Origin: Stenomitos rutilans HA7619-LM2
GTDB lineage: Bacteria; Cyanobacteriota; Cyanobacteriia; Leptolyngbyales; Leptolyngbyaceae
Direction of reading: 5' to 3'
Length of the DNA stretch: 48,063 nucleotides
NCBI GenBank assembly: GCA_019358945.1
Contig: JAHHIE010000051.1
Coordinates: forward strand, 1 to 48,063
Shown: positions 1-48,063 of the stretch, in pieces
How the letters are laid out: each line of letters starts with the position of its first letter
Numbering within the stretch: the stretch's first letter is position 1
The notes under the pieces: model-generated
What the model was told of the DNA's origin: nothing
Databases searched by the model: none
What the model saw: the letters and a program-made list of their open reading frames with translations, nothing else
Position numbers and translations under genes: made by a program

Positions 1-125
1 TACGCGCAGGGAAACAGCAATAAGCCCGACCAGCCAATAAACACAAAGCGATCACGCTTCAGCCAGTCGTCAAGAACGTCAAACGCTCCCCGACTCGCTG
101 GCGCACGCCCGACAGCTATGGTCAT
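1..125 (-). CDS. psbD: Photosystem II D2 protein, N-terminal fragment (runs off the left edge)
   Basis: The reverse strand from the ATG at 125 reads [20 protein letters not shown] and continues [22 protein letters not shown] to the edge, the hallmark start of the D2 reaction-centre protein of photosystem II in the thylakoid membrane. About 41 of roughly 352 residues are visible. An AGAGGA lies about 11 bases before the start and could be the ribosome binding site. Residue 14 is Ala (codon GCG) where the D2 sequences I remember have Trp in the RGWFDVLDD motif. Divergent arrangement with ycf4 is common in cyanobacteria. I cannot tell whether this is the standard D2 or one of the alternative copies; psbC would be expected downstream, off the left edge. 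Confidence 0.95.
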
Positions 126-650
126 AGAGTGAAATCCTCTGGCATTACTAAAATTGCAAGCCCTCTATTCCGATCGATATCGTTCTAGAGAGTGAATGGA
201 TTCATATGTCTATACATAATAGGAGAAATCAGAATTTTTACAAACCTACATGTAAAGTCTCAGCAATCGTAAGCCCCACTTTTAATAGCTAAAACTACTT
301 GACAAGTGAGCACGTTATGCCGTTGAACTGGCTGACTAACGACTTAAACCGAACCGCGATCGCTGCAATTCAGCCATATCCGATAGGCAATTATACGTGT
401 TACGTACCTTAAAGTGAGCGAACGAGTCGAATCAAGACGCATTGACTCGAACGAATTGTAGAAATTCGATACAAGTTTAAATAAAGATTAATAATGACCT
501 CATTTCCAGACCGTTTTATGGTCTTAAATTTCTAACAGTCTTGGAGCAAAGGCCGCTGCCGACATCCGTTAAAATGGAGGTCTTGGAAATGAAGATCTTA
601 AGAAATAAAGATCTGCTGAGTCGTTATTGCTCAATAAGATTGCATACACC
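126..650. promoter_or_regulatory. Divergent psbD/ycf4 intergenic region (525 bp)
   Basis: No gene is visible here. The stretch must hold promoters for psbD (leftward) and ycf4 (rightward). TTTACAAA at 237-244 resembles one half of the HLR1 element bound by the light-stress regulator RpaB, but the second half (TACATGTA after 2 bases) fits poorly, so this is only a hint. Nothing else stands out. Confidence 0.4.
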
Positions 651-1217
651 ATGACTGCACAAACCACTGCTTCTGAAACAAGTGTTCTGCGTCAACGAGT
701 AATCGGATCTCGCCGATTCAGTAACTATTGGTGGGCGGTGATTGTTTCTGTTGGAGCGTTAGGCTTTTTATTTGCTAGCATTTCAAGCTATCTCCACGTA
801 AATCTGCTCCCGTTTTCTGATCCGACCCAACTGGTATTTATCCCCCAGGGAATTGCTATGGGCTTCTATGGGCTAGTCGGAACCCTTTTTAGCCTGTACT
901 TGTGGCTGACCATTCTTTGGGATGTCGGTGGTGGCTATAACGAATTTGACAAAGCCAAAGGGCAGGCGAGCATTTTTCGCTGGGGTTTTCCTGGTAAGAA
1001 CCGTAAGATTGAGCTGATTTACAAACTGGACGATGTACAAGCCGTCAAAGTGGATTTGAGGGAAGGTCTCAATCCCAAACGCACCCTTTCCTTACGGGTT
1101 AAAGGAAAGCGGGATGTACCGCTGACTCGTGTGGGGCAACCCCTATCTTTGTCTCAGTTGGAGAACGAAGGCGCAGAACTGGCTCGCTTTTTGAGTGTGC
1201 CGCTCGAAGGGCTTTAG
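651..1217 (+). CDS. ycf4: Photosystem I assembly protein Ycf4
   Basis: 188 residues from the ATG at 651; a TTG at 627 would add eight residues but the ATG gives the usual family length. Ycf4 is a thylakoid membrane protein that assists photosystem I assembly. Two hydrophobic segments are visible near residues 25-45 and 62-90, followed by a soluble C-terminal half with family-typical text such as IELIYKLDDVQAVKVDLREG and LRVKGKRDVPLTR. It is divergently placed from psbD, a linkage seen in several cyanobacteria. No strong Shine-Dalgarno sequence precedes the ATG. Confidence 0.95.
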   Translation: MTAQTTASETSVLRQRVIGSRRFSNYWWAVIVSVGALGFLFASISSYLHVNLLPFSDPTQLVFIPQGIAMGFYGLVGTLFSLYLWLTILWDVGGGYNEFDKAKGQASIFRWGFPGKNRKIELIYKLDDVQAVKVDLREGLNPKRTLSLRVKGKRDVPLTRVGQPLSLSQLENEGAELARFLSVPLEGL

Positions 1218-1292
1218 GAAAAGGCTAAAGCTGAAGGCTAAGTGCTAGTCTTACTCTCGTGTCATAATGATTCGTTTTGGTTCAGATGGTGA

Positions 1293-2060
1293 ATGGCTAT
1301 GGTTAGGACTTTGCGACAATGGTTAGCGTTGGTAGTCGTGACGAGTGCTATCGTGTTGGGAGGATGTTTGCCCCAATCAGGTGAACAATCGTCTGCTGCC
1401 AATCCGTCACCGACGCAAACGGCATCTTCTCCCGTTGTGCAGGCAAGTAGCAGCCCACAAGCCTCTGACATTCCCCGGCTGGAAGGAAAGGCAACGGTGG
1501 CGATCGTCGTGAAAGGTGGCACGATTACCGCCGAATTGGATGGCACCAATGCGCCTGTCACTGCCGGAAATTTTGTAGATTTGGTGCAGCGTGGCGTCTA
1601 CAACGGGTTGGTGTTCCACCGTGTCGTCCGCGAACCGCAGCCGTTTGTCGTGCAGGGTGGTGATCCACAGAGCAAAAACCCAAATTTTCCGCCAGAACAG
1701 TTGGGCACAGGTAGCTTTGTCAATCCGGCAACGGGACAGCCCCGCTACGTTCCTCTCGAAATTACACCTGTAGGCGCGAAAAGCCCTGTTTACCACCAGA
1801 CTTTTGAAATGGCTGGGGTTTCAGCAAAGCCAAAGCTAACCCACAAGCGAGGTGCGCTGGCAATGGCACGATCGCAACCACCCGATTCCGCTTCATCACA
1901 GTTCTACATCACGCTGGCTGACGTAAATTTTCTGGATGGTAACTACGCGGTATTCGGCTATGTCACTCAGGGCATGGAAACGGTGGATAAAATTCAGCAG
2001 GGCGATCGCATTGAGTCGGCAAAGGTAGTGAAAGGTTTGGAGAATTTGAAGAAAGGCTAA
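1293..2060 (+). CDS. Cyclophilin-type peptidyl-prolyl cis-trans isomerase, lipoprotein
   Basis: 255 residues. The N-terminus is a lipoprotein signal: a hydrophobic run (residues 10-22) ending in the lipobox LGGC with Cys25, then a Ser/Pro/Thr-rich linker to about residue 65. The rest is a cyclophilin domain: GGTITAELDGTNAPVTAGNF, VFHRVV, FVVQGGDP, GALAMARSQPPDSASSQFY, FLDGNYAVFGYV. It should catalyse prolyl isomerisation on the periplasmic or lumenal side of a membrane. A second ATG two codons downstream (1299) is an equally possible start. It follows ycf4 by 75 bases on the same strand. Confidence 0.92.
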   Translation: MAMVRTLRQWLALVVVTSAIVLGGCLPQSGEQSSAANPSPTQTASSPVVQASSSPQASDIPRLEGKATVAIVVKGGTITAELDGTNAPVTAGNFVDLVQRGVYNGLVFHRVVREPQPFVVQGGDPQSKNPNFPPEQLGTGSFVNPATGQPRYVPLEITPVGAKSPVYHQTFEMAGVSAKPKLTHKRGALAMARSQPPDSASSQFYITLADVNFLDGNYAVFGYVTQGMETVDKIQQGDRIESAKVVKGLENLKKG

Positions 2061-2178
2061 AGGATGAAGGAAAGAAGGAAAGGATAGAGGCTCAAGTATC
2101 AAAGATAAAAGCAGTGGACAATGATTTAGCCTTTAGCCTTCATACTTCAGCCTTTCTGAATCTTTAGCCTTTCCACTT
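2061..2178. repeat. AAGGCTAAAGG-type low-complexity intergenic repeat
   Basis: Purine-rich GGCTAAAGGATGAAGGAAAG is followed by its pyrimidine-rich counterpart AGCCTTTAGCCTTCATACTT. Related text recurs at about 1217-1250, 4990-5060, 29150-29230 and 30720-30800, always in short gaps between genes. It is a dispersed degenerate repeat with a core close to AAAGGCTAAA. Confidence 0.6.
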
Positions 2179-3354
2179 ATGGATGTGGTCGTTACTGGAA
2201 TCGGTCTAGTTTCAGCCCTGGGATCGCTGAGTCAAACCTGGAAGCGCTTACTGGCAGGTGAATCAGGGATACGTCAAGGTAAGCCGTTTGCAGCGTTGAG
2301 TGCATGTCCACTGGCACTCATTGATGAACAGCCATCTTCCCTAGCGCCCTTAACTCAGCAAGTCGTTGCAGCAGCACTTGAGGACGCTGGACTAAGGCCA
2401 CCTCTACCGGATTGTGCGGTTGTTGTGGGGTCTAGTCGGAGTAATCAAGCAGAGTGGGAACGGTTAGCAAGCGCAAGGTTCTGTGAGCAGGCAAGAGGAT
2501 GGGAGAAGCCACACCCCACACCCCACACCCTACACCCTACACCCTCCTCAAATTGGTTAGAGACGCTGCCCCATGCTGCCGCGATCGCCACTGCTCGTTA
2601 TACCCAAACAAAGGCAACCGTGCAGGCACCGATGGCAGCCTGTGCAACTGGGTTATGGTCGATCGCCCAGGGTTTTGAGTTGGTTCGGACTGGACAGTAT
2701 GAACGGGTACTGGTTGGTGCAATCGAAACTCCTATCACACCACTGACGCTAATCGGCTTCACTCAAATGGGTGCGCTAGCCAAAACAGGAGTCTACCCGT
2801 TCGATCGCTACCGCGAAGGGCTAGTCTTAGCGGAAGGCGGCGCAATCCTGGTATTGGAAGCATGCTACCTGGCAGCACAGCGGGGCGCAAAGGTCTATGG
2901 TCGCTTCTTGGGGACGGGGCTGACAGCCGATGCCTATCATGTCAGCGCACCAGCACCAGAAAGTCGAGCCGCGATCGCCGCTGTCAGACAGTGCTTACAG
3001 CGTTCAGGCTTGGATGCGGCTGAGGTTGATTACATTCACGCTCATGGGACGGCAACCGCCCTCAACGATCGCAACGAAGCGCATCTCATTCAAACGCTTT
3101 TTCCGCATAAAGTGCCTGTGAGTTCTACCAAAGGAGCGACTGGTCACGCGCTTGGGGCTTCGGGCGCGATCGGTGCGGCCTTCTGCCTCATGGCCTTAAA
3201 GCATCAACGGTTACCGCCCTGTGTTGGGCTAAGCCAGCCAGAATTTGCGCTCAATTTTGTGACACAACCGCTGCCCAGCAAGATTGACACAACGCTCTGT
3301 CTTAGCTTTGGGTTTGGTGGACAGAATGCGGCGATCGCGTTTGGGGTAGCTTAG
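2179..3354 (+). CDS. Beta-ketoacyl-ACP synthase (KAS II/FabF-like)
   Basis: 391 residues with the condensing-enzyme fold. The catalytic triad is visible: Cys155 in AACATGLWS, His289 in HAHGTATALND and His323 in TKGATGHALGASG, with Lys318 just before it; the C-terminus has the usual SFGFGGQNAA loop. It should elongate an acyl-ACP with malonyl-ACP in fatty-acid or related synthesis in the cytosol. It is shorter than typical FabF (about 415 residues), and I cannot name its substrate. Residues about 111-123 (HPTPHTLHPTPSS) are encoded by tandem CACACCC-type heptamers at about 2512-2549 and look like an in-frame repeat insertion in a surface loop. An alternative is a specialised KAS for another lipid pathway. 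Confidence 0.9.
   Translation: MDVVVTGIGLVSALGSLSQTWKRLLAGESGIRQGKPFAALSACPLALIDEQPSSLAPLTQQVVAAALEDAGLRPPLPDCAVVVGSSRSNQAEWERLASARFCEQARGWEKPHPTPHTLHPTPSSNWLETLPHAAAIATARYTQTKATVQAPMAACATGLWSIAQGFELVRTGQYERVLVGAIETPITPLTLIGFTQMGALAKTGVYPFDRYREGLVLAEGGAILVLEACYLAAQRGAKVYGRFLGTGLTADAYHVSAPAPESRAAIAAVRQCLQRSGLDAAEVDYIHAHGTATALNDRNEAHLIQTLFPHKVPVSSTKGATGHALGASGAIGAAFCLMALKHQRLPPCVGLSQPEFALNFVTQPLPSKIDTTLCLSFGFGGQNAAIAFGVA
2512..2549. repeat. In-frame heptamer repeat inside the ketoacyl synthase gene
   Basis: About five tandem copies of a seven-base unit, CACCCCA or CACCCTA, lie inside the coding region and stay in frame. They encode a Pro/His/Thr-rich loop before the active-site cysteine. The unit resembles the short tandemly repeated sequences of cyanobacteria that are usually intergenic. 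Confidence 0.75.
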
Positions 3355-3447
3355 AGGGCAGAGAGCATAAGGCAAAGGGTAGAAGCCGGGAGTCGGGTAG
3401 AAGAGAACGCGATACACTCAGACTATTGACTATGAAGCTGGTTTGCC

Positions 3448-5004
3448 ATGACGCTGACTACCCAGATTCTTTCCCAAATGCCCGGAACCCCGCTGGATGA
3501 GCTGCGACGAGTGGATGCCCTTTGGCAGTCGCTGAGAGAGGGCACACAGCCAGTACCCACTGTCGTTCAAGAAAGGCGGGATGCGATCGACCTTGCATGG
3601 GATGTGGTCATTTGCGGTGGAACGCTGGGCATTTTGCTGGGGGCAGCTTTGGCACAACGGGGCTGGCGTGTAGCCTTGCTGGAACGTGGGGTGCTGCGGG
3701 GGCGTGATCAGGAGTGGAATATTTCGCGCCAAGAGTTGCAGGTATTCGTCGAACTGGCGCTGTTAAGTGAAGCGGAGTTAGCACAGACAATCGCCACCTC
3801 GTTCAACCCATCGCGTATTGCCTTTCGAGGTAGTCCGCCTGTGCAGGTTAGGGATGTGTTGAACATTGGCGTTGATCCAGTAGTACTGCTAGAAACGCTG
3901 AAGCAAAAATTCTTGACGCATGGCGGTCAGTTGTTTGAAAACACTCCCGTTGATGGGGCGATCGTTCACGCCAACGGGGTCACAGTTACAGCCGGGCAAC
4001 ACACCCTTAAAACGCGCCTCATGCTGGATGCGATGGGGCATTTTTCGCCGATCGTGCAGCAAGCGCGGCAGGGTAAGAAACCAGATGCGGTGTGTCTCGT
4101 CGTCGGCACCTGTGCGGAAGGCTTTTCTCACAATACCTCTGGCGATTTGATCGCTACCATTACCCCGATTCAAAAGCAGTGTCAGTATTTTTGGGAAGCC
4201 TTCCCTGCACGCGATGGACGCACCACCTATCTGTTTACCTACCTGGACGCGCATCCCGATCGACCCAGTTTGGAGACACTTTTTGACGACTACTTTCGCC
4301 TCCTACCCGACTATCAGCAGGTGTCCTTAGAGCAGCTTCAGTTTAAACGAGCGCTGTTTGGCTTCTTTCCCTGCTATCGTCAAAGCCCCCTCAAACCCAG
4401 GTGGGACTATATTCTACCCATCGGCGACAGTAGTGGTAGCCAGTCTCCCCTCAGTTTTGGCGGGTTTGGTGCCATGATCCGCCATCTATCAAGACTCACC
4501 AGTGGCATTCATGCAGCTCTGGAAAGCGATACCCTGAAGCGGGACGCTTTGTCGCGACTGCATCCCTACCAGCCCAACCTGTCGGTTACGTGGCTGTTTC
4601 AGCGATCGATGAGCGTTGGCATTAACCAGACGATCAACCCTAATCAAATCAACGAACTGCTGGCGATCGTGTTTCAGGCGATGGAAACTCTGGGTGATCC
4701 CGTAATCAAGCCTTTTTTGCAAGATGTCGTGCAGTTTTCTGCCCTCTTTCAAACGCTGGCGCAAACAACGCTCACTCAGCCGACGATCGCTCTAAAAATC
4801 GTGCCGCAAGTAGGATTGCCAACGCTGATTGACTGGCTGTTTCACTACATTGCCCTCGCCGCCTACGCTGCCCTTTATCCACTCGCACGCTCCTTAGAAC
4901 CCTGGATGAAAACCCTTCCCCCAGTCCCTCGCTATTACTGCGATCGCTGGCGTGAAGCGCTGAAGTACGGATCGGGTAGGGACTACGGGAAAGATGAAGG
5001 ATGA
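3448..5004 (+). CDS. cruP: CruP-type lycopene-cyclase-family FAD oxidoreductase
   Basis: 518 residues. After an N-terminal leader a dinucleotide-binding motif CGGTLG (residues 56-61) is followed by the beta strand ending LLERG (77-81), the FAD site of this flavoprotein class. Around residues 310-350 come FFPCYRQSPLKPRWDY and PIGDSSGSQSPLSFGGFGAM, which I recognise from the CruA/CruP family. CruA makes gamma/beta-carotene rings; CruP is its paralogue, linked in plants to limiting singlet-oxygen damage rather than cyclisation. I favour CruP from overall length and text, without an alignment. A hydrophobic C-terminal segment near 460-485 could associate with membranes. It is co-directional with the KAS upstream. 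Confidence 0.72.
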   Translation: MTLTTQILSQMPGTPLDELRRVDALWQSLREGTQPVPTVVQERRDAIDLAWDVVICGGTLGILLGAALAQRGWRVALLERGVLRGRDQEWNISRQELQVFVELALLSEAELAQTIATSFNPSRIAFRGSPPVQVRDVLNIGVDPVVLLETLKQKFLTHGGQLFENTPVDGAIVHANGVTVTAGQHTLKTRLMLDAMGHFSPIVQQARQGKKPDAVCLVVGTCAEGFSHNTSGDLIATITPIQKQCQYFWEAFPARDGRTTYLFTYLDAHPDRPSLETLFDDYFRLLPDYQQVSLEQLQFKRALFGFFPCYRQSPLKPRWDYILPIGDSSGSQSPLSFGGFGAMIRHLSRLTSGIHAALESDTLKRDALSRLHPYQPNLSVTWLFQRSMSVGINQTINPNQINELLAIVFQAMETLGDPVIKPFLQDVVQFSALFQTLAQTTLTQPTIALKIVPQVGLPTLIDWLFHYIALAAYAALYPLARSLEPWMKTLPPVPRYYCDRWREALKYGSGRDYGKDEG

Positions 5005-5061
5005 AAGTTTTGAGTTGAATTAGCAGTCAGCCTCTAGCCTTTTGCCCTTTATCCTCTCCCT

Positions 5062-5889
5062 ATGCCGTTTCCTCTCGCACGACAGCTATTTCACCGCGAA
5101 GTCCAGCAACCAGATGAGCAGATTGATCTGGAACGGGCGGCACTCTACCTGGCGCAAGAAGATTATCCAGCGCTAGACGTGGAGGAATACCTGAAGGTGC
5201 TGGACAACATGGCAACAGACGTGGAAGGACGATCGCCCAACGAATCCTATCCATTGAAAAAGATGCAAGCGATTAATCGCTATCTCTACGACGAATTGGA
5301 GTTTGTAGGCAACACGACCGATTACTACGATCCGCGCAATAGTTTTCTCAATGAAGTCATTGATCGTCGCACGGGGATTCCCATTACGCTGTCACTGGTC
5401 TATCTTTCGATCACACGTCGCATTGGACTCCCGATGGTGGGCATTAATATGCCAGGACATTTCTTGATCCGTCCGGTCATTGAGGATGCCGAAATTTGCG
5501 TCGATGCTTTCCATCAAGGCGAAATTCTCTTTCCACAGGATTGCGAAGAACGGTTGGCTCAAGTATATGGACATCCAGTAGCCCTGAACCCCGCCTTTCT
5601 GCAACCTGTCACGACCCGCCAATACCTGTCACGCATGCTGACCAATTTAAAGGTCGTTTACATCGATCGAGGCGATTTCCAACATGCACTGGCGGCGATC
5701 GATCGGCTCTTGCTCCTTTTTCCCAATGCACCCACTGAACTGCGCGATCGGGGACTGGTTTACTACCGCACCGATCGCCCAACCGAGGCACAGCAAGATT
5801 TGACTGCTTACCTCGCCCTTGAACCAGCCGCCCCCGATGCTTCGAGTATCCAAAAACTCTTAAAAGCACTTAGAGAAAAGACTCCCTGA
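5062..5889 (+). CDS. SirB1 family protein (transglutaminase-like plus TPR)
   Basis: 275 residues. The N-terminal two-thirds holds the SirB1/transglutaminase-like core: MQAINRYLYDELEFVGN, DPRNSFLNEVIDRRTGIPIT, LSLVYLSITRRIGLPMVGI and MPGHFLIR. The C-terminal 70 residues form TPR-like helices (FQHALAAIDRLLLLFPNAP, GLVYYRTDRPTEAQQDL). The role is not established; family members are often annotated as transglutaminase-like with tetratricopeptide repeats. It follows cruP with a 57-base gap containing the AAGG/CCTT degenerate repeat. Confidence 0.85.
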   Translation: MPFPLARQLFHREVQQPDEQIDLERAALYLAQEDYPALDVEEYLKVLDNMATDVEGRSPNESYPLKKMQAINRYLYDELEFVGNTTDYYDPRNSFLNEVIDRRTGIPITLSLVYLSITRRIGLPMVGINMPGHFLIRPVIEDAEICVDAFHQGEILFPQDCEERLAQVYGHPVALNPAFLQPVTTRQYLSRMLTNLKVVYIDRGDFQHALAAIDRLLLLFPNAPTELRDRGLVYYRTDRPTEAQQDLTAYLALEPAAPDASSIQKLLKALREKTP

Positions 5890-5928
5890 ACCGCTATAGC
5901 CCACTCCTTAATCCCTCCGCCCTCTCAA

Positions 5929-7191
5929 TTACTGCCCCGGCACCTTTGCCACACCACCTCGACACTGTTGTGACCAATTGGGTGCCCGTACACCTTTTGC
6001 CTGAAGGGTTTGTAATCGACTGCGGTAGGAAACCAGTTGCGCCCGGTAGCTGGCTTGGCTTACAGGCGTAGCGGTGATCGCGGTATTCACCAATCGAATG
6101 GCTTGCTGCCAATTTTGCGTACAGGTGGCTTGCTGTAAAGCCGTATCCAACGTACCTTGCCCTGGCTGAGGCTGAGCAGGTGAAGCTTGGCTTGTACCTG
6201 ATGCAGCAGTGGTAGTCGTCCCAGTGCGGGGTGTAGTAGATTGAGGTTGCAGTGGCGCTGCGCTATTTGCAGGCGTACCTGTAGCAGGCTGAGTCGTTGA
6301 GGGAGCGGTGCCGCCTCCCTCAATCAATTGAGGAGGATACACAGTAGTGTTGGGGCCAACCTGTGTTCCAGTCACGCCTGAAGAGGACGGTTGGCTGATG
6401 GGTGGTGCGACCTGTCTTGTTCCGGTAGAACGACCGTTGACAAACGTTTGCTCAGCTCCCGGAACCTTTGTTGACAACGGCAGACTTGGCCCGATCGCTT
6501 GACCATCAGAGGCTTGCCCCGCAGTACCAGATGTCCCAGTCGTTGGTTGAGTTACACCAGACGTTTGGGAGTCTACACCTACAGACTGCCCGCCAACCCC
6601 GGACGTTTGTCCTCCAACCCCGGACGTTTGTCCTCCGACACCCGCAGACTGCCCTCCAACACCAGTAGACTGCCCTCCGACCCCTTGAGATTGCGAACTC
6701 ACGCCAGACGTTTGTGAACCCACGCCCACAGATTGCCCGCCAACTCCCGCAGATTGCCCGCCAACCCCCACAGATTGTCCTCCAACTCCCGCAGATTGCC
6801 CGCCAACTCCAGAGGACTGTCCACCCACACCGGGAGTTTGTAGCTCTGTGCCAGGAGTTTGTAGACCGACGCCAGGAGTTTGCAAATTTGTACCGGGTGT
6901 CTGCAAATTCGTACCAGGGGTTTGTAAGCCTGCACCAGGCGTTTGTATACCTGCACCAGGCGTCTGCAAATTCGTACCAGGGGTTGAAAAATCCGATGAC
7001 TGAGTTGTTCCGGTCGCCTGTCCCGTTGTTGTGGCCTGAGCAATCGTGGTAATAGCTTCAACCGTGATCGGCTCTGTTTGGGTGGCTGTCACTGATCGCG
7101 CTTGCAGGGCTAATTGGCTGAACCCCTTACCAGGCAGCATAAACGGCACGAAAGCCACCGACAAGAACGCGGTCAGGCGTAGGATAGACAT
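5929..7191 (-). CDS. Secreted protein with about 20 tandem heptapeptide repeats
   Basis: 420 residues with a signal peptide-like N-terminus (hydrophobic residues 3-20). Residues 70-209 are twenty heptapeptides with exact seven-residue period. The first eight follow TPGxxLQ, the rest SxGVGGQ, so every unit ends in Gln and has Gly at position 3. A low-complexity Pro/Thr/Gln linker follows (about 215-345), then a compact C-terminal domain of about 75 residues with LDTALQQATCTQNWQQAI and WSQQC, whose two cysteines could form a disulphide. The architecture suggests an exported, largely disordered spacer holding a small folded domain. I do not recognise the function. It is convergent with the SirB1 gene. 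Confidence 0.8.
   Translation of the reverse strand: MSILRLTAFLSVAFVPFMLPGKGFSQLALQARSVTATQTEPITVEAITTIAQATTTGQATGTTQSSDFSTPGTNLQTPGAGIQTPGAGLQTPGTNLQTPGTNLQTPGVGLQTPGTELQTPGVGGQSSGVGGQSAGVGGQSVGVGGQSAGVGGQSVGVGSQTSGVSSQSQGVGGQSTGVGGQSAGVGGQTSGVGGQTSGVGGQSVGVDSQTSGVTQPTTGTSGTAGQASDGQAIGPSLPLSTKVPGAEQTFVNGRSTGTRQVAPPISQPSSSGVTGTQVGPNTTVYPPQLIEGGGTAPSTTQPATGTPANSAAPLQPQSTTPRTGTTTTAASGTSQASPAQPQPGQGTLDTALQQATCTQNWQQAIRLVNTAITATPVSQASYRAQLVSYRSRLQTLQAKGVRAPNWSQQCRGGVAKVPGQ
6565..6984 (-). repeat. 21-bp tandem repeat coding for heptapeptides
   Basis: Twenty in-phase 21-bp units within the preceding gene. Units near the N-terminus encode TPGTNLQ/TPGAGLQ; units toward the C-terminus encode SAGVGGQ/SVGVGGQ/TSGVGGQ. 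The switch between the two types, at the eighth and ninth units, suggests two rounds of expansion from different founder units. Confidence 0.88.
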
Positions 7192-7451
7192 AGGAAACTC
7201 CGCTTGTCTGAAACAAATACCAAAGTCATGGTACTAAAGTCATGATTAACGGTCGAGTTTAGAAGTCCCTGGATGTAAAAGCCTCTATAAAAAGAAAGAG
7301 TTTGACGATGCAGTCGAAGCCCGATCGCCCATAGGTCGCACCACATCCTCTAAACTAAACGAGGCGATCGACCCACATGCGAACACAAACCACACCGCAG
7401 GCAAGTCATCCCTCCCAACATCAATTCAACCCCTGTTAGCCTTCACGTGCC
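7192..7451. promoter_or_regulatory. Divergent intergenic region (260 bp)
   Basis: Separates the leftward repeat protein from the rightward solute-binding lipoprotein and should carry both promoters. A short direct repeat of AAAGTCATG (7219-7244) is present. I see no clear hairpin or RNA element. Confidence 0.35.
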
Positions 7452-8756
7452 ATGAGTCGGACAAAAACCTGGGAACAAATCGGTCTTTTCGCGCTGCTGG
7501 GCTGCTTGCTCAGTTGGTTGATCAGTTGCAGTACGGGCACACCGATCGCTGGCAATAGTGGACAAACGGCATCTAGCAAGCAAGAAGTCGAATTCTGGAC
7601 AATGCAGCTCCAGCCTGACTTCACTGACTATTTCAACAAGCTCATTGCTCAGTTTGAACAGGAAAATCCGACGGTGAAGATCCGATGGGTGGACGTGCCC
7701 TGGGCAGACATGCAGCGCAAAATTCTCACTGCGGTCTCTGCCAAAACTGCGCCAGATGTCGTGAACTTGAACCCAGATTTTGCTTCCCAACTGGCACAGC
7801 GGAATGCCTGGATGCTTCTGGATGGCACGGTTTCCCATGAAGCACAGCAGCAGTACCTCCCCAACATCTGGAAAGCCAGCACGTTGGATGAGAAAAGCTT
7901 TGGCATTCCCTGGTATCTCACGACGCGCGTGGCGATTTACAACACCGCCATTTTGAAGCTAGCGGGGGTTAGCAAACCGCCTGCAACCTATGCAGAGTTG
8001 GCTGCGATCGCCAAACAAATCAAAGACAAAACGGGAAAATATGCCTTCTTCGTTACCGTTGTCCCCGAGGACTCTGGCGAGGTGCTGGAATCGTTTGTGC
8101 AGATGGGTGTGGATTTAGTCGATGCTCAGGGCAAAGCGGCGTTTAATTCACCCAAGGGTAAAGCAGCGTTCCAGTATTGGGTTGACCTGTACAAAAACGG
8201 TTTGATGCCCAAGGAAGCGCTTACCGAAGGCCATCGTCACGCGATCGACCTCTACCAGCAAGGGCAAACCGCGATTCTGGCATCCGGTGCCGAATTTCTG
8301 AATACCATTGCCAAGAACGCACCGACGATCGCCAAAGCTTCGGCCTCTGCGCCTCAACTGACGGGTGAAACGGGCAAGAAGAACGTGGCCGTCATGAATG
8401 TGGTCATTCCCAAAGATACCGACGTTCCCGAAGCCGCACTGAAGTTTGCCCTTTTTGTCACCAACGATGCGAACCAACTTTCGTTTGCTAAAGCCGCCAA
8501 TGTGCTGCCCTCCACCGTCAAAGCCTTACAGGACAGCTATTTTCAAACTGCGCCTGCGGATGCCACACCCGTAGACAAAGCCCGCATTATCAGCGCCCAA
8601 CAGTTAAAAGATGCTGAAGTGCTCATTCCAGCGATGAAGGACGTAAAGCAACTGCAAAAAGTGATCTACGATAACCTGCAAGCCGCGATGCTGGGGCAGA
8701 AAACGGTGGATCAGGCGATCGCTGAAGCCGCCGATCAATGGAATCAGCGCGCCTAA
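7452..8756 (+). CDS. ABC transporter extracellular solute-binding lipoprotein (sugar type)
   Basis: 434 residues, typical of family 1 solute-binding proteins (about 420-440). A lipoprotein signal with lipobox LISC puts the lipid-anchored cysteine at residue 26. Family text includes EVEFWTMQLQPDFTDYFNKL, NPTVKIRWVDVPWADMQRKI, APDVVNLNPDF, KSFGIPWYLTTRVAIYN and KPPATYAELAAIAKQI. It would bind a sugar or oligosaccharide in the periplasm for an ABC importer. No permease or ATPase gene is adjacent, so it is an orphan in this window and the ligand is unknown. Confidence 0.9.
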   Translation: MSRTKTWEQIGLFALLGCLLSWLISCSTGTPIAGNSGQTASSKQEVEFWTMQLQPDFTDYFNKLIAQFEQENPTVKIRWVDVPWADMQRKILTAVSAKTAPDVVNLNPDFASQLAQRNAWMLLDGTVSHEAQQQYLPNIWKASTLDEKSFGIPWYLTTRVAIYNTAILKLAGVSKPPATYAELAAIAKQIKDKTGKYAFFVTVVPEDSGEVLESFVQMGVDLVDAQGKAAFNSPKGKAAFQYWVDLYKNGLMPKEALTEGHRHAIDLYQQGQTAILASGAEFLNTIAKNAPTIAKASASAPQLTGETGKKNVAVMNVVIPKDTDVPEAALKFALFVTNDANQLSFAKAANVLPSTVKALQDSYFQTAPADATPVDKARIISAQQLKDAEVLIPAMKDVKQLQKVIYDNLQAAMLGQKTVDQAIAEAADQWNQRA

Positions 8757-8814
8757 CCTTTAATCCTTAAACTCTTTTATTCTGGAAACTGAAAAAGGAT
8801 CTTTAAGCAACACG

Positions 8815-9063
8815 ATGGCAAAGCATACTCAGGCACACATTACACGCACGATCGAAGCAAACAAGCCGAACGCCTTCAAAACACGCACGAAGGAGCAGAT
8901 GCATTACTACATGGGTGCCAAGCTCATCGAAATTGGCGTGGAACCGAAGTCGGTCATCTATCGCTGGTCGATGGAACCCAAGGGCAGCAACGAAGTGTGG
9001 ACGTACAGCGCTTACTGGGGCGACTCCAAAGATAAACTGCTTCAAGAAGAAGGCAAGGGTTAG
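8815..9063 (+). CDS. Small conserved hypothetical protein, 82 aa
   Basis: 82 residues, soluble, with no signal or membrane segment. The middle (KTRTKEQMHYYMGAKLIEI) is charged and helical, and the end (EVWTYSAYWGDSKDKLLQEE) is aromatic-rich. The coding pattern looks real and an in-frame ATG at 8815 is used. Its stop overlaps the stop of the convergent HicB-like gene by four bases. No family recognised. Confidence 0.65.
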   Translation: MAKHTQAHITRTIEANKPNAFKTRTKEQMHYYMGAKLIEIGVEPKSVIYRWSMEPKGSNEVWTYSAYWGDSKDKLLQEEGKG

Positions 9064-9218
9064 AAATAATCCGGTTCAAGATAGAGTGCGATCGCTTCCT
9101 GAATATTTGTGAGCGCATCTTCAATATCTTCCCCTTCACTGATGCAACCGGGCAGTGAGGGAACATGGAGTGTGTAACCGCCTTCTTCGCTTGGCTCCAG
9201 GATAACTCTTAGCTTCAT
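9060..9218 (-). CDS. HicB-like antitoxin family protein, 52 aa
   Basis: The reverse strand from the ATG at 9218 encodes MKLRVILEPSEEGGYTLHVP, then SLPGCISEGEDIEDALTNI, EAIALYLEPDYF and a stop. This is the compact beta-alpha fold of HicB-type proteins (GGYTLHVPSLPGCISEG, then a helix EALxNIxEAIxLYLE). HicB normally neutralises the mRNA interferase HicA. No HicA gene is adjacent: upstream lies a zinc-ribbon protein 64 bases away, possibly in the same transcript. It lacks a C-terminal DNA-binding domain. It may be a solitary HicB or a remnant. Confidence 0.85.
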   Translation of the reverse strand: MKLRVILEPSEEGGYTLHVPSLPGCISEGEDIEDALTNIQEAIALYLEPDYF

Positions 9219-9282
9219 CGTTCTCAAAAGTGTTGTGGGATGCAGCCGTTCAAATTGTAACGAACCTTAGATGTTCAAGGCA

Positions 9283-9564
9283 TCAACCGCTATGGGGCTG
9301 CATGACGATGCCACCGAAGCGAGCTTCATCAGCCCAGCACGTAACTCCTTCGATATAGCAAAGATGACTGGGGTAGTCTTCTTGCGTGTCAGCGATAACT
9401 GCGCCAAACCCGCCGCTCATAGAGACATTGAAGAAGCTAAGCTGTTGCCCTTGAGCGTCACAGGCTTTTTCGTAACAAGCATGGCAAACCGCTTGCGGAT
9501 ACCGCTCTTGATGCTGCACGGGAGCGGAACAAATTGGGCAGGCATGAAATGATGGGTTAGTCAT
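9283..9564 (-). CDS. Small cysteine-rich zinc-ribbon-like protein, 93 aa
   Basis: 93 residues. Four cysteines in two pairs, ACPIC (residues 9-12) and CHACYEKAC (residues 28-36), suggest a bound zinc. The C-terminal half (SGGFGAVIADTQEDYPSHLC, GVTCWADEARFGG) is soluble and compact. The gene starts at an ATG at 9564. The opposite strand is also open over this region but lacks a credible protein. Function unknown; the neighbouring HicB-like gene lies downstream on the same strand. Confidence 0.7.
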   Translation of the reverse strand: MTNPSFHACPICSAPVQHQERYPQAVCHACYEKACDAQGQQLSFFNVSMSGGFGAVIADTQEDYPSHLCYIEGVTCWADEARFGGIVMQPHSG

Positions 9565-9724
9565 AGCGCGTGGCGATCGCTATAAGGTAGGACAGGCAAC
9601 AACCCTCAAGATCATAGCAAGTTCGCCCTTTTGACCCTGGTAATACCGGGCAATGAACACAGAACAAAGCTGTAAAGGGCGATCGGGGCTGAACCAGATA
9701 TCGCCTCAAAAAAATTGCCTATTG

Positions 9725-9813
9725 TTCCTGATGACCTCGACGTAACCAGAAGAAAGGAGTGGTAGATGCACCCTGATCAAATCCCTGGCTTCATGTCGGG
9801 GATTTTTTTGTTT
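9725..9813 (+). ncRNA. Candidate small RNA, copy 1 of a tandem pair
   Basis: An approximately 88-base element beginning TTCCTGATGACCTCGACG and ending in a hairpin with AAATCCC/GGGATTT arms and a run of seven T, like an intrinsic terminator on the plus strand. It repeats at 9869-9955 with very few changes outside the terminator loop. No rightward gene follows, so it is not an obvious leader. Transcription is inferred, not shown. Confidence 0.55.
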
Positions 9814-9868
9814 CTAACCGTCGGCAGCCGTTTGAGAATCGATTCGTTCCGCTAAATTCATACGATTC

Positions 9869-9955
9869 TTCCTGATGACCTCGGCATAACCAGAAGAAAG
9901 GAGTGGTAGATGCACCCTGATCAATCCCTGGCTTCCCGCTGGGGATTTTTTATTA
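9869..9955 (+). ncRNA. Candidate small RNA, copy 2 of a tandem pair
   Basis: Nearly identical to copy 1 over the 5' part (CTGATGACCTCG, AACCAGAAGAAAGGAGTGG, TAGATGCACCCTGATCAA). One A is missing before the hairpin, which here is AATCCC/GGGATT with a different loop, followed by six T. Loop divergence with retained arms and T-run is what a conserved terminator would show. I do not recognise the RNA family. Confidence 0.55.
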
Positions 9956-10018
9956 CTGGCAGTCATCTTGTCAGCAGTCAGTAGCAATTTTAGACATAGC
10001 TATTGCTTGTTTCCGCAA

Positions 10019-10474
10019 TCATGCCTCAAAGCTTGCTAGACCTTGTGGATGGATAACTGTAATACTCGATGTGATTGCAAAATCGCTTGAGTTAAAGGTC
10101 AAAAGATGGGTAATTCCATGTGCAAGCATCGTGGCAATAAGACGAACATCATGAGTTCGTTTGCCAATCACTTTACTATTTGTGACCAGGTTCAACCAGG
10201 TTGGAAAAATCTGCGATGTTTCCTCTAGCAACGGAAAGCGATCAAGCAGTTGATCGATCGTGTTTCTTACTTGTTCTACAGTCCATCCCAAGCCATTAAC
10301 ATCAACTGGGCGTGTAGCAACAACCCAAAATTCAACAAGCACTTGCGCTGTAAGCAAACATTCATCTTCCTGCGCCAATAAGCGAGAGATAGCATCAGTT
10401 GCAAGGCGATGTTGTACATCAGAAGCATTGCAGAAACGCATTACAACATTCGTATCAAGCAAATATCGAGTCAT
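10019..10474 (-). CDS. PIN-domain ribonuclease toxin (VapC-like)
   Basis: 151 residues. The N-terminal LLDTNVVMRF carries the first acidic residue of the PIN active site (Asp7); VLVEFWVV supplies the Glu in the middle; HDVRLIATMLAHGITHLLTF and SSDF supply the later aspartates. Such proteins cleave RNA, usually as type II toxins. The start codon overlaps the stop of the upstream antitoxin-like gene by four bases (ATGA), so the two are translationally coupled. Confidence 0.88.
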   Translation of the reverse strand: MTRYLLDTNVVMRFCNASDVQHRLATDAISRLLAQEDECLLTAQVLVEFWVVATRPVDVNGLGWTVEQVRNTIDQLLDRFPLLEETSQIFPTWLNLVTNSKVIGKRTHDVRLIATMLAHGITHLLTFNSSDFAITSSITVIHPQGLASFEA

Positions 10475-10716
10475 TCTTCGTAAATGCTGTCGCGGTCAAA
10501 GGCTTCGTCAGGCAAGCTCGGACTACCTTTAGGAAGCTGTAGAACCCATCCACGAAAGTCCCTTGCCCTTTCAGCAGGTGTGGCTCTTTGCCAAAACGGA
10601 ACAGATGTCGCGGCTTGTTCAGATTGAGACTCAATAAATGCAACAAAATCAGCAACCTTTTTGAGTTGATCGTCGTTGAGTGTATCCAGTTCCTTCTTAA
10701 GGTCTTCTCGCAGCAT
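10471..10716 (-). CDS. Antitoxin-like partner of the PIN toxin, 81 aa
   Basis: Read from the ATG at 10716 this gives 81 residues; a TTG at 10758 would add 14. The N-terminal part (LREDLKKELDTLNDDQLKKV, ADFVAFIES) is a helical segment like that of small toxin-binding antitoxins; the remainder (PFWQRATPAERARDFRGWVL) is short and charged. It overlaps the PIN gene by four bases and precedes it, the usual antitoxin-toxin order. Assignment rests on context and size. Confidence 0.72.
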   Translation of the reverse strand: MLREDLKKELDTLNDDQLKKVADFVAFIESQSEQAATSVPFWQRATPAERARDFRGWVLQLPKGSPSLPDEAFDRDSIYEE

Positions 10717-10827
10717 AACTTGCAGTTTTGCGAAATAAAGATTTTTCTGTAGTGCCAATTAGATTACTTACTTGATTTCCAAAACATGATCAACTACTTA
10801 ACGCATATCACTAGAAGAGAGGTGGCT

Positions 10828-11316
10828 TCAACAGTCAACCGTGAAAATTACGGCTCGATCCTCTGCTGATGCCTTTTCGTACAGTTGTCTTACCGCTTGA
10901 AACCACTCCCACGTATATTCAAAATCACGGTTGCTTAATGTCCCGTAATCGTCTTGTGGAATAGCAAGATACTGTTCTCGAAGCCAAAGTTCAGTAATCT
11001 GACTAAGCGCAAATGCAACATCTTTTACCTGCACCGCAGAAGTAAAGGAAACAGTGTAATCCTCTCCGTCATAAAGTTGTTCGCCACCACAGATGCAGTG
11101 ATTGAGTGGATATTGACCACTTTCGTAGAGCAAACTCCCGTCTGTTAGACAACGATGAATTGCATTCCAAGCTTTATCAGATTCAGCAAGGTATTTTTCG
11201 TCCCATTCTCCTTCAATTGATTCAATGACTAACATCAGTCCATCGTCGTTTGCAGCTTCAAGTACAGCCTGAACCTGAGCATTTGACAGTGCAAAATGGA
11301 TTCCTCGACCTGTCAT
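10828..11316 (-). CDS. DUF1877 (YfbM-like) family protein
   Basis: 162 residues beginning MTGRGIHFALSNAQVQAVLE, with WDEKYLAESDKAWNAIHRCL, the motif PLNHCICGGEQLY and FALSQITELWLREQYL. These match the DUF1877/YfbM family, small soluble proteins of unknown function. It stands alone between the toxin module and purQ. Confidence 0.82.
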   Translation of the reverse strand: MTGRGIHFALSNAQVQAVLEAANDDGLMLVIESIEGEWDEKYLAESDKAWNAIHRCLTDGSLLYESGQYPLNHCICGGEQLYDGEDYTVSFTSAVQVKDVAFALSQITELWLREQYLAIPQDDYGTLSNRDFEYTWEWFQAVRQLYEKASAEDRAVIFTVDC

Positions 11317-11426
11317 GTAAACTCATGGACTTGACAACAACATGCCTATAATGCCCAACGCTCACCCCTAAAGTACTGTTACAAACAACAACCTGAACTA
11401 CATACTAAATTATTTCTCAAAAATAC

Positions 11427-12134
11427 CTAAGCGATCGCCCGATCGCCCATCGCCGCTAAAATCCCTTCAAACAATCGTATGCCATCTGTTCCACCTAACA
11501 TTGAATCAGCAGCGCGTTCGGGGTGTGGCATCATGCCTAAGACATTGCCTTCGCGGTTGCAAATGCCTGCGATGTTGTTGAGTGAACCATTGGGATTGCT
11601 GGCATCATCTACATCTCCTGCATGGGTGGCGTAGCGGAACACAATTTGACCGTTTGCTTCCAGATCTGCCAGTGTGTCGGCATCGGCATAGTAATTGCCT
11701 TCACCATGCGCGATCGGCAAGGTAATGACAGTTTCCTTTTGATAGTGTTGCGTCCAGGGTAGATCGGTGCGTTCGACGCGGAGGGGCACGCGATCGCAGA
11801 TGAAGTGTAGATCTCGGTTTCGCACCAGCGCACCTGGTAGTAAGCCTGCTTCCGTTAACACCTGGAAGCCGTTGCAAATGCCCAGAACGAGCTTTCCCTG
11901 TTCGGCATGTTTGATGGTTGCTTGCATGGCGGGTGAGAAGCGGGCGATCGCGCCACAGCGAAGGTAATCTCCGTAGCTAAAACCACCTGGTACGACAATC
12001 ACATCCAGATCAGCCAGATCGCTTTCCTCATGCCAGACCATGCGTGTGGGCTGCTGCAACAGCGATTGCGTGACATATGCCACGTCGAGATCGCAATTGG
12101 AACCAGGGAAGACAATGACACCAAATTTAACCAT
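11427..12134 (-). CDS. purQ: Phosphoribosylformylglycinamidine synthase subunit PurQ
   Basis: 235 residues, the glutaminase subunit of FGAM synthase in purine biosynthesis. Visible features: [17 protein letters not shown] at the N-terminus; the nucleophile Cys in [12 protein letters not shown]; and His/Glu of the triad in MMPHPERA near the C-terminus. HGEGNYYAD is also family-typical. It feeds ammonia to PurL with PurS as bridge; neither is visible here. Only six bases separate its start from the stop of the upstream Uma2 relic, so purS is not directly upstream as it often is in cyanobacteria. Confidence 0.96.
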
Positions 12135-12140
12135 GACGTT

Positions 12141-12715
12141 CTACTGCGAATCTAACGGAATGCCTGCTTGCTGAAACACTTGCTCTGCGGTGAATGCTAA
12201 CCCCTCAAAAAGCGGATCTGTGAGTAGTGTATCGCCGATGTAGGTTTGAGGTGGCGCATCGGGGTAGAAAACAGTAACGCTTCTGGTGCTATCAACCACC
12301 CACACTCGCAGCACGTTAGCATCCAGGTACGCTCTCGCTTTTGCGGCTAATTGACCAAAGGTTTGACCGGGCGAAATGATTTCGATCGCGAGGTCAGGAG
12401 GTACGGAACACGCCCCATCTTCAGCCCAATCCGCAAGCAGTCGTTCATTAGAAATGTATAGAAGATCAGGTGTAGGCACCCAGCTTTGCCCGTTACGAGT
12501 TAACGTAATTGCCAGTTCTGGGCACACTTCGCCGCGTCCATTGCTCCATCCGTCGATCAGATAGATAAAGATACGGGTTAACTTGGAGTGTTTTTTTTTG
12601 GAGACATCTTAGGAACTGCCTGACCATCCACTAACTCATAAGTCAGATCATTTTCATCTGGCGAGAGAGCTAAAAATTCCTCAAGCGACAGTAACCCTTT
12701 TGCGTGAACAACCAT
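12141..12715 (-). pseudogene. Uma2 family endonuclease, frameshifted in a poly-A tract
   Basis: An ATG at 12715 opens a reading frame (MVVHAKGLLSLEEFLALSP, ENDLTYELVDGQAVPKMSPK) that stops at 12578. The remaining Uma2 protein continues in another frame: HSKLTRIFIYLIDGW, GRGEVCPELAITLTRNG, WVPTPDLLYISNERL, PPDLAIEIISPGQT. The frames meet at nine consecutive A (coding strand) at 12591-12599; ten A would restore PKKKHSKLT. Uma2 proteins have a PD-(D/E)xK nuclease-like fold and are very abundant in cyanobacteria. Cause may be mutation, sequencing error or polymerase slippage. The longest intact downstream piece starts at an ATG at 12527. Confidence 0.85.
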
Positions 12716-12745
12716 AGTGCGTGAACCGTTACGTTAGTTCTCATT

Positions 12746-13129
12746 TTAGAGGGATTCTGCTTGATGCAAGATCAGCCAGTTGCCATCGGGGTCGTAAGCA
12801 TAAATTTCTCTACCATGAGAGGCAGTGATGATGTCGCCAGAGGGCGGGTAGCCGAGTTGAGCAAGGTGGGCGATCGCCGCCTCTAGATTCTCCACTTCTA
12901 AACACAAACTCAGGCCAGTGAGAGAGTGGGGAGTGGGGAGTGGGGAGTGGGGAGTGGCTTTGGGGTGAAAGATGCCGAGTTTTAATCCAGAGAGATGGAA
13001 TTCAGCATAAATATTTGGGCGTAGCACAGCGGGTTGCAGATTCAAAAGCTGACTGTAGAACTGAGTGAGGGATGCAAAGTGAGGCGTTGCTAGTGTCAGC
13101 AGAGCGGTAGTGCAGTGTAGTGGCATCAT
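12746..13129 (-). CDS. Glyoxalase/VOC superfamily protein
   Basis: 127 residues with the paired beta-alpha-beta-beta-beta modules of the vicinal oxygen chelate fold: TLATPHFASLTQFYSQLLNL, EFHLSGLKLGIF, SLCLEVENLEAAIAHLAQLG and EIYAYDPDGNWLILHQ. A metal-dependent or binding role is possible; no substrate is predictable. Residues 57-72 are rich in Pro/His/Ser and come from tandem GTGGGGA heptamers at about 12919-12956. The start overlaps the stop of the upstream NlpC/P60-like gene by four bases. Confidence 0.82.
   Translation of the reverse strand: MMPLHCTTALLTLATPHFASLTQFYSQLLNLQPAVLRPNIYAEFHLSGLKLGIFHPKATPHSPLPTPHSLTGLSLCLEVENLEAAIAHLAQLGYPPSGDIITASHGREIYAYDPDGNWLILHQAESL
12919..12956. repeat. 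In-frame GTGGGGA heptamer array inside the VOC gene
   Basis: Five tandem GTGGGGA-type units on the plus strand within the reverse-strand coding region, giving PHSPLPTPHS in the protein. The same heptamer appears between genes at 24258-24290. Confidence 0.85.
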
Positions 13130-13860
13130 CGCACCAGGCGAAAGATAGTGCTTGGGCCACCATACGAATCATCGAAATCCGTATCAGATTCCCAAGCAAA
13201 GAGTGCTCTGGATGAAGAGTTAGACAATACACGGTGGCAACCGTTATCCAGCCCCACGCCAATGTGTGCTTCGCCAAAGGCAACGACGAGATCCCCTGCT
13301 TTTGCGTCTGCGGGTGAAATTTCTTTGCCGCGTCCGTTTTGCAATGCTTCAAACAACGACGGCACATAGTTGGGGTTGTCTCCCAAAGGTGCGATACCCG
13401 CTTTGCTGAGAACGCGGTTCAATGACCAGGCGCAGGCATTGTTGCCACCATCGGGGCCATCGGTGGTACACATGTCTCGCAAGCTTTGGGCAGCGGTCAG
13501 AATCGCAGCATTCAAATCGGCTGTTGTTGTGGTATGGCTGTTGGCAATCACTTCCTGAAAGTAAACGCCTGCTGTTTGAGGCCCAATCACCCCTTGATAC
13601 GCACCTGTATTGTTCAAGCGATGTTTGTCTTTGAACGCACTCACGCCCGCGATCGACAGATCGAAGCCTTGCTGATGACATAGTTGGATGAAAGCAGTCA
13701 AGGTTGCTGGCCCAATAGCACCCGGTTTGCCCAACTTCATCAATTGCTTGAGTTGATTCACCTGCTCAACGGGCAAGTTTTTCAGAATGGCAAATGCATA
13801 GCTTTCCTCGATCGAAAGCTGAGTCGGATCAATGTTTTCGATCGCAAGAGCTGTAACCAT
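13126..13860 (-). CDS. Putative NlpC/P60- or CHAP-like cysteine hydrolase
   Basis: 244 residues from the ATG at 13860, preceded by AGGTGAAGG; an ATG at 13899 would add 13. The first half is helical with a peptidoglycan-binding-like stretch (LMKLGKPGAIGPATLTAFIQ, GVIGPQTAGVYF). The second half contains NNACAWSLNRVLSKAG, a likely Cys nucleophile on a helix, then AGDLVVAFGEAHIGVGLDNG with a candidate catalytic His, the order of NlpC/P60 or CHAP domains. It has no signal peptide. Peptidoglycan or other amide hydrolysis is plausible. It is coupled by a four-base overlap to the VOC gene. Confidence 0.65.
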   Translation of the reverse strand: MVTALAIENIDPTQLSIEESYAFAILKNLPVEQVNQLKQLMKLGKPGAIGPATLTAFIQLCHQQGFDLSIAGVSAFKDKHRLNNTGAYQGVIGPQTAGVYFQEVIANSHTTTTADLNAAILTAAQSLRDMCTTDGPDGGNNACAWSLNRVLSKAGIAPLGDNPNYVPSLFEALQNGRGKEISPADAKAGDLVVAFGEAHIGVGLDNGCHRVLSNSSSRALFAWESDTDFDDSYGGPSTIFRLVR

Positions 13861-14063
13861 ACCTTCACCTGTAAGCTGTAACTGAGACGGCACATGCACT
13901 AAAGCATTCGTTCAGTGCTGAGTGCTCTATGACCATAACGCCATCACTCAAGGCACATAAATAACCTTACAGAAAAATTAACGTGCACTTGTCCGATGGT
14001 TGCCTGGAGTTGCAATCTTATGCCAATTCAAACAGTCACGGTGGCAGATCTTGGCTCCGAACC

Positions 14064-14113
14064 GATCCCCCTCAGTCCCCCTTATCAAGGGAGAGGCCGA
14101 AGGCAGGGGGATC
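14064..14113. repeat. Imperfect palindrome GATCCCCC...GGGGGATC
   Basis: Eight-base perfect arms (14064-14071 and 14106-14113) enclose a second CCCTT/AAGGG pairing, making a 50-base hairpin in the 314-base gap (13861-14174) before the Nei gene. Such elements recur in cyanobacterial intergenic DNA. I see no gene in this gap. Confidence 0.6.
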
Positions 14114-14174
14114 TCATGTGTCGCATTCACAAATCAAATGGGTATTAGCCACCCAACTATAGCGAACGTATTTT

Positions 14175-14996
14175 ATGCCTGAAGGCCCCGAAATTAAACA
14201 AGCCGCCGATACCATTGCGCGGGCGATCGTTCAAAAGCCACTGCTCCACATTGCGTTTGCATTCGAGCGTTTGCAGCCTTATGAAGAGATTTTGGTGAAG
14301 GAGCAGATCTGGGCAGTGCAAGCAAAAGGCAAAGCGCTCTTGATTCGCTTTCACAATCAGCTCAATATCTACAGTCACAATCAGCTTTACGGAAAGTGGT
14401 ATATCCAAAAGGCCAATGTCTATCCAGCGACAAACCGCCAACTGCGGCTGGCAATCCACACGCAAACGCAAGCAGCTCTGCTGTACAGCGCGTCAGACAT
14501 TGATGTCATCACGGATGAGCAAATTTTGACCCATCCGTTCCTTAGTCGTTTGGGGCCAGATGTGCTGGATGACGCAACGAGCGTAGAGCAGGTGCAAACT
14601 CGCTTTGTAGACAAACGTTTTTATCGTCGTGGGTTAATTAGTCTGCTGCTGGATCAAGGGTTTTTGTGCGGTTTGGGCAACTATCTGCGTAGCGAGGTGT
14701 TGTTTGTTGCCAAAGTGAACCCGGCATTGCGCCCGATCGATTGCACCGCTGATCAGATTCTCAGACTGGCAGAAGGCGCGATCGCGGTGAGCCGCCAATC
14801 CTACCGCACCAAAGGCATCACCAATGACCTGGAGATTGTCGCTCAACTCAAACAACAGGGACAGACACGCCAACAATACCGCTTCTACGTCTTCAACCGC
14901 GATGGCAGACCTTGCTACATCTGCGGCACTACTATTTTGAAAGAGATTGCAGGTGGTCGTCGTCTCTATTACTGTCCCCATTGCCAACAGAGTTAA
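14175..14996 (+). CDS. nei: Fpg/Nei-family DNA glycosylase (endonuclease VIII-like)
   Basis: 273 residues starting MPEGPEIKQAADTIAR: after Met removal the Pro is the Schiff-base nucleophile and the first Glu is catalytic, as in Fpg/Nei. The H2TH region is seen in LLLDQGFLCGLGNYLRSEVL, and the zinc finger at the C-terminus has CYIC and CPHC pairs with GGRRLYYC between. The enzyme removes oxidised bases, usually pyrimidines for Nei, and nicks the abasic site. Length and MPEGPE start favour Nei over Fpg (usually MPELPE). Confidence 0.92.
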   Translation: MPEGPEIKQAADTIARAIVQKPLLHIAFAFERLQPYEEILVKEQIWAVQAKGKALLIRFHNQLNIYSHNQLYGKWYIQKANVYPATNRQLRLAIHTQTQAALLYSASDIDVITDEQILTHPFLSRLGPDVLDDATSVEQVQTRFVDKRFYRRGLISLLLDQGFLCGLGNYLRSEVLFVAKVNPALRPIDCTADQILRLAEGAIAVSRQSYRTKGITNDLEIVAQLKQQGQTRQQYRFYVFNRDGRPCYICGTTILKEIAGGRRLYYCPHCQQS

Positions 14997-15040
14997 ATGG
15001 AATGAATGCCCGTTCAACACTTTCATTGCTTTAACCGTTC

Positions 15041-15676
15041 ATGACTCTGTTTAATGCAACTCGCTTTCAGACGGTATGGCAGCGTCTTGGTTGTGAAGAT
15101 GATAGCGCAGAGCTTTTCGCCCAACTGTTGGAGGCGTATCGGCAACCCCATCGCGCTTATCATACGGTGGCTCATATTGAAGCCTGCCTGCACCAGTTAA
15201 ATGTTGCGGCAACGGAGGCAGAGCGATTTACCGAGGTGGAAGTAGCACTATGGTTCCATGATGCGGTTTATGATCTCCAGGCAACCGATAACGAAGCCCA
15301 AAGTGCGCTGTGGGCCAGCCAAGCATTACAGCAAAGTGGAGTGAGTGCTGTGGTTTGCGATCGAATCACCGCAATGATTCTGGCGACAACGCACGATCGC
15401 TCACCAGCGACCCATGACGGCGCGTTGTTGCTCGATATTGATCTATCGATTCTGGGACAAGCACCGAAAGCGTTTGCCGTGTATGAACAACACATTCGTA
15501 CTGAATATCATTGGGTGACAGAAGAGGGCTATCGTGCTGGACGATCAGCAGTGCTGGAACGATTTTTGGCACGATCGACCATCTACTACACGCCGTTTTT
15601 TCGAGAGCGGTTAGAAGCACAGGCACGGTGGAACCTGGAACAGTCGATCGCAGCCCTGCATGGGCAGCAGTCTTAG
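15041..15676 (+). CDS. HD-superfamily predicted metal-dependent hydrolase
   Basis: 211 residues. Metal-site motifs: YRQPHRAYHTVAHIEACL with the first His residues, VEVALWFHDAVYD with the HD pair, and LLLDIDLSILGQ with later acidic residues. Family members are annotated as predicted metal-dependent HD phosphohydrolases; the substrate is unknown. It follows the Nei gene by 44 bases on the same strand and may be co-transcribed. Confidence 0.85.
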   Translation: MTLFNATRFQTVWQRLGCEDDSAELFAQLLEAYRQPHRAYHTVAHIEACLHQLNVAATEAERFTEVEVALWFHDAVYDLQATDNEAQSALWASQALQQSGVSAVVCDRITAMILATTHDRSPATHDGALLLDIDLSILGQAPKAFAVYEQHIRTEYHWVTEEGYRAGRSAVLERFLARSTIYYTPFFRERLEAQARWNLEQSIAALHGQQS

Positions 15677-15859
15677 GCTCGTGCATGAGATAACCTGTTG
15701 ATTCAGGTTTTGTAAGGACATAGCATTGCCGTGCCCTTACGTCGTTGTTGCGTAGATACTATTGATCGAATCGATCGAGGATGGCATAAGGCATTGCCTC
15801 TAGCGAAGCTCGATCGCAAGCTCTATCAACCCGATACAGACAAGTGCAGCGTGAGAGCT

Positions 15860-16231
15860 TTAACTAGCAACAGCAGTTTTGGTGCGGGTAGGGCGCTTGC
15901 GATCGGACTTTTTCTTCAAACCAACCGAGCGGGCTTCGTTACTATCGGAACCAAACTGTCCACGTACCACTTCTTTCATGGCAATAACAGCGTTGTGGAA
16001 TTCCCATTCTGCCTGACGAGCCGCATCAGCGGCAGCTTTATAGAGCGCTTGCTTTTCGGTTTCAAGCTGCTGTTGAGCAATCATGTTTTGAAAGGCGGAT
16101 TGTAGCGCTTCGGTAGTGGCTTCAGGGCGAGTGGTTTTGTAAGCGGGAATTGTGCCAATACCGTTGAAGGCATCAACGTCTTGATTGATGAGTTGAGGCG
16201 ATAAACGACGATTGGGAATTTGAATAGGCAT
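15860..16231 (-). CDS. Conserved hypothetical protein, 123 aa, basic C-terminus
   Basis: Read from the ATG at 16231 (MPIQIPNRRLSPQLINQD); an in-frame start at 16273 would add 14 weak residues. The middle is a long helix, probably coiled coil (LQSAFQNMIAQQQLETEKQ, ALYKAAADAARQAEWEF). The end is strongly basic (LKKKSDRKRPTRTKTAV), suggesting nucleic-acid or membrane-surface contact. No family recognised. The opposite strand is also open but has no credible protein. Confidence 0.72.
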   Translation of the reverse strand: MPIQIPNRRLSPQLINQDVDAFNGIGTIPAYKTTRPEATTEALQSAFQNMIAQQQLETEKQALYKAAADAARQAEWEFHNAVIAMKEVVRGQFGSDSNEARSVGLKKKSDRKRPTRTKTAVAS

Positions 16232-16273
16232 GGTGAACCAGAGGGTAGAGGATGACACCTTTAATGTGCCCAC

Positions 16274-16812
16274 TCAAAGAAAAAATCACACGTCACAAGT
16301 TCAAGGGCTATTCATTCCAGGAGTAGAGTCCATTTGGCAACGGATTGAACAACAGATGAAGCGGATAAATGGTCTGCTAGCAGTAGAAAACGCATCTGTT
16401 TCATCCGTTGTTATCTGCTGCCAAACAAAATGAAGTCGCCCTGCACAAGGTTCAACGTCTAGTGGACAATGCTGATGGTTAAATGTCGAATACGTTTTAA
16501 GTAAAAGCAACTATAGTGTTGTCTGGTCATGCAATACCAATGCTGTCACTGACGTTAGCGTGCGATCGCGCGACAGCACCATCGTTGCAAGCCACAGTCA
16601 GTAATATCCGCAGTCACTATACGACGGTTGTCAACCGCATAAAGATGTGCGCTGAATGCAATACTAATGTGGTCGTTTGCATTCAGTAATGCCCGCAGTG
16701 CAAATACACCTTTGATGGACTGCATTGAGATTGTGGGTAGCAACCATTGCTATGTGAGTGCATGTTGAAGTAATGAATCATTAGACAACAGCGTTGTAAA
16801 GAGCGATCCTAG
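16274..16812. other. Intergenic region with structured direct and inverted repeats
   Basis: No gene in these 539 bases. The right part holds a perfect 10-bp inverted repeat (CTGAATGCAA at 16652-16661, TTGCATTCAG at 16677-16686), a short CGGTTG/CAACCG palindrome (16625-16637) and GCTGTC/GACAGC (16541-16546, 16572-16577). Two near-identical segments recur: ATGCAATACYAATG at 16529 and 16656, and TCAGTAATRYCCGCAGT at 16598 and 16683. The lay-out suggests duplicated hairpin units or an RNA. Confidence 0.55.
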
Positions 16813-19635
16813 CTATGCATTTAGCCGACGTTCGATCGCGGCAAACAATGCCTCGAACTCATCCTGACTATGAAGATCAGGCATGAGCGTATTCATGTTT
16901 TTGAAGATGCCCGTCAGTTCGGCAATGGTGTTGCGGATGTCTGTATATTGATCGATTTCGTCACGAAAGCCTTGTAGGTTTGCAGATCCAACGCCTTTCA
17001 TTGCTTCATCGAGTGCGTTGATTTCGTCTTCCCAATGCTTGATGTATTTGATGCGCTGGGTTGGTTTGTAGATGTCTGCATCGGAGAGGACGATGGGAAA
17101 AATGCGATCGTAAAACTGATGATTTTTTGCCACCTGCACCAGCTCAAACATGCAGTTGGGAGATTTCAAATATTTATCGCTGACGACTGCAATCACACAT
17201 TTACCGCGACCGATGCGCTCCATAAATGCTTGAATTAGCCCTTTGTACTCCAAGTCTCGCTTGTCACGAATGATGGTGATACCTTTTGCCTGAAACGCTT
17301 CATCCAGTCGGTTGACAAATGCCTCGCGTTCATCACCCCAGGCGTAGGAGATAAAGACTTCTTTTTCTGGCTCTGGTTGCGATCGCAGGTTAATCCTTGT
17401 TGCTCCTGGATCACGTCGTCTTTGCTGCCGTTCCTGTACCGATTCGATGCCATCTAGCAAGGATTGGACGCTGATACGTTCCTTGAGTCCGGTGGGAATG
17501 AAGCTGGTTTCGCCCAATTCCTCCAGGGTGAGCAAGTGCTGATAGTCGATCGGTTCAATGCCTGGATGAGTGGGTAAGGGAATTTTCTCGTCAACGTCCA
17601 AACCAGGAATAGTTTGATGGATGGCGGCGAACTGGGCGCGAATAACGGTGAGAAAGCGGCGATGACCGTGGTTAGTACCTATGATGCGGATAAAGATTTT
17701 CTTGTCTTCGCGGTCGGCTTTAATCAACGCAACGTTTCCTTCGTAGGCCAGCACGACTCCGTTGCGCCAGTAGGTATGCTGGTGAATCTTGTCGTTCATG
17801 CGGACGATGAAGCGCGAGATGATGCTGGTGGGCAACACCTTGTAGTGATATTCAAATGGCAATGCGTCTCGCCAGTCGCCTGTGTAGGGTTCTTCCTTCG
17901 TCAACAGATCGGGCAGCAAAAACTTCTGGTCGTGAAAGCCTTCGAGGTCAAAGCAGAGTTCAAACTTTCGCATCATGTCGATGATGAACAGATGCTTGCT
18001 GCGGGGATAGCGACTTTGATCGAGGATGCGGGTGAGGTGATTGCGTTCTAGAATGCCCCGATGCTCGGTGATGAGTGGGTTGTCGTTGAGGATGCGATAC
18101 ACGCCGTTTGTTACCCACTGCGGATTAAGAACGTTGGTATCTTCTAACCGATCGTCGCCATAAAAGTTGAGCACAATGCCGAGGTCGTGTAGGAAGCTAA
18201 CGAGCGTAGTTTGGCTCAAGTCGTCGGTGATGCCTTGTGCGTTGCAGAGCTGCTGATACTCGGTGTAGGGAATGTAATCGTGCTCGATCGCTTCGAGCTG
18301 TTGCTTGAGCGTAAACCAGGAGAGGGGCAGCGGGTCGTAGATGTGTTCGAGCTTGTCCACTTCTTGCGTAATGAGCGATCGCAGGTCATCAATACCCTGA
18401 TCCGTTTCGCAAGAGGTTTCCACAATCGCTTTGATCTGCGGATACTTGGTTTGCAAGCCACGTCTATCAATATCCAGCGGCTGTTGATCGACCTGATTGC
18501 CCACAATAATGATGGGCGAATCGCCGCCAAAGCTTTGGATGATCTTGAGCCAGTATTCCAGTCGGTTCTCGTCTTCATCCTGACGGGCGTTGAGTACCAG
18601 CAGGTAGAGACTGCGCTTGGTGAGAAAGAACTGATGGGTCGCGTGCATGATCTCCTGCCCACCAAAATCCCACACGTTGAGGCGAATGGTCTGCTCTTTG
18701 ACTGGAATCTGCCAGGGCTGAATCTGAATGCCCTCCGTTTTACGCTCGTGTTGGTTGAAGACTCCCTCGATCAAACGCTTTACCAAAGACGTTTTACCAA
18801 CATTGCTCTGCCCAACCACCAATAGTTTGGCTTCGTTGAGCGGCTTCTTCTGTTCCTTCTGAAGTTGAAAATAATAGCTGAAAATACTGGCAGGATACCA
18901 ATCATCACCTAAAATTTCTGGCGGAATCGGCAATGCATTGTCTCGTAAATCTAACTGTAGAAGCTTCTTGAGCTGTATAAGTTCTGGCGATAGCGCTGTC
19001 AAGCGGTTACGACTAAGAATAAGCTTTGTGAGGCTGGTAAGTTGCCCAATCTCGCTTGGTAGCGCTATCAATTGATTGCTGTCGAGTTCAAGTGTAAGGA
19101 GGCTGGTAAGTTGCCCAATCTCGCTTGGCAGTGTCGTTAATTGATTGCTATTGAGATGAAGCGTGTGGAGTTTAGTAAGTTTACCGATCTCATGTGGTAT
19201 TGCCGTTAATTGGTTATCACTAAGGATAAGCGTAATGAGATTGATAAGCCGCCCAATCTCGCTTGGCAACGCCGTTAATTGATTGCTGTAAAGATCAAGC
19301 CTATTGAGGCTGGTGAGTTGACCGATCTCAGGAGGTAATGTTGTCAATTGATTACCGTTGAGATCAAGCCTACTGAGACTGGTGAGTTGACCGATCTCAG
19401 GAGGTAATACTATCAACTGATTGAAGCTGAACTGAAGCGTATTAAGATTCGTAAGTTGAAAGATCTCAGATGGTACTGTTGTCAGGTGATTGAAGCGGAG
19501 AAAAAGTGTGCCCAGATTGGTAAGTTCACCGATCTCTGGCGGCAGTGTTGTCAAACTTTTTCCAGAAAGATCAAGTTCGGTTGCTCCTTCTCTAGCCGCT
19601 TGTTTGATGATTTGCAGCAGTTCTTCGTCTGTCAT
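16813..19635 (-). CDS. LRR-Roc-COR-TIR (Roco-family) protein
   Basis: 940 residues from the ATG at 19635 (GAGG eight bases before); a TTG two codons upstream is possible. Residues about 18-240 are nine to ten leucine-rich repeats of 23 residues (LPxEIGQLTSLxxLDLxxNQLT). A Roc GTPase follows: P-loop GQSNVGKTS (about 275), DFGGQ switch II (about 323), NQVD (about 380). A COR region spans about 440-680. The C-terminus from about 757 is a TIR domain: EVFISYAWGDEREAF, then SDKYLKSPNCMFEL whose Glu (about 831) lies where TIR NADases keep their catalytic Glu. Likely a GTP-controlled sensor whose TIR end signals or consumes NAD. No partner gene is adjacent. Confidence 0.93.
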   Translation of the reverse strand: MTDEELLQIIKQAAREGATELDLSGKSLTTLPPEIGELTNLGTLFLRFNHLTTVPSEIFQLTNLNTLQFSFNQLIVLPPEIGQLTSLSRLDLNGNQLTTLPPEIGQLTSLNRLDLYSNQLTALPSEIGRLINLITLILSDNQLTAIPHEIGKLTKLHTLHLNSNQLTTLPSEIGQLTSLLTLELDSNQLIALPSEIGQLTSLTKLILSRNRLTALSPELIQLKKLLQLDLRDNALPIPPEILGDDWYPASIFSYYFQLQKEQKKPLNEAKLLVVGQSNVGKTSLVKRLIEGVFNQHERKTEGIQIQPWQIPVKEQTIRLNVWDFGGQEIMHATHQFFLTKRSLYLLVLNARQDEDENRLEYWLKIIQSFGGDSPIIIVGNQVDQQPLDIDRRGLQTKYPQIKAIVETSCETDQGIDDLRSLITQEVDKLEHIYDPLPLSWFTLKQQLEAIEHDYIPYTEYQQLCNAQGITDDLSQTTLVSFLHDLGIVLNFYGDDRLEDTNVLNPQWVTNGVYRILNDNPLITEHRGILERNHLTRILDQSRYPRSKHLFIIDMMRKFELCFDLEGFHDQKFLLPDLLTKEEPYTGDWRDALPFEYHYKVLPTSIISRFIVRMNDKIHQHTYWRNGVVLAYEGNVALIKADREDKKIFIRIIGTNHGHRRFLTVIRAQFAAIHQTIPGLDVDEKIPLPTHPGIEPIDYQHLLTLEELGETSFIPTGLKERISVQSLLDGIESVQERQQRRRDPGATRINLRSQPEPEKEVFISYAWGDEREAFVNRLDEAFQAKGITIIRDKRDLEYKGLIQAFMERIGRGKCVIAVVSDKYLKSPNCMFELVQVAKNHQFYDRIFPIVLSDADIYKPTQRIKYIKHWEDEINALDEAMKGVGSANLQGFRDEIDQYTDIRNTIAELTGIFKNMNTLMPDLHSQDEFEALFAAIERRLNA

Positions 19636-19808
19636 GGGCAAACCTCACGGGTTGAGCGATTTGGCGATCGACGTTGATCAATACTTTACCTGCTGTCGGT
19701 GTGAGGTGTGGGATGAGGGATGGGGGATGAGGGGCGATCGGGAATAGGAAGCACCCTGAAATTTGATCGTTCTCCTTCAAGCGATCGTCTGACATCAGGG
19801 CTTTAAAG

Positions 19809-20034
19809 CCCCCAGAATTGGGGGTTGGGGGCAAAGGCGTAAGTCCTGTCCATCACTTATATGCCAATGTCCGAAGCGATTCAGCCTCCTAATCCCCTAA
19901 CTTTGGGGGACTTTGAACTGATCAGAGTACTCTAGAGACACGATCGCCCTGACTCGACTGATAACGTCCGAAGTTACTCAGCCCCCTAATCCCCCAGAAT
20001 TGGGGGATTAGGGGGCTGATCAGGGCACTCTAGA
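19809..20034. repeat. Cluster of CCCCCAGAATTGGGGG palindromes and a ~98-bp duplicated unit
   Basis: Two CCCCC-AGAATT-GGGGG hairpins lie at 19809-19824 and 19991-20006. The segment from GTCCGAAGCGATTCAGCC (about 19869) to CTCTAGAG recurs from about 19967 (GTCCGAAGTTACTCAGCC) to CTCTAGAA, a 98-bp tandem duplication with divergence. The same core palindrome occurs reversed at 34845-34862. The 427-base gap holds no gene. Confidence 0.75.
19978..20019. repeat. Perfect 18-bp-stem palindrome
   Basis: Arms TCAGCCCCCTAATCCCCC and GGGGGATTAGGGGGCTGA pair perfectly around the loop AGAATT. This is the longest perfect inverted repeat I found in the window. It is 43 bases before the DUF559 gene and could act as a terminator-like barrier or be a miniature repetitive element. 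Confidence 0.9.
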
Positions 20035-20062
20035 AAAGAAAAACTGTCGATTCGATAGACTG

Positions 20063-20482
20063 ATGCCGAAAGACTCTCCTAGAATTCGTGGCACGAACCT
20101 GCAAACGGAGCAAGCTGCTCGTCAGCTACGGAAGCATCAAACTCCTGCCGAAACCCGATTATGGAACGCTTTGAGTTGTCGTCAACTGGCAGGACTTAGG
20201 TTTCGCCGTCAGCATCCCGTCGGGCAGTTCATTGTTGACTTCTACTGCCCATCCTGCAAATTAGTCATTGAGGTCGATGGGGAGGTTCATATCCAGCAAG
20301 AAGCCTATGATAATGCTCGAACAGAACGGCTCCAATCGTTTGGTTATCAAGTGTTGCGGTTTACCAATGAAGAAGTTTTGAGCGATCTACAAGCTGTTCT
20401 AGCCCGCATTGTACAAGTAGCAGAAGCCTGTTTTCCCCCAGAACATAGCCCACATTGCCAATGCAGCGCGATCAAATCGTGA
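20063..20482 (+). CDS. DUF559 family endonuclease-like protein
   Basis: 139 residues. The conserved core reads ARQLRKHQTPAETRLWNALS, LAGLRFRRQHPVGQFIVDFY, CKLVIEVDGEVH and RTERLQSFGYQVLRFTNEEV. The D...EVDG pattern resembles the PD-(D/E)xK/Vsr nuclease core, so DNA cleavage is plausible but not shown for most members. The last residues run into a 21-bp repeat array. Confidence 0.88.
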   Translation: MPKDSPRIRGTNLQTEQAARQLRKHQTPAETRLWNALSCRQLAGLRFRRQHPVGQFIVDFYCPSCKLVIEVDGEVHIQQEAYDNARTERLQSFGYQVLRFTNEEVLSDLQAVLARIVQVAEACFPPEHSPHCQCSAIKS

Positions 20483-20619
20483 TCGATGCAGTCACATTCG
20501 AGATCGATGGGCATACATTTGGCATCGATCGCCATACATTTGAGTTCGATCGCGATCGATTGGTGATCGATGGCTATACATTTGTGATCGATACGATCAC
20601 ATTGGCAATGTTAGCGATC
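20473..20619. repeat. 21-bp tandem repeat array (about seven units)
   Basis: Seven contiguous degenerate units with consensus close to ACATTTGWGATCGATSGCYAT, starting inside the 3' end of the DUF559 gene. Each contains GATCGAT or a variant. On the plus strand an open frame of about 66 codons reads as heptapeptides TFEIDGH, TFGIDRH, TFEFDRD, RLVIDGY, TFVIDTI, but no ribosome binding site precedes it, so I treat it as a DNA repeat. Confidence 0.8.
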
Positions 20620-20780
20620 GCGCACTTGTGTGAGGGGCGATCATCAACAGTTTAACGGGATGAGGAATGAGGGTGCGATCGTAAAGTGGGCGATCGCGTT
20701 ACGCTGGCTTACTCTGGAAGAATGAGTATAGGCATTGCGCGATCGATGCTTTTGCGGTCTAACGCTACGTTGGAGGAGTC

Positions 20781-20999
20781 ATGATTCAAGCAGCCTTGTT
20801 GGAGACGTTACAGAAACTACCTGAGTCGCTACAGCTAGAAGTGCTGCATTACGCCGAATTTCTGGTGCAGAAGTATCCTCAAGATGCGATCGCGGTAGAA
20901 CCACTTCAGAAGAAGCGCGAAGCGGGTGCGCTTAAGGGAAGAATCTGGATGTCAGACGATTTTGATGAACCGCTAGAAGACTTCAAAGAATATATGTGA
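20781..20999 (+). CDS. DUF2281-type antitoxin
   Basis: 72 residues, with a GGAGG ribosome binding site five bases upstream of the ATG. LLETLQKLPESLQLEVLHYAEFL is the DUF2281 signature, and the C-terminus (GRIWMSDDFDEPLEDFKEY) resembles the toxin-wrapping tail of VapB-like antitoxins. It sits six bases before a PIN toxin gene, so the pair forms a type II toxin-antitoxin module. Confidence 0.88.
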   Translation: MIQAALLETLQKLPESLQLEVLHYAEFLVQKYPQDAIAVEPLQKKREAGALKGRIWMSDDFDEPLEDFKEYM

Positions 21000-21005
21000 A
21001 GCTAG

Positions 21006-21383
21006 ATGTTACTCGATACTCATACCTTGTTGTGGTTCCTTGACGACGACCCGCAACTGCCATCAGTCGTGAGAGAACGAATCGAGAATGCTGATACTAG
21101 CTTTGTCAGTATTGTGAGTCTTTGGGAGATTGCAATCAAAATTAGCATCGGCAAGCTGCGGCTTAACTACTCATTTCACGACTTGCAAGATTTGCTCGAT
21201 CGCTTTGAGATTGAAGTTTTGCCGCTCGCCTTTACTGATATAGAGCAGTATCTCAATCTGCCGTTGCATCACCGTGACCCGTTCGATCGCATGCTCATCG
21301 CCCAAGCAATGAGTCACGATCTGACGCTGATTAGCCGCGATGAACAATTCGATGCGTATTCAATTCAGCGATCGCGGGAGTAG
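21006..21383 (+). CDS. PIN-domain toxin (VapC family)
   Basis: 125 residues. LLDTHTLLWFL gives the first catalytic Asp (Asp4), SLWEIAIKISIGKL the conserved Glu, and HHRDPFDRMLIAQAMSHDLT the central acidic pair, followed by ISRDEQFD. The text is characteristic of the VapC subgroup paired with DUF2281 antitoxins. It is expected to be an RNase inhibited by the preceding protein. Confidence 0.92.
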   Translation: MLLDTHTLLWFLDDDPQLPSVVRERIENADTSFVSIVSLWEIAIKISIGKLRLNYSFHDLQDLLDRFEIEVLPLAFTDIEQYLNLPLHHRDPFDRMLIAQAMSHDLTLISRDEQFDAYSIQRSRE

Positions 21384-21388
21384 CATCA

Positions 21389-22015
21389 CTACACATCCAC
21401 AGGCAGCAACGAATAGTAAATGATGGCGAGAAAGCGAATGGGTAAGGTAATCAGCTTTTCGGGACCGTGAGGAATGTCGCCGCGAAAGGTGAGGGAATCG
21501 CCAGGTTCTAGCAGATAGGTGGATTGCCCGTGACGGTACTCGATCGCGCCTTCCAGCATATAAATAAACTCTGTACCGGGATGTTCAAACGTGGGAAACA
21601 CCTCGGAGGCATCATCCATTGTGATCAAGAACGGCTCAAAGAGTTTTGTGGGTCCCTGGTCATAGGCTAATAGGTGATAAGTATGACCGCGTTTGGTGCC
21701 TCGGCGCACCACTTCCATCCCTTCGCCCTGTTTGACCAGTTGAGCACTTCCCGCAGGGATGTTGTAGTTGCGAAACAGCGTTGCCAAAGACACACCGAGA
21801 GCACTGGCAAGTTTTGCCAATGTTTCCAGACTCGTAGCCGTTTGTGCGTTCTCAATTTTGGATAACATCCCGCGCGAAATGCCGATTTGTTCGGCAACCT
21901 CGGCGATCGTCAACCCATGCTTTTGCCGCAGTTCACGAATGGTATTGCCAAGATAGCGCTCTAGAGCATGTTCAGCGACGTTTCGTTCTAGATTGCTGGT
22001 TGTAGCCTCTACCAT
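21389..22015 (-). CDS. XRE-family transcriptional regulator with cupin domain
   Basis: 208 residues. The helix-turn-helix spans about residues 22-80 (LGNTIRELRQKHGLTIAEVA, QIGISRGMLSKIENAQ). The cupin domain covers about 105-205, with FEHPGTEFIYMLEGAIEYR, YLLEPGDSLTFRGDIPHGPE and the usual metal or ligand-binding strands. Such regulators often sense a small metabolite of the operon they face. It is divergent from purU and the methylamine cluster with a 130-base gap, so it is the best candidate regulator of that cluster. Confidence 0.9.
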   Translation of the reverse strand: MVEATTSNLERNVAEHALERYLGNTIRELRQKHGLTIAEVAEQIGISRGMLSKIENAQTATSLETLAKLASALGVSLATLFRNYNIPAGSAQLVKQGEGMEVVRRGTKRGHTYHLLAYDQGPTKLFEPFLITMDDASEVFPTFEHPGTEFIYMLEGAIEYRHGQSTYLLEPGDSLTFRGDIPHGPEKLITLPIRFLAIIYYSLLPVDV

Positions 22016-22075
22016 CGTTACACCTCACGTGCGATCGCGTCACTCCAGACTAGATCGCATCATAGCAGGAAATTT

Positions 22076-22107
22076 AGTTGACATATATGAATCAAAGACT
22101 GCATGAT
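22076..22107 (+). promoter_or_regulatory. Candidate promoter/operator before purU
   Basis: TTGACA at 22078-22083 is a consensus -35 box; CATGAT at 22102-22107, 18 bases on, is a fair -10. The -35 is embedded in TTGACATATATGAATCAA (22078-22095), an imperfect dyad around CATATATG that could bind the divergently encoded XRE-cupin protein. No clear NtcA site (GTA-N8-TAC) was seen in the gap. Confidence 0.45.
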
Positions 22108-22145
22108 AGTCACTGAAGTTTCCTTAACGGAACGGGAATTTTTCG

Positions 22146-23006
22146 ATGCCCTCTGTACGACGCTACACCTTAACCCTCTCGTGCCCTGATCGCGTGGGCA
22201 TTGTAGCAGCCGTAAGCACGTTTGTTGCCAGTCATCAGGGGTGGATTGTGGAAGCGCAGCATCACGCTGATCGCGTGGCAGAGCGGTTCTTCATGCGGCA
22301 AGAAATTCTCGCTGAGTCACTTCCCTTTGGCATTGAAGCGTTTCGAGCACAGTTTGCGCCGATCGCCGAGTCCTTTCAAATGGAATGGAATGTCACCGAC
22401 TCCGCACAAAAGAAGCGGGTGGTGATTTTAGTCTCTAAGCTAGAGCATTGCCTGTATGACCTGCTGGCACGGTGGCAAAGTGGCGAACTGGATGTGGAAA
22501 TTCCCTGCGTGATTTCCAATCATGATGGGTTTCGCAAGTTCGTAGAGTGGCACGAGATTCCCTTCTATCATGTGCCTGTTACGCCCGATACAAAAGCCGA
22601 TGCCTTTGATAAAGTGATGCATTTGTTTGACCGCGTACAGGGAGATGTGATGGTGTTGGCACGCTACATGCAGGTGCTCTCACCGAAGATGTGCGATCGC
22701 TACACGGGCCGCATTATTAACATCCATCATTCGTTTCTGCCGTCGTTTGTAGGTGCTAAACCCTACCATCAGGCGTATGAACGCGGCGTGAAATTGACGG
22801 GTGCAACCTGTCACTATGTCACAGCAGACCTGGATGCAGGCCCCATCATTGAGCAGGATGTGATTCGCATTGACCATTCTGATTCGGTAGAAGATCTGGT
22901 GCGTTATGGCAAAGATATTGAGAAAGCGGTGCTGGCAAGGGGCTTGCGCTATCACGTGGAAGACCGGGTGCTGGTGCATGGTAACAAAACCGTCGTGTTT
23001 CGGTAG
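22146..23006 (+). CDS. purU: Formyltetrahydrofolate deformylase PurU
   Basis: 286 residues: an N-terminal ACT domain (RYTLTLSCPDRVGIVAAVST, HHADRVAERFFMR) and a formyltransferase-like catalytic domain with CVISNHDGFRKFVEWHEIPF, INIHHSFLPSFVGAKPYHQA and TCHYVTADLDAGPIIEQDV. It hydrolyses 10-formyl-THF to formate and THF. Ten bases separate it from mgdA, so it leads the cluster. In an N-methylglutamate pathway the C1 unit enters as methylene-THF; PurU would release it as formate and regenerate THF. Confidence 0.95.
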   Translation: MPSVRRYTLTLSCPDRVGIVAAVSTFVASHQGWIVEAQHHADRVAERFFMRQEILAESLPFGIEAFRAQFAPIAESFQMEWNVTDSAQKKRVVILVSKLEHCLYDLLARWQSGELDVEIPCVISNHDGFRKFVEWHEIPFYHVPVTPDTKADAFDKVMHLFDRVQGDVMVLARYMQVLSPKMCDRYTGRIINIHHSFLPSFVGAKPYHQAYERGVKLTGATCHYVTADLDAGPIIEQDVIRIDHSDSVEDLVRYGKDIEKAVLARGLRYHVEDRVLVHGNKTVVFR

Positions 23007-23015
23007 GAGATTGCC

Positions 23016-24257
23016 ATGCCATTGCGCTTACTGAAATTTGGTTTCTCCCAAAAGCATCCCGAACCCCGGATGTTTCGGCAGCCCGATCGCCTCAAGTCGA
23101 GTTACGACGCGGTAATTATTGGTGGGGGTGGTCATGGGCTGGCTGCTGCCTACTACCTGGCACGCGATCACGGTATACACAATGTCGCGGTGCTGGAGAA
23201 AGGCTACCTCGGCGGCGGCAATACGGGACGCAACACCACAATCATTCGTTCTAACTACCTTACGCCTGAAGGCGTGAAGTTCTACGATGAATCGGTGCGG
23301 CTATGGCAGGACTTGTCACAAGAGTTTGACCTGAATGTGTTCTATTCCACACGCGGGCATTTTACGCTAGCACACACGGATGCGTCGGTGCGAACCATGC
23401 GCTGGCGATCGGAGGTCAACAAGCATTTCGGCATTGCTAGTGAACTGGTGGATGCTGATGCGGTGCAAGATGCCTGCCCACATGTGGATATAACCTGTGG
23501 TGGACACGCTCCTATTCTTGGTGCTCTCTACCATGCACCGGGAAGCATTGCCCGCCATGATGCCGTGGCGTGGGGTTACGGTCGTGGAGCCGATCAGCGC
23601 GGCGTAGAAATCCATCAACAAACGGAAGTGTTGGGCATTACGACTAAAGCAGGTCGAGTGACAGGTGTAGAAACGTCACGGGGAAAGATTTCCACATCAC
23701 GAGTTCTCTGTGCGGTCGCTGGATCAACGCCACGATTGCTGGCTATGGTGGGATTGCGATCACCCCTCCACATCCATCCTTTACAAGCAATGGTGAGCGA
23801 ACCCATGAAAGCATGGCTTGATCCCATCATTGTTTCGGGTAGTTTGCATGTGTATGTCAGCCAAACGGCACGGGGAGAACTGGTGATGGGTGCGTCGCTT
23901 GACCCCTACGAGCTACATTCCACCCGATCGACCCTCGATTTTGTAGAAGGCTTGGCAGCAAATATGCTGGAACTTTTTCCCTTCCTGTCGCATGTCAAAG
24001 TGGTGAGGCAATGGGCAGGCATGGCAGACATGACTCCAGATTTCGCACCCATTATGGGAAAAACCGCGATCGAGGGTTTTTATTTGGATTCCGGTTGGGG
24101 CACCTGGGGCTTTAAAGCAACGCCTGTAGCAGGTAAAACGATGGCATATACAGTGGCGAACGATCGCACCCATGAGCTGATTCAAGACTTTTCTCTCGAT
24201 CGTTTTGCCAACTATGCTTTGGTGGGTGAAAAGGGTGCGGCTTCGGTGGGACATTAG
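23016..24257 (+). CDS. mgdA: N-methylglutamate dehydrogenase subunit A (sarcosine oxidase beta-like)
   Basis: 413 residues of the DAO/SoxB flavoprotein family. The FAD motif is YDAVIIGGGGHGLAAAYYLA (G36-G41), followed by EKGYLGGGNTGRNTTIIRSN, the SoxB-type flavin site. The C-terminal part has QWAGMADMTPDFAPIMG and LDSGWGTWGFKATP. Alone it would be called sarcosine oxidase beta. I call it MgdA because gmaS and mgsABC follow in the same cluster. It is the flavin subunit oxidising the N-methyl group. GGAGA precedes the ATG. Confidence 0.87.
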   Translation: MPLRLLKFGFSQKHPEPRMFRQPDRLKSSYDAVIIGGGGHGLAAAYYLARDHGIHNVAVLEKGYLGGGNTGRNTTIIRSNYLTPEGVKFYDESVRLWQDLSQEFDLNVFYSTRGHFTLAHTDASVRTMRWRSEVNKHFGIASELVDADAVQDACPHVDITCGGHAPILGALYHAPGSIARHDAVAWGYGRGADQRGVEIHQQTEVLGITTKAGRVTGVETSRGKISTSRVLCAVAGSTPRLLAMVGLRSPLHIHPLQAMVSEPMKAWLDPIIVSGSLHVYVSQTARGELVMGASLDPYELHSTRSTLDFVEGLAANMLELFPFLSHVKVVRQWAGMADMTPDFAPIMGKTAIEGFYLDSGWGTWGFKATPVAGKTMAYTVANDRTHELIQDFSLDRFANYALVGEKGAASVGH

Positions 24258-24290
24258 GGAGTGGGGAGTGGGGAATGGGGAGGGGGGAAT
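24258..24290. repeat. Intergenic GTGGGGA heptamer repeat
   Basis: Tandem GAGTGGGGAGTGGGGAATG-type heptamers immediately after the mgdA stop, the same family as in the VOC gene. The 115-base gap otherwise holds only the ribosome binding site of the next gene. Confidence 0.7.
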
Positions 24291-24372
24291 TTTGAGTAGT
24301 GCTCTGCGCCGACAAGCTAGAGAGTTTTAAGTTGAAAAGTGGGGAGCAGGGAATCGAAATTGAGGAGAGTTT

Positions 24373-24681
24373 ATGGTGCTTGAGGTGGCGATGTTAATGG
24401 TCAAAAATGAATTAGAGCAAGCATTTGAAACCTCGTTCAGGCAGGCTTCGCTCTTAATTGCCTCTATGCCTGGGTATGAATCCCATGAACTCCATCAATG
24501 CCTGGAAGTGCCCAGAAAGTATTTGCTGTTGGTGAAATGGAATACGCTAGAAGACCATACGATCGGCTTTCGCCAATCATCTATCTATCAAACATGGAAA
24601 CAGCTTTTGCACCATTTCTATGATCCGTTCCCAGTGGTTGAACATTTTATAGAAGTCGTTAGCTGCAAGCGGCAAGAGTGA
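24373..24681 (+). CDS. Antibiotic biosynthesis monooxygenase (ABM) domain protein
   Basis: 102 residues with a single ferredoxin-like ABM domain: VLEVAMLMVKNELEQAFETS, FRQASLLIASMPGYESHEL, YLLLVKWNTLEDHTIGFRQS and YDPFPVVEHFIEV. GGAGAG precedes the ATG. Members are small, often dimeric, oxidases or stress proteins; no substrate can be given. It sits between mgdA and mgdB, where other NMG clusters known to me have no such gene. Confidence 0.85.
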   Translation: MVLEVAMLMVKNELEQAFETSFRQASLLIASMPGYESHELHQCLEVPRKYLLLVKWNTLEDHTIGFRQSSIYQTWKQLLHHFYDPFPVVEHFIEVVSCKRQE

Positions 24682-24706
24682 ATCTTCTAATGAACGTTCG
24701 ACGCTT

Positions 24707-25036
24707 ATGAAGAAATTACTCTTTGTGTGCGGTAAAAATCGTTTACGTAGCCCGACTGCTGAAACGATCTTCTCGCGCTATGAGGGATTGGAAGTCGAAT
24801 CGGCGGGGATCGACCGGGACGCAGATACGCCGCTATCTAGCGAGACAATTCAATGGGCAGATGTCATCTTTGTGATGGAAAATGTACACCGGAGTAAGCT
24901 CTCAAAAAAGTTTCAGCCTTATCTTAATGGTAAACGGATTGTTTGTTTGGATATTCATGACGAGTATGAGTATATGGAATCGGCTCTGGTAGAACTCCTT
25001 GAGAGAAAAGTATTGCCGCTGTTAGGCACCTTTTAG
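24707..25036 (+). CDS. Short low-molecular-weight protein-tyrosine-phosphatase-like protein
   Basis: 109 residues. The phosphate-binding loop CGKNRLRS (Cys8, Arg14) fits CX5R and is followed by PTAE; the acid segment near the C-terminus is DIHDEYEYM, where the short family usually has DIPDxY. Known LMW-PTPs are about 150 residues, so this belongs to the compact subgroup. It may dephosphorylate proteins or small molecules. It is inserted between mgdA and mgdB on the same strand. Confidence 0.85.
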   Translation: MKKLLFVCGKNRLRSPTAETIFSRYEGLEVESAGIDRDADTPLSSETIQWADVIFVMENVHRSKLSKKFQPYLNGKRIVCLDIHDEYEYMESALVELLERKVLPLLGTF

Positions 25037-25089
25037 CACTGAAATAGATGGACTGCGATGGGTGGGACTCTGATGGATGGGAAGAAACG

Positions 25090-25350
25090 ATGAAATTAAT
25101 GGTGTGTCCAATGAATGGTGCTCGACCGATTTCGGAATTTGTGTATGGTGGCGAAGTGCGTCCTATGCCCGATCCACAGACCGTAGATGATGTAGCGTGG
25201 GCAGATTATGTGTTTAACCGCAACGGTGCCGCAGGCGTGAAGCAGGAATGGTGGTGCCATACGCCGAGTAATACCTGGTTTCTGGTCGATCGCAATACCG
25301 CAACCGATGAAATTCTTCGTACCTATTTGTATGGTGAGGAGGCCGCATGA
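25090..25350 (+). CDS. mgdB: N-methylglutamate dehydrogenase subunit B (sarcosine oxidase delta-like)
   Basis: 86 residues from the ATG at 25090, chosen because GGAAG precedes it at proper distance; an ATG at 25048 would add 14. Text is clearly SoxD-like: ISEFVYGGEVRPMPDP, WADYVFNRNGAAG, WWCHTPSNTWFLVDRNTATDE. Sarcosine oxidase delta binds zinc through CPxCG plus a downstream His and Cys; here the motifs are CPMNG and WCHTPS, so at most half the ligands remain. Stop overlaps the mgdC start by four bases (ATGA). Confidence 0.87.
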   Translation: MKLMVCPMNGARPISEFVYGGEVRPMPDPQTVDDVAWADYVFNRNGAAGVKQEWWCHTPSNTWFLVDRNTATDEILRTYLYGEEAA

Positions 25351-28300
25351 GCCAACGTCTACCGCCTGTACCAGGGGAGTGGATCGATCGCACCCGACCG
25401 ATCGACTTCACCTTTGAAGGAATGCATTTTCGGGGGTATGCAGGCGATACCATCAGCAGTGCGTTATGGGCATCAGGACAACGAGTGTTGGGACGCAGCT
25501 TCAAATACCATCGTCCACGTGGGCTACTGAGCTTTGCGAATCACGACGTCAACACGCTGATGCAATCTGGTCAGGTGCTGAATGTTCGGGCAGATGTCAC
25601 ACCGTTAGAAGCAGGGATGACGCTCACAGCCATTAATACGGTGGGCGGCGTAATGGGCGATCGTGCCAGCGTTCTCAATTTCTTTTCACCCTTCCTGCCC
25701 GTTGGTTTTTACTACAAAGCCTTTCTAGATAAAAAACTCTTTCCCATATGGGAACGCCTGATTCGCCGCATGACGGGCTTGGGTGAAGGTAATCCAGCCA
25801 CTCCCCACATCCGCACGCCCAAGCGCTACGACTTTTGTGACGTGTTGGTGATTGGTGCTGGGGTCTCTGGTTTGTCAGCCGCACTGTCAGCGGCAAACGC
25901 AGGCGCAGATGTAGTCATTATCGATGAGAACGCGAAGGCAGGTGGTTCCGGCGGCTATCAACTGGGTGGCAATTCATCTCACGCTGAGAAAACGGCTGCA
26001 TTGCTGGATGCGATCGCCTCCCATCCTAACATTCGGTTGTATATAGGCACTCAAGCAGCAGGCTATTACGCCGATCACTGGATTCCCTTAGTCGATCGCG
26101 ATCGACTTTCCAAGATGCGTGCCAAGTCGGTCATTGTTGCCAGCGGTGCCTACGATCAACCTGCCGTTTTCCACAACAACGATCTCCCAGGCGTGATGTT
26201 GGCATCTGCTGCTCAACGGCTCATCTATCGCTATGCGGTCAAGCCCATGCAGCGGGCAGTTGTCTTGGCTGCAAACAGCGATGGATACCGTGCAGCATTA
26301 GATTTGGCAGCACATGGAATTGTCGTGATGGCGATCGTCGATCTACGTCCTACTCCCACATTAACGGATCTCATGCAGGCGGCGCGATCGCAAAACATTC
26401 CCATCTATACAAATCATTGCATTTACGAAGCAAAGCAAAATCCAGCAGGTGATGGCATTGCCAGCGCTGTAGTTTGTCCGTTTGATGGTAACGAACCACA
26501 AGTAGGACAAAAACGGTCGATCGCCTGTGATGGCATTGTCATGAGTGTAGGTTGGGCACCTGCTGCCAATTTGCTGTATCAAGTCGGTGCCAAGATGCGC
26601 TTTAATAAACACTTACAGCAGTTTGTCCCAGACGTTTTGCCCGCAGGTGTTTTTGCCTGTGGTCAAGTGAATGGTATCTTCGAGTTTGAGCAGAAAATAT
26701 TAGATAGCGATAGGGCTGGTAATCTAGCAGCAGCGTTTCTAGGCTTTCCCAATACCGCTCCTGACTCTTCTTCTCTTTCGAGGTGTAACAACCTTCAGCT
26801 TACCCAAATCGAGCCGATTTACGAGGGACTGGAACTGGAACAATTAGCACCTTTCGGGGGGCGTGGGGGAGTTAGGACCCCACAAAGCGGGGGGGCGGGG
26901 GGAAGTCCCCCGGACAAGATTAGAAACGAAGCCCAAATCTCCATACACGACAATTCGTGTGAAAGTGAGAGTGTTTCTCATCCCTGGCCGATCGTCCCTC
27001 ATCCCCATCATAAAAACTTCGTAGATTTCGATGAAGACCTGCAACTTAAAGACTTCTACAACGCTGCCCAGGAAGGCTTTGATAATATAGAACTCCTCAA
27101 ACGCTACACCACCTTTGGGATGGGACCCAGCCAGGGAAAACATTCCAACATGAACGCTTTGCGAATTTTGGCACAGATTACAGGCAAAACTCCTGGTGAA
27201 GTCGGTACCACTACCGCACGACCGTTTTTCCATCCCGTGCTTCTCTCCCATCTGGCAGGACGTGGGTTTACACCAGAGCGCCAAACGCCGTTACACAGTC
27301 GCCATGCTGCATTAAACGCCAAATTCATGCTCACAGGCAACTGGCGACGACCCGAGTATTACACTCAGGAGGGAAAGAGCCGTGACAAGTGTATTTCTGA
27401 GGAAGCGATCGCCGTTCGTACCCGCATCGGTATTATTGATGTCGGCACATTAGGCAAATTGGAAATACGCGGCCCTGATGCGGCAGAGTTTCTAGAGCGA
27501 GTCTACACCGGACGCTACGACAGCCTGAAAGTGGGAATGTCGCGCTATGCCCTGATGCTCGATGAAACAGGAGTCATCATTGATGATGGTGTAATCGCAC
27601 GTTTTGGAACCGAGCATTTCTACTTCACTACCACGACCTCTGGTGCAACAAACATCTACCGTGAGCTGTCGCGCCTCAACACCATGTGGCACTTGGACTG
27701 TGGCATTGTGAATACAACAGGTGCACGATCGGCCATCAATCTGGCTGGCCCCCATGCTCGTGAAGTGCTTGCCAAACTCACCAATCTGGATTTGTCCCAT
27801 AACGCTTTCCCCTACCTTGGCGTACGTCAGGCAACTGTTGCTGGCATTCCTGCTTTATTGATGCGCGTTGGGTTTGTCGGTGAGTGGGGGTACGAAATTC
27901 ATGTCGCCGCAGACTCGGCGATCGCACTTTGGGATGCTTTACTAAAAGCAGGTGCAGCATACGGCATTAAGCCCTTTGGTGTCGAAGCGCAACGGCTACT
28001 GCGACTGGAGAAAGGACACCTAATTGTCGGGCAGGATACCGACGGTTTGACCACTCCGCGAGAAGCTGGTCTGGGATGGGCTGTCAAGCTAGACAAGCCG
28101 TTTTTCATTGGTCAACGCAGTCTACAAAGTATGACAAATCCGATCAAACATACGTTGGTGGGCTTTGTGCTAGAGCCATTTCAAGGATTGCCACCGCAGG
28201 AATGCCATCTCATTATCGATCGCAATGAAATAGCGGGTCGCATTACCAGCATTGCCTTCAGTCCTTTCTTAAAACAATTTATTGGATTAGCATTTGTGAA

Positions 28301-28451
28301 ACCAGAGTTGGCGACAGTGGGCGATCGCCTTTCCATTCGCCGCGCCGATGGTTCCTTCGTCACCGCAACCATTCATCCCACTCCCTTCTACGATCCCGAA
28401 AACCTCCGCCAGAAAGAAGCTATCCAAAAACAGGAGGAAGTCACGGTATGA
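25347..28451 (+). CDS. mgdC: N-methylglutamate dehydrogenase subunit C (sarcosine oxidase alpha-like)
   Basis: 1034 residues. Order: an N-terminal ferredoxin-like domain (about 15-110; FKYHRPRGLLSFANHDVNTL), an NAD/FAD Rossmann domain (VIGAGVSGLSAALSAANAG, about 168-186), a second nucleotide domain (about 250-460), then a C-terminal aminomethyltransferase/THF domain (about 640-1020; YALMLDETGVIIDDGVIARF, WGYEIHVAADSAIALWDAL, LRLEKGHLIVGQDTDG). It transfers the oxidised methyl carbon to tetrahydrofolate. Residues about 500-550 are a Gly/Pro-rich insertion encoded by repeat DNA between the two halves. It overlaps mgdD by four bases. Confidence 0.88.
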   Translation: MSQRLPPVPGEWIDRTRPIDFTFEGMHFRGYAGDTISSALWASGQRVLGRSFKYHRPRGLLSFANHDVNTLMQSGQVLNVRADVTPLEAGMTLTAINTVGGVMGDRASVLNFFSPFLPVGFYYKAFLDKKLFPIWERLIRRMTGLGEGNPATPHIRTPKRYDFCDVLVIGAGVSGLSAALSAANAGADVVIIDENAKAGGSGGYQLGGNSSHAEKTAALLDAIASHPNIRLYIGTQAAGYYADHWIPLVDRDRLSKMRAKSVIVASGAYDQPAVFHNNDLPGVMLASAAQRLIYRYAVKPMQRAVVLAANSDGYRAALDLAAHGIVVMAIVDLRPTPTLTDLMQAARSQNIPIYTNHCIYEAKQNPAGDGIASAVVCPFDGNEPQVGQKRSIACDGIVMSVGWAPAANLLYQVGAKMRFNKHLQQFVPDVLPAGVFACGQVNGIFEFEQKILDSDRAGNLAAAFLGFPNTAPDSSSLSRCNNLQLTQIEPIYEGLELEQLAPFGGRGGVRTPQSGGAGGSPPDKIRNEAQISIHDNSCESESVSHPWPIVPHPHHKNFVDFDEDLQLKDFYNAAQEGFDNIELLKRYTTFGMGPSQGKHSNMNALRILAQITGKTPGEVGTTTARPFFHPVLLSHLAGRGFTPERQTPLHSRHAALNAKFMLTGNWRRPEYYTQEGKSRDKCISEEAIAVRTRIGIIDVGTLGKLEIRGPDAAEFLERVYTGRYDSLKVGMSRYALMLDETGVIIDDGVIARFGTEHFYFTTTTSGATNIYRELSRLNTMWHLDCGIVNTTGARSAINLAGPHAREVLAKLTNLDLSHNAFPYLGVRQATVAGIPALLMRVGFVGEWGYEIHVAADSAIALWDALLKAGAAYGIKPFGVEAQRLLRLEKGHLIVGQDTDGLTTPREAGLGWAVKLDKPFFIGQRSLQSMTNPIKHTLVGFVLEPFQGLPPQECHLIIDRNEIAGRITSIAFSPFLKQFIGLAFVKPELATVGDRLSIRRADGSFVTATIHPTPFYDPENLRQKEAIQKQEEVTV
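26850..26905. repeat. G-rich repeat insertion inside mgdC
   Basis: A G/C-rich segment with GGGGGGCGTGGGGGAG and a palindromic GGGGGAAGTCCCCC lies in frame and encodes a Gly-rich linker (FGGRGGVRTPQSGGAGGSPP). It resembles the C/G-rich intergenic palindromes of this genome and sits at the junction between the oxidoreductase half and the THF half. Confidence 0.75.
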
Positions 28452-29152
28452 TTCGCCTGAGTCCAATGCATGACCGACTCCAATGCATCAATGGAACGTT
28501 GCAAGATTTGAATGGAATGCCAACTCTTCTGTCCGTTCCTGATGAGGTTAGGATAGCCACTCATTTAGGTATCGCTGATGTTTCTTGCCTGACTCGTTTT
28601 GGTGTTAAAGGAGCGGATGCAGCCGCTTGGCTATCGAGTCAAGGCATCACAACGCCTGATCGCCCAAATACCTGGAATCCCCTTCCTGATGGTGGCATCA
28701 TTGCCCGTCTCGGCTTAACAGAATTTTTGATTGAAGACGATTTGCAAAGCCATTTTGCAGTTAATCTAGCCAAACTCTGCCAGCAGCCACCCGCCAAAGT
28801 TTATCCCGTCTTACGTCAGGATGCTGCGATCGTCCTTTGTGGTTCAGCAGTCAACGAACTCCTACTGCAAACCTGTAGCGTTAACTTTCGCGTTCTATCA
28901 TTGCTGGAACATCCCGTCATGCTCACATCAATGGTAGGAGTCGCTGTTACCATCATTCCTGGCGATCGCAATGGCAACCCGTTCTACCGTATCTGGTGTG
29001 ATGGTACGTTTGGAACATATGTATGGCAAACCTTAGAAGCGATCGTCCAAGAGTTGGGCGGCGGCGTGATTGGTTTAGCAAAACGGATGAGGGATGAGGG
29101 ATGTAGCTTGCTTCCCGTTGGCGAAGCCTGCCGAAGGCATAGGGTAGGCTAA
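28448..29152 (+). CDS. mgdD: N-methylglutamate dehydrogenase subunit D (sarcosine oxidase gamma-like)
   Basis: 234 residues; SoxG/aminomethyltransferase-like beta-rich protein: VRIATHLGIADVSCLTRFGV, GADAAAWLSSQG, LGLTEFLIED and VYPVLRQDAAIVLCG. It is the smallest THF-fold subunit of the dehydrogenase. The last 20-odd residues (after GLAKRM) are encoded by a dispersed palindromic repeat with GGCGAAGCCTGCCGAAGGC, so the native end has probably been replaced or extended. Four-base overlap with mgdC shows coupling. Confidence 0.82.
   Translation: MIRLSPMHDRLQCINGTLQDLNGMPTLLSVPDEVRIATHLGIADVSCLTRFGVKGADAAAWLSSQGITTPDRPNTWNPLPDGGIIARLGLTEFLIEDDLQSHFAVNLAKLCQQPPAKVYPVLRQDAAIVLCGSAVNELLLQTCSVNFRVLSLLEHPVMLTSMVGVAVTIIPGDRNGNPFYRIWCDGTFGTYVWQTLEAIVQELGGGVIGLAKRMRDEGCSLLPVGEACRRHRVG
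29084..29150. repeat. Dispersed repeat forming the mgdD C-terminus
   Basis: ATGAGGGATGAGGGATG heptamers are followed by GCTTCCCGTTGGCGAAGCC and TGCCGAAGGCA, the hairpin-forming CCCGTTGGCGAAGCC type of cyanobacterial repeat. It supplies the last codons of mgdD including the stop. Confidence 0.65.
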
Positions 29153-29333
29153 AAGTTTTGAATTTTGAGCTTGGAATTGGGAAAAACTAAACGATAAAGG
29201 ATGAAGGATAAAGGCTAAAAGTTCTGAGTTAATTCAAGTGCCCTCGAATCTCTTGCTTCCCCTGCTCTCCTTGCTTCCCCTCCCCTCCCCTCTGCTTCCT
29301 GCCCACTGACTACTAACTTCAAGGAACCTATTC
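29153..29333. other. Gap before gmaS with AAAGG repeats
   Basis: 181 bases of degenerate AAGGATAAAGGCTAAAAG and CTTGCTTCCCCT-type repeats, with an AAGGAA ribosome binding site shortly before the gmaS ATG. An internal promoter is possible but I see no clear -35/-10. Confidence 0.45.
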
Positions 29334-30662
29334 ATGTCTCCAGAAACGGCAAAAAAATTCCTAGCAGATAACCACGTTAAGTTCGTCCTAGCGCAGTTTG
29401 TGGATATGCACGGTACCGCCAAAACAAAGGCCGTGCCTGCATCCCATTTTGATGACATTCTCGACCCAGGTGCAGGGTTTGCAGGGTTTGCGGTTTGGGG
29501 CTTGGCGCAGCAACCGAATAGCCACGATTTCATGGCGATCGGCGATCCATCAACCTTAACGCTTGTCCCCTGGATGCCAGGATTTGCGCGGATGGTTTGC
29601 GTCGGTCATGTAGATGGACAGCCTTATCCTTATGATGCACGATTTGTGCTGATGCAGCAGCTAGAACGGCTGAAGCAAAAGGGTTGGACGTTTTACACCG
29701 GATTGGAACCTGAATTTGCCCTTCTGCAAAAAGATGCTCAGGGACACATTTTTCCGGCTGATACCACCGATACGCTAGAAAAACCCTGTTATGACTACAA
29801 AGGACTTTCTCGCAGTCGTGCCTTCATTGAAAAACTGGTGGAAAGTTTACAAATCGCGGGTTTTGACGTGTATCAAATTGATCACGAAGATGCCAATGGT
29901 CAATTTGAAATCAATTATACGTATACGGATTGCCTCACGTCCGCCGATCGCTATATCTTTTTCAAAATGGCTGCGTCTGAGATCGCCAAAGAAATGGGAT
30001 TGATTGCGACCTTCATGCCCAAGCCCTTTTCTAATCGGACGGGCACGGGAATGCACATGCACATGTCCATGTCTGACGGCAATGCCAATCTCTTTGCGGA
30101 TGACAGCGATCCTCGCCAGTTAGGACTGTCCAAATTGGGTTATCACTTCCTTGGTGGTTTACTGGCTCATGCACCAGCGCTCACTGCCATCTGTGCGCCT
30201 TCCATCAACTCTTATAAGCGATTGGTGGTAGGACGTGCACTCAGTGGTGCAACTTGGGCACCTGCTTACATTACCTACGGCGACAACAACCGCTCCAGCA
30301 TGGTTCGCATTCCAGGGGGACGGCTCGAATTTCGTCTAGCTGATGGTTCCTGTAATCCTTATTTGGCAGCGGCTGCCGCGATCGCCGCTGGGCTTGATGG
30401 TATCGAAAAAGAACTCGATCCAGGCGATCCGTACAACATCAATCTCTATGATCTTTCCGAAGCCGACCTTAAGGACAAAGGCATCAAGACCCTACCGCAG
30501 AGCTTAAAGGAAGCCGTTGACGCCCTCGAAGCAGATACCGTTATTACCGATGCCCTTGGCCCACTTGCTGCCGAATTTATCAGCCTTAAGCGTATGGAAT
30601 GGGTCGAATACATGCGCCACGTTTCCGCATGGGAAGTGCAGCGGTATTTAGAATTTTTCTAA
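29334..30662 (+). CDS. gmaS: Gamma-glutamylmethylamide synthetase GmaS (glutamine-synthetase-like)
   Basis: 442 residues, the length of GmaS and shorter than most GlnA. Glutamine-synthetase motifs: [76 protein letters not shown] and [13 protein letters not shown]. The N-terminus [17 protein letters not shown] is typical of the type III-like GmaS group. GmaS ligates methylamine to glutamate with ATP. True GlnA is less likely because the neighbours are mgs and mgd genes. Confidence 0.9.
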
Positions 30663-30831
30663 GGGAGGAGGCAGAAGATTGTGGGTGGGAAGTGGTCAAA
30701 GCTAAATTTAAAGCTCAGATTTTTTGCCCTTTATCCTTCATCTTTGTCTTCTCCTGCAACTCAAAACTTTTAGCCTTTAGCCTTTAGCCTTTCTTCCAAC
30801 TCAGAACTCTTAACTCAAACCTATTCCCTCT

Positions 30832-31740
30832 ATGTGCGGCATCGTCGGCTTACTGGTCAAAAATCCATCACTACGATCGTCTCTCGGTGAACTCATGGTA
30901 CCCATGCTCATCGGTATGAGTCAACGCGGCCCCGATTCTGCTGGACTCGCCGTTTTTACTGACGCTCTACCAGACAACCAGCGCAAATATAGCCTCTACT
31001 CTGGTAGTATCCATACAAATGGTAACTTCAACTGGTCAGAACTGGCACAGGCATTTCAAACCCATTTCAACGCGACGCCCGAACTTCAAATTCACGGAAA
31101 TCAAGCCGTGCTTACGGCTGAGCTTACTCCCAACACTGTTAAGCAATGGCTACAAAAGCACTATCCATACATCCATCTTCTTTCAACTGGGCGAGCGATA
31201 GATTTGTACAAAGATGCGGGAAGTCCGACTAGCATTGCCGATCGCTACCACTTCCAAGATCTACAAGGCTCTCATCTCGTCGGGCATACCCGCATGGCAA
31301 CGGAATCGGCGGTTACGCCTGCCCACGCTCACCCTTTTACCGCAGGCGAAGACTTCTGCCTTGTCCATAACGGTTCCCTTTCCAATCCCTATGAAATTCG
31401 TCGCAAGCTTGAACATCACGGCATCCACTTTGAAACCGACAATGACACCGAAGCCGCCTGTCGCTTTCTCGAATGGCGAATGCAGGAAGGTGATGATTTG
31501 AAAGCAGCCATTCAAAAAGGCTTTGAAGCACTGGATGGTTTCTATACTTTTCTCATGGGCACTGTTGATCAGTTGGCGTTGGTACGTGATGCTTTTGCCT
31601 GTAAGCCTGCTGTAGTCGCCGAAACCGATGATTATGTGGCGATCGCGTCCGAATTTCGATCGCTCGCCCATCTTCCCCACATTAACCACGCCCACATCTA
31701 CGAACCCGCACCAGAGGAAATGTACGTATGGACGGTGTAA
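30832..31740 (+). CDS. mgsA: N-methylglutamate synthase subunit A (glutamine-amidotransferase class II-like)
   Basis: 302 residues starting MCGIVGLL: Cys2, exposed after Met removal, is the Ntn nucleophile. Other motifs: MSQRGPDSAGLAVF, LVGHTRMATESAVTPAHAHP and CLVHNGSLSNPYEIR. This is the GlxB/PurF-type amidotransferase domain of glutamate synthase as a separate subunit. It should take the methylamine group from gamma-glutamylmethylamide. Its last 13 bases overlap mgsB, indicating coupling. The gap before it (30663-30831) has AAAGG/CCTTTAGCC repeats. Confidence 0.88.
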   Translation: MCGIVGLLVKNPSLRSSLGELMVPMLIGMSQRGPDSAGLAVFTDALPDNQRKYSLYSGSIHTNGNFNWSELAQAFQTHFNATPELQIHGNQAVLTAELTPNTVKQWLQKHYPYIHLLSTGRAIDLYKDAGSPTSIADRYHFQDLQGSHLVGHTRMATESAVTPAHAHPFTAGEDFCLVHNGSLSNPYEIRRKLEHHGIHFETDNDTEAACRFLEWRMQEGDDLKAAIQKGFEALDGFYTFLMGTVDQLALVRDAFACKPAVVAETDDYVAIASEFRSLAHLPHINHAHIYEPAPEEMYVWTV

Positions 31741-32408
31741 CCTTCGACCTCGCTCAAACACCCCTGCGTGAAGTCAATCGCTTTCTCCATCAACCATCCA
31801 GCAACCAATCCATCCGTATTCTAAATCCCAACGGTGCTCACAACATTGCAGTAGGTTTAGATGCGCCGATGGAAGTCGAAATTGTGGGTCATGCAGGCTA
31901 TTACGCCGCTGGTATGAACAAGCTCGCAAACGTCACCATTCTGGGTAACGTCGGTCCCGGTGTTGCCGAAAATATGATGTCAGGACGAATCCACGTCAAA
32001 GGCTTTGCCTCCGTTTCCGCCGGAGCGTCGGCTCAGGGTGGATTACTCGTTATCGATGGTGATGCCAGCCTGCGTTGTGGCATTTCGCTTAAAGGGGCAG
32101 ATATTGTGGTAGGCGGCAGTGTCGGCAGTTTCTCCGCCTTCATGGCACAGGCAGGACGCATCGTGATTTGCGGCAATGCAGGCGATGCCCTCGGCGATTC
32201 TCTCTATGAAGCCGTCATCTACGTGCGTGGTGCCATCAAATCGCTCGGTGCCGATGCTCAGATGGAACCCATGACCGATGCCGATTACGAAGTGGTGGGT
32301 GAGCTACTTACCAAAGCAGGTTTTTCTCACGATCCGAAGGAATTCAAACGCCTCGCCTCAGCCAAGCAGCTTTATCACTGGAATGCAGATGCTAATCAGG
32401 AGTATTAA
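31728..32408 (+). CDS. mgsB: N-methylglutamate synthase subunit B (GXGXG/glutamate synthase alpha C-like)
   Basis: 226 residues forming the right-handed beta-helix of the glutamate synthase GXGXG domain: ILGNVGPGVAENMMSGRIHV, ASAQGGLLVIDGDASLRCGI, DIVVGGSVGSFSAFMAQAG and VICGNAGDALGDSLYEA. It is a structural subunit of the synthase (also called GlxC). Starts inside the 3' end of mgsA. Confidence 0.88.
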   Translation: MDGVTFDLAQTPLREVNRFLHQPSSNQSIRILNPNGAHNIAVGLDAPMEVEIVGHAGYYAAGMNKLANVTILGNVGPGVAENMMSGRIHVKGFASVSAGASAQGGLLVIDGDASLRCGISLKGADIVVGGSVGSFSAFMAQAGRIVICGNAGDALGDSLYEAVIYVRGAIKSLGADAQMEPMTDADYEVVGELLTKAGFSHDPKEFKRLASAKQLYHWNADANQEY

Positions 32409-32434
32409 AAAGATTCGCAGTTGTTAAAAAACTT

Positions 32435-33355
32435 ATGGGCTATTACAACAGTTTCTCCGTGTTGGCATTTACTGGCTTCGCTTTAGTTTTGTCATCATAC
32501 GGTTCAGCGTATTGTCCAGAACTGTTACAAGTTCAGCAAGTAGTCAGTCAAAGTTCTACGCAATTAAAAACAACTGATTTGAATACGTCTGCCACCTCTG
32601 TTGAAGAAGAGGCAATATACACACGTCCGAAAAGTGAAAAACCTGCAAAATTTGAGAATCAACAGAAAGCCTTAAAACATGGCTGTAAACTTCAACATCT
32701 TAAGGGTAAAATTCAGGAAAGCTGTGTTATTCAGACATATACTATCTCGCATGACTTCATTCTTGATATTTACGATAGGAGTAATCGAGGTGAATTTATT
32801 AGGACTGATAGTCTTATACTACGTTCACATTATATTGGAGGGGAAATTCAGTACAAAGATCTGTTAGGAGATGGTAAGAAATCTATTTTGGCTCCTCTCA
32901 AAACGGGGGGTACGGGAATTGAACTGACTATTGTAGTGATAATCGTTTTTAATAAGCGTCAGTTCCAGCTTGTGGCAGCGGAGCCATTAACATATGGCAA
33001 TTCCGCTGGTGGTTGGGATCTAATAAAGTTTACAGCCAACTATAAAATTAGAAATGAAGGAACTCAAAATGTTTCTTTAGTTTTTACGCCTGAATATATG
33101 TATATCTCACAGCACCCTAGAAAGCCTAAAAGAATCACAAAAGTTTTCTGGGATGATGAACTTAAGTGGAATCAAGAAAAGTTCTCTTTTTATGATCGTC
33201 AGCTAGAAGAATATAAAGCTGAACGTTCAATCTTTTTTATGCAAAAGAATATTTCTCGCATAAGGGCAACTATTTCTGAACAAAATCTAACTGATTTTGA
33301 TAGGGACAGTTGGATAAAAACGAAGGTTGGAGAAGTTACGGCAGAGCAAAATTAA
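32435..33355 (+). CDS. Hypothetical exported protein, 306 aa, AT-rich gene inside the operon
   Basis: 306 residues with a hydrophobic N-terminus (residues 5-26) ending in SSYGSAYC, probably a signal peptide. The rest is soluble and Lys/Glu-rich, with GGEIQYKDLLGDGKKSILAP, TIVVIIVFNKRQFQLVAAEP and FTPEYMYISQHPRKPKR. I do not recognise a family. The gene is clearly richer in A/T than its neighbours and lacks HIP1 sites. It splits mgsB from mgsC, so it looks like a later insertion that is carried along in the transcript. It could have an unrelated role. Confidence 0.78.
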   Translation: MGYYNSFSVLAFTGFALVLSSYGSAYCPELLQVQQVVSQSSTQLKTTDLNTSATSVEEEAIYTRPKSEKPAKFENQQKALKHGCKLQHLKGKIQESCVIQTYTISHDFILDIYDRSNRGEFIRTDSLILRSHYIGGEIQYKDLLGDGKKSILAPLKTGGTGIELTIVVIIVFNKRQFQLVAAEPLTYGNSAGGWDLIKFTANYKIRNEGTQNVSLVFTPEYMYISQHPRKPKRITKVFWDDELKWNQEKFSFYDRQLEEYKAERSIFFMQKNISRIRATISEQNLTDFDRDSWIKTKVGEVTAEQN

Positions 33356-33382
33356 GACATTTGGTCATCAGGAAAACCTATT

Positions 33383-34753
33383 ATGCTATTAGTGAATATG
33401 AACAACGCTCAATCCCATCAACCGCTTTCGCTCGAAGCTTCCTGGGGCTACGACAGCCGCATGATTAGCTACATTCAAAATGCAGCAGCGCATGGTCTGT
33501 ATGAAATTCGTGGGTTGGGTGCCAAACGTCGCTTACCTCACTTTGATGACCTGGTGTTTTTGGGGTCATCTCTCTCGCGGTATCCCCTGGAAGGCTATCG
33601 GGAAAAATGCACCACTAAAACCATCTTGGGCACGCGATATGCCACAAAACCTATTGAATTGGAGATTCCCATCACGATCGCAGGCATGAGTTTCGGCTCC
33701 CTCTCTGCCAATGTCAAAGAAGCACTGGGGCTTGCCGCAACTGCTGTCGGCACCTCGACGACTACAGGCGACGGTGGCATGACTCTTGAAGAACGGCTTT
33801 CCTCTAAGACCTTAATCTATCAGTGTTTACCGTCTCGTTATGGGTTTAATCCTGATGATGTGCGAAAGGCTGACGCGATCGAAATCGTCATTGGTCAGGG
33901 CGCAAAACCGGGCGGTGGTGGGATGTTACTGGGGCAAAAAATCAATCCTCGCGTAGCACAGATGCGTACTTTACCCGAAGGCGTAGATCAACGCTCTGCC
34001 TGCCGTCACCCCGACTGGACAGGCCCCGACGATCTCACCATCAAAATTCAAGAACTGCGAGAACTCACGGATTGGGAAAAACCCATCTATGTGAAAGTGG
34101 GAGCCTCGCGCACGTTCAACGATGTGAAACTTGCCGTGCATTCCGGTGCGGATGTGATTGTGGTGGATGGTATGCAGGGCGGGACAGCAGCAACCCAATC
34201 GGTCTTTATTGAACATGTGGGCATTCCCACACTCGCAGCCGTGCGTCAGGCAGTGGATGCCCTCGAAGATCTGGATATGAAAGGCAAAGTTCAATTGATC
34301 GTATCTGGTGGCATTCGCACAGGAGCCGACGTGGCGAAGGCGATCGCGATGGGTGCTGATGCTGTTTCGATCGGGCAAGGCATTCTCATTGCGTTGGGCT
34401 GCAATAGCGAAACCTACATCCAGCAAGGCGAACACCACTCGGCGGTGGAAGATTACGCGGCCATCGGCACCGCTCCCGGTTATTGCCATCACTGCCACAC
34501 TGGAAAATGTCCTGTTGGTGTCACCACCCAGGATCCCCTTTTGGAGAAGCGGTTAGAACCAGAGGTGGGTGCGCAACGAGTAAAGAACTATCTGCAAACG
34601 CTGAATATGGAACTGACCACGATCGCTCGCGCCTGCGGGAAACAAAACATCCATCATCTGGAGCGCGAAGATCTGGTGGCCCTCACTGTAGAAGCCGCTG
34701 CAATGGCACGATTGCCCCTCGCTGGTACGCCCTGGATTCCAGGTTGGCAATAA
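33383..34753 (+). CDS. mgsC: N-methylglutamate synthase subunit C (FMN glutamate synthase-like)
   Basis: 456 residues (AGGA nine bases before the ATG; an in-frame ATG at 33398 is possible). It has the glutamate synthase central/FMN domain: TIAGMSFGSLSANVKEALG, TTTGDGGMTLEERLSSKT, DVIVVDGMQGGTAATQSVFI, IVSGGIRTGADVAKAIAMG. Cysteines in YCHHCHTGKCPVG fit the iron-sulphur cluster. It forms N-methylglutamate from gamma-glutamylmethylamide and 2-oxoglutarate-derived chemistry with MgsA and MgsB. It closes the cluster. Confidence 0.9.
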   Translation: MLLVNMNNAQSHQPLSLEASWGYDSRMISYIQNAAAHGLYEIRGLGAKRRLPHFDDLVFLGSSLSRYPLEGYREKCTTKTILGTRYATKPIELEIPITIAGMSFGSLSANVKEALGLAATAVGTSTTTGDGGMTLEERLSSKTLIYQCLPSRYGFNPDDVRKADAIEIVIGQGAKPGGGGMLLGQKINPRVAQMRTLPEGVDQRSACRHPDWTGPDDLTIKIQELRELTDWEKPIYVKVGASRTFNDVKLAVHSGADVIVVDGMQGGTAATQSVFIEHVGIPTLAAVRQAVDALEDLDMKGKVQLIVSGGIRTGADVAKAIAMGADAVSIGQGILIALGCNSETYIQQGEHHSAVEDYAAIGTAPGYCHHCHTGKCPVGVTTQDPLLEKRLEPEVGAQRVKNYLQTLNMELTTIARACGKQNIHHLEREDLVALTVEAAAMARLPLAGTPWIPGWQ

Positions 34754-34949
34754 GTGGCAAGGCAGAGGGCAGGAGGCAGAAGTTACTTTTTCAACATTAG
34801 AGGATGTCTGAGAAGTGTCTGAGACGCTGCCTTCGCCCCCTCTATCCCCCAATTCTGGGGGACTTCCATCTCAGAACCTCTCAAACTTGGGGGGCAGGGG
34901 GGCAGTTCGGGCAACAATTCATGCCTTTTAAGACATCCTCTTATGCAAA
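34754..34949. repeat. Gap with CCCCCAATTCTGGGGG palindrome
   Basis: TCCCCC-AATTCT-GGGGGA at 34845-34862 is the exact reverse complement of the core palindrome at 19809 and 19991, followed by another G-rich arm (34888-34903). It may end transcription of the methylamine cluster, but it has no T-run. Confidence 0.65.
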
Positions 34950-35003
34950 AACCGCCTGTCTTTTGACCCTGCTTTAGTGAGACAGTGATCAAACCAGGCG
35001 GTT
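34950..35003 (-). terminator. Rho-independent terminator for hpf
   Basis: On the minus strand AACCGCCTG and CAGGCGGTT form a perfect nine-base stem around a 36-base loop, followed by a T-run in GGCGGTTTTTGC. It lies 48 bases after the hpf stop, in the correct orientation. Confidence 0.75.
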
Positions 35004-35050
35004 AGCGTTAGAAGGTAGGGTTTTGGGCGGCTGTTGGCGCAAACAGCCGC

Positions 35051-35734
35051 TTACGCATGGCTCACCTCAGCAACAGGTACGCTTTGATGTGCATAGCCGT
35101 TACCATTCTCTTCATAGTGGGCTGTTTTACCATTTTTTCCGTTTTTCCCGTTGGTGTGACCGTTGCCCTTACGAGGTTGGATCACGCCATAGCCACCATG
35201 ATTACGTTCATAGATGACATTAATCTCACCTGTTTCACTATTCAGGAACATATAGAAGTCATGATCCACGAGTTCTAACTGCTCCAATGCTTCCTGCGTT
35301 GTCATGGGAGGCATGGCAAAATATTTGGTTCGCACAACCTGATGAGGCAAGGCTGGCGATCGATCTTGCAAAAGATCAGCCACTACTGGCTGATCACTCA
35401 ACACCTCTGCTGTTTTCACCGAAGCATGGCTCTGAGCGTGACGTTTCTCCTTGTATTTACGAAGCTGGCGGCAAATCTTATCGGCAACTAAATCGATACT
35501 GGCATAGAGGCTCTCGCTACCTTCTTCAGCGCGGACGATCGAACCGTTAACATAAATCGTGACCTCAGCCGTCTGTTTAGAGTTAATGCGGGGGTTCTTA
35601 GCAACAGACAAATGGACATCAACTTCAGTCGTTAAGTTTTGGTAGTGGTTCACCGCCTTTTCGATCTTGCTGGTCACGTACTCACGTAACGAATCAGTAA
35701 TTTCGATATTTTTGCCCTGGATGACAAGCTTCAT
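35051..35734 (-). CDS. hpf: Long-form ribosome hibernation promoting factor / light-repressed protein LrtA
   Basis: 227 residues from the ATG at 35734, preceded by AGGGGAGGAAG; an earlier in-frame start at 35800 lacks a ribosome binding site. The N-terminal ~100 residues are the HPF/YfiA fold ([48 protein letters not shown]). The C-terminal domain has [20 protein letters not shown] and [17 protein letters not shown], typical of the dimerising long form. It pairs ribosomes into 100S when light or nutrients fall. The Asn/Gly/Lys-rich tail is variable in the family. Confidence 0.93.
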
Positions 35735-35910
35735 AAACGAGCTTCCTCCCCTGAACGAATGGGTGTATCCATTCACCCTAGCACTTTGTATTCTGCACAA
35801 CAGGGGACGTTAGAATGTTTTGCAAGCCTTGACAATTCTTGATTAGAACACCCTTCATTTTTTGCAAAGTTGCGTTGGAACCCCCTTGATTTTTTGATGA
35901 GTTTGAACCA

Positions 35911-36663
35911 GTGATACAACGCATTGATGAGATGTCACTACCGCACGGCGATCAATCAGAACGTCGTCTTTGCCAGCTTTATCAAAAGGGTATTGTCCCG
36001 TATACGACCGCCTGGGAATGGCAGCGATCGCTAGTAGACAATCGTCGCCAAAATCCGCACCTTAATGATGTGCTGCTTTTGCTGGAACATCCCCCCACGT
36101 ATACATTGGGACAGGCAGCCAGTCCTAAATTTCTCAAATTCGACTCAGCGCAGGCTGAATGGGAACTGCATCGAGTCGAGCGCGGTGGTGAAGTCACATA
36201 TCACTGCCCTGGACAACTAGTGGGCTACCCCATTTTAAACCTGACCTACTATCAGAAAGATCTGCACTGGTACTTACGCCAATTAGAGGAAGTGCTGCTC
36301 TGCGTATTAGCCAGCTACGGGTTGCGAGGGGAACGACTGCCAGGTTTGACGGGTGTATGGATTGGCGATCGCAAAGTTGCTGCAATTGGCATTAAAGTAG
36401 GCCGTTGGATCACGATGCACGGTTTTGCGCTCAATATTTGCCCCGATCTCAGCGGGTTTGATCGCATTGTGCCGTGTGGGATTGCTGATAAGGCAGTAGG
36501 CAGTCTAGAGCAATTTGTGCCCAGTGTGTCGTTTGAACAGGTACGGAAGCAAGTGGCGATCGCCTTCGCTGAAGTTTTTCAGGTCACACTCGTTGAGGAG
36601 CAACAATCAGACCTTAGGGGCGCTGCTGAACCAAAGCCTTTACAATCCCCACAAGACGAGTGA
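35911..36663 (+). CDS. lipB: Octanoyltransferase LipB
   Basis: 250 residues with a GTG start; an ATG at 35932 is equally plausible. Family motifs: [58 protein letters not shown] with the acid/base Lys, and DRIVPCGI with the nucleophile Cys (about 193). It transfers octanoate from acyl carrier protein to lipoyl domains, the first step of lipoate attachment. The last 50 bases overlap the convergent coiled-coil gene. Confidence 0.95.
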
Positions 36664-37000
36664 TATTTTGCTCCTGCCGTTTTGCCGTTTCAGATTGTTG
36701 CTGCGCCAATTCTTTAGTTTTAGATTGCTGTTGCGCTAACTCTTTAAGGTCAACCTCTACAATCCCCACCAAACGGGTAATATTCTGCTCTTGCCGTTTC
36801 GCTGTGTCAGATTGCTGCTGCGCCAATTCTTTGAGTTCGGCAAACCCTGTCGTCACGACCTCTGTTAAATGCCCAATCTGGCCAGTGAGCAAGTCAATCT
36901 TCTGATTCTGCTGCTTGTTCGACTGACTCAGTTCAGCCGTTGACTGAACCAAGACAGTGAGTAGATGCTGTGTTGTAGAGTTTCCATCTCCGCTATTCAT
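36614..37000 (-). CDS. Coiled-coil protein with repeated KELAQQQS units, 128 aa
   Basis: 128 residues, nearly all helix. Repeats of [20 protein letters not shown] and RLVGIV occur twice at full length with a partial third (TKELAQQQS) between. The N-terminus ([35 protein letters not shown]) continues the heptad pattern, so it should oligomerise as a coiled coil. Function unknown; related small repeat proteins are common in cyanobacteria. Its 3' end overlaps lipB by 50 bases. Confidence 0.7.
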
Positions 37001-37165
37001 AACCCAGTAGTGCGTGATTTTTTCCAGAGTTTAACCTGAATCCCTCAGCAAGAGCACCGATCGCATCACACCGCAGACAGTCCAAACCAGCAACTCTTGT
37101 GCATAATTCTTGTGCATAATTCTACAGAGGTCAAAATTTTCGATACTTAACAAAGCCTTCGTATC

Positions 37166-38044
37166 TTACTGCTGCCGCAAAAATGCTAATAACTCTCGGT
37201 TCACGGTTTGAGGCGCTTCCTGTTGAATCCAGTGCCCGCAATGCGGCACCATCGTGAGCTTGAAGGGGGCATGGACAAGTTGGTCAAGCTCTTTAATCAT
37301 GTTCTGGCTCAGCAGTGGATCCTCTTCACCCCACAGCACCAGGGTTGGTGCCATCACAAGATTTGGCGTGCGTCCAAAGTCTTTGAGCCAACTCCAGGGC
37401 GAAAGCATTTGGCGATAGTAATTGAGCGCAGCAGACAACGCCCCTGGCTTCTCCAAAGCCGATTGGTAAAGCTTCGTTTCTTCTCTGGAAAACGCACCTT
37501 TGCGAATAGCCTGCCCCTGAAACAAGTTACTGACAAATTCTTTCAGATTTTGCTGAATCAACCACTCTGGGATGCCAGGCACCTGGAAGGCAAGCACATA
37601 CCAACTGCGGCGCAACTGGTCAAGATTGCTGACCATTTCTTGTACAAAGCGTTGCGGTGGTGCTGCATTTAGAATGGCTAAGCGGTTGAGATACTGAGGA
37701 AACTTCTGTGCTAAATGCCACGCGATCGTGCCGCCCCAGTCATGCCCTACGATGTGTGCACGGGCGTACCCCAAGCTTTCAATCAACCCTCGGATATCAG
37801 CGCTAAGCGTGTCTAAGTCATAACCACTGGAAGGTTTATCTGATTCGTTATAGCCCCTTAAATCGGGCACAACAACCTTAAAGTGGCGGGCGAGCGCAGG
37901 AATTTGAAACCGCCAAGAATACCAGAATTCAGGAAAACCGTGCAGGAGTAACACAAGTTCGCCGTCCCCCTGGGTGACACAGTGCAGGCGGATACGATTT
38001 GTTTCAACAAAATGATGTTGCCACTCAGAAGACAGCGCTGTCAT
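37166..38044 (-). CDS. Alpha/beta hydrolase, epoxide-hydrolase-like
   Basis: 292 residues from the ATG at 38044. Motifs of soluble epoxide/haloalkane hydrolases: oxyanion loop LLHGFPEFWYSWRFQIP, nucleophile Asp in IVGHDWGGTIAWHLA, acid Asp in LVLWGEEDPLLSQNM and catalytic His in VPHCGHWIQQEAP. An Asp nucleophile rather than Ser supports epoxide or halide hydrolysis. The physiological substrate is unknown. Confidence 0.9.
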   Translation of the reverse strand: MTALSSEWQHHFVETNRIRLHCVTQGDGELVLLLHGFPEFWYSWRFQIPALARHFKVVVPDLRGYNESDKPSSGYDLDTLSADIRGLIESLGYARAHIVGHDWGGTIAWHLAQKFPQYLNRLAILNAAPPQRFVQEMVSNLDQLRRSWYVLAFQVPGIPEWLIQQNLKEFVSNLFQGQAIRKGAFSREETKLYQSALEKPGALSAALNYYRQMLSPWSWLKDFGRTPNLVMAPTLVLWGEEDPLLSQNMIKELDQLVHAPFKLTMVPHCGHWIQQEAPQTVNRELLAFLRQQ

Positions 38045-38318
38045 AGAAAAGTGTGGAGTAAGGGAGCGCAAAGGGTGCTCTGATAACTTGATTTGACAAA
38101 GGAAATTGATGCAGTGCCATCAGTGAAAATCGTTAGATGCGTCCTGTGTCAGGAGAACTCTTTAACACCTTCAACAGCATTACTTCTCCAGGCTATCATT
38201 TCGCCCAGTACGGCGACCATACGTGATTACCGCTTGCAAGCGAACGGGCGATCGTCATAAGCACTGAGTTTCTCACTTTGTATGCGTGCCACCTGTTCGT
38301 TTAGCTTACAGCATTCGC

Positions 38319-38561
38319 TTACTGCGGGGGACGCAGCGCTCCGCGACAAAGCGTAAACAGTCCTGCAACACCCAGGCAAACAAACCAAATGTACGTATAC
38401 CTGTCATGATGCAGTTGCTGCGCTGAGTGGAGTTCAGGGTGCAATGCCGAAAGGTAAAGCAACAGCAAGGCCATTGCCAGCGCGCCAAAGCCAGTGAAGC
38501 ACAAGCCCACTTTAATACGGGCAGGCTGAAGGTCAATGGCATTCGATCGCGTCCAGGTCAA
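38319..38561 (-). CDS. Small membrane protein, possibly DUF3188-like
   Basis: 80 residues from a TTG start, which is a weak point. Two membrane helices are predicted by eye: VGLCFTGFGALAMALLLLYL (about 18-38) and YIWFVCLGVAGLFTLCRGAL (about 56-76). The size and lay-out resemble cyanobacterial DUF3188 proteins. Another open frame overlaps it on the same strand but looks less protein-like. Confidence 0.45.
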   Translation of the reverse strand: MTWTRSNAIDLQPARIKVGLCFTGFGALAMALLLLYLSALHPELHSAQQLHHDRYTYIWFVCLGVAGLFTLCRGALRPPQ

Positions 38562-39357
38562 TCTGTGCCAACCAGGTCATCGACTCTTCTGCTGCAAGCG
38601 ACGTTTCACCTGTAATTAATGGCTAGTAGTTAATGGCTAGTGCTTTGGGCAACACACGCACAATGGCAGTTCAAGTTTGGCAGCGGAGCGATCGCTCTGT
38701 ATGGTGCAGCTAGACGAGTAGTTTCCTCCAAACCGAATGCATACACATCGCCATCCATACTCTATTTTGAGACGCAGCCTTTGGTTCAAATTTCATAGGG
38801 ACGAATGACATCAACAGGCTTGGTTGCCTGTCTATTATCAAAGCGAACCGCCACGTCTGGCATCTGGCACAAGCATCTAACGAAAGCGCCGATGAAAGAT
38901 TACGCTGCTCCTAACCGTGGAGTAAGGGTGGCGTAAGACGTTTTACATACCCGTTGACCGTGAACCGTGATTTCATCCCCAGAATAGAGCCTTTTACTTT
39001 CTGATACCTCATCCTCCAGCAGGGTGATCTACATCACAAAAATGTAAAGTTAACGTAAAGTTTTGATGAAGTGCCTAAAAAAGCACAAATTAGCTTCAAT
39101 CAGCGGAACGCCCTTTAATCGGTGCTTTGCTAGCTTTGTTTGACTACAAGTTACTCACTAGTTTGGGCGAGGTCGGTTGAATCCCTGATCCCCAAAGCAA
39201 AAAGTTCGTGATAGTCTGTTGCAGTTCTTAAGCAAAGGAGCAAATGCAGAAAGACTACGAGTTATGAGAAATGTCAAGTGAAGATTTTTGACTATTAATC
39301 AAGATTTCTTGGCTGGTTCAAATCTCCCTTTGGCATATGCCCTTCACACGTGGATGT
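38562..39357. other. Long intergenic region before the RlpA-like gene
   Basis: About 800 bases without a convincing gene. GTAAAGTT occurs twice with an 11-base period (39044-39051, 39055-39062), a possible operator; its complement resembles the RpaB HLR1 half-site (TTTACRTT) but spacing is one base too long. At 39244-39267 a tiny frame MQKDYEL follows an AAAGGAG and might be an upstream peptide. Confidence 0.35.
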
Positions 39358-40632
39358 ATGAATCAAAATGTTCTTAGTGGTTTAACTGCCACCTTGTTTA
39401 TGACCACGCTTGGACTGCCGCTAGCTAGCAGCGCAACTCCAGCCAACGCCGTTAACCAGGTGTCTGAGGCTACCTCTAGCCCAGTATCGAGCCAGTCTAC
39501 AATACCTGACTCAACGCAAGGTGACGTAGCAAGCAACCCCGATCAACAGCTCGCTCAAACGTCTGTCAGCGCTCAAGCAGCTGCCAAAGTTGTTGAGACA
39601 AGTGCTTTTAGCGCAACAGCTCATCCAGATCTGCAGCCTACACGCGCTGTCGTCAAGCTTGGTGAGCAACAGTCTCAGATGACCAATACCTCTGCTGACC
39701 TTGAGGCGATCGCGAAAGTTCAAGCACATGACTTGGCAGGTCGCAACGCTGCCACCCTTTATGTTCGTAATATTCCCATCCTGACTTTTGTCGGTTCTGG
39801 CAAAGCGCAAGCAACGAAAGTGAAGATGGGAATTCAACAGGCGGCTTCGACAACGGCTAATAACACCATTGCCGCCGCAAAAGCGCTCGAAGATACCAGC
39901 GCATCTGATGTGCCCCTTTCCCCTAGAGCACAGCCCCAAACAGCGAGCAAGGTAGAGGCTGATGCATCCCTTTCCCAAAACGATCCCGTTTTAAGAGCCG
40001 CCGCGATCGCAGCCAGAATTAATCAACTTAACCGCGAAGGCATCGATGCCAAAGCCATTACCGTTAGCTGGAATACGCAAGCTAACAAAGCGGCTCCTAC
40101 AGGTGAGCGTTACACAATTAAGGCTAATAAAACCCTGATTGCTATTGTTGACGCAAACACCATGCTGCCTGACTCTACCCGTAGCTTGGAGAAAGACGCA
40201 CTCCAAGCAACCAATCGTTTGCGACGCTTATTGGGTAATGCAGCCCCACTTTCCAGCGTGTCTGGTAAGCCGAATGGTTGGACGCAAGTTGCGGTTGGTG
40301 CGATTCGACAGCGACTGATCGGTATGGCTTCGTGGTATGGTCCTGGGTTTCACGGTAGCCCCAGTGCTAGCGGTGAGCCATTCAACCAAAACGCCATGAC
40401 GGCAGCACATAGATCCTTGCCTTTTGGCACTCAGGTGCTTGTCACTAATTTGGCTAACGGTCAGTCGGTTGTTGTGCGAATTAATGATCGGGGTCCCTAC
40501 GCGGGCGATCGTGTTATTGATTTGTCTACAGCAGCAGCTCGTGTCCTCGGATTAATCCAGTCTGGGGTTGCCCCTGTACGTCTTGATGTGATCGACAACA
40601 GCCCCAGAGCAATCACGGCTGCTGGTAATTAG
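39358..40632 (+). CDS. RlpA-like double-psi beta-barrel protein, exported
   Basis: 424 residues from the ATG at 39358, chosen because it directly begins a signal peptide (NQNVLSGLTATLFMTTLGLP, cut after SSATPANA); an ATG at 39337 would add seven. Residues about 30-310 are a Ser/Thr/Ala/Gln-rich, low-complexity region. The C-terminal ~95 residues are an RlpA domain: GMASWYGPGFHGSPSASGE, FNQNAMTAAHRSLPFGTQV and VVVRINDRGPYAGDRVIDLS with the conserved Asp/His of the lytic-transglycosylase fold. It probably acts on peptidoglycan in the periplasm. Confidence 0.88.
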   Translation: MNQNVLSGLTATLFMTTLGLPLASSATPANAVNQVSEATSSPVSSQSTIPDSTQGDVASNPDQQLAQTSVSAQAAAKVVETSAFSATAHPDLQPTRAVVKLGEQQSQMTNTSADLEAIAKVQAHDLAGRNAATLYVRNIPILTFVGSGKAQATKVKMGIQQAASTTANNTIAAAKALEDTSASDVPLSPRAQPQTASKVEADASLSQNDPVLRAAAIAARINQLNREGIDAKAITVSWNTQANKAAPTGERYTIKANKTLIAIVDANTMLPDSTRSLEKDALQATNRLRRLLGNAAPLSSVSGKPNGWTQVAVGAIRQRLIGMASWYGPGFHGSPSASGEPFNQNAMTAAHRSLPFGTQVLVTNLANGQSVVVRINDRGPYAGDRVIDLSTAAARVLGLIQSGVAPVRLDVIDNSPRAITAAGN

Positions 40633-41086
40633 AACACGGCACTTCTAAGAGATGCCGTAGCCCGTCGGTACAAGCTGCTATCGTTTCTGATGCCATCTCG
40701 GCTGTCTCGTTTTTGCTGTCTTATAAAAGAGACCAGCAACGTTGGTCAGATGACAAAAGATAAGGCTTTCAAGCTGCATGCCTTTGAAGTCTTCGCGCTT
40801 AAATGCAAGCTGGCCTAATGGGCCATTTTGCTAACTGCCGCAGCGGAGACAGTTTTTCATCTGCCATAGCGGTGAGGCTTGATGTCTGCGCTGCGGTTAA
40901 ATCAATCGTCTTTATCTGAGTCAACGGTCACATCCGCTTATAACGGTTGTTGCTTGGCTAAGCCACAGTTCTTTAAGAACGGGTATGGGGGTTGGAGTGT
41001 CGGGTGTGATTAATGTAACCGAAAGTGGCTGCAATTCTCTGCGGCTCTACCTTGAGGTCGCCTTTGCTTTACTTTAGAAGGCTTGT
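40633..41086. other. Intergenic region with small hairpins
   Basis: 454 bases without a gene. TGGCC-TAATG-GGCCA (40811-40825) followed by TTTT is a weak terminator-like hairpin after the RlpA-like gene. Nothing else recognised. Confidence 0.35.
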
Positions 41087-42319
41087 TTAATTAGAGTATC
41101 CCGATCGCAAGCTTAGCCCTTTGAGTGGATGGACACTTTCTGAACTGGTAAGCCCCTTGGACTGTATTAGAACGCCAAAGTTGCCCAAGCCCATCGGGTT
41201 GATAAGAAGATGCAAGGCGTTGCGCTGGTGCAGTAGGGTTTGAATCGCTTGAGGCTTGGTGGCTGTGGATTGGCTGAGTGCAACCATCCGATCGCCTAAA
41301 CCCAGTGCCATTAGAAAGAGGCTTTGCTGGGTAAAGCCGATCGCCTGCAAGCCAGATGCTTCTCCCTGACGGATTAAAGCCGTGAAATCAACGTGAGCTG
41401 TGATGTCCTGCTGCCCAATGTGGAGATAGGGATTTGAGTGGTGTGTGTGCTGGTAATAGCACTGCAAGGTTCCCTGATTACGAGTCGGGCTGTAGTAGCG
41501 ATCGCTGGTATACCCATAATCAATAGTGAGAACATAGCCACGTTGAAGGCGATCAGCAACGTTTTGCAGCCACTCCAGCGCGTTCAAATTCACTTCGCTA
41601 CGATAGCGATCGAGATAGATCGCAGCATCTAGCTGAACGCCGACCAACTCGAAGTACTCCGCTAACCTGGGTGTGGACAGTTCGCCACTAACCTCATCAA
41701 ACTGCACCATACCATCCTCACCCTCGACAAGGGTGATGTAAAGCTCTTGTAGTTGCCCTGCTGCCAGGGTGATTTGATGCACAGGAAAAGCATCCACCAA
41801 TTCATTAGAAAAGAAGCAGCCTGTGACTGAGTGAAGCGGGATCTCATCAAGGCTGTACCAGTGGAGAGGCACATCGGGCACTTCTGAGGCGTTGAGTTGC
41901 CGCTTCTGCTCAGCAATGAGTGCAGCAGCCCGCTCTACAATGACGTATTCAAGCGATCGCAAAAATTCAGGGTACTGGCGCTGGATGTAGCGCAGGATAT
42001 CAACTGCTAGCAATCCTTGTCCGGCCCCCATTTCAACTAAGGTAAATGGGGTCGGATGCTGCATGACTTCCCACATTTCCACAAACTGTTCGGCTAGCAA
42101 TTCACCGAAGTCTGCGCCCAGATGAGGTGACGTGAAAAAGTCACCGCGCTCACCAATGATGGCTGCATTCGTCGCGTAGTATCCGTGTCGTGGGTGGTAC
42201 AACGCTAAATCCATATACTCAGCAAAGGTCAGACGCTGCTGAAAGCTCTCAGCAAGCTGTCGAGCGATCAGCTTACTGAGAGCCAAGTTATTATCATGCT
42301 TGTCAAACTCCGCTGCCAT
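41087..42319 (-). CDS. MidA/NDUFAF7-family SAM-dependent methyltransferase
   Basis: 410 residues from the ATG at 42319; GTG codons just upstream are possible. Motifs: FAEYMDLALYHPRHGYYATN, IGERGDFFTSPHLGADFGEL, FTLVEMGAGQGLLAVDILRY (SAM motif I) and CFFSNELVDAFPVHQI, all typical of DUF185/MidA. Mitochondrial relatives methylate an arginine of complex I. A role in NDH-1 assembly here would be an inference. The last ~40 residues are variable. Confidence 0.92.
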   Translation of the reverse strand: MAAEFDKHDNNLALSKLIARQLAESFQQRLTFAEYMDLALYHPRHGYYATNAAIIGERGDFFTSPHLGADFGELLAEQFVEMWEVMQHPTPFTLVEMGAGQGLLAVDILRYIQRQYPEFLRSLEYVIVERAAALIAEQKRQLNASEVPDVPLHWYSLDEIPLHSVTGCFFSNELVDAFPVHQITLAAGQLQELYITLVEGEDGMVQFDEVSGELSTPRLAEYFELVGVQLDAAIYLDRYRSEVNLNALEWLQNVADRLQRGYVLTIDYGYTSDRYYSPTRNQGTLQCYYQHTHHSNPYLHIGQQDITAHVDFTALIRQGEASGLQAIGFTQQSLFLMALGLGDRMVALSQSTATKPQAIQTLLHQRNALHLLINPMGLGNFGVLIQSKGLTSSESVHPLKGLSLRSGYSN

Positions 42320-42448
42320 AACCACCACTCATAGCGGTCTCTATTTTGGCATAGGTAGACGTTGTGACTGAGTGAATGCACCATAGATTGTCGATCGTAT
42401 CTATTTAATTGTCTCAACACCACACTCCCAAGGCGGTAAAACAGGCCA

Positions 42449-42649
42449 TTACAGCTCAGCTTGAGTTGCAAACTCAGTCGAACCGGCGTCAAACGTGATC
42501 GCAAATTGTGCCTGAGGCTGCGACTGCATCAAAACCTTAAGGTAAGCTTCAGCATCCGGACGACGGCGAAACCGGGTAATTGTGAGATGCTTTAGGTTTG
42601 GCAGCAGTTTGTGAATGACCCACGGACTCAGTTGTTGTTGGTAGCTCAT
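42449..42649 (-). CDS. Small conserved hypothetical protein, 66 aa
   Basis: 66 residues: MSYQQQLSPWVIHKLLPNLK, HLTITRFRRRPDAEAYLKVL and a short acidic end. Single soluble domain with a basic centre; no membrane segment. The coding pattern looks real and the size is typical of lineage-specific cyanobacterial proteins. It is 130 bases upstream of the MidA gene on the same strand. Confidence 0.65.
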   Translation of the reverse strand: MSYQQQLSPWVIHKLLPNLKHLTITRFRRRPDAEAYLKVLMQSQPQAQFAITFDAGSTEFATQAEL

Positions 42650-43047
42650 TGGTTTCGTTCTATGGCTAATGGGTTTATTGCTGATGGCTGCAGCTCACAG
42701 CAGTGAACTGTTGGTGAGACAGGGATTCAACGCGACGAAAACTACGTCATTGAATTTCAGTCAAACGCTATATGTAGCCGTTCACTTTCAGCGTCACTAC
42801 TATAGATAGCGGTTAACGCTTTAAACTGCAAGCATTTTACAAAATAAAATATTTTTCAGCGCTTAATTTCAGCGCCTGAGAGGTTGTGATTGCAGCACAG
42901 TAGGGCATTACAAGCACTCAAGGTTATCCTGAGCAAAACTTAGCGTTAGGGCAAGTTTTACCAGCGTTTATGACAGGTACCGAGTGTTGCGGGCGCGGCT
43001 TATGATGAATCACAACGAAAGCCGCTGTAAGACTACTACCTGTTACG
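42650..43047. other. Intergenic region downstream of argF
   Basis: 398 bases, no gene seen. GCGGCTT/AAGCCGC (42995-43001, 43019-43025) forms a hairpin about 22 bases past the argF stop but without a T-run. CAGCGCTTAATTTCAGCGCC near 42858 is a short direct repeat. Confidence 0.4.
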
Positions 43048-43968
43048 TCACACTATCCCTAGTAGGCTAGCCAGCAATGCTTTTTGCGCGTGCATCCGGT
43101 TTTCAGCTTGATCCCACACCCGCGATTGAGATCCTTCTATCACTGCATCGGTGATTTCTTCACCCCGGTGGGCAGGCAAACAGTGCAGCACGATCGCCGA
43201 CTTATCGGCATGGCTTAATAACGATTCGCTGACCTGATAAGGCTGAAAGATTGGAATGCGCGTTTCTGCGAGCGCTTCTTGCCCCATGCTTGCCCACACG
43301 TCGGTATACACAACCTGAGCACCTTTAATAGCAACCAGTGGGTCGAGCGTGACAATAACTTCGGTCTTGCCGTTGGCGATCGCTTGCGCCTTTTGGACGA
43401 TCGCATCCATAGGGCGATAGTCTGGTGGCGACGCAACGCGCACATGGATCCCCGTCATCGCACAACCGAGCATCAGCGAATGCGCCATATTGTTTCCGTC
43501 CCCCATGTAGGCCAGCGTCAGTCCATTGAGGTCACTGAATGACTCTTGTATCGTTTGCAGATCAGCAAGCACCTGGCAGGGATGTTCTAAGTCGGTGAGG
43601 GCATTGATGATGGGAATGGTGGCGTAGCTTGCAAAGGCTTCCAGATCGTGCTGGTCGAATGTGCGGATAGCCAAAATATCGAGATAGCGATCAAGCACTC
43701 GCGCTGTATCTGATAATGGTTCGCCACGACCGACTTGCGTGACATTGGGGTTCAAATCTAGCACCTGCCCACCAAGCTGGTACATAGCGGCTGAAAAGCT
43801 GACGCGAGTGCGGGTGGACGCTTTGTAAAACAGAAGTCCCAGGATTTTTTCGCACTTCGGTTTGAGCGTTCCCGCTTTTAAGGCGGCGGCTAACTGCAAA
43901 AGCTCGTATAGCTCGTCTGTTTTCAAATCCGCCAAACTAAGTAGATCCCGCCCTTTCAGTGCCCCCAT
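43048..43968 (-). CDS. argF: Ornithine carbamoyltransferase
   Basis: 306 residues, the normal length. Signature motifs: FYKASTRTRVSFSAAMYQLG (carbamoyl phosphate, STRTR), ALTDLEHPCQVLADLQTI (HPCQ), LAYMGDGNNMAHSLM and VLHCLPAHRGEEIT (HCLP). The enzyme makes citrulline from ornithine and carbamoyl phosphate in arginine synthesis. It stands alone; no other arg gene is adjacent. Confidence 0.97.
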   Translation of the reverse strand: MGALKGRDLLSLADLKTDELYELLQLAAALKAGTLKPKCEKILGLLFYKASTRTRVSFSAAMYQLGGQVLDLNPNVTQVGRGEPLSDTARVLDRYLDILAIRTFDQHDLEAFASYATIPIINALTDLEHPCQVLADLQTIQESFSDLNGLTLAYMGDGNNMAHSLMLGCAMTGIHVRVASPPDYRPMDAIVQKAQAIANGKTEVIVTLDPLVAIKGAQVVYTDVWASMGQEALAETRIPIFQPYQVSESLLSHADKSAIVLHCLPAHRGEEITDAVIEGSQSRVWDQAENRMHAQKALLASLLGIV

Positions 43969-44213
43969 TGCGTCTCACTCTCCAAGATTTTCCTCAAAAC
44001 CCTATCAGATCTGCATCCGTTCGCCTAGCGGTCTTCCTGAAAAAGATCTACGGCAACCGTTGAGCAGCGCACTTGTCGCTACCGCAACCTCAACATTCAT
44101 CAAAAATGTCAACAAACGTTTAAAACGTAGCTTGCAATACAGAAAAAATCTTATATTTATAGATGGCGGGGTGCAAGCTCCGCGTCAACTGTATCCTTTG
44201 GGGCCACTATCAT

Positions 44214-44594
44214 ATGACAAATGTACTTCATCTCAACGATCGACATAGACTGGACAGTCACCAGGACAGCATCATGGCTTCTTTAGCTCACCGTCTGGAC
44301 GTTGCAAGAGCCAACAACAACCCTCATTTAGTCGCGCTGCTAGAGCGAGAGGAGCAGCAGGTTGCGCCTCAGAAAACAACTGGAGCAGTCCAATTACACC
44401 GCAACTGGTGGACAACCATGACCCAGTTTGTTGCCAATCGACTTTTTGGTGGCTCAGAGCTGCAAGTGTGTGAAATTGTGGACGGTCGCGATCGCTGGTG
44501 GGTCGCATCTAATCCGCAGACAGGGCAATTTGTTTACGCAGACTCTGAAGCAGAACTGCGTCTTTGGATTGAAGAGAACTACAAGGGTCGGTAG
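44214..44594 (+). CDS. Small protein with C-terminal W-x-x-x-x-P-x-TGQ-x-x-Y motif, copy A
   Basis: 126 residues from the ATG at 44214. The N-terminal half is polar and helical (MASLAHRLDVARANNNPHLV, ALLEREEQQV). The C-terminal ~40 residues read RWWVASNPQTGQFVYADSEA and ELRLWIEENYKGR, matching the end of the gene at 44913 (TWWKVYDPLTGQTAYLESEA, EVHIWLEERLYH). The two are paralogues by this domain. No known function. Confidence 0.78.
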   Translation: MTNVLHLNDRHRLDSHQDSIMASLAHRLDVARANNNPHLVALLEREEQQVAPQKTTGAVQLHRNWWTTMTQFVANRLFGGSELQVCEIVDGRDRWWVASNPQTGQFVYADSEAELRLWIEENYKGR

Positions 44595-44827
44595 TTAAGA
44601 TTAAGCTACTGCTTGCTAGATAAGGATGGGAATTAAAACACTTGTTTCTACACTTGCTTTGTCAAGCACACTTTCTCGATCGCATAATCAAACCGTTCAT
44701 CTCTCTCTTAACCGCTTAAATCTAGCTATTAACTAAGCTATGTAGCAATAGCCAATTCATCGTGTGATGACGCTTCTCTGAGATCAATTTTTAAGAGAGC
44801 GTTACCACTACGCAAAGTAGATTGCTT

Positions 44828-44880
44828 TGTCCGTTCAGGGAGGGACGGAAGTAGGGATAAAGACCCGAAGGAACGCGCTT
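44828..44880 (+). promoter_or_regulatory. Glutamine riboswitch (glnA/Downstream-peptide type) candidate
   Basis: The leader contains CGTTC (44832-44836) pairing with GAACG (44871-44875), and between them the conserved text GACGGAAGTAGGG and ACCCGAAGGAACGCG; GGG/CCC around ATAAAGA form the inner hairpin. This matches what I recall of the glutamine-binding glnA and Downstream-peptide motifs of cyanobacteria. It ends 33 bases before the small protein gene at 44913. Confidence 0.82.
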
Positions 44881-44907
44881 CATTCTCTTAGCAGGATCTA
44901 TGGAGCG
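44876..44907 (+). promoter_or_regulatory. Candidate ribosome-binding-site sequestering hairpin
   Basis: CGCTTC (44876-44881) can pair with GGAGCG (44902-44907, one G-T pair), hiding the GGAG Shine-Dalgarno that lies seven bases before the ATG at 44913. It abuts the 3' strand of the aptamer, so it is a plausible expression platform. Confidence 0.5.
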
Positions 44908-44912
44908 TTGAT

Positions 44913-45332
44913 ATGAAAACGCAATGGCAACGATATAAAGAACTAGAGTTATTGCCTGAAGGGGCAGCAGAACCACAAACAATTTACTCGCCGTTAATCG
45001 CTTATTTAGATCAACGTTGGCGATCGCTACTCAACCGTCGCGCTGCTCTACTTGACTATGAGTATCAGGTGGAATATTTAGAGCGGCGGCTGAGCTTGCC
45101 GTGCTCTCAAACCATTGAGAAACACTCGCTGTTGAGAAAGCTCTGGCACTGGTTGAACCAGCCAATTAACTTTGAGCATTCGTTCTCGCCATCAGAGCCT
45201 GAAATTCAACAAACGCTGGATCGGACCGGGCAAACCTGGTGGAAAGTTTACGATCCCCTCACTGGGCAGACGGCCTATTTGGAATCAGAAGCGGAAGTCC
45301 ACATCTGGCTTGAAGAACGCCTCTATCACTAG
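44913..45332 (+). CDS. Small protein with C-terminal TGQ-x-x-Y motif, copy B, behind glutamine riboswitch
   Basis: 139 residues. The N-terminal ~95 residues are helical (MKTQWQRYKELELLPEG, LIAYLDQRWRSLLNRRAALL, YEYQVEYLERRLSLP). The last ~40 (TWWKVYDPLTGQTAYLESEA, EVHIWLEERLYH) match copy A at 44214. A strong GGAG lies seven bases upstream, and the 5' leader carries the glutamine aptamer. Glutamine should thus set its expression, pointing to nitrogen-related control. I see no clear similarity to the glutamine synthetase inactivating factors IF7/IF17. Confidence 0.85.
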   Translation: MKTQWQRYKELELLPEGAAEPQTIYSPLIAYLDQRWRSLLNRRAALLDYEYQVEYLERRLSLPCSQTIEKHSLLRKLWHWLNQPINFEHSFSPSEPEIQQTLDRTGQTWWKVYDPLTGQTAYLESEAEVHIWLEERLYH

Positions 45333-45626
45333 TCAAGCTTTTATTAGTCAGATTCTTGTTAGTCAGGCTTCGAATTTTCGCTCATATGCAGAGTTCAGGA
45401 TACAGAATTTAGCCTTTAAGAGTCAAGGCAAGTCAATGCCTTGCCTTGACAGAATGTGTCACATTCTCAATTTAATGTGGTTAATCTGATACGAAGATCA
45501 TTTTGTTGTCAGCTATGAGCGATCGACATCACCAAAAGCTGATCGCTGATAGCCTCACATTGAATCTTGCTCACACTGATTTAGGGCTACTATCTTAATG
45601 CCTACAGCCAGTTTTATGTGGGCAAA
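45333..45626. other. Gap between convergent genes
   Basis: 294 bases without a gene. AGTCAAGGCAAGTCAATGCC and CTTGCCTTGAC around 45420-45450 form a hairpin (GTCAAGGCAAG/CTTGCCTTGAC) that may end transcription of the riboswitch gene. Confidence 0.5.
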
Positions 45627-46310
45627 CTAATCTTTTGTGCAACGTTCGATAAAGTCAATCATCTCGCGCATTGAGCCTGGTTTTGTGACGACCAAAATGG
45701 TTGAGCCTGCTTCTAAAACCGTGTTGCCATTTGGAATAGACAGGTTCATTTGTGGATGCGGCTGATAACCAATGATGAGTGAGCCAGATGGGAAACGAGG
45801 ATCGTGGGCAACTTCTGCTACGCTTCGATCGACCACATTGCAGCACTCAGGAACAGCAAGTTTTAGCACTTCTATTTGTCCTTGCTCAAAGTGCATCATC
45901 GATTCTACCTGAGGGTATTCGATCGCGTTTGCCATCGTTGAAACGGCAAGATCGATCGCGTTGACGACATGGGTAGCCCCAGCAATGCGATACGGTTCTG
46001 CAAAATCTCGATGCCGCATGCGAGCCAGAATATGATGCACGCCATTGTGCTTTGCCAGCGTAATCATTGCCAAATTCAGCGCATCGTTTCTTAGGACGGC
46101 TGCTAATGCATCTGCCTTGCGAATCCCGGCTTCCAGCAAAACACTGGTATTGACGGCACTGCCTTCAAACGCCATCACCCCCAACTGTTCTCGCGCGTAG
46201 CGGCAGGCCGATGGATCAATATCAATCATGGCAACCGTGTGCCCCAGATCGATCAATCGCTGGGCCAATCCCAATCCGACTAAGCCTGCGCCACCAATAA
46301 GGACATACAT
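45627..46310 (-). CDS. TrkA-N domain NAD-binding protein
   Basis: 227 residues. N-terminal RCK/TrkA-N Rossmann domain: MYVLIGGAGLVGLGLAQRL (GxGxxG), HTVAMIDIDPSACRYAREQL, VNTSVLLEAGIRKADALAAV and NLAMITLAKHNGVHHILARM. The C-terminal part (about 145-225) is a TrkA-C-like domain (EVLKLAVPECCNVVDRSVAE, LEAGSTILVVTKP). It would gate a potassium transporter; none is adjacent. Confidence 0.9.
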   Translation of the reverse strand: MYVLIGGAGLVGLGLAQRLIDLGHTVAMIDIDPSACRYAREQLGVMAFEGSAVNTSVLLEAGIRKADALAAVLRNDALNLAMITLAKHNGVHHILARMRHRDFAEPYRIAGATHVVNAIDLAVSTMANAIEYPQVESMMHFEQGQIEVLKLAVPECCNVVDRSVAEVAHDPRFPSGSLIIGYQPHPQMNLSIPNGNTVLEAGSTILVVTKPGSMREMIDFIERCTKD

Positions 46311-46480
46311 CGCTTAAATTGCCTTTATGTCTGAAGGAGTCCATACCACGATAACCTGACTCTCCTCACACGCAGCCTCCTGGTTGACTGACAAATCTTT
46401 TAGCAATCACCTGCCTCGTCTTGCATTAAAGTGCGAACTAACAGCAGGAAGTCCTCTGAAGAAGACTGCAAGAGACTTGC

Positions 46481-46520
46481 AACCCGTTACCCTTTGGGAA
46501 GGCAAAGCCTACAACGGGTT
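46481..46520. repeat. Dispersed hairpin repeat AACCCGTT...AACGGGTT
   Basis: Eight-base inverted repeats enclose ACCCTTTGGGAAGGCAAAGCC, the same family as the mgdD tail. The 365-base gap 46311-46675 otherwise ends in a CTCACCCCTCACTCC-type heptamer run and holds no gene. Confidence 0.65.
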
Positions 46521-46675
46521 TGCACACGGACTGGCCCGATTTCTAATTACGGGCGGGTGAGCAACGAAGCCACAGCCTTTCAGGAGTTTTGTCAGTCAAT
46601 CAGCGCAGACCCTCTGCGATACAGGTTTCCTGTCTTCTAGTCTCCTGTCTGCTTCCCTTGCCGCCCCTGCCTCTC

Positions 46676-47866
46676 TTACACCCCTCGCTCCTCACCCCTC
46701 ACTCCCAGTCCCCCTTGAAGCTGTAGCTGTAGTGGCTGGTCTGGCTGTACCAAAAGACCAGGACTGTTCGAGGTGGAGAGATCCAGCGGTTCTCTTGCCC
46801 AAAGTAACCAACGGCTACCGATCGGCAAGGTAGACAGCCCAACCGGGTTTTGTGTCAGCCAAAGCAGGGGGGCGTCTGGTAGAGCTTCGGCATGAACCTC
46901 TTCGCCAGCCTGTACAGCGGCAAGCGTTTCGAGTACAGCTTGACTGCTATGGATTAACCCAGTGCCTGCGGTCCAAAGCTTGACGTGTAGGTTGCGATGA
47001 GTCGCATAGAAGTACAGAGAAGCTGCTGCAACAACGGCTTGCTCAAACGGCTCAGCGGAACTACCTTCTCTTGGGTAGGGTTGCCAGAGCATGGCGCTAT
47101 CCAGGCAGATGATAAGTGCCTGGTCACTGGCTAAGGTTTCCAGTTCGCGGACACGCAGTTCGCCATAGCGGGCACTGGTGCGCCAATGAACCAGACGAAT
47201 GGGATCTCCCCAACGATAAGGGCGGAGCGATCGTGTGAGTCCTTCGTTCGCTGCCTGGGCACGGCGATCGTGGTTAAACTGCCAACTCGCATCTCGGCCC
47301 ATATCATCCATCAACGGACATTGGGGTAGAGGCAACACAGTAGGGTACACGATCGCGGTTGCAGGGACTCTCTGCGAACGCCGACACCAAAAAAGACCCA
47401 GAGGTGCGGCGGTGCGTAGGCTCACCGTATGCCAACGGTAGATGCCGCGTCGTTGGGCGAGTTGCTGATAGCGCCAGGTATAGATACTCCGAGGTGCAAT
47501 GGTCTCAATGGCGGCGATCGCGGGTGGAGCCAACACGAAGGGAAGTAAATCGTGTATTTGAATCAACGTTTTGGGATGGTTGGTAGCATTTTCTAACGCT
47601 AATTCCACCGTAAGCTGGTCTCCAACGCTTACAGGAGCGATTGAGCGGCGCTGAATTTGAAGGCTACGCAACGTGCGCTCAGGTAAGATCGCGGCGATCG
47701 CTAACAGGGCAAAGCTAATCCCGCTCATGACGTAAAGCCAACCTGCTAACGTATTGGTGGCGGAGACAAAAAAGAAGAGGGATAAGCTACCTAACAACCA
47801 GCCGCTGTAAGCAGGGGTAACCCAATGGGTTTCTAGCCAATGAGCGATCCGTTTTGCAGTGTTCAT
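46676..47866 (-). CDS. DUF58 domain-containing membrane protein
   Basis: 396 residues from the ATG at 47866. Two N-terminal membrane helices (about 20-60; SGWLLGSLSLFFFVSATNTL, GWLYVMSGISFALLAIAAIL). An Ig-like middle (VSVGDQLTVELALENATNHP) is followed by the DUF58 core YRWGDPIRLVHWRTSARYGE and LRVRELE, then a von Willebrand A-like end. DUF58 proteins usually work with MoxR ATPases; none is visible. The last ~15 residues (GGLGVRGEERGV) are encoded by a heptamer repeat. Confidence 0.9.
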   Translation of the reverse strand: MNTAKRIAHWLETHWVTPAYSGWLLGSLSLFFFVSATNTLAGWLYVMSGISFALLAIAAILPERTLRSLQIQRRSIAPVSVGDQLTVELALENATNHPKTLIQIHDLLPFVLAPPAIAAIETIAPRSIYTWRYQQLAQRRGIYRWHTVSLRTAAPLGLFWCRRSQRVPATAIVYPTVLPLPQCPLMDDMGRDASWQFNHDRRAQAANEGLTRSLRPYRWGDPIRLVHWRTSARYGELRVRELETLASDQALIICLDSAMLWQPYPREGSSAEPFEQAVVAAASLYFYATHRNLHVKLWTAGTGLIHSSQAVLETLAAVQAGEEVHAEALPDAPLLWLTQNPVGLSTLPIGSRWLLWAREPLDLSTSNSPGLLVQPDQPLQLQLQGGLGVRGEERGV

Positions 47867-47947
47867 CAAAATTGCTACGCTAAATGCACTCAAACTGAAG
47901 CAAAGATATCAATCCGTGGAGAGTGCAGACAAATAAAGGGTTGTGCA

Positions 47948-48063
47948 TCAGACAAGGGTGGGATAGGTTAAAAGGTCATGCCAAGTCCAGGGTTGTACTG
48001 CTAAACCGGCTCGTTGGGCTGCTGTCGTCTTAAACCGACTATGCTGCCAAATCCAGTTGAAGT
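47948..48063 (-). CDS. C-terminal end of an unidentified protein (runs off the right edge)
   Basis: The reverse strand reads FNWIWQHSRFKTTAAQR, AGLAVQPWTWHDLLTYPTLV and a TGA stop at 47948. The 37 residues have natural composition and the frame is open to the edge. It would be immediately upstream of the DUF58 gene. I cannot assign a family from this piece. Confidence 0.5.
   Translation of the reverse strand, partial: FNWIWQHSRFKTTAAQRAGLAVQPWTWHDLLTYPTLV

Follow-up and report, generated by a model that had tools for sequence, protein, structure and literature searches.

Profile searches of open reading frames in the window, the 48,063-nucleotide stretch of Stenomitos rutilans HA7619-LM2 analysed here (contig JAHHIE010000051.1), showed that positions 22146-34753 of the + strand encode purU, mgdABCD, gmaS and mgsABC, with three overlapping gene pairs (mgdB/mgdC, mgdC/mgdD and mgsA/mgsB; Table 1). 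These profile matches and coordinates bear out the gene list of an earlier, sequence-only reading of the same DNA, which had placed the genes on one strand with several overlaps. The three separate subunits of N-methylglutamate (NMG) synthase adjoin gmaS, as judged from their domains, their identities to annotated loci and an MgsC tree. The mgdD call is weak by sequence and is based on position and relatives. Also present, and absent from the earlier reading, are genes for an ABM-domain protein, a low-molecular-weight (LMW) phosphatase-like protein, ORF306 and a divergent XRE-cupin regulator.

Table 1 Features of the cluster and its upstream region, with positions in the window and the basis of each call
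Feature	Position	Strand	Basis
XRE-family HTH + cupin regulator, PuuR-like	21389..22015	-	Pfam HTH_3, Cupin_2; divergent from cluster
Promoter-like site TTGACA-N18-CATGAT	22078..22107	+	10/12 matches, best score in scanned region
purU, formyltetrahydrofolate deformylase	22146..23006	+	NCBIfam PurU 372.5 bits, cut-off 286
mgdA, SoxB-like flavin subunit of N-methylglutamate dehydrogenase	23016..24257	+	TIGR01373 481 bits (cut-off 529), tree
ABM-domain small protein, passenger	24373..24681	+	PF03992 E 2.5e-12
LMW phosphotyrosine phosphatase-like small protein, passenger	24707..25036	+	PF01451 E 2.5e-6
mgdB, SoxD-like subunit	25048..25350	+	PF04267 100.8 bits
mgdC, SoxA-like 2Fe-2S, NAD/FAD-type, folate-binding GcvT subunit	25347..28451	+	PF13510, PF07992, PF17806, PF01571, PF08669; tree
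mgdD, divergent SoxG-like subunit	28448..29152	+	TIGR01375 20 bits (cut-off 144); position, relatives
gmaS, 442-aa gamma-glutamylmethylamide synthetase	29334..30662	+	TIGR03105 645 bits, cut-off 470; active-site residues; tree
mgsA, class II amidotransferase subunit of N-methylglutamate synthase	30832..31740	+	PF13522; N-terminal Cys2
mgsB, GXGXG subunit	31728..32408	+	PF01493
ORF306, 306 aa, between mgsB and mgsC	32435..33355	+	No Pfam/NCBIfam match
mgsC, FMN glutamate-synthase-like subunit	33383..34753	+	PF01645 320 bits; tree

The ABM-domain gene occupies a position common to members of the genus and locus L023, and the phosphatase-like gene has a Kovacikia counterpart in the same place (77% identity). 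In other genomes the gap between mgsB and mgsC holds different inserts or none. The inserts compared resemble one another in a single case, that of L018 and L109, which belong to one genus; ORF306 (GC 36.7%) is therefore treated as a passenger, and the idea that the insert has a conserved role was rejected. Given passenger genes inside the operon and non-coding spacers on either side of gmaS, a single transcript is not certain.

The NMG pathway is known mainly from proteobacteria, and both the gene order and the divergent XRE regulator of the window match those of loci in Zoogloea, Azoarcus and Thiobacillus and of the NMG locus on the A. caldus megaplasmid mpAca1.1. The A. caldus proteins are 53-79% identical to those of the window (69% for purU, 67% for mgsB, whose counterpart is annotated glxC, and 79% for mgsC), MgdD apart at 43%, and the regulators share 77% identity. 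The A. caldus locus has an extra folD at its end, and its mgdD is an unannotated frame. Compared with all of these loci, the window carries the extra ABM, LMW phosphatase-like and ORF306 genes, and its host is an oxygenic phototroph. The same enzyme set, likened by gene content, is described for Methyloversatilis universalis FAM5, a methylotroph that, unlike the window host, has H4MPT-linked C1 metabolism and whose mgsC and mgdD mutants were reported as unable to use methylamine (PMC5023235).

The XRE-cupin regulator adjoins the cluster in many related loci and probably controls the operon. Promoter-like sites showed no excess in the scanned region overall (11 versus 14.9). Of 14 upstream regions from cyanobacteria, 10 carried a form with an N17 spacer (0.22 expected), a count made in the very loci from which the pattern was derived; the four misses include the window, whose spacer is N18. 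None of 53 upstream regions from outside the cyanobacteria contained the pattern, so a promoter common to proteobacteria was rejected and the promoter is claimed for cyanobacteria alone. Two regulatory candidates were set aside. For NtcA control, the divergent spacers of the window and 13 related loci contained no exact GTA-N8-TAC, and matches with one mismatch are scattered; a GAAACTT operator, spotted by eye, was inconsistent across loci.

When aligned with RhGmaS of Rhodovulum (7cql; ~45% identity), the GmaS of the window keeps 7/7 methylamine-pocket and 3/3 catalytic residues, together with 6/6 Mg, 6/6 glutamate and 8/9 ATP residues; Tyr195 replaces Trp189, as in Methylovorus menthalis. 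It matches the solved MmGMAS (9qur, Methylovorus mays) with 718.6 bits and the GlnA model TIGR00653 with 371 bits, under the cut-off of 429. Neither GlnA nor the two GlnT paralogs of the genome pass the RhGmaS active-site test, and at the glutamine synthetase ammonia-site and Glu-flap positions GmaS has Ala50 and Trp308 where the genome's own GlnA has Asp and Glu. Both the tree and the active-site residues separate GmaS from ordinary GlnA, as had been proposed from the sequence. MgsA of the window has the N-terminal amidotransferase Cys2, as do 104 of 106 related rows, a count in which a few genomes entered twice; the other two rows are unaligned there. A GmaS from 'Cyanophyceae' already appears in the legend of a 2020 alignment figure (PMC7948447), and no paper on the whole NMG pathway in cyanobacteria was found in the literature searched.

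MgdABCD has the subunit architecture and folate domain of the SoxBDAG superfamily (2gag, 1vrq), and MgdA His181 aligns with 2gag_B His173. These features would also suit a locus for sarcosine or glycine-betaine catabolism, in which MgdABCD would act as a heterotetrameric sarcosine oxidase, with the GlnT/GltS-like genes taking part in ordinary nitrogen assimilation. All four subunits, however, score under the cut-offs of the curated Sox models (soxB 481/529, soxD 66/117, soxA 835/1164 and soxG 20/144 bits). No library match to them is named NMG dehydrogenase either, and the assignment therefore leans on cluster context and trees. In the MgdA tree an NMG-locus set of 56 rows (support 98) excludes true SoxB, and in the MgdC tree, for which seven rows shorter than 60% of the window MgdC were dropped, a set of 60 rows (support 99) excludes true SoxA. 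The true-Sox reference in both trees consists of two loci only, on which the root was placed by hand: L121, where true SoxBDAG lies beside glyA and serine ammonia-lyase, and L122, a rhizobial soxBDAG. The phylogenetic check proposed in the sequence-only reading thus places MgdA and MgdC outside bona fide Sox, in the trees of these two subunits. Not all NMG loci are in the NMG set: that of an Acinetobacter plasmid, L015, lies outside it together with L123 and L124, two Sox-like rows. In the MgdB of the window, two of the four SoxD positions (Cys, Cys, His, Cys) that we take to be metal-site ligands are altered to give CNHS, as in 17/17 cyanobacterial rows. This mark is mixed, with CCHC in the A. 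caldus NMG locus and CNHS in L123 and L124, and is not decisive between Sox and NMG loci. As gmaS and/or mgsABC also adjoin mgd genes in cyanobacterial loci, whose neighbours differ from those of SoxBDAG, we regard a sarcosine oxidase as highly improbable.

The GmaS active site, the MgdA and MgdC trees and the gene order of proteobacterial loci all support the gmaS-mgsABC-mgdABCD assignment made from the sequence, and we consider it very likely that the cluster is a complete, probably functional NMG pathway operon in a cyanobacterium. By analogy with characterised homologues, methylammonium would enter, probably through an Amt-family channel. No methylamine transporter had been visible in the sequence-only reading; the genome has one Amt-family gene, located elsewhere. 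GmaS would then join methylammonium to glutamate with ATP to give gamma-glutamylmethylamide, which MgsABC would convert to N-methylglutamate, with MgsA opening the amide and MgsBC forming the C-N bond on 2-oxoglutarate. The flavoenzyme MgdABCD would demethylate the latter to return glutamate, with tetrahydrofolate taking up the methyl group as methylene-H4F, and PurU, after a FolD-type step, could free surplus C1 as formate. The net gain would be glutamate nitrogen and a C1 unit, and we infer that S. rutilans HA7619-LM2 may use methylamine. A genome search with PF11927 for a gene of the dimethylamine monooxygenase type gave no match.

The cluster might instead act on other primary alkylamines, or detoxify methylammonium as a stored gamma-glutamylalkylamide, with little net nitrogen gain. 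The Methylovorus GMAS is reported to have a broader substrate range, converting ethylamine to theanine (PMC12588301), and a detoxification role has already been proposed (PMC5023235). We consider such roles unlikely here, as the folate-binding subunit and purU suit a one-carbon group, the methylamine pocket is retained in GmaS, and mgdA and mgdC were present in 17/17 further cyanobacterial loci read.

A survey of cyanobacterial genomes, one of the checks suggested earlier, found the cluster in relatives too, with a patchy distribution (MgdA in 31 of 388 genomes of the class sample). Both MgdA and MgsC were found in 26 sampled genomes; G396, G418, G451, G518 and G585 have MgdA without MgsC at the threshold and stand outside the 26. 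Because a starred branch sets the cyanobacterial rows apart from all others in each of the trees of GmaS (17 rows, 97), MgdA (17 rows, 98), MgdC (18 rows, 99) and MgsC (16 rows, 98), a single acquisition is likely, from a beta/gammaproteobacterium-like source if the presumed direction of transfer is correct; most of these trees are quick searches, rooted by hand or at the midpoint. In the window, L018 and L019 the cluster adjoins hpf-lipB; in G416 it shares a contig with hpf at a distance of ~26 kb, and in G419 the two are on separate contigs. A fixed integration site was rejected given this variable position relative to hpf, with no clean empty site shown.

The HIP1 sites inside the cluster genes, which the sequence-only reading took as a sign of long residence, hold up as counts and lie near flank density: the 12.6-kb cluster has 10 of them, or 0.79 per kb, compared with 1.04 and 0.98 per kb for the two flanks. 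Five of the 10 are in mgdC and none in mgdA, mgdB or mgsB; four proteobacterial loci have 0-2 per 21 kb. This density argues against a decaying import, that is, an operon acquired horizontally and no longer in use, as do the nine open pathway frames of the window, the active-site residues retained across divergent genomes and the presence of another GmaS in seven genomes whose clusters lack gmaS. Decay would fit the passenger genes inside the operon, the Kovacikia mgdA in two frames, the split mgdC or gmaS of L144, L156 and L158, and the absence of gmaS from seven loci; we hold it to be very unlikely.

The gmaS gene is missing from the cluster in 7 of the 26 genomes with MgdA and MgsC, and in 7/7 of them another contig encodes a GmaS of alphaproteobacterial type that bears the active-site signature. 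No gmaS remnants were found in the seven loci, the two matches being at chance level (E 0.11 and 0.97). A low-threshold search detected the alpha-type GmaS in 0 of 2 gmaS-plus genomes checked (G000 and G416, of the same genus), with one further G416 match (206 bits, on C133) assessed only by its score. The alpha type is also present in G005 and G421, two genomes in which a window-type cluster was not found. The wrong-frame row G396_L163 was left out of the GmaS comparison. Parsimony gave five changes for the gmaS losses, at least two of them forced by starred branches, on a tree from which we dropped L147 (the L022 record), L156, L023 (= L157), L028 (= L148), L029 (= L156), L158 (mgdC and gmaS split), L144 (gmaS split, mgsC on another contig) and the partial L024 and L025. 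The seven gmaS-less genomes with a second GmaS, a pairing that is new here, suggest displacement of gmaS and a required gamma-glutamylmethylamide step. Tentatively, and at somewhat below an even chance, the whole NMG operon may have been gained once and gmaS then lost repeatedly, only where an alpha-type GmaS was available elsewhere in the genome.

Uptake assays, those on cyanobacteria included, are described as using labelled methylammonium as a stand-in for ammonium, and bacterial glutamine synthetase as converting this analogue to methylglutamine (PMC10794816). A phototroph with a full NMG route would instead recover methylammonium nitrogen and a C1 unit, which would bear on such assays and would make oxygenic phototrophs a further possible sink of methylamine. 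A 2015 paper called it open whether the pathway must pass through gamma-glutamylmethylamide (PMC5023235). If gmaS was indeed lost only where a second GmaS was available, gamma-glutamylmethylamide would be a required intermediate, not a side product, and the gmaS-less cyanobacteria would be natural gene-swap experiments that make the question of this disputed intermediate testable.

The window is a complete contig (C44) of a 7.28-Mb genome assembled in 119 contigs (completeness 99.9%, contamination 0.18%). The single-strand set of purU, Sox-like, gmaS and mgsABC genes that the sequence-only reading had claimed was recovered on it, with the claimed overlaps present in three gene pairs. The region has no excess of promoter-like sites (11 observed versus 14.9 in shuffles); support for the candidate promoter comes from conservation across cyanobacterial loci. 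The N17 form of the pattern, which was derived from these same loci, is present in 10 of 14 upstream regions from cyanobacteria, where 0.22 would be expected, and in 0 of 53 others, with the window's own N18 site among the four misses. The inverted repeats lie in low-complexity spacers either side of gmaS, and the exact palindromes (n = 3) on both sides of the cluster; with up to two mismatches allowed, four palindromes occur in the window versus 0.11 expected. The window also contains matches to the nitrogen-stress RNA NsiR1, and the genus mates include records labelled Tildeniella and Lyngbya, which are non-heterocystous lineages.

Features of the window (positions in nucleotides)
Feature	Position	Strand	Remarks
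NsiR1 matches	9760-9810; 9904-9953		
LRR-Roc-COR-TIR protein	16813-19641	-	942 aa
Exact CCCCCAGAATTGGGGG palindromes	19809; 19991; 34846	+; +; -	
XRE-cupin regulator	21389-22015		Divergent from cluster
Promoter-like site	22078-22107		TTGACA-N18-CATGAT; directed into operon; top-scoring of region
NMG cluster	22146-34753	+	purU, mgdA (SoxB-like), ABM-domain gene, LMW-phosphatase-like gene, mgdB (SoxD-like), mgdC (SoxA-like), mgdD (SoxG-like), gmaS, mgsA, mgsB, ORF306, mgsC
Inverted repeats	29196-29230; 30758-30792		35 nt, 89% complementary
Glutamine riboswitch match	44830-44879		Just upstream of 139-aa frame
139-aa frame	44913-45332		Perhaps gifB

The 442-aa GmaS scores 645 bits against TIGR03105 (cut-off 470), but two paralogues in the same genome, on contigs C42 and C71, also pass this cut-off, and TIGR03105 alone is therefore not decisive. 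Against solved structures, it scores 718.6 bits with Methylovorus mays GMAS (PDB 9qur) and 368 bits with Rhodovulum RhGmaS (7cql). Mapping residues from the active-site description in PMC7948447, we found that all RhGmaS residues of the methylamine pocket (7), catalysis (3), Mg binding (6) and glutamate binding (6) are kept, as are eight of nine ATP residues, with Tyr195 replacing Trp189. The Asp of the glutamine synthetase ammonia site and the Glu of its Glu flap are Ala50 and Trp308, the same as in RhGmaS. The genome's own GlnA and both paralogues fail this residue test, the latter having Ser for Q181, Asp for N194 and Asn for H243. A midpoint-rooted tree places the 17 cyanobacterial rows together on one side of a branch (97, starred), nested in a larger Pseudomonadota set including Methylovorus, with the paralogues and GlnA outside; both tree and residues thus set the protein apart from ordinary GlnA. 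Two module copies (L010:6548-12505 on C42 and L011:5336-10430 on C71) combine a GlnT-like ligase, SsuABC-like ABC transporter parts and a creatininase-family protein; the ligases belong to a third GlnT clade (12 rows; 100/100, starred) with altered pocket residues.

All four Mgd subunits score below curated Sox cut-offs. Trees of MgdA and MgdC were rooted on two true soxBDAG loci, L121 (beside glyA and serine ammonia-lyase) and the rhizobial L122. In both, one branch sets the cyanobacterial rows apart (MgdA, 17 rows, 98, starred; MgdC, 18 rows, 99, starred), and these lie within NMG-locus sets of 56 rows (support 98) and 60 rows (support 99), respectively. Grouping inside bona fide SoxBDAG, the outcome that would have undermined the dehydrogenase assignment, is countered by this separation, but an Acinetobacter plasmid locus with gmaS and mgsABC nearby (L015) falls outside the NMG sets with Sox-like rows L123 and L124, so kinship does not follow NMG context at every locus. 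At the positions occupied in SoxD by the metal ligands, MgdB has CNHS in every cyanobacterial row (17 of 17) and in 27 of the 36 remaining rows. The two true-Sox rows carry C, C and H, with a further cysteine shifted one position downstream. The mark supports the assignment without deciding it, since CCHC is found in A. caldus and CNHS in L123 and L124. Window MgdA His181, aligned with 2gag_B His173 and presumably the FMN-carrying histidine, is kept. Three loci (L148, L150 and L152) have an MgdC of 1,208-1,254 aa and no separately called mgdD, an apparent mgdC-mgdD fusion (two changes on the tree), and mgdA on Kovacikia minuta plasmid pA (L120:10150-11392) comprises two overlapping frames, reflecting either a sequencing error or a broken gene.

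To assess distribution, we sampled 386 genomes of the phylum: two had GmaS (E up to 1e-140) and four had MgsC, one of the latter at just 67% identity. Within the window's family, 10 of 42 genomes have MgsC, and within its genus 6 of 7; one of these six, G421, has another MgsC type (69% identical), and the seventh member, G418, carries mgdA, the regulator and PurU near the end of a contig. In a class sample weighted to the window's family, MgdA occurred in 31 of 388 genomes and 20 of 160 genera, accompanied by MgsC in 26 and GmaS in 20. A genome scan gave at least 497 confirmed relatives; the best 80 comprise 12 from cyanobacteria, with identities of 77-94%, and 68 that bear mostly proteobacterial labels and do not exceed 72%. 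The A. caldus megaplasmid has a similar order, XRE-purU-mgdABCD-gmaS-mgsABC-folD, its mgdD being an unannotated frame. In the MgsC tree, 16 cyanobacterial rows lie on one side of a branch (98, starred). The best-fitting history is a single acquisition from a source resembling beta/gammaproteobacteria, with both direction and donor inferred. HIP1 sites in the cluster (0.79 per kb) approach flank density, in keeping with the earlier reading, and the cluster's genomic location varies within the genus. Two metagenome-assembled loci with NMG genes (L065 and L090) are labelled Klebsiella pneumoniae, probably wrongly; they lie apart in the GmaS tree.

Among 26 genomes with MgdA and MgsC, 19 have GmaS and 7 lack it (G060, G400, G424, G437, G491, G530 and G545); in G400, taken as Kovacikia minuta, the cluster is on plasmid pA. 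In all seven gmaS-less loci mgdD is directly followed by mgsA, and a search of these loci for gmaS remnants found none. On a five-protein tree (27 cyanobacterial and 5 proteobacterial rows), gmaS state changes five times, at least two forced by starred branches; the gmaS-bearing outgroup implies loss, though it was itself found via GmaS, and label clustering was weak (40-45 of 500 shuffles as low). Away from the cluster contig, each of the seven genomes encodes a GlnT protein that shares 53-56% identity with RhGmaS and bears the GmaS signature (Ser replaces Ala50 in one). In a careful tree, these join proteins of G451, G421 and G005 in a cyanobacterial clade (98/94, starred) sister to alphaproteobacterial GmaS (100/99, starred). 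This alpha type was absent from G000 and G416, the two gmaS-bearing genomes searched at low threshold. The MgsA N-terminal cysteine is kept in all seven, which would be expected of an enzyme acting on an amide. These patterns would fit replacement of gmaS by alpha-type GmaS, with the GMA step still required.

Two genomes, G421 (L116:1458-8511) and G005 (L119:5614-13684), have divergent mgsABC (37-38, 44-49 and 67% identical). Alongside are a GntR-type regulator (in L119 so labelled by position alone) and one flavoprotein, assigned to the N-methyltryptophan/sarcosine oxidase family although it scores below the cut-offs. Neither stretch showed window-type mgdABCD; alpha-type gmaS is present in L116, and an Amt-type gene in L119. 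Perhaps this mgsABC and flavoprotein oxidase represent another methylamine route.

According to PMC5023230, the NMG pathway is described in proteobacteria and proposed for mycobacteria, and PMC5023235 treats as open both the topology of the pathway and the part played by GMA. Cyanophyceae appear among aligned GmaS in the Figure 10 legend of PMC7948447, so a cyanobacterial synthetase is already in print. Our literature search, judged mainly by titles and abstract openings with subscription journals mostly outside its scope, found no paper that treats the full pathway in cyanobacteria. Besides the gene content, order, kinship and active-site conservation observed here, the genome has one Amt gene. 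By analogy with characterised homologues, each reaction step would be available to this organism, which may import methylamine, induce the operon and use methylamine as a source of nitrogen and C1 units.
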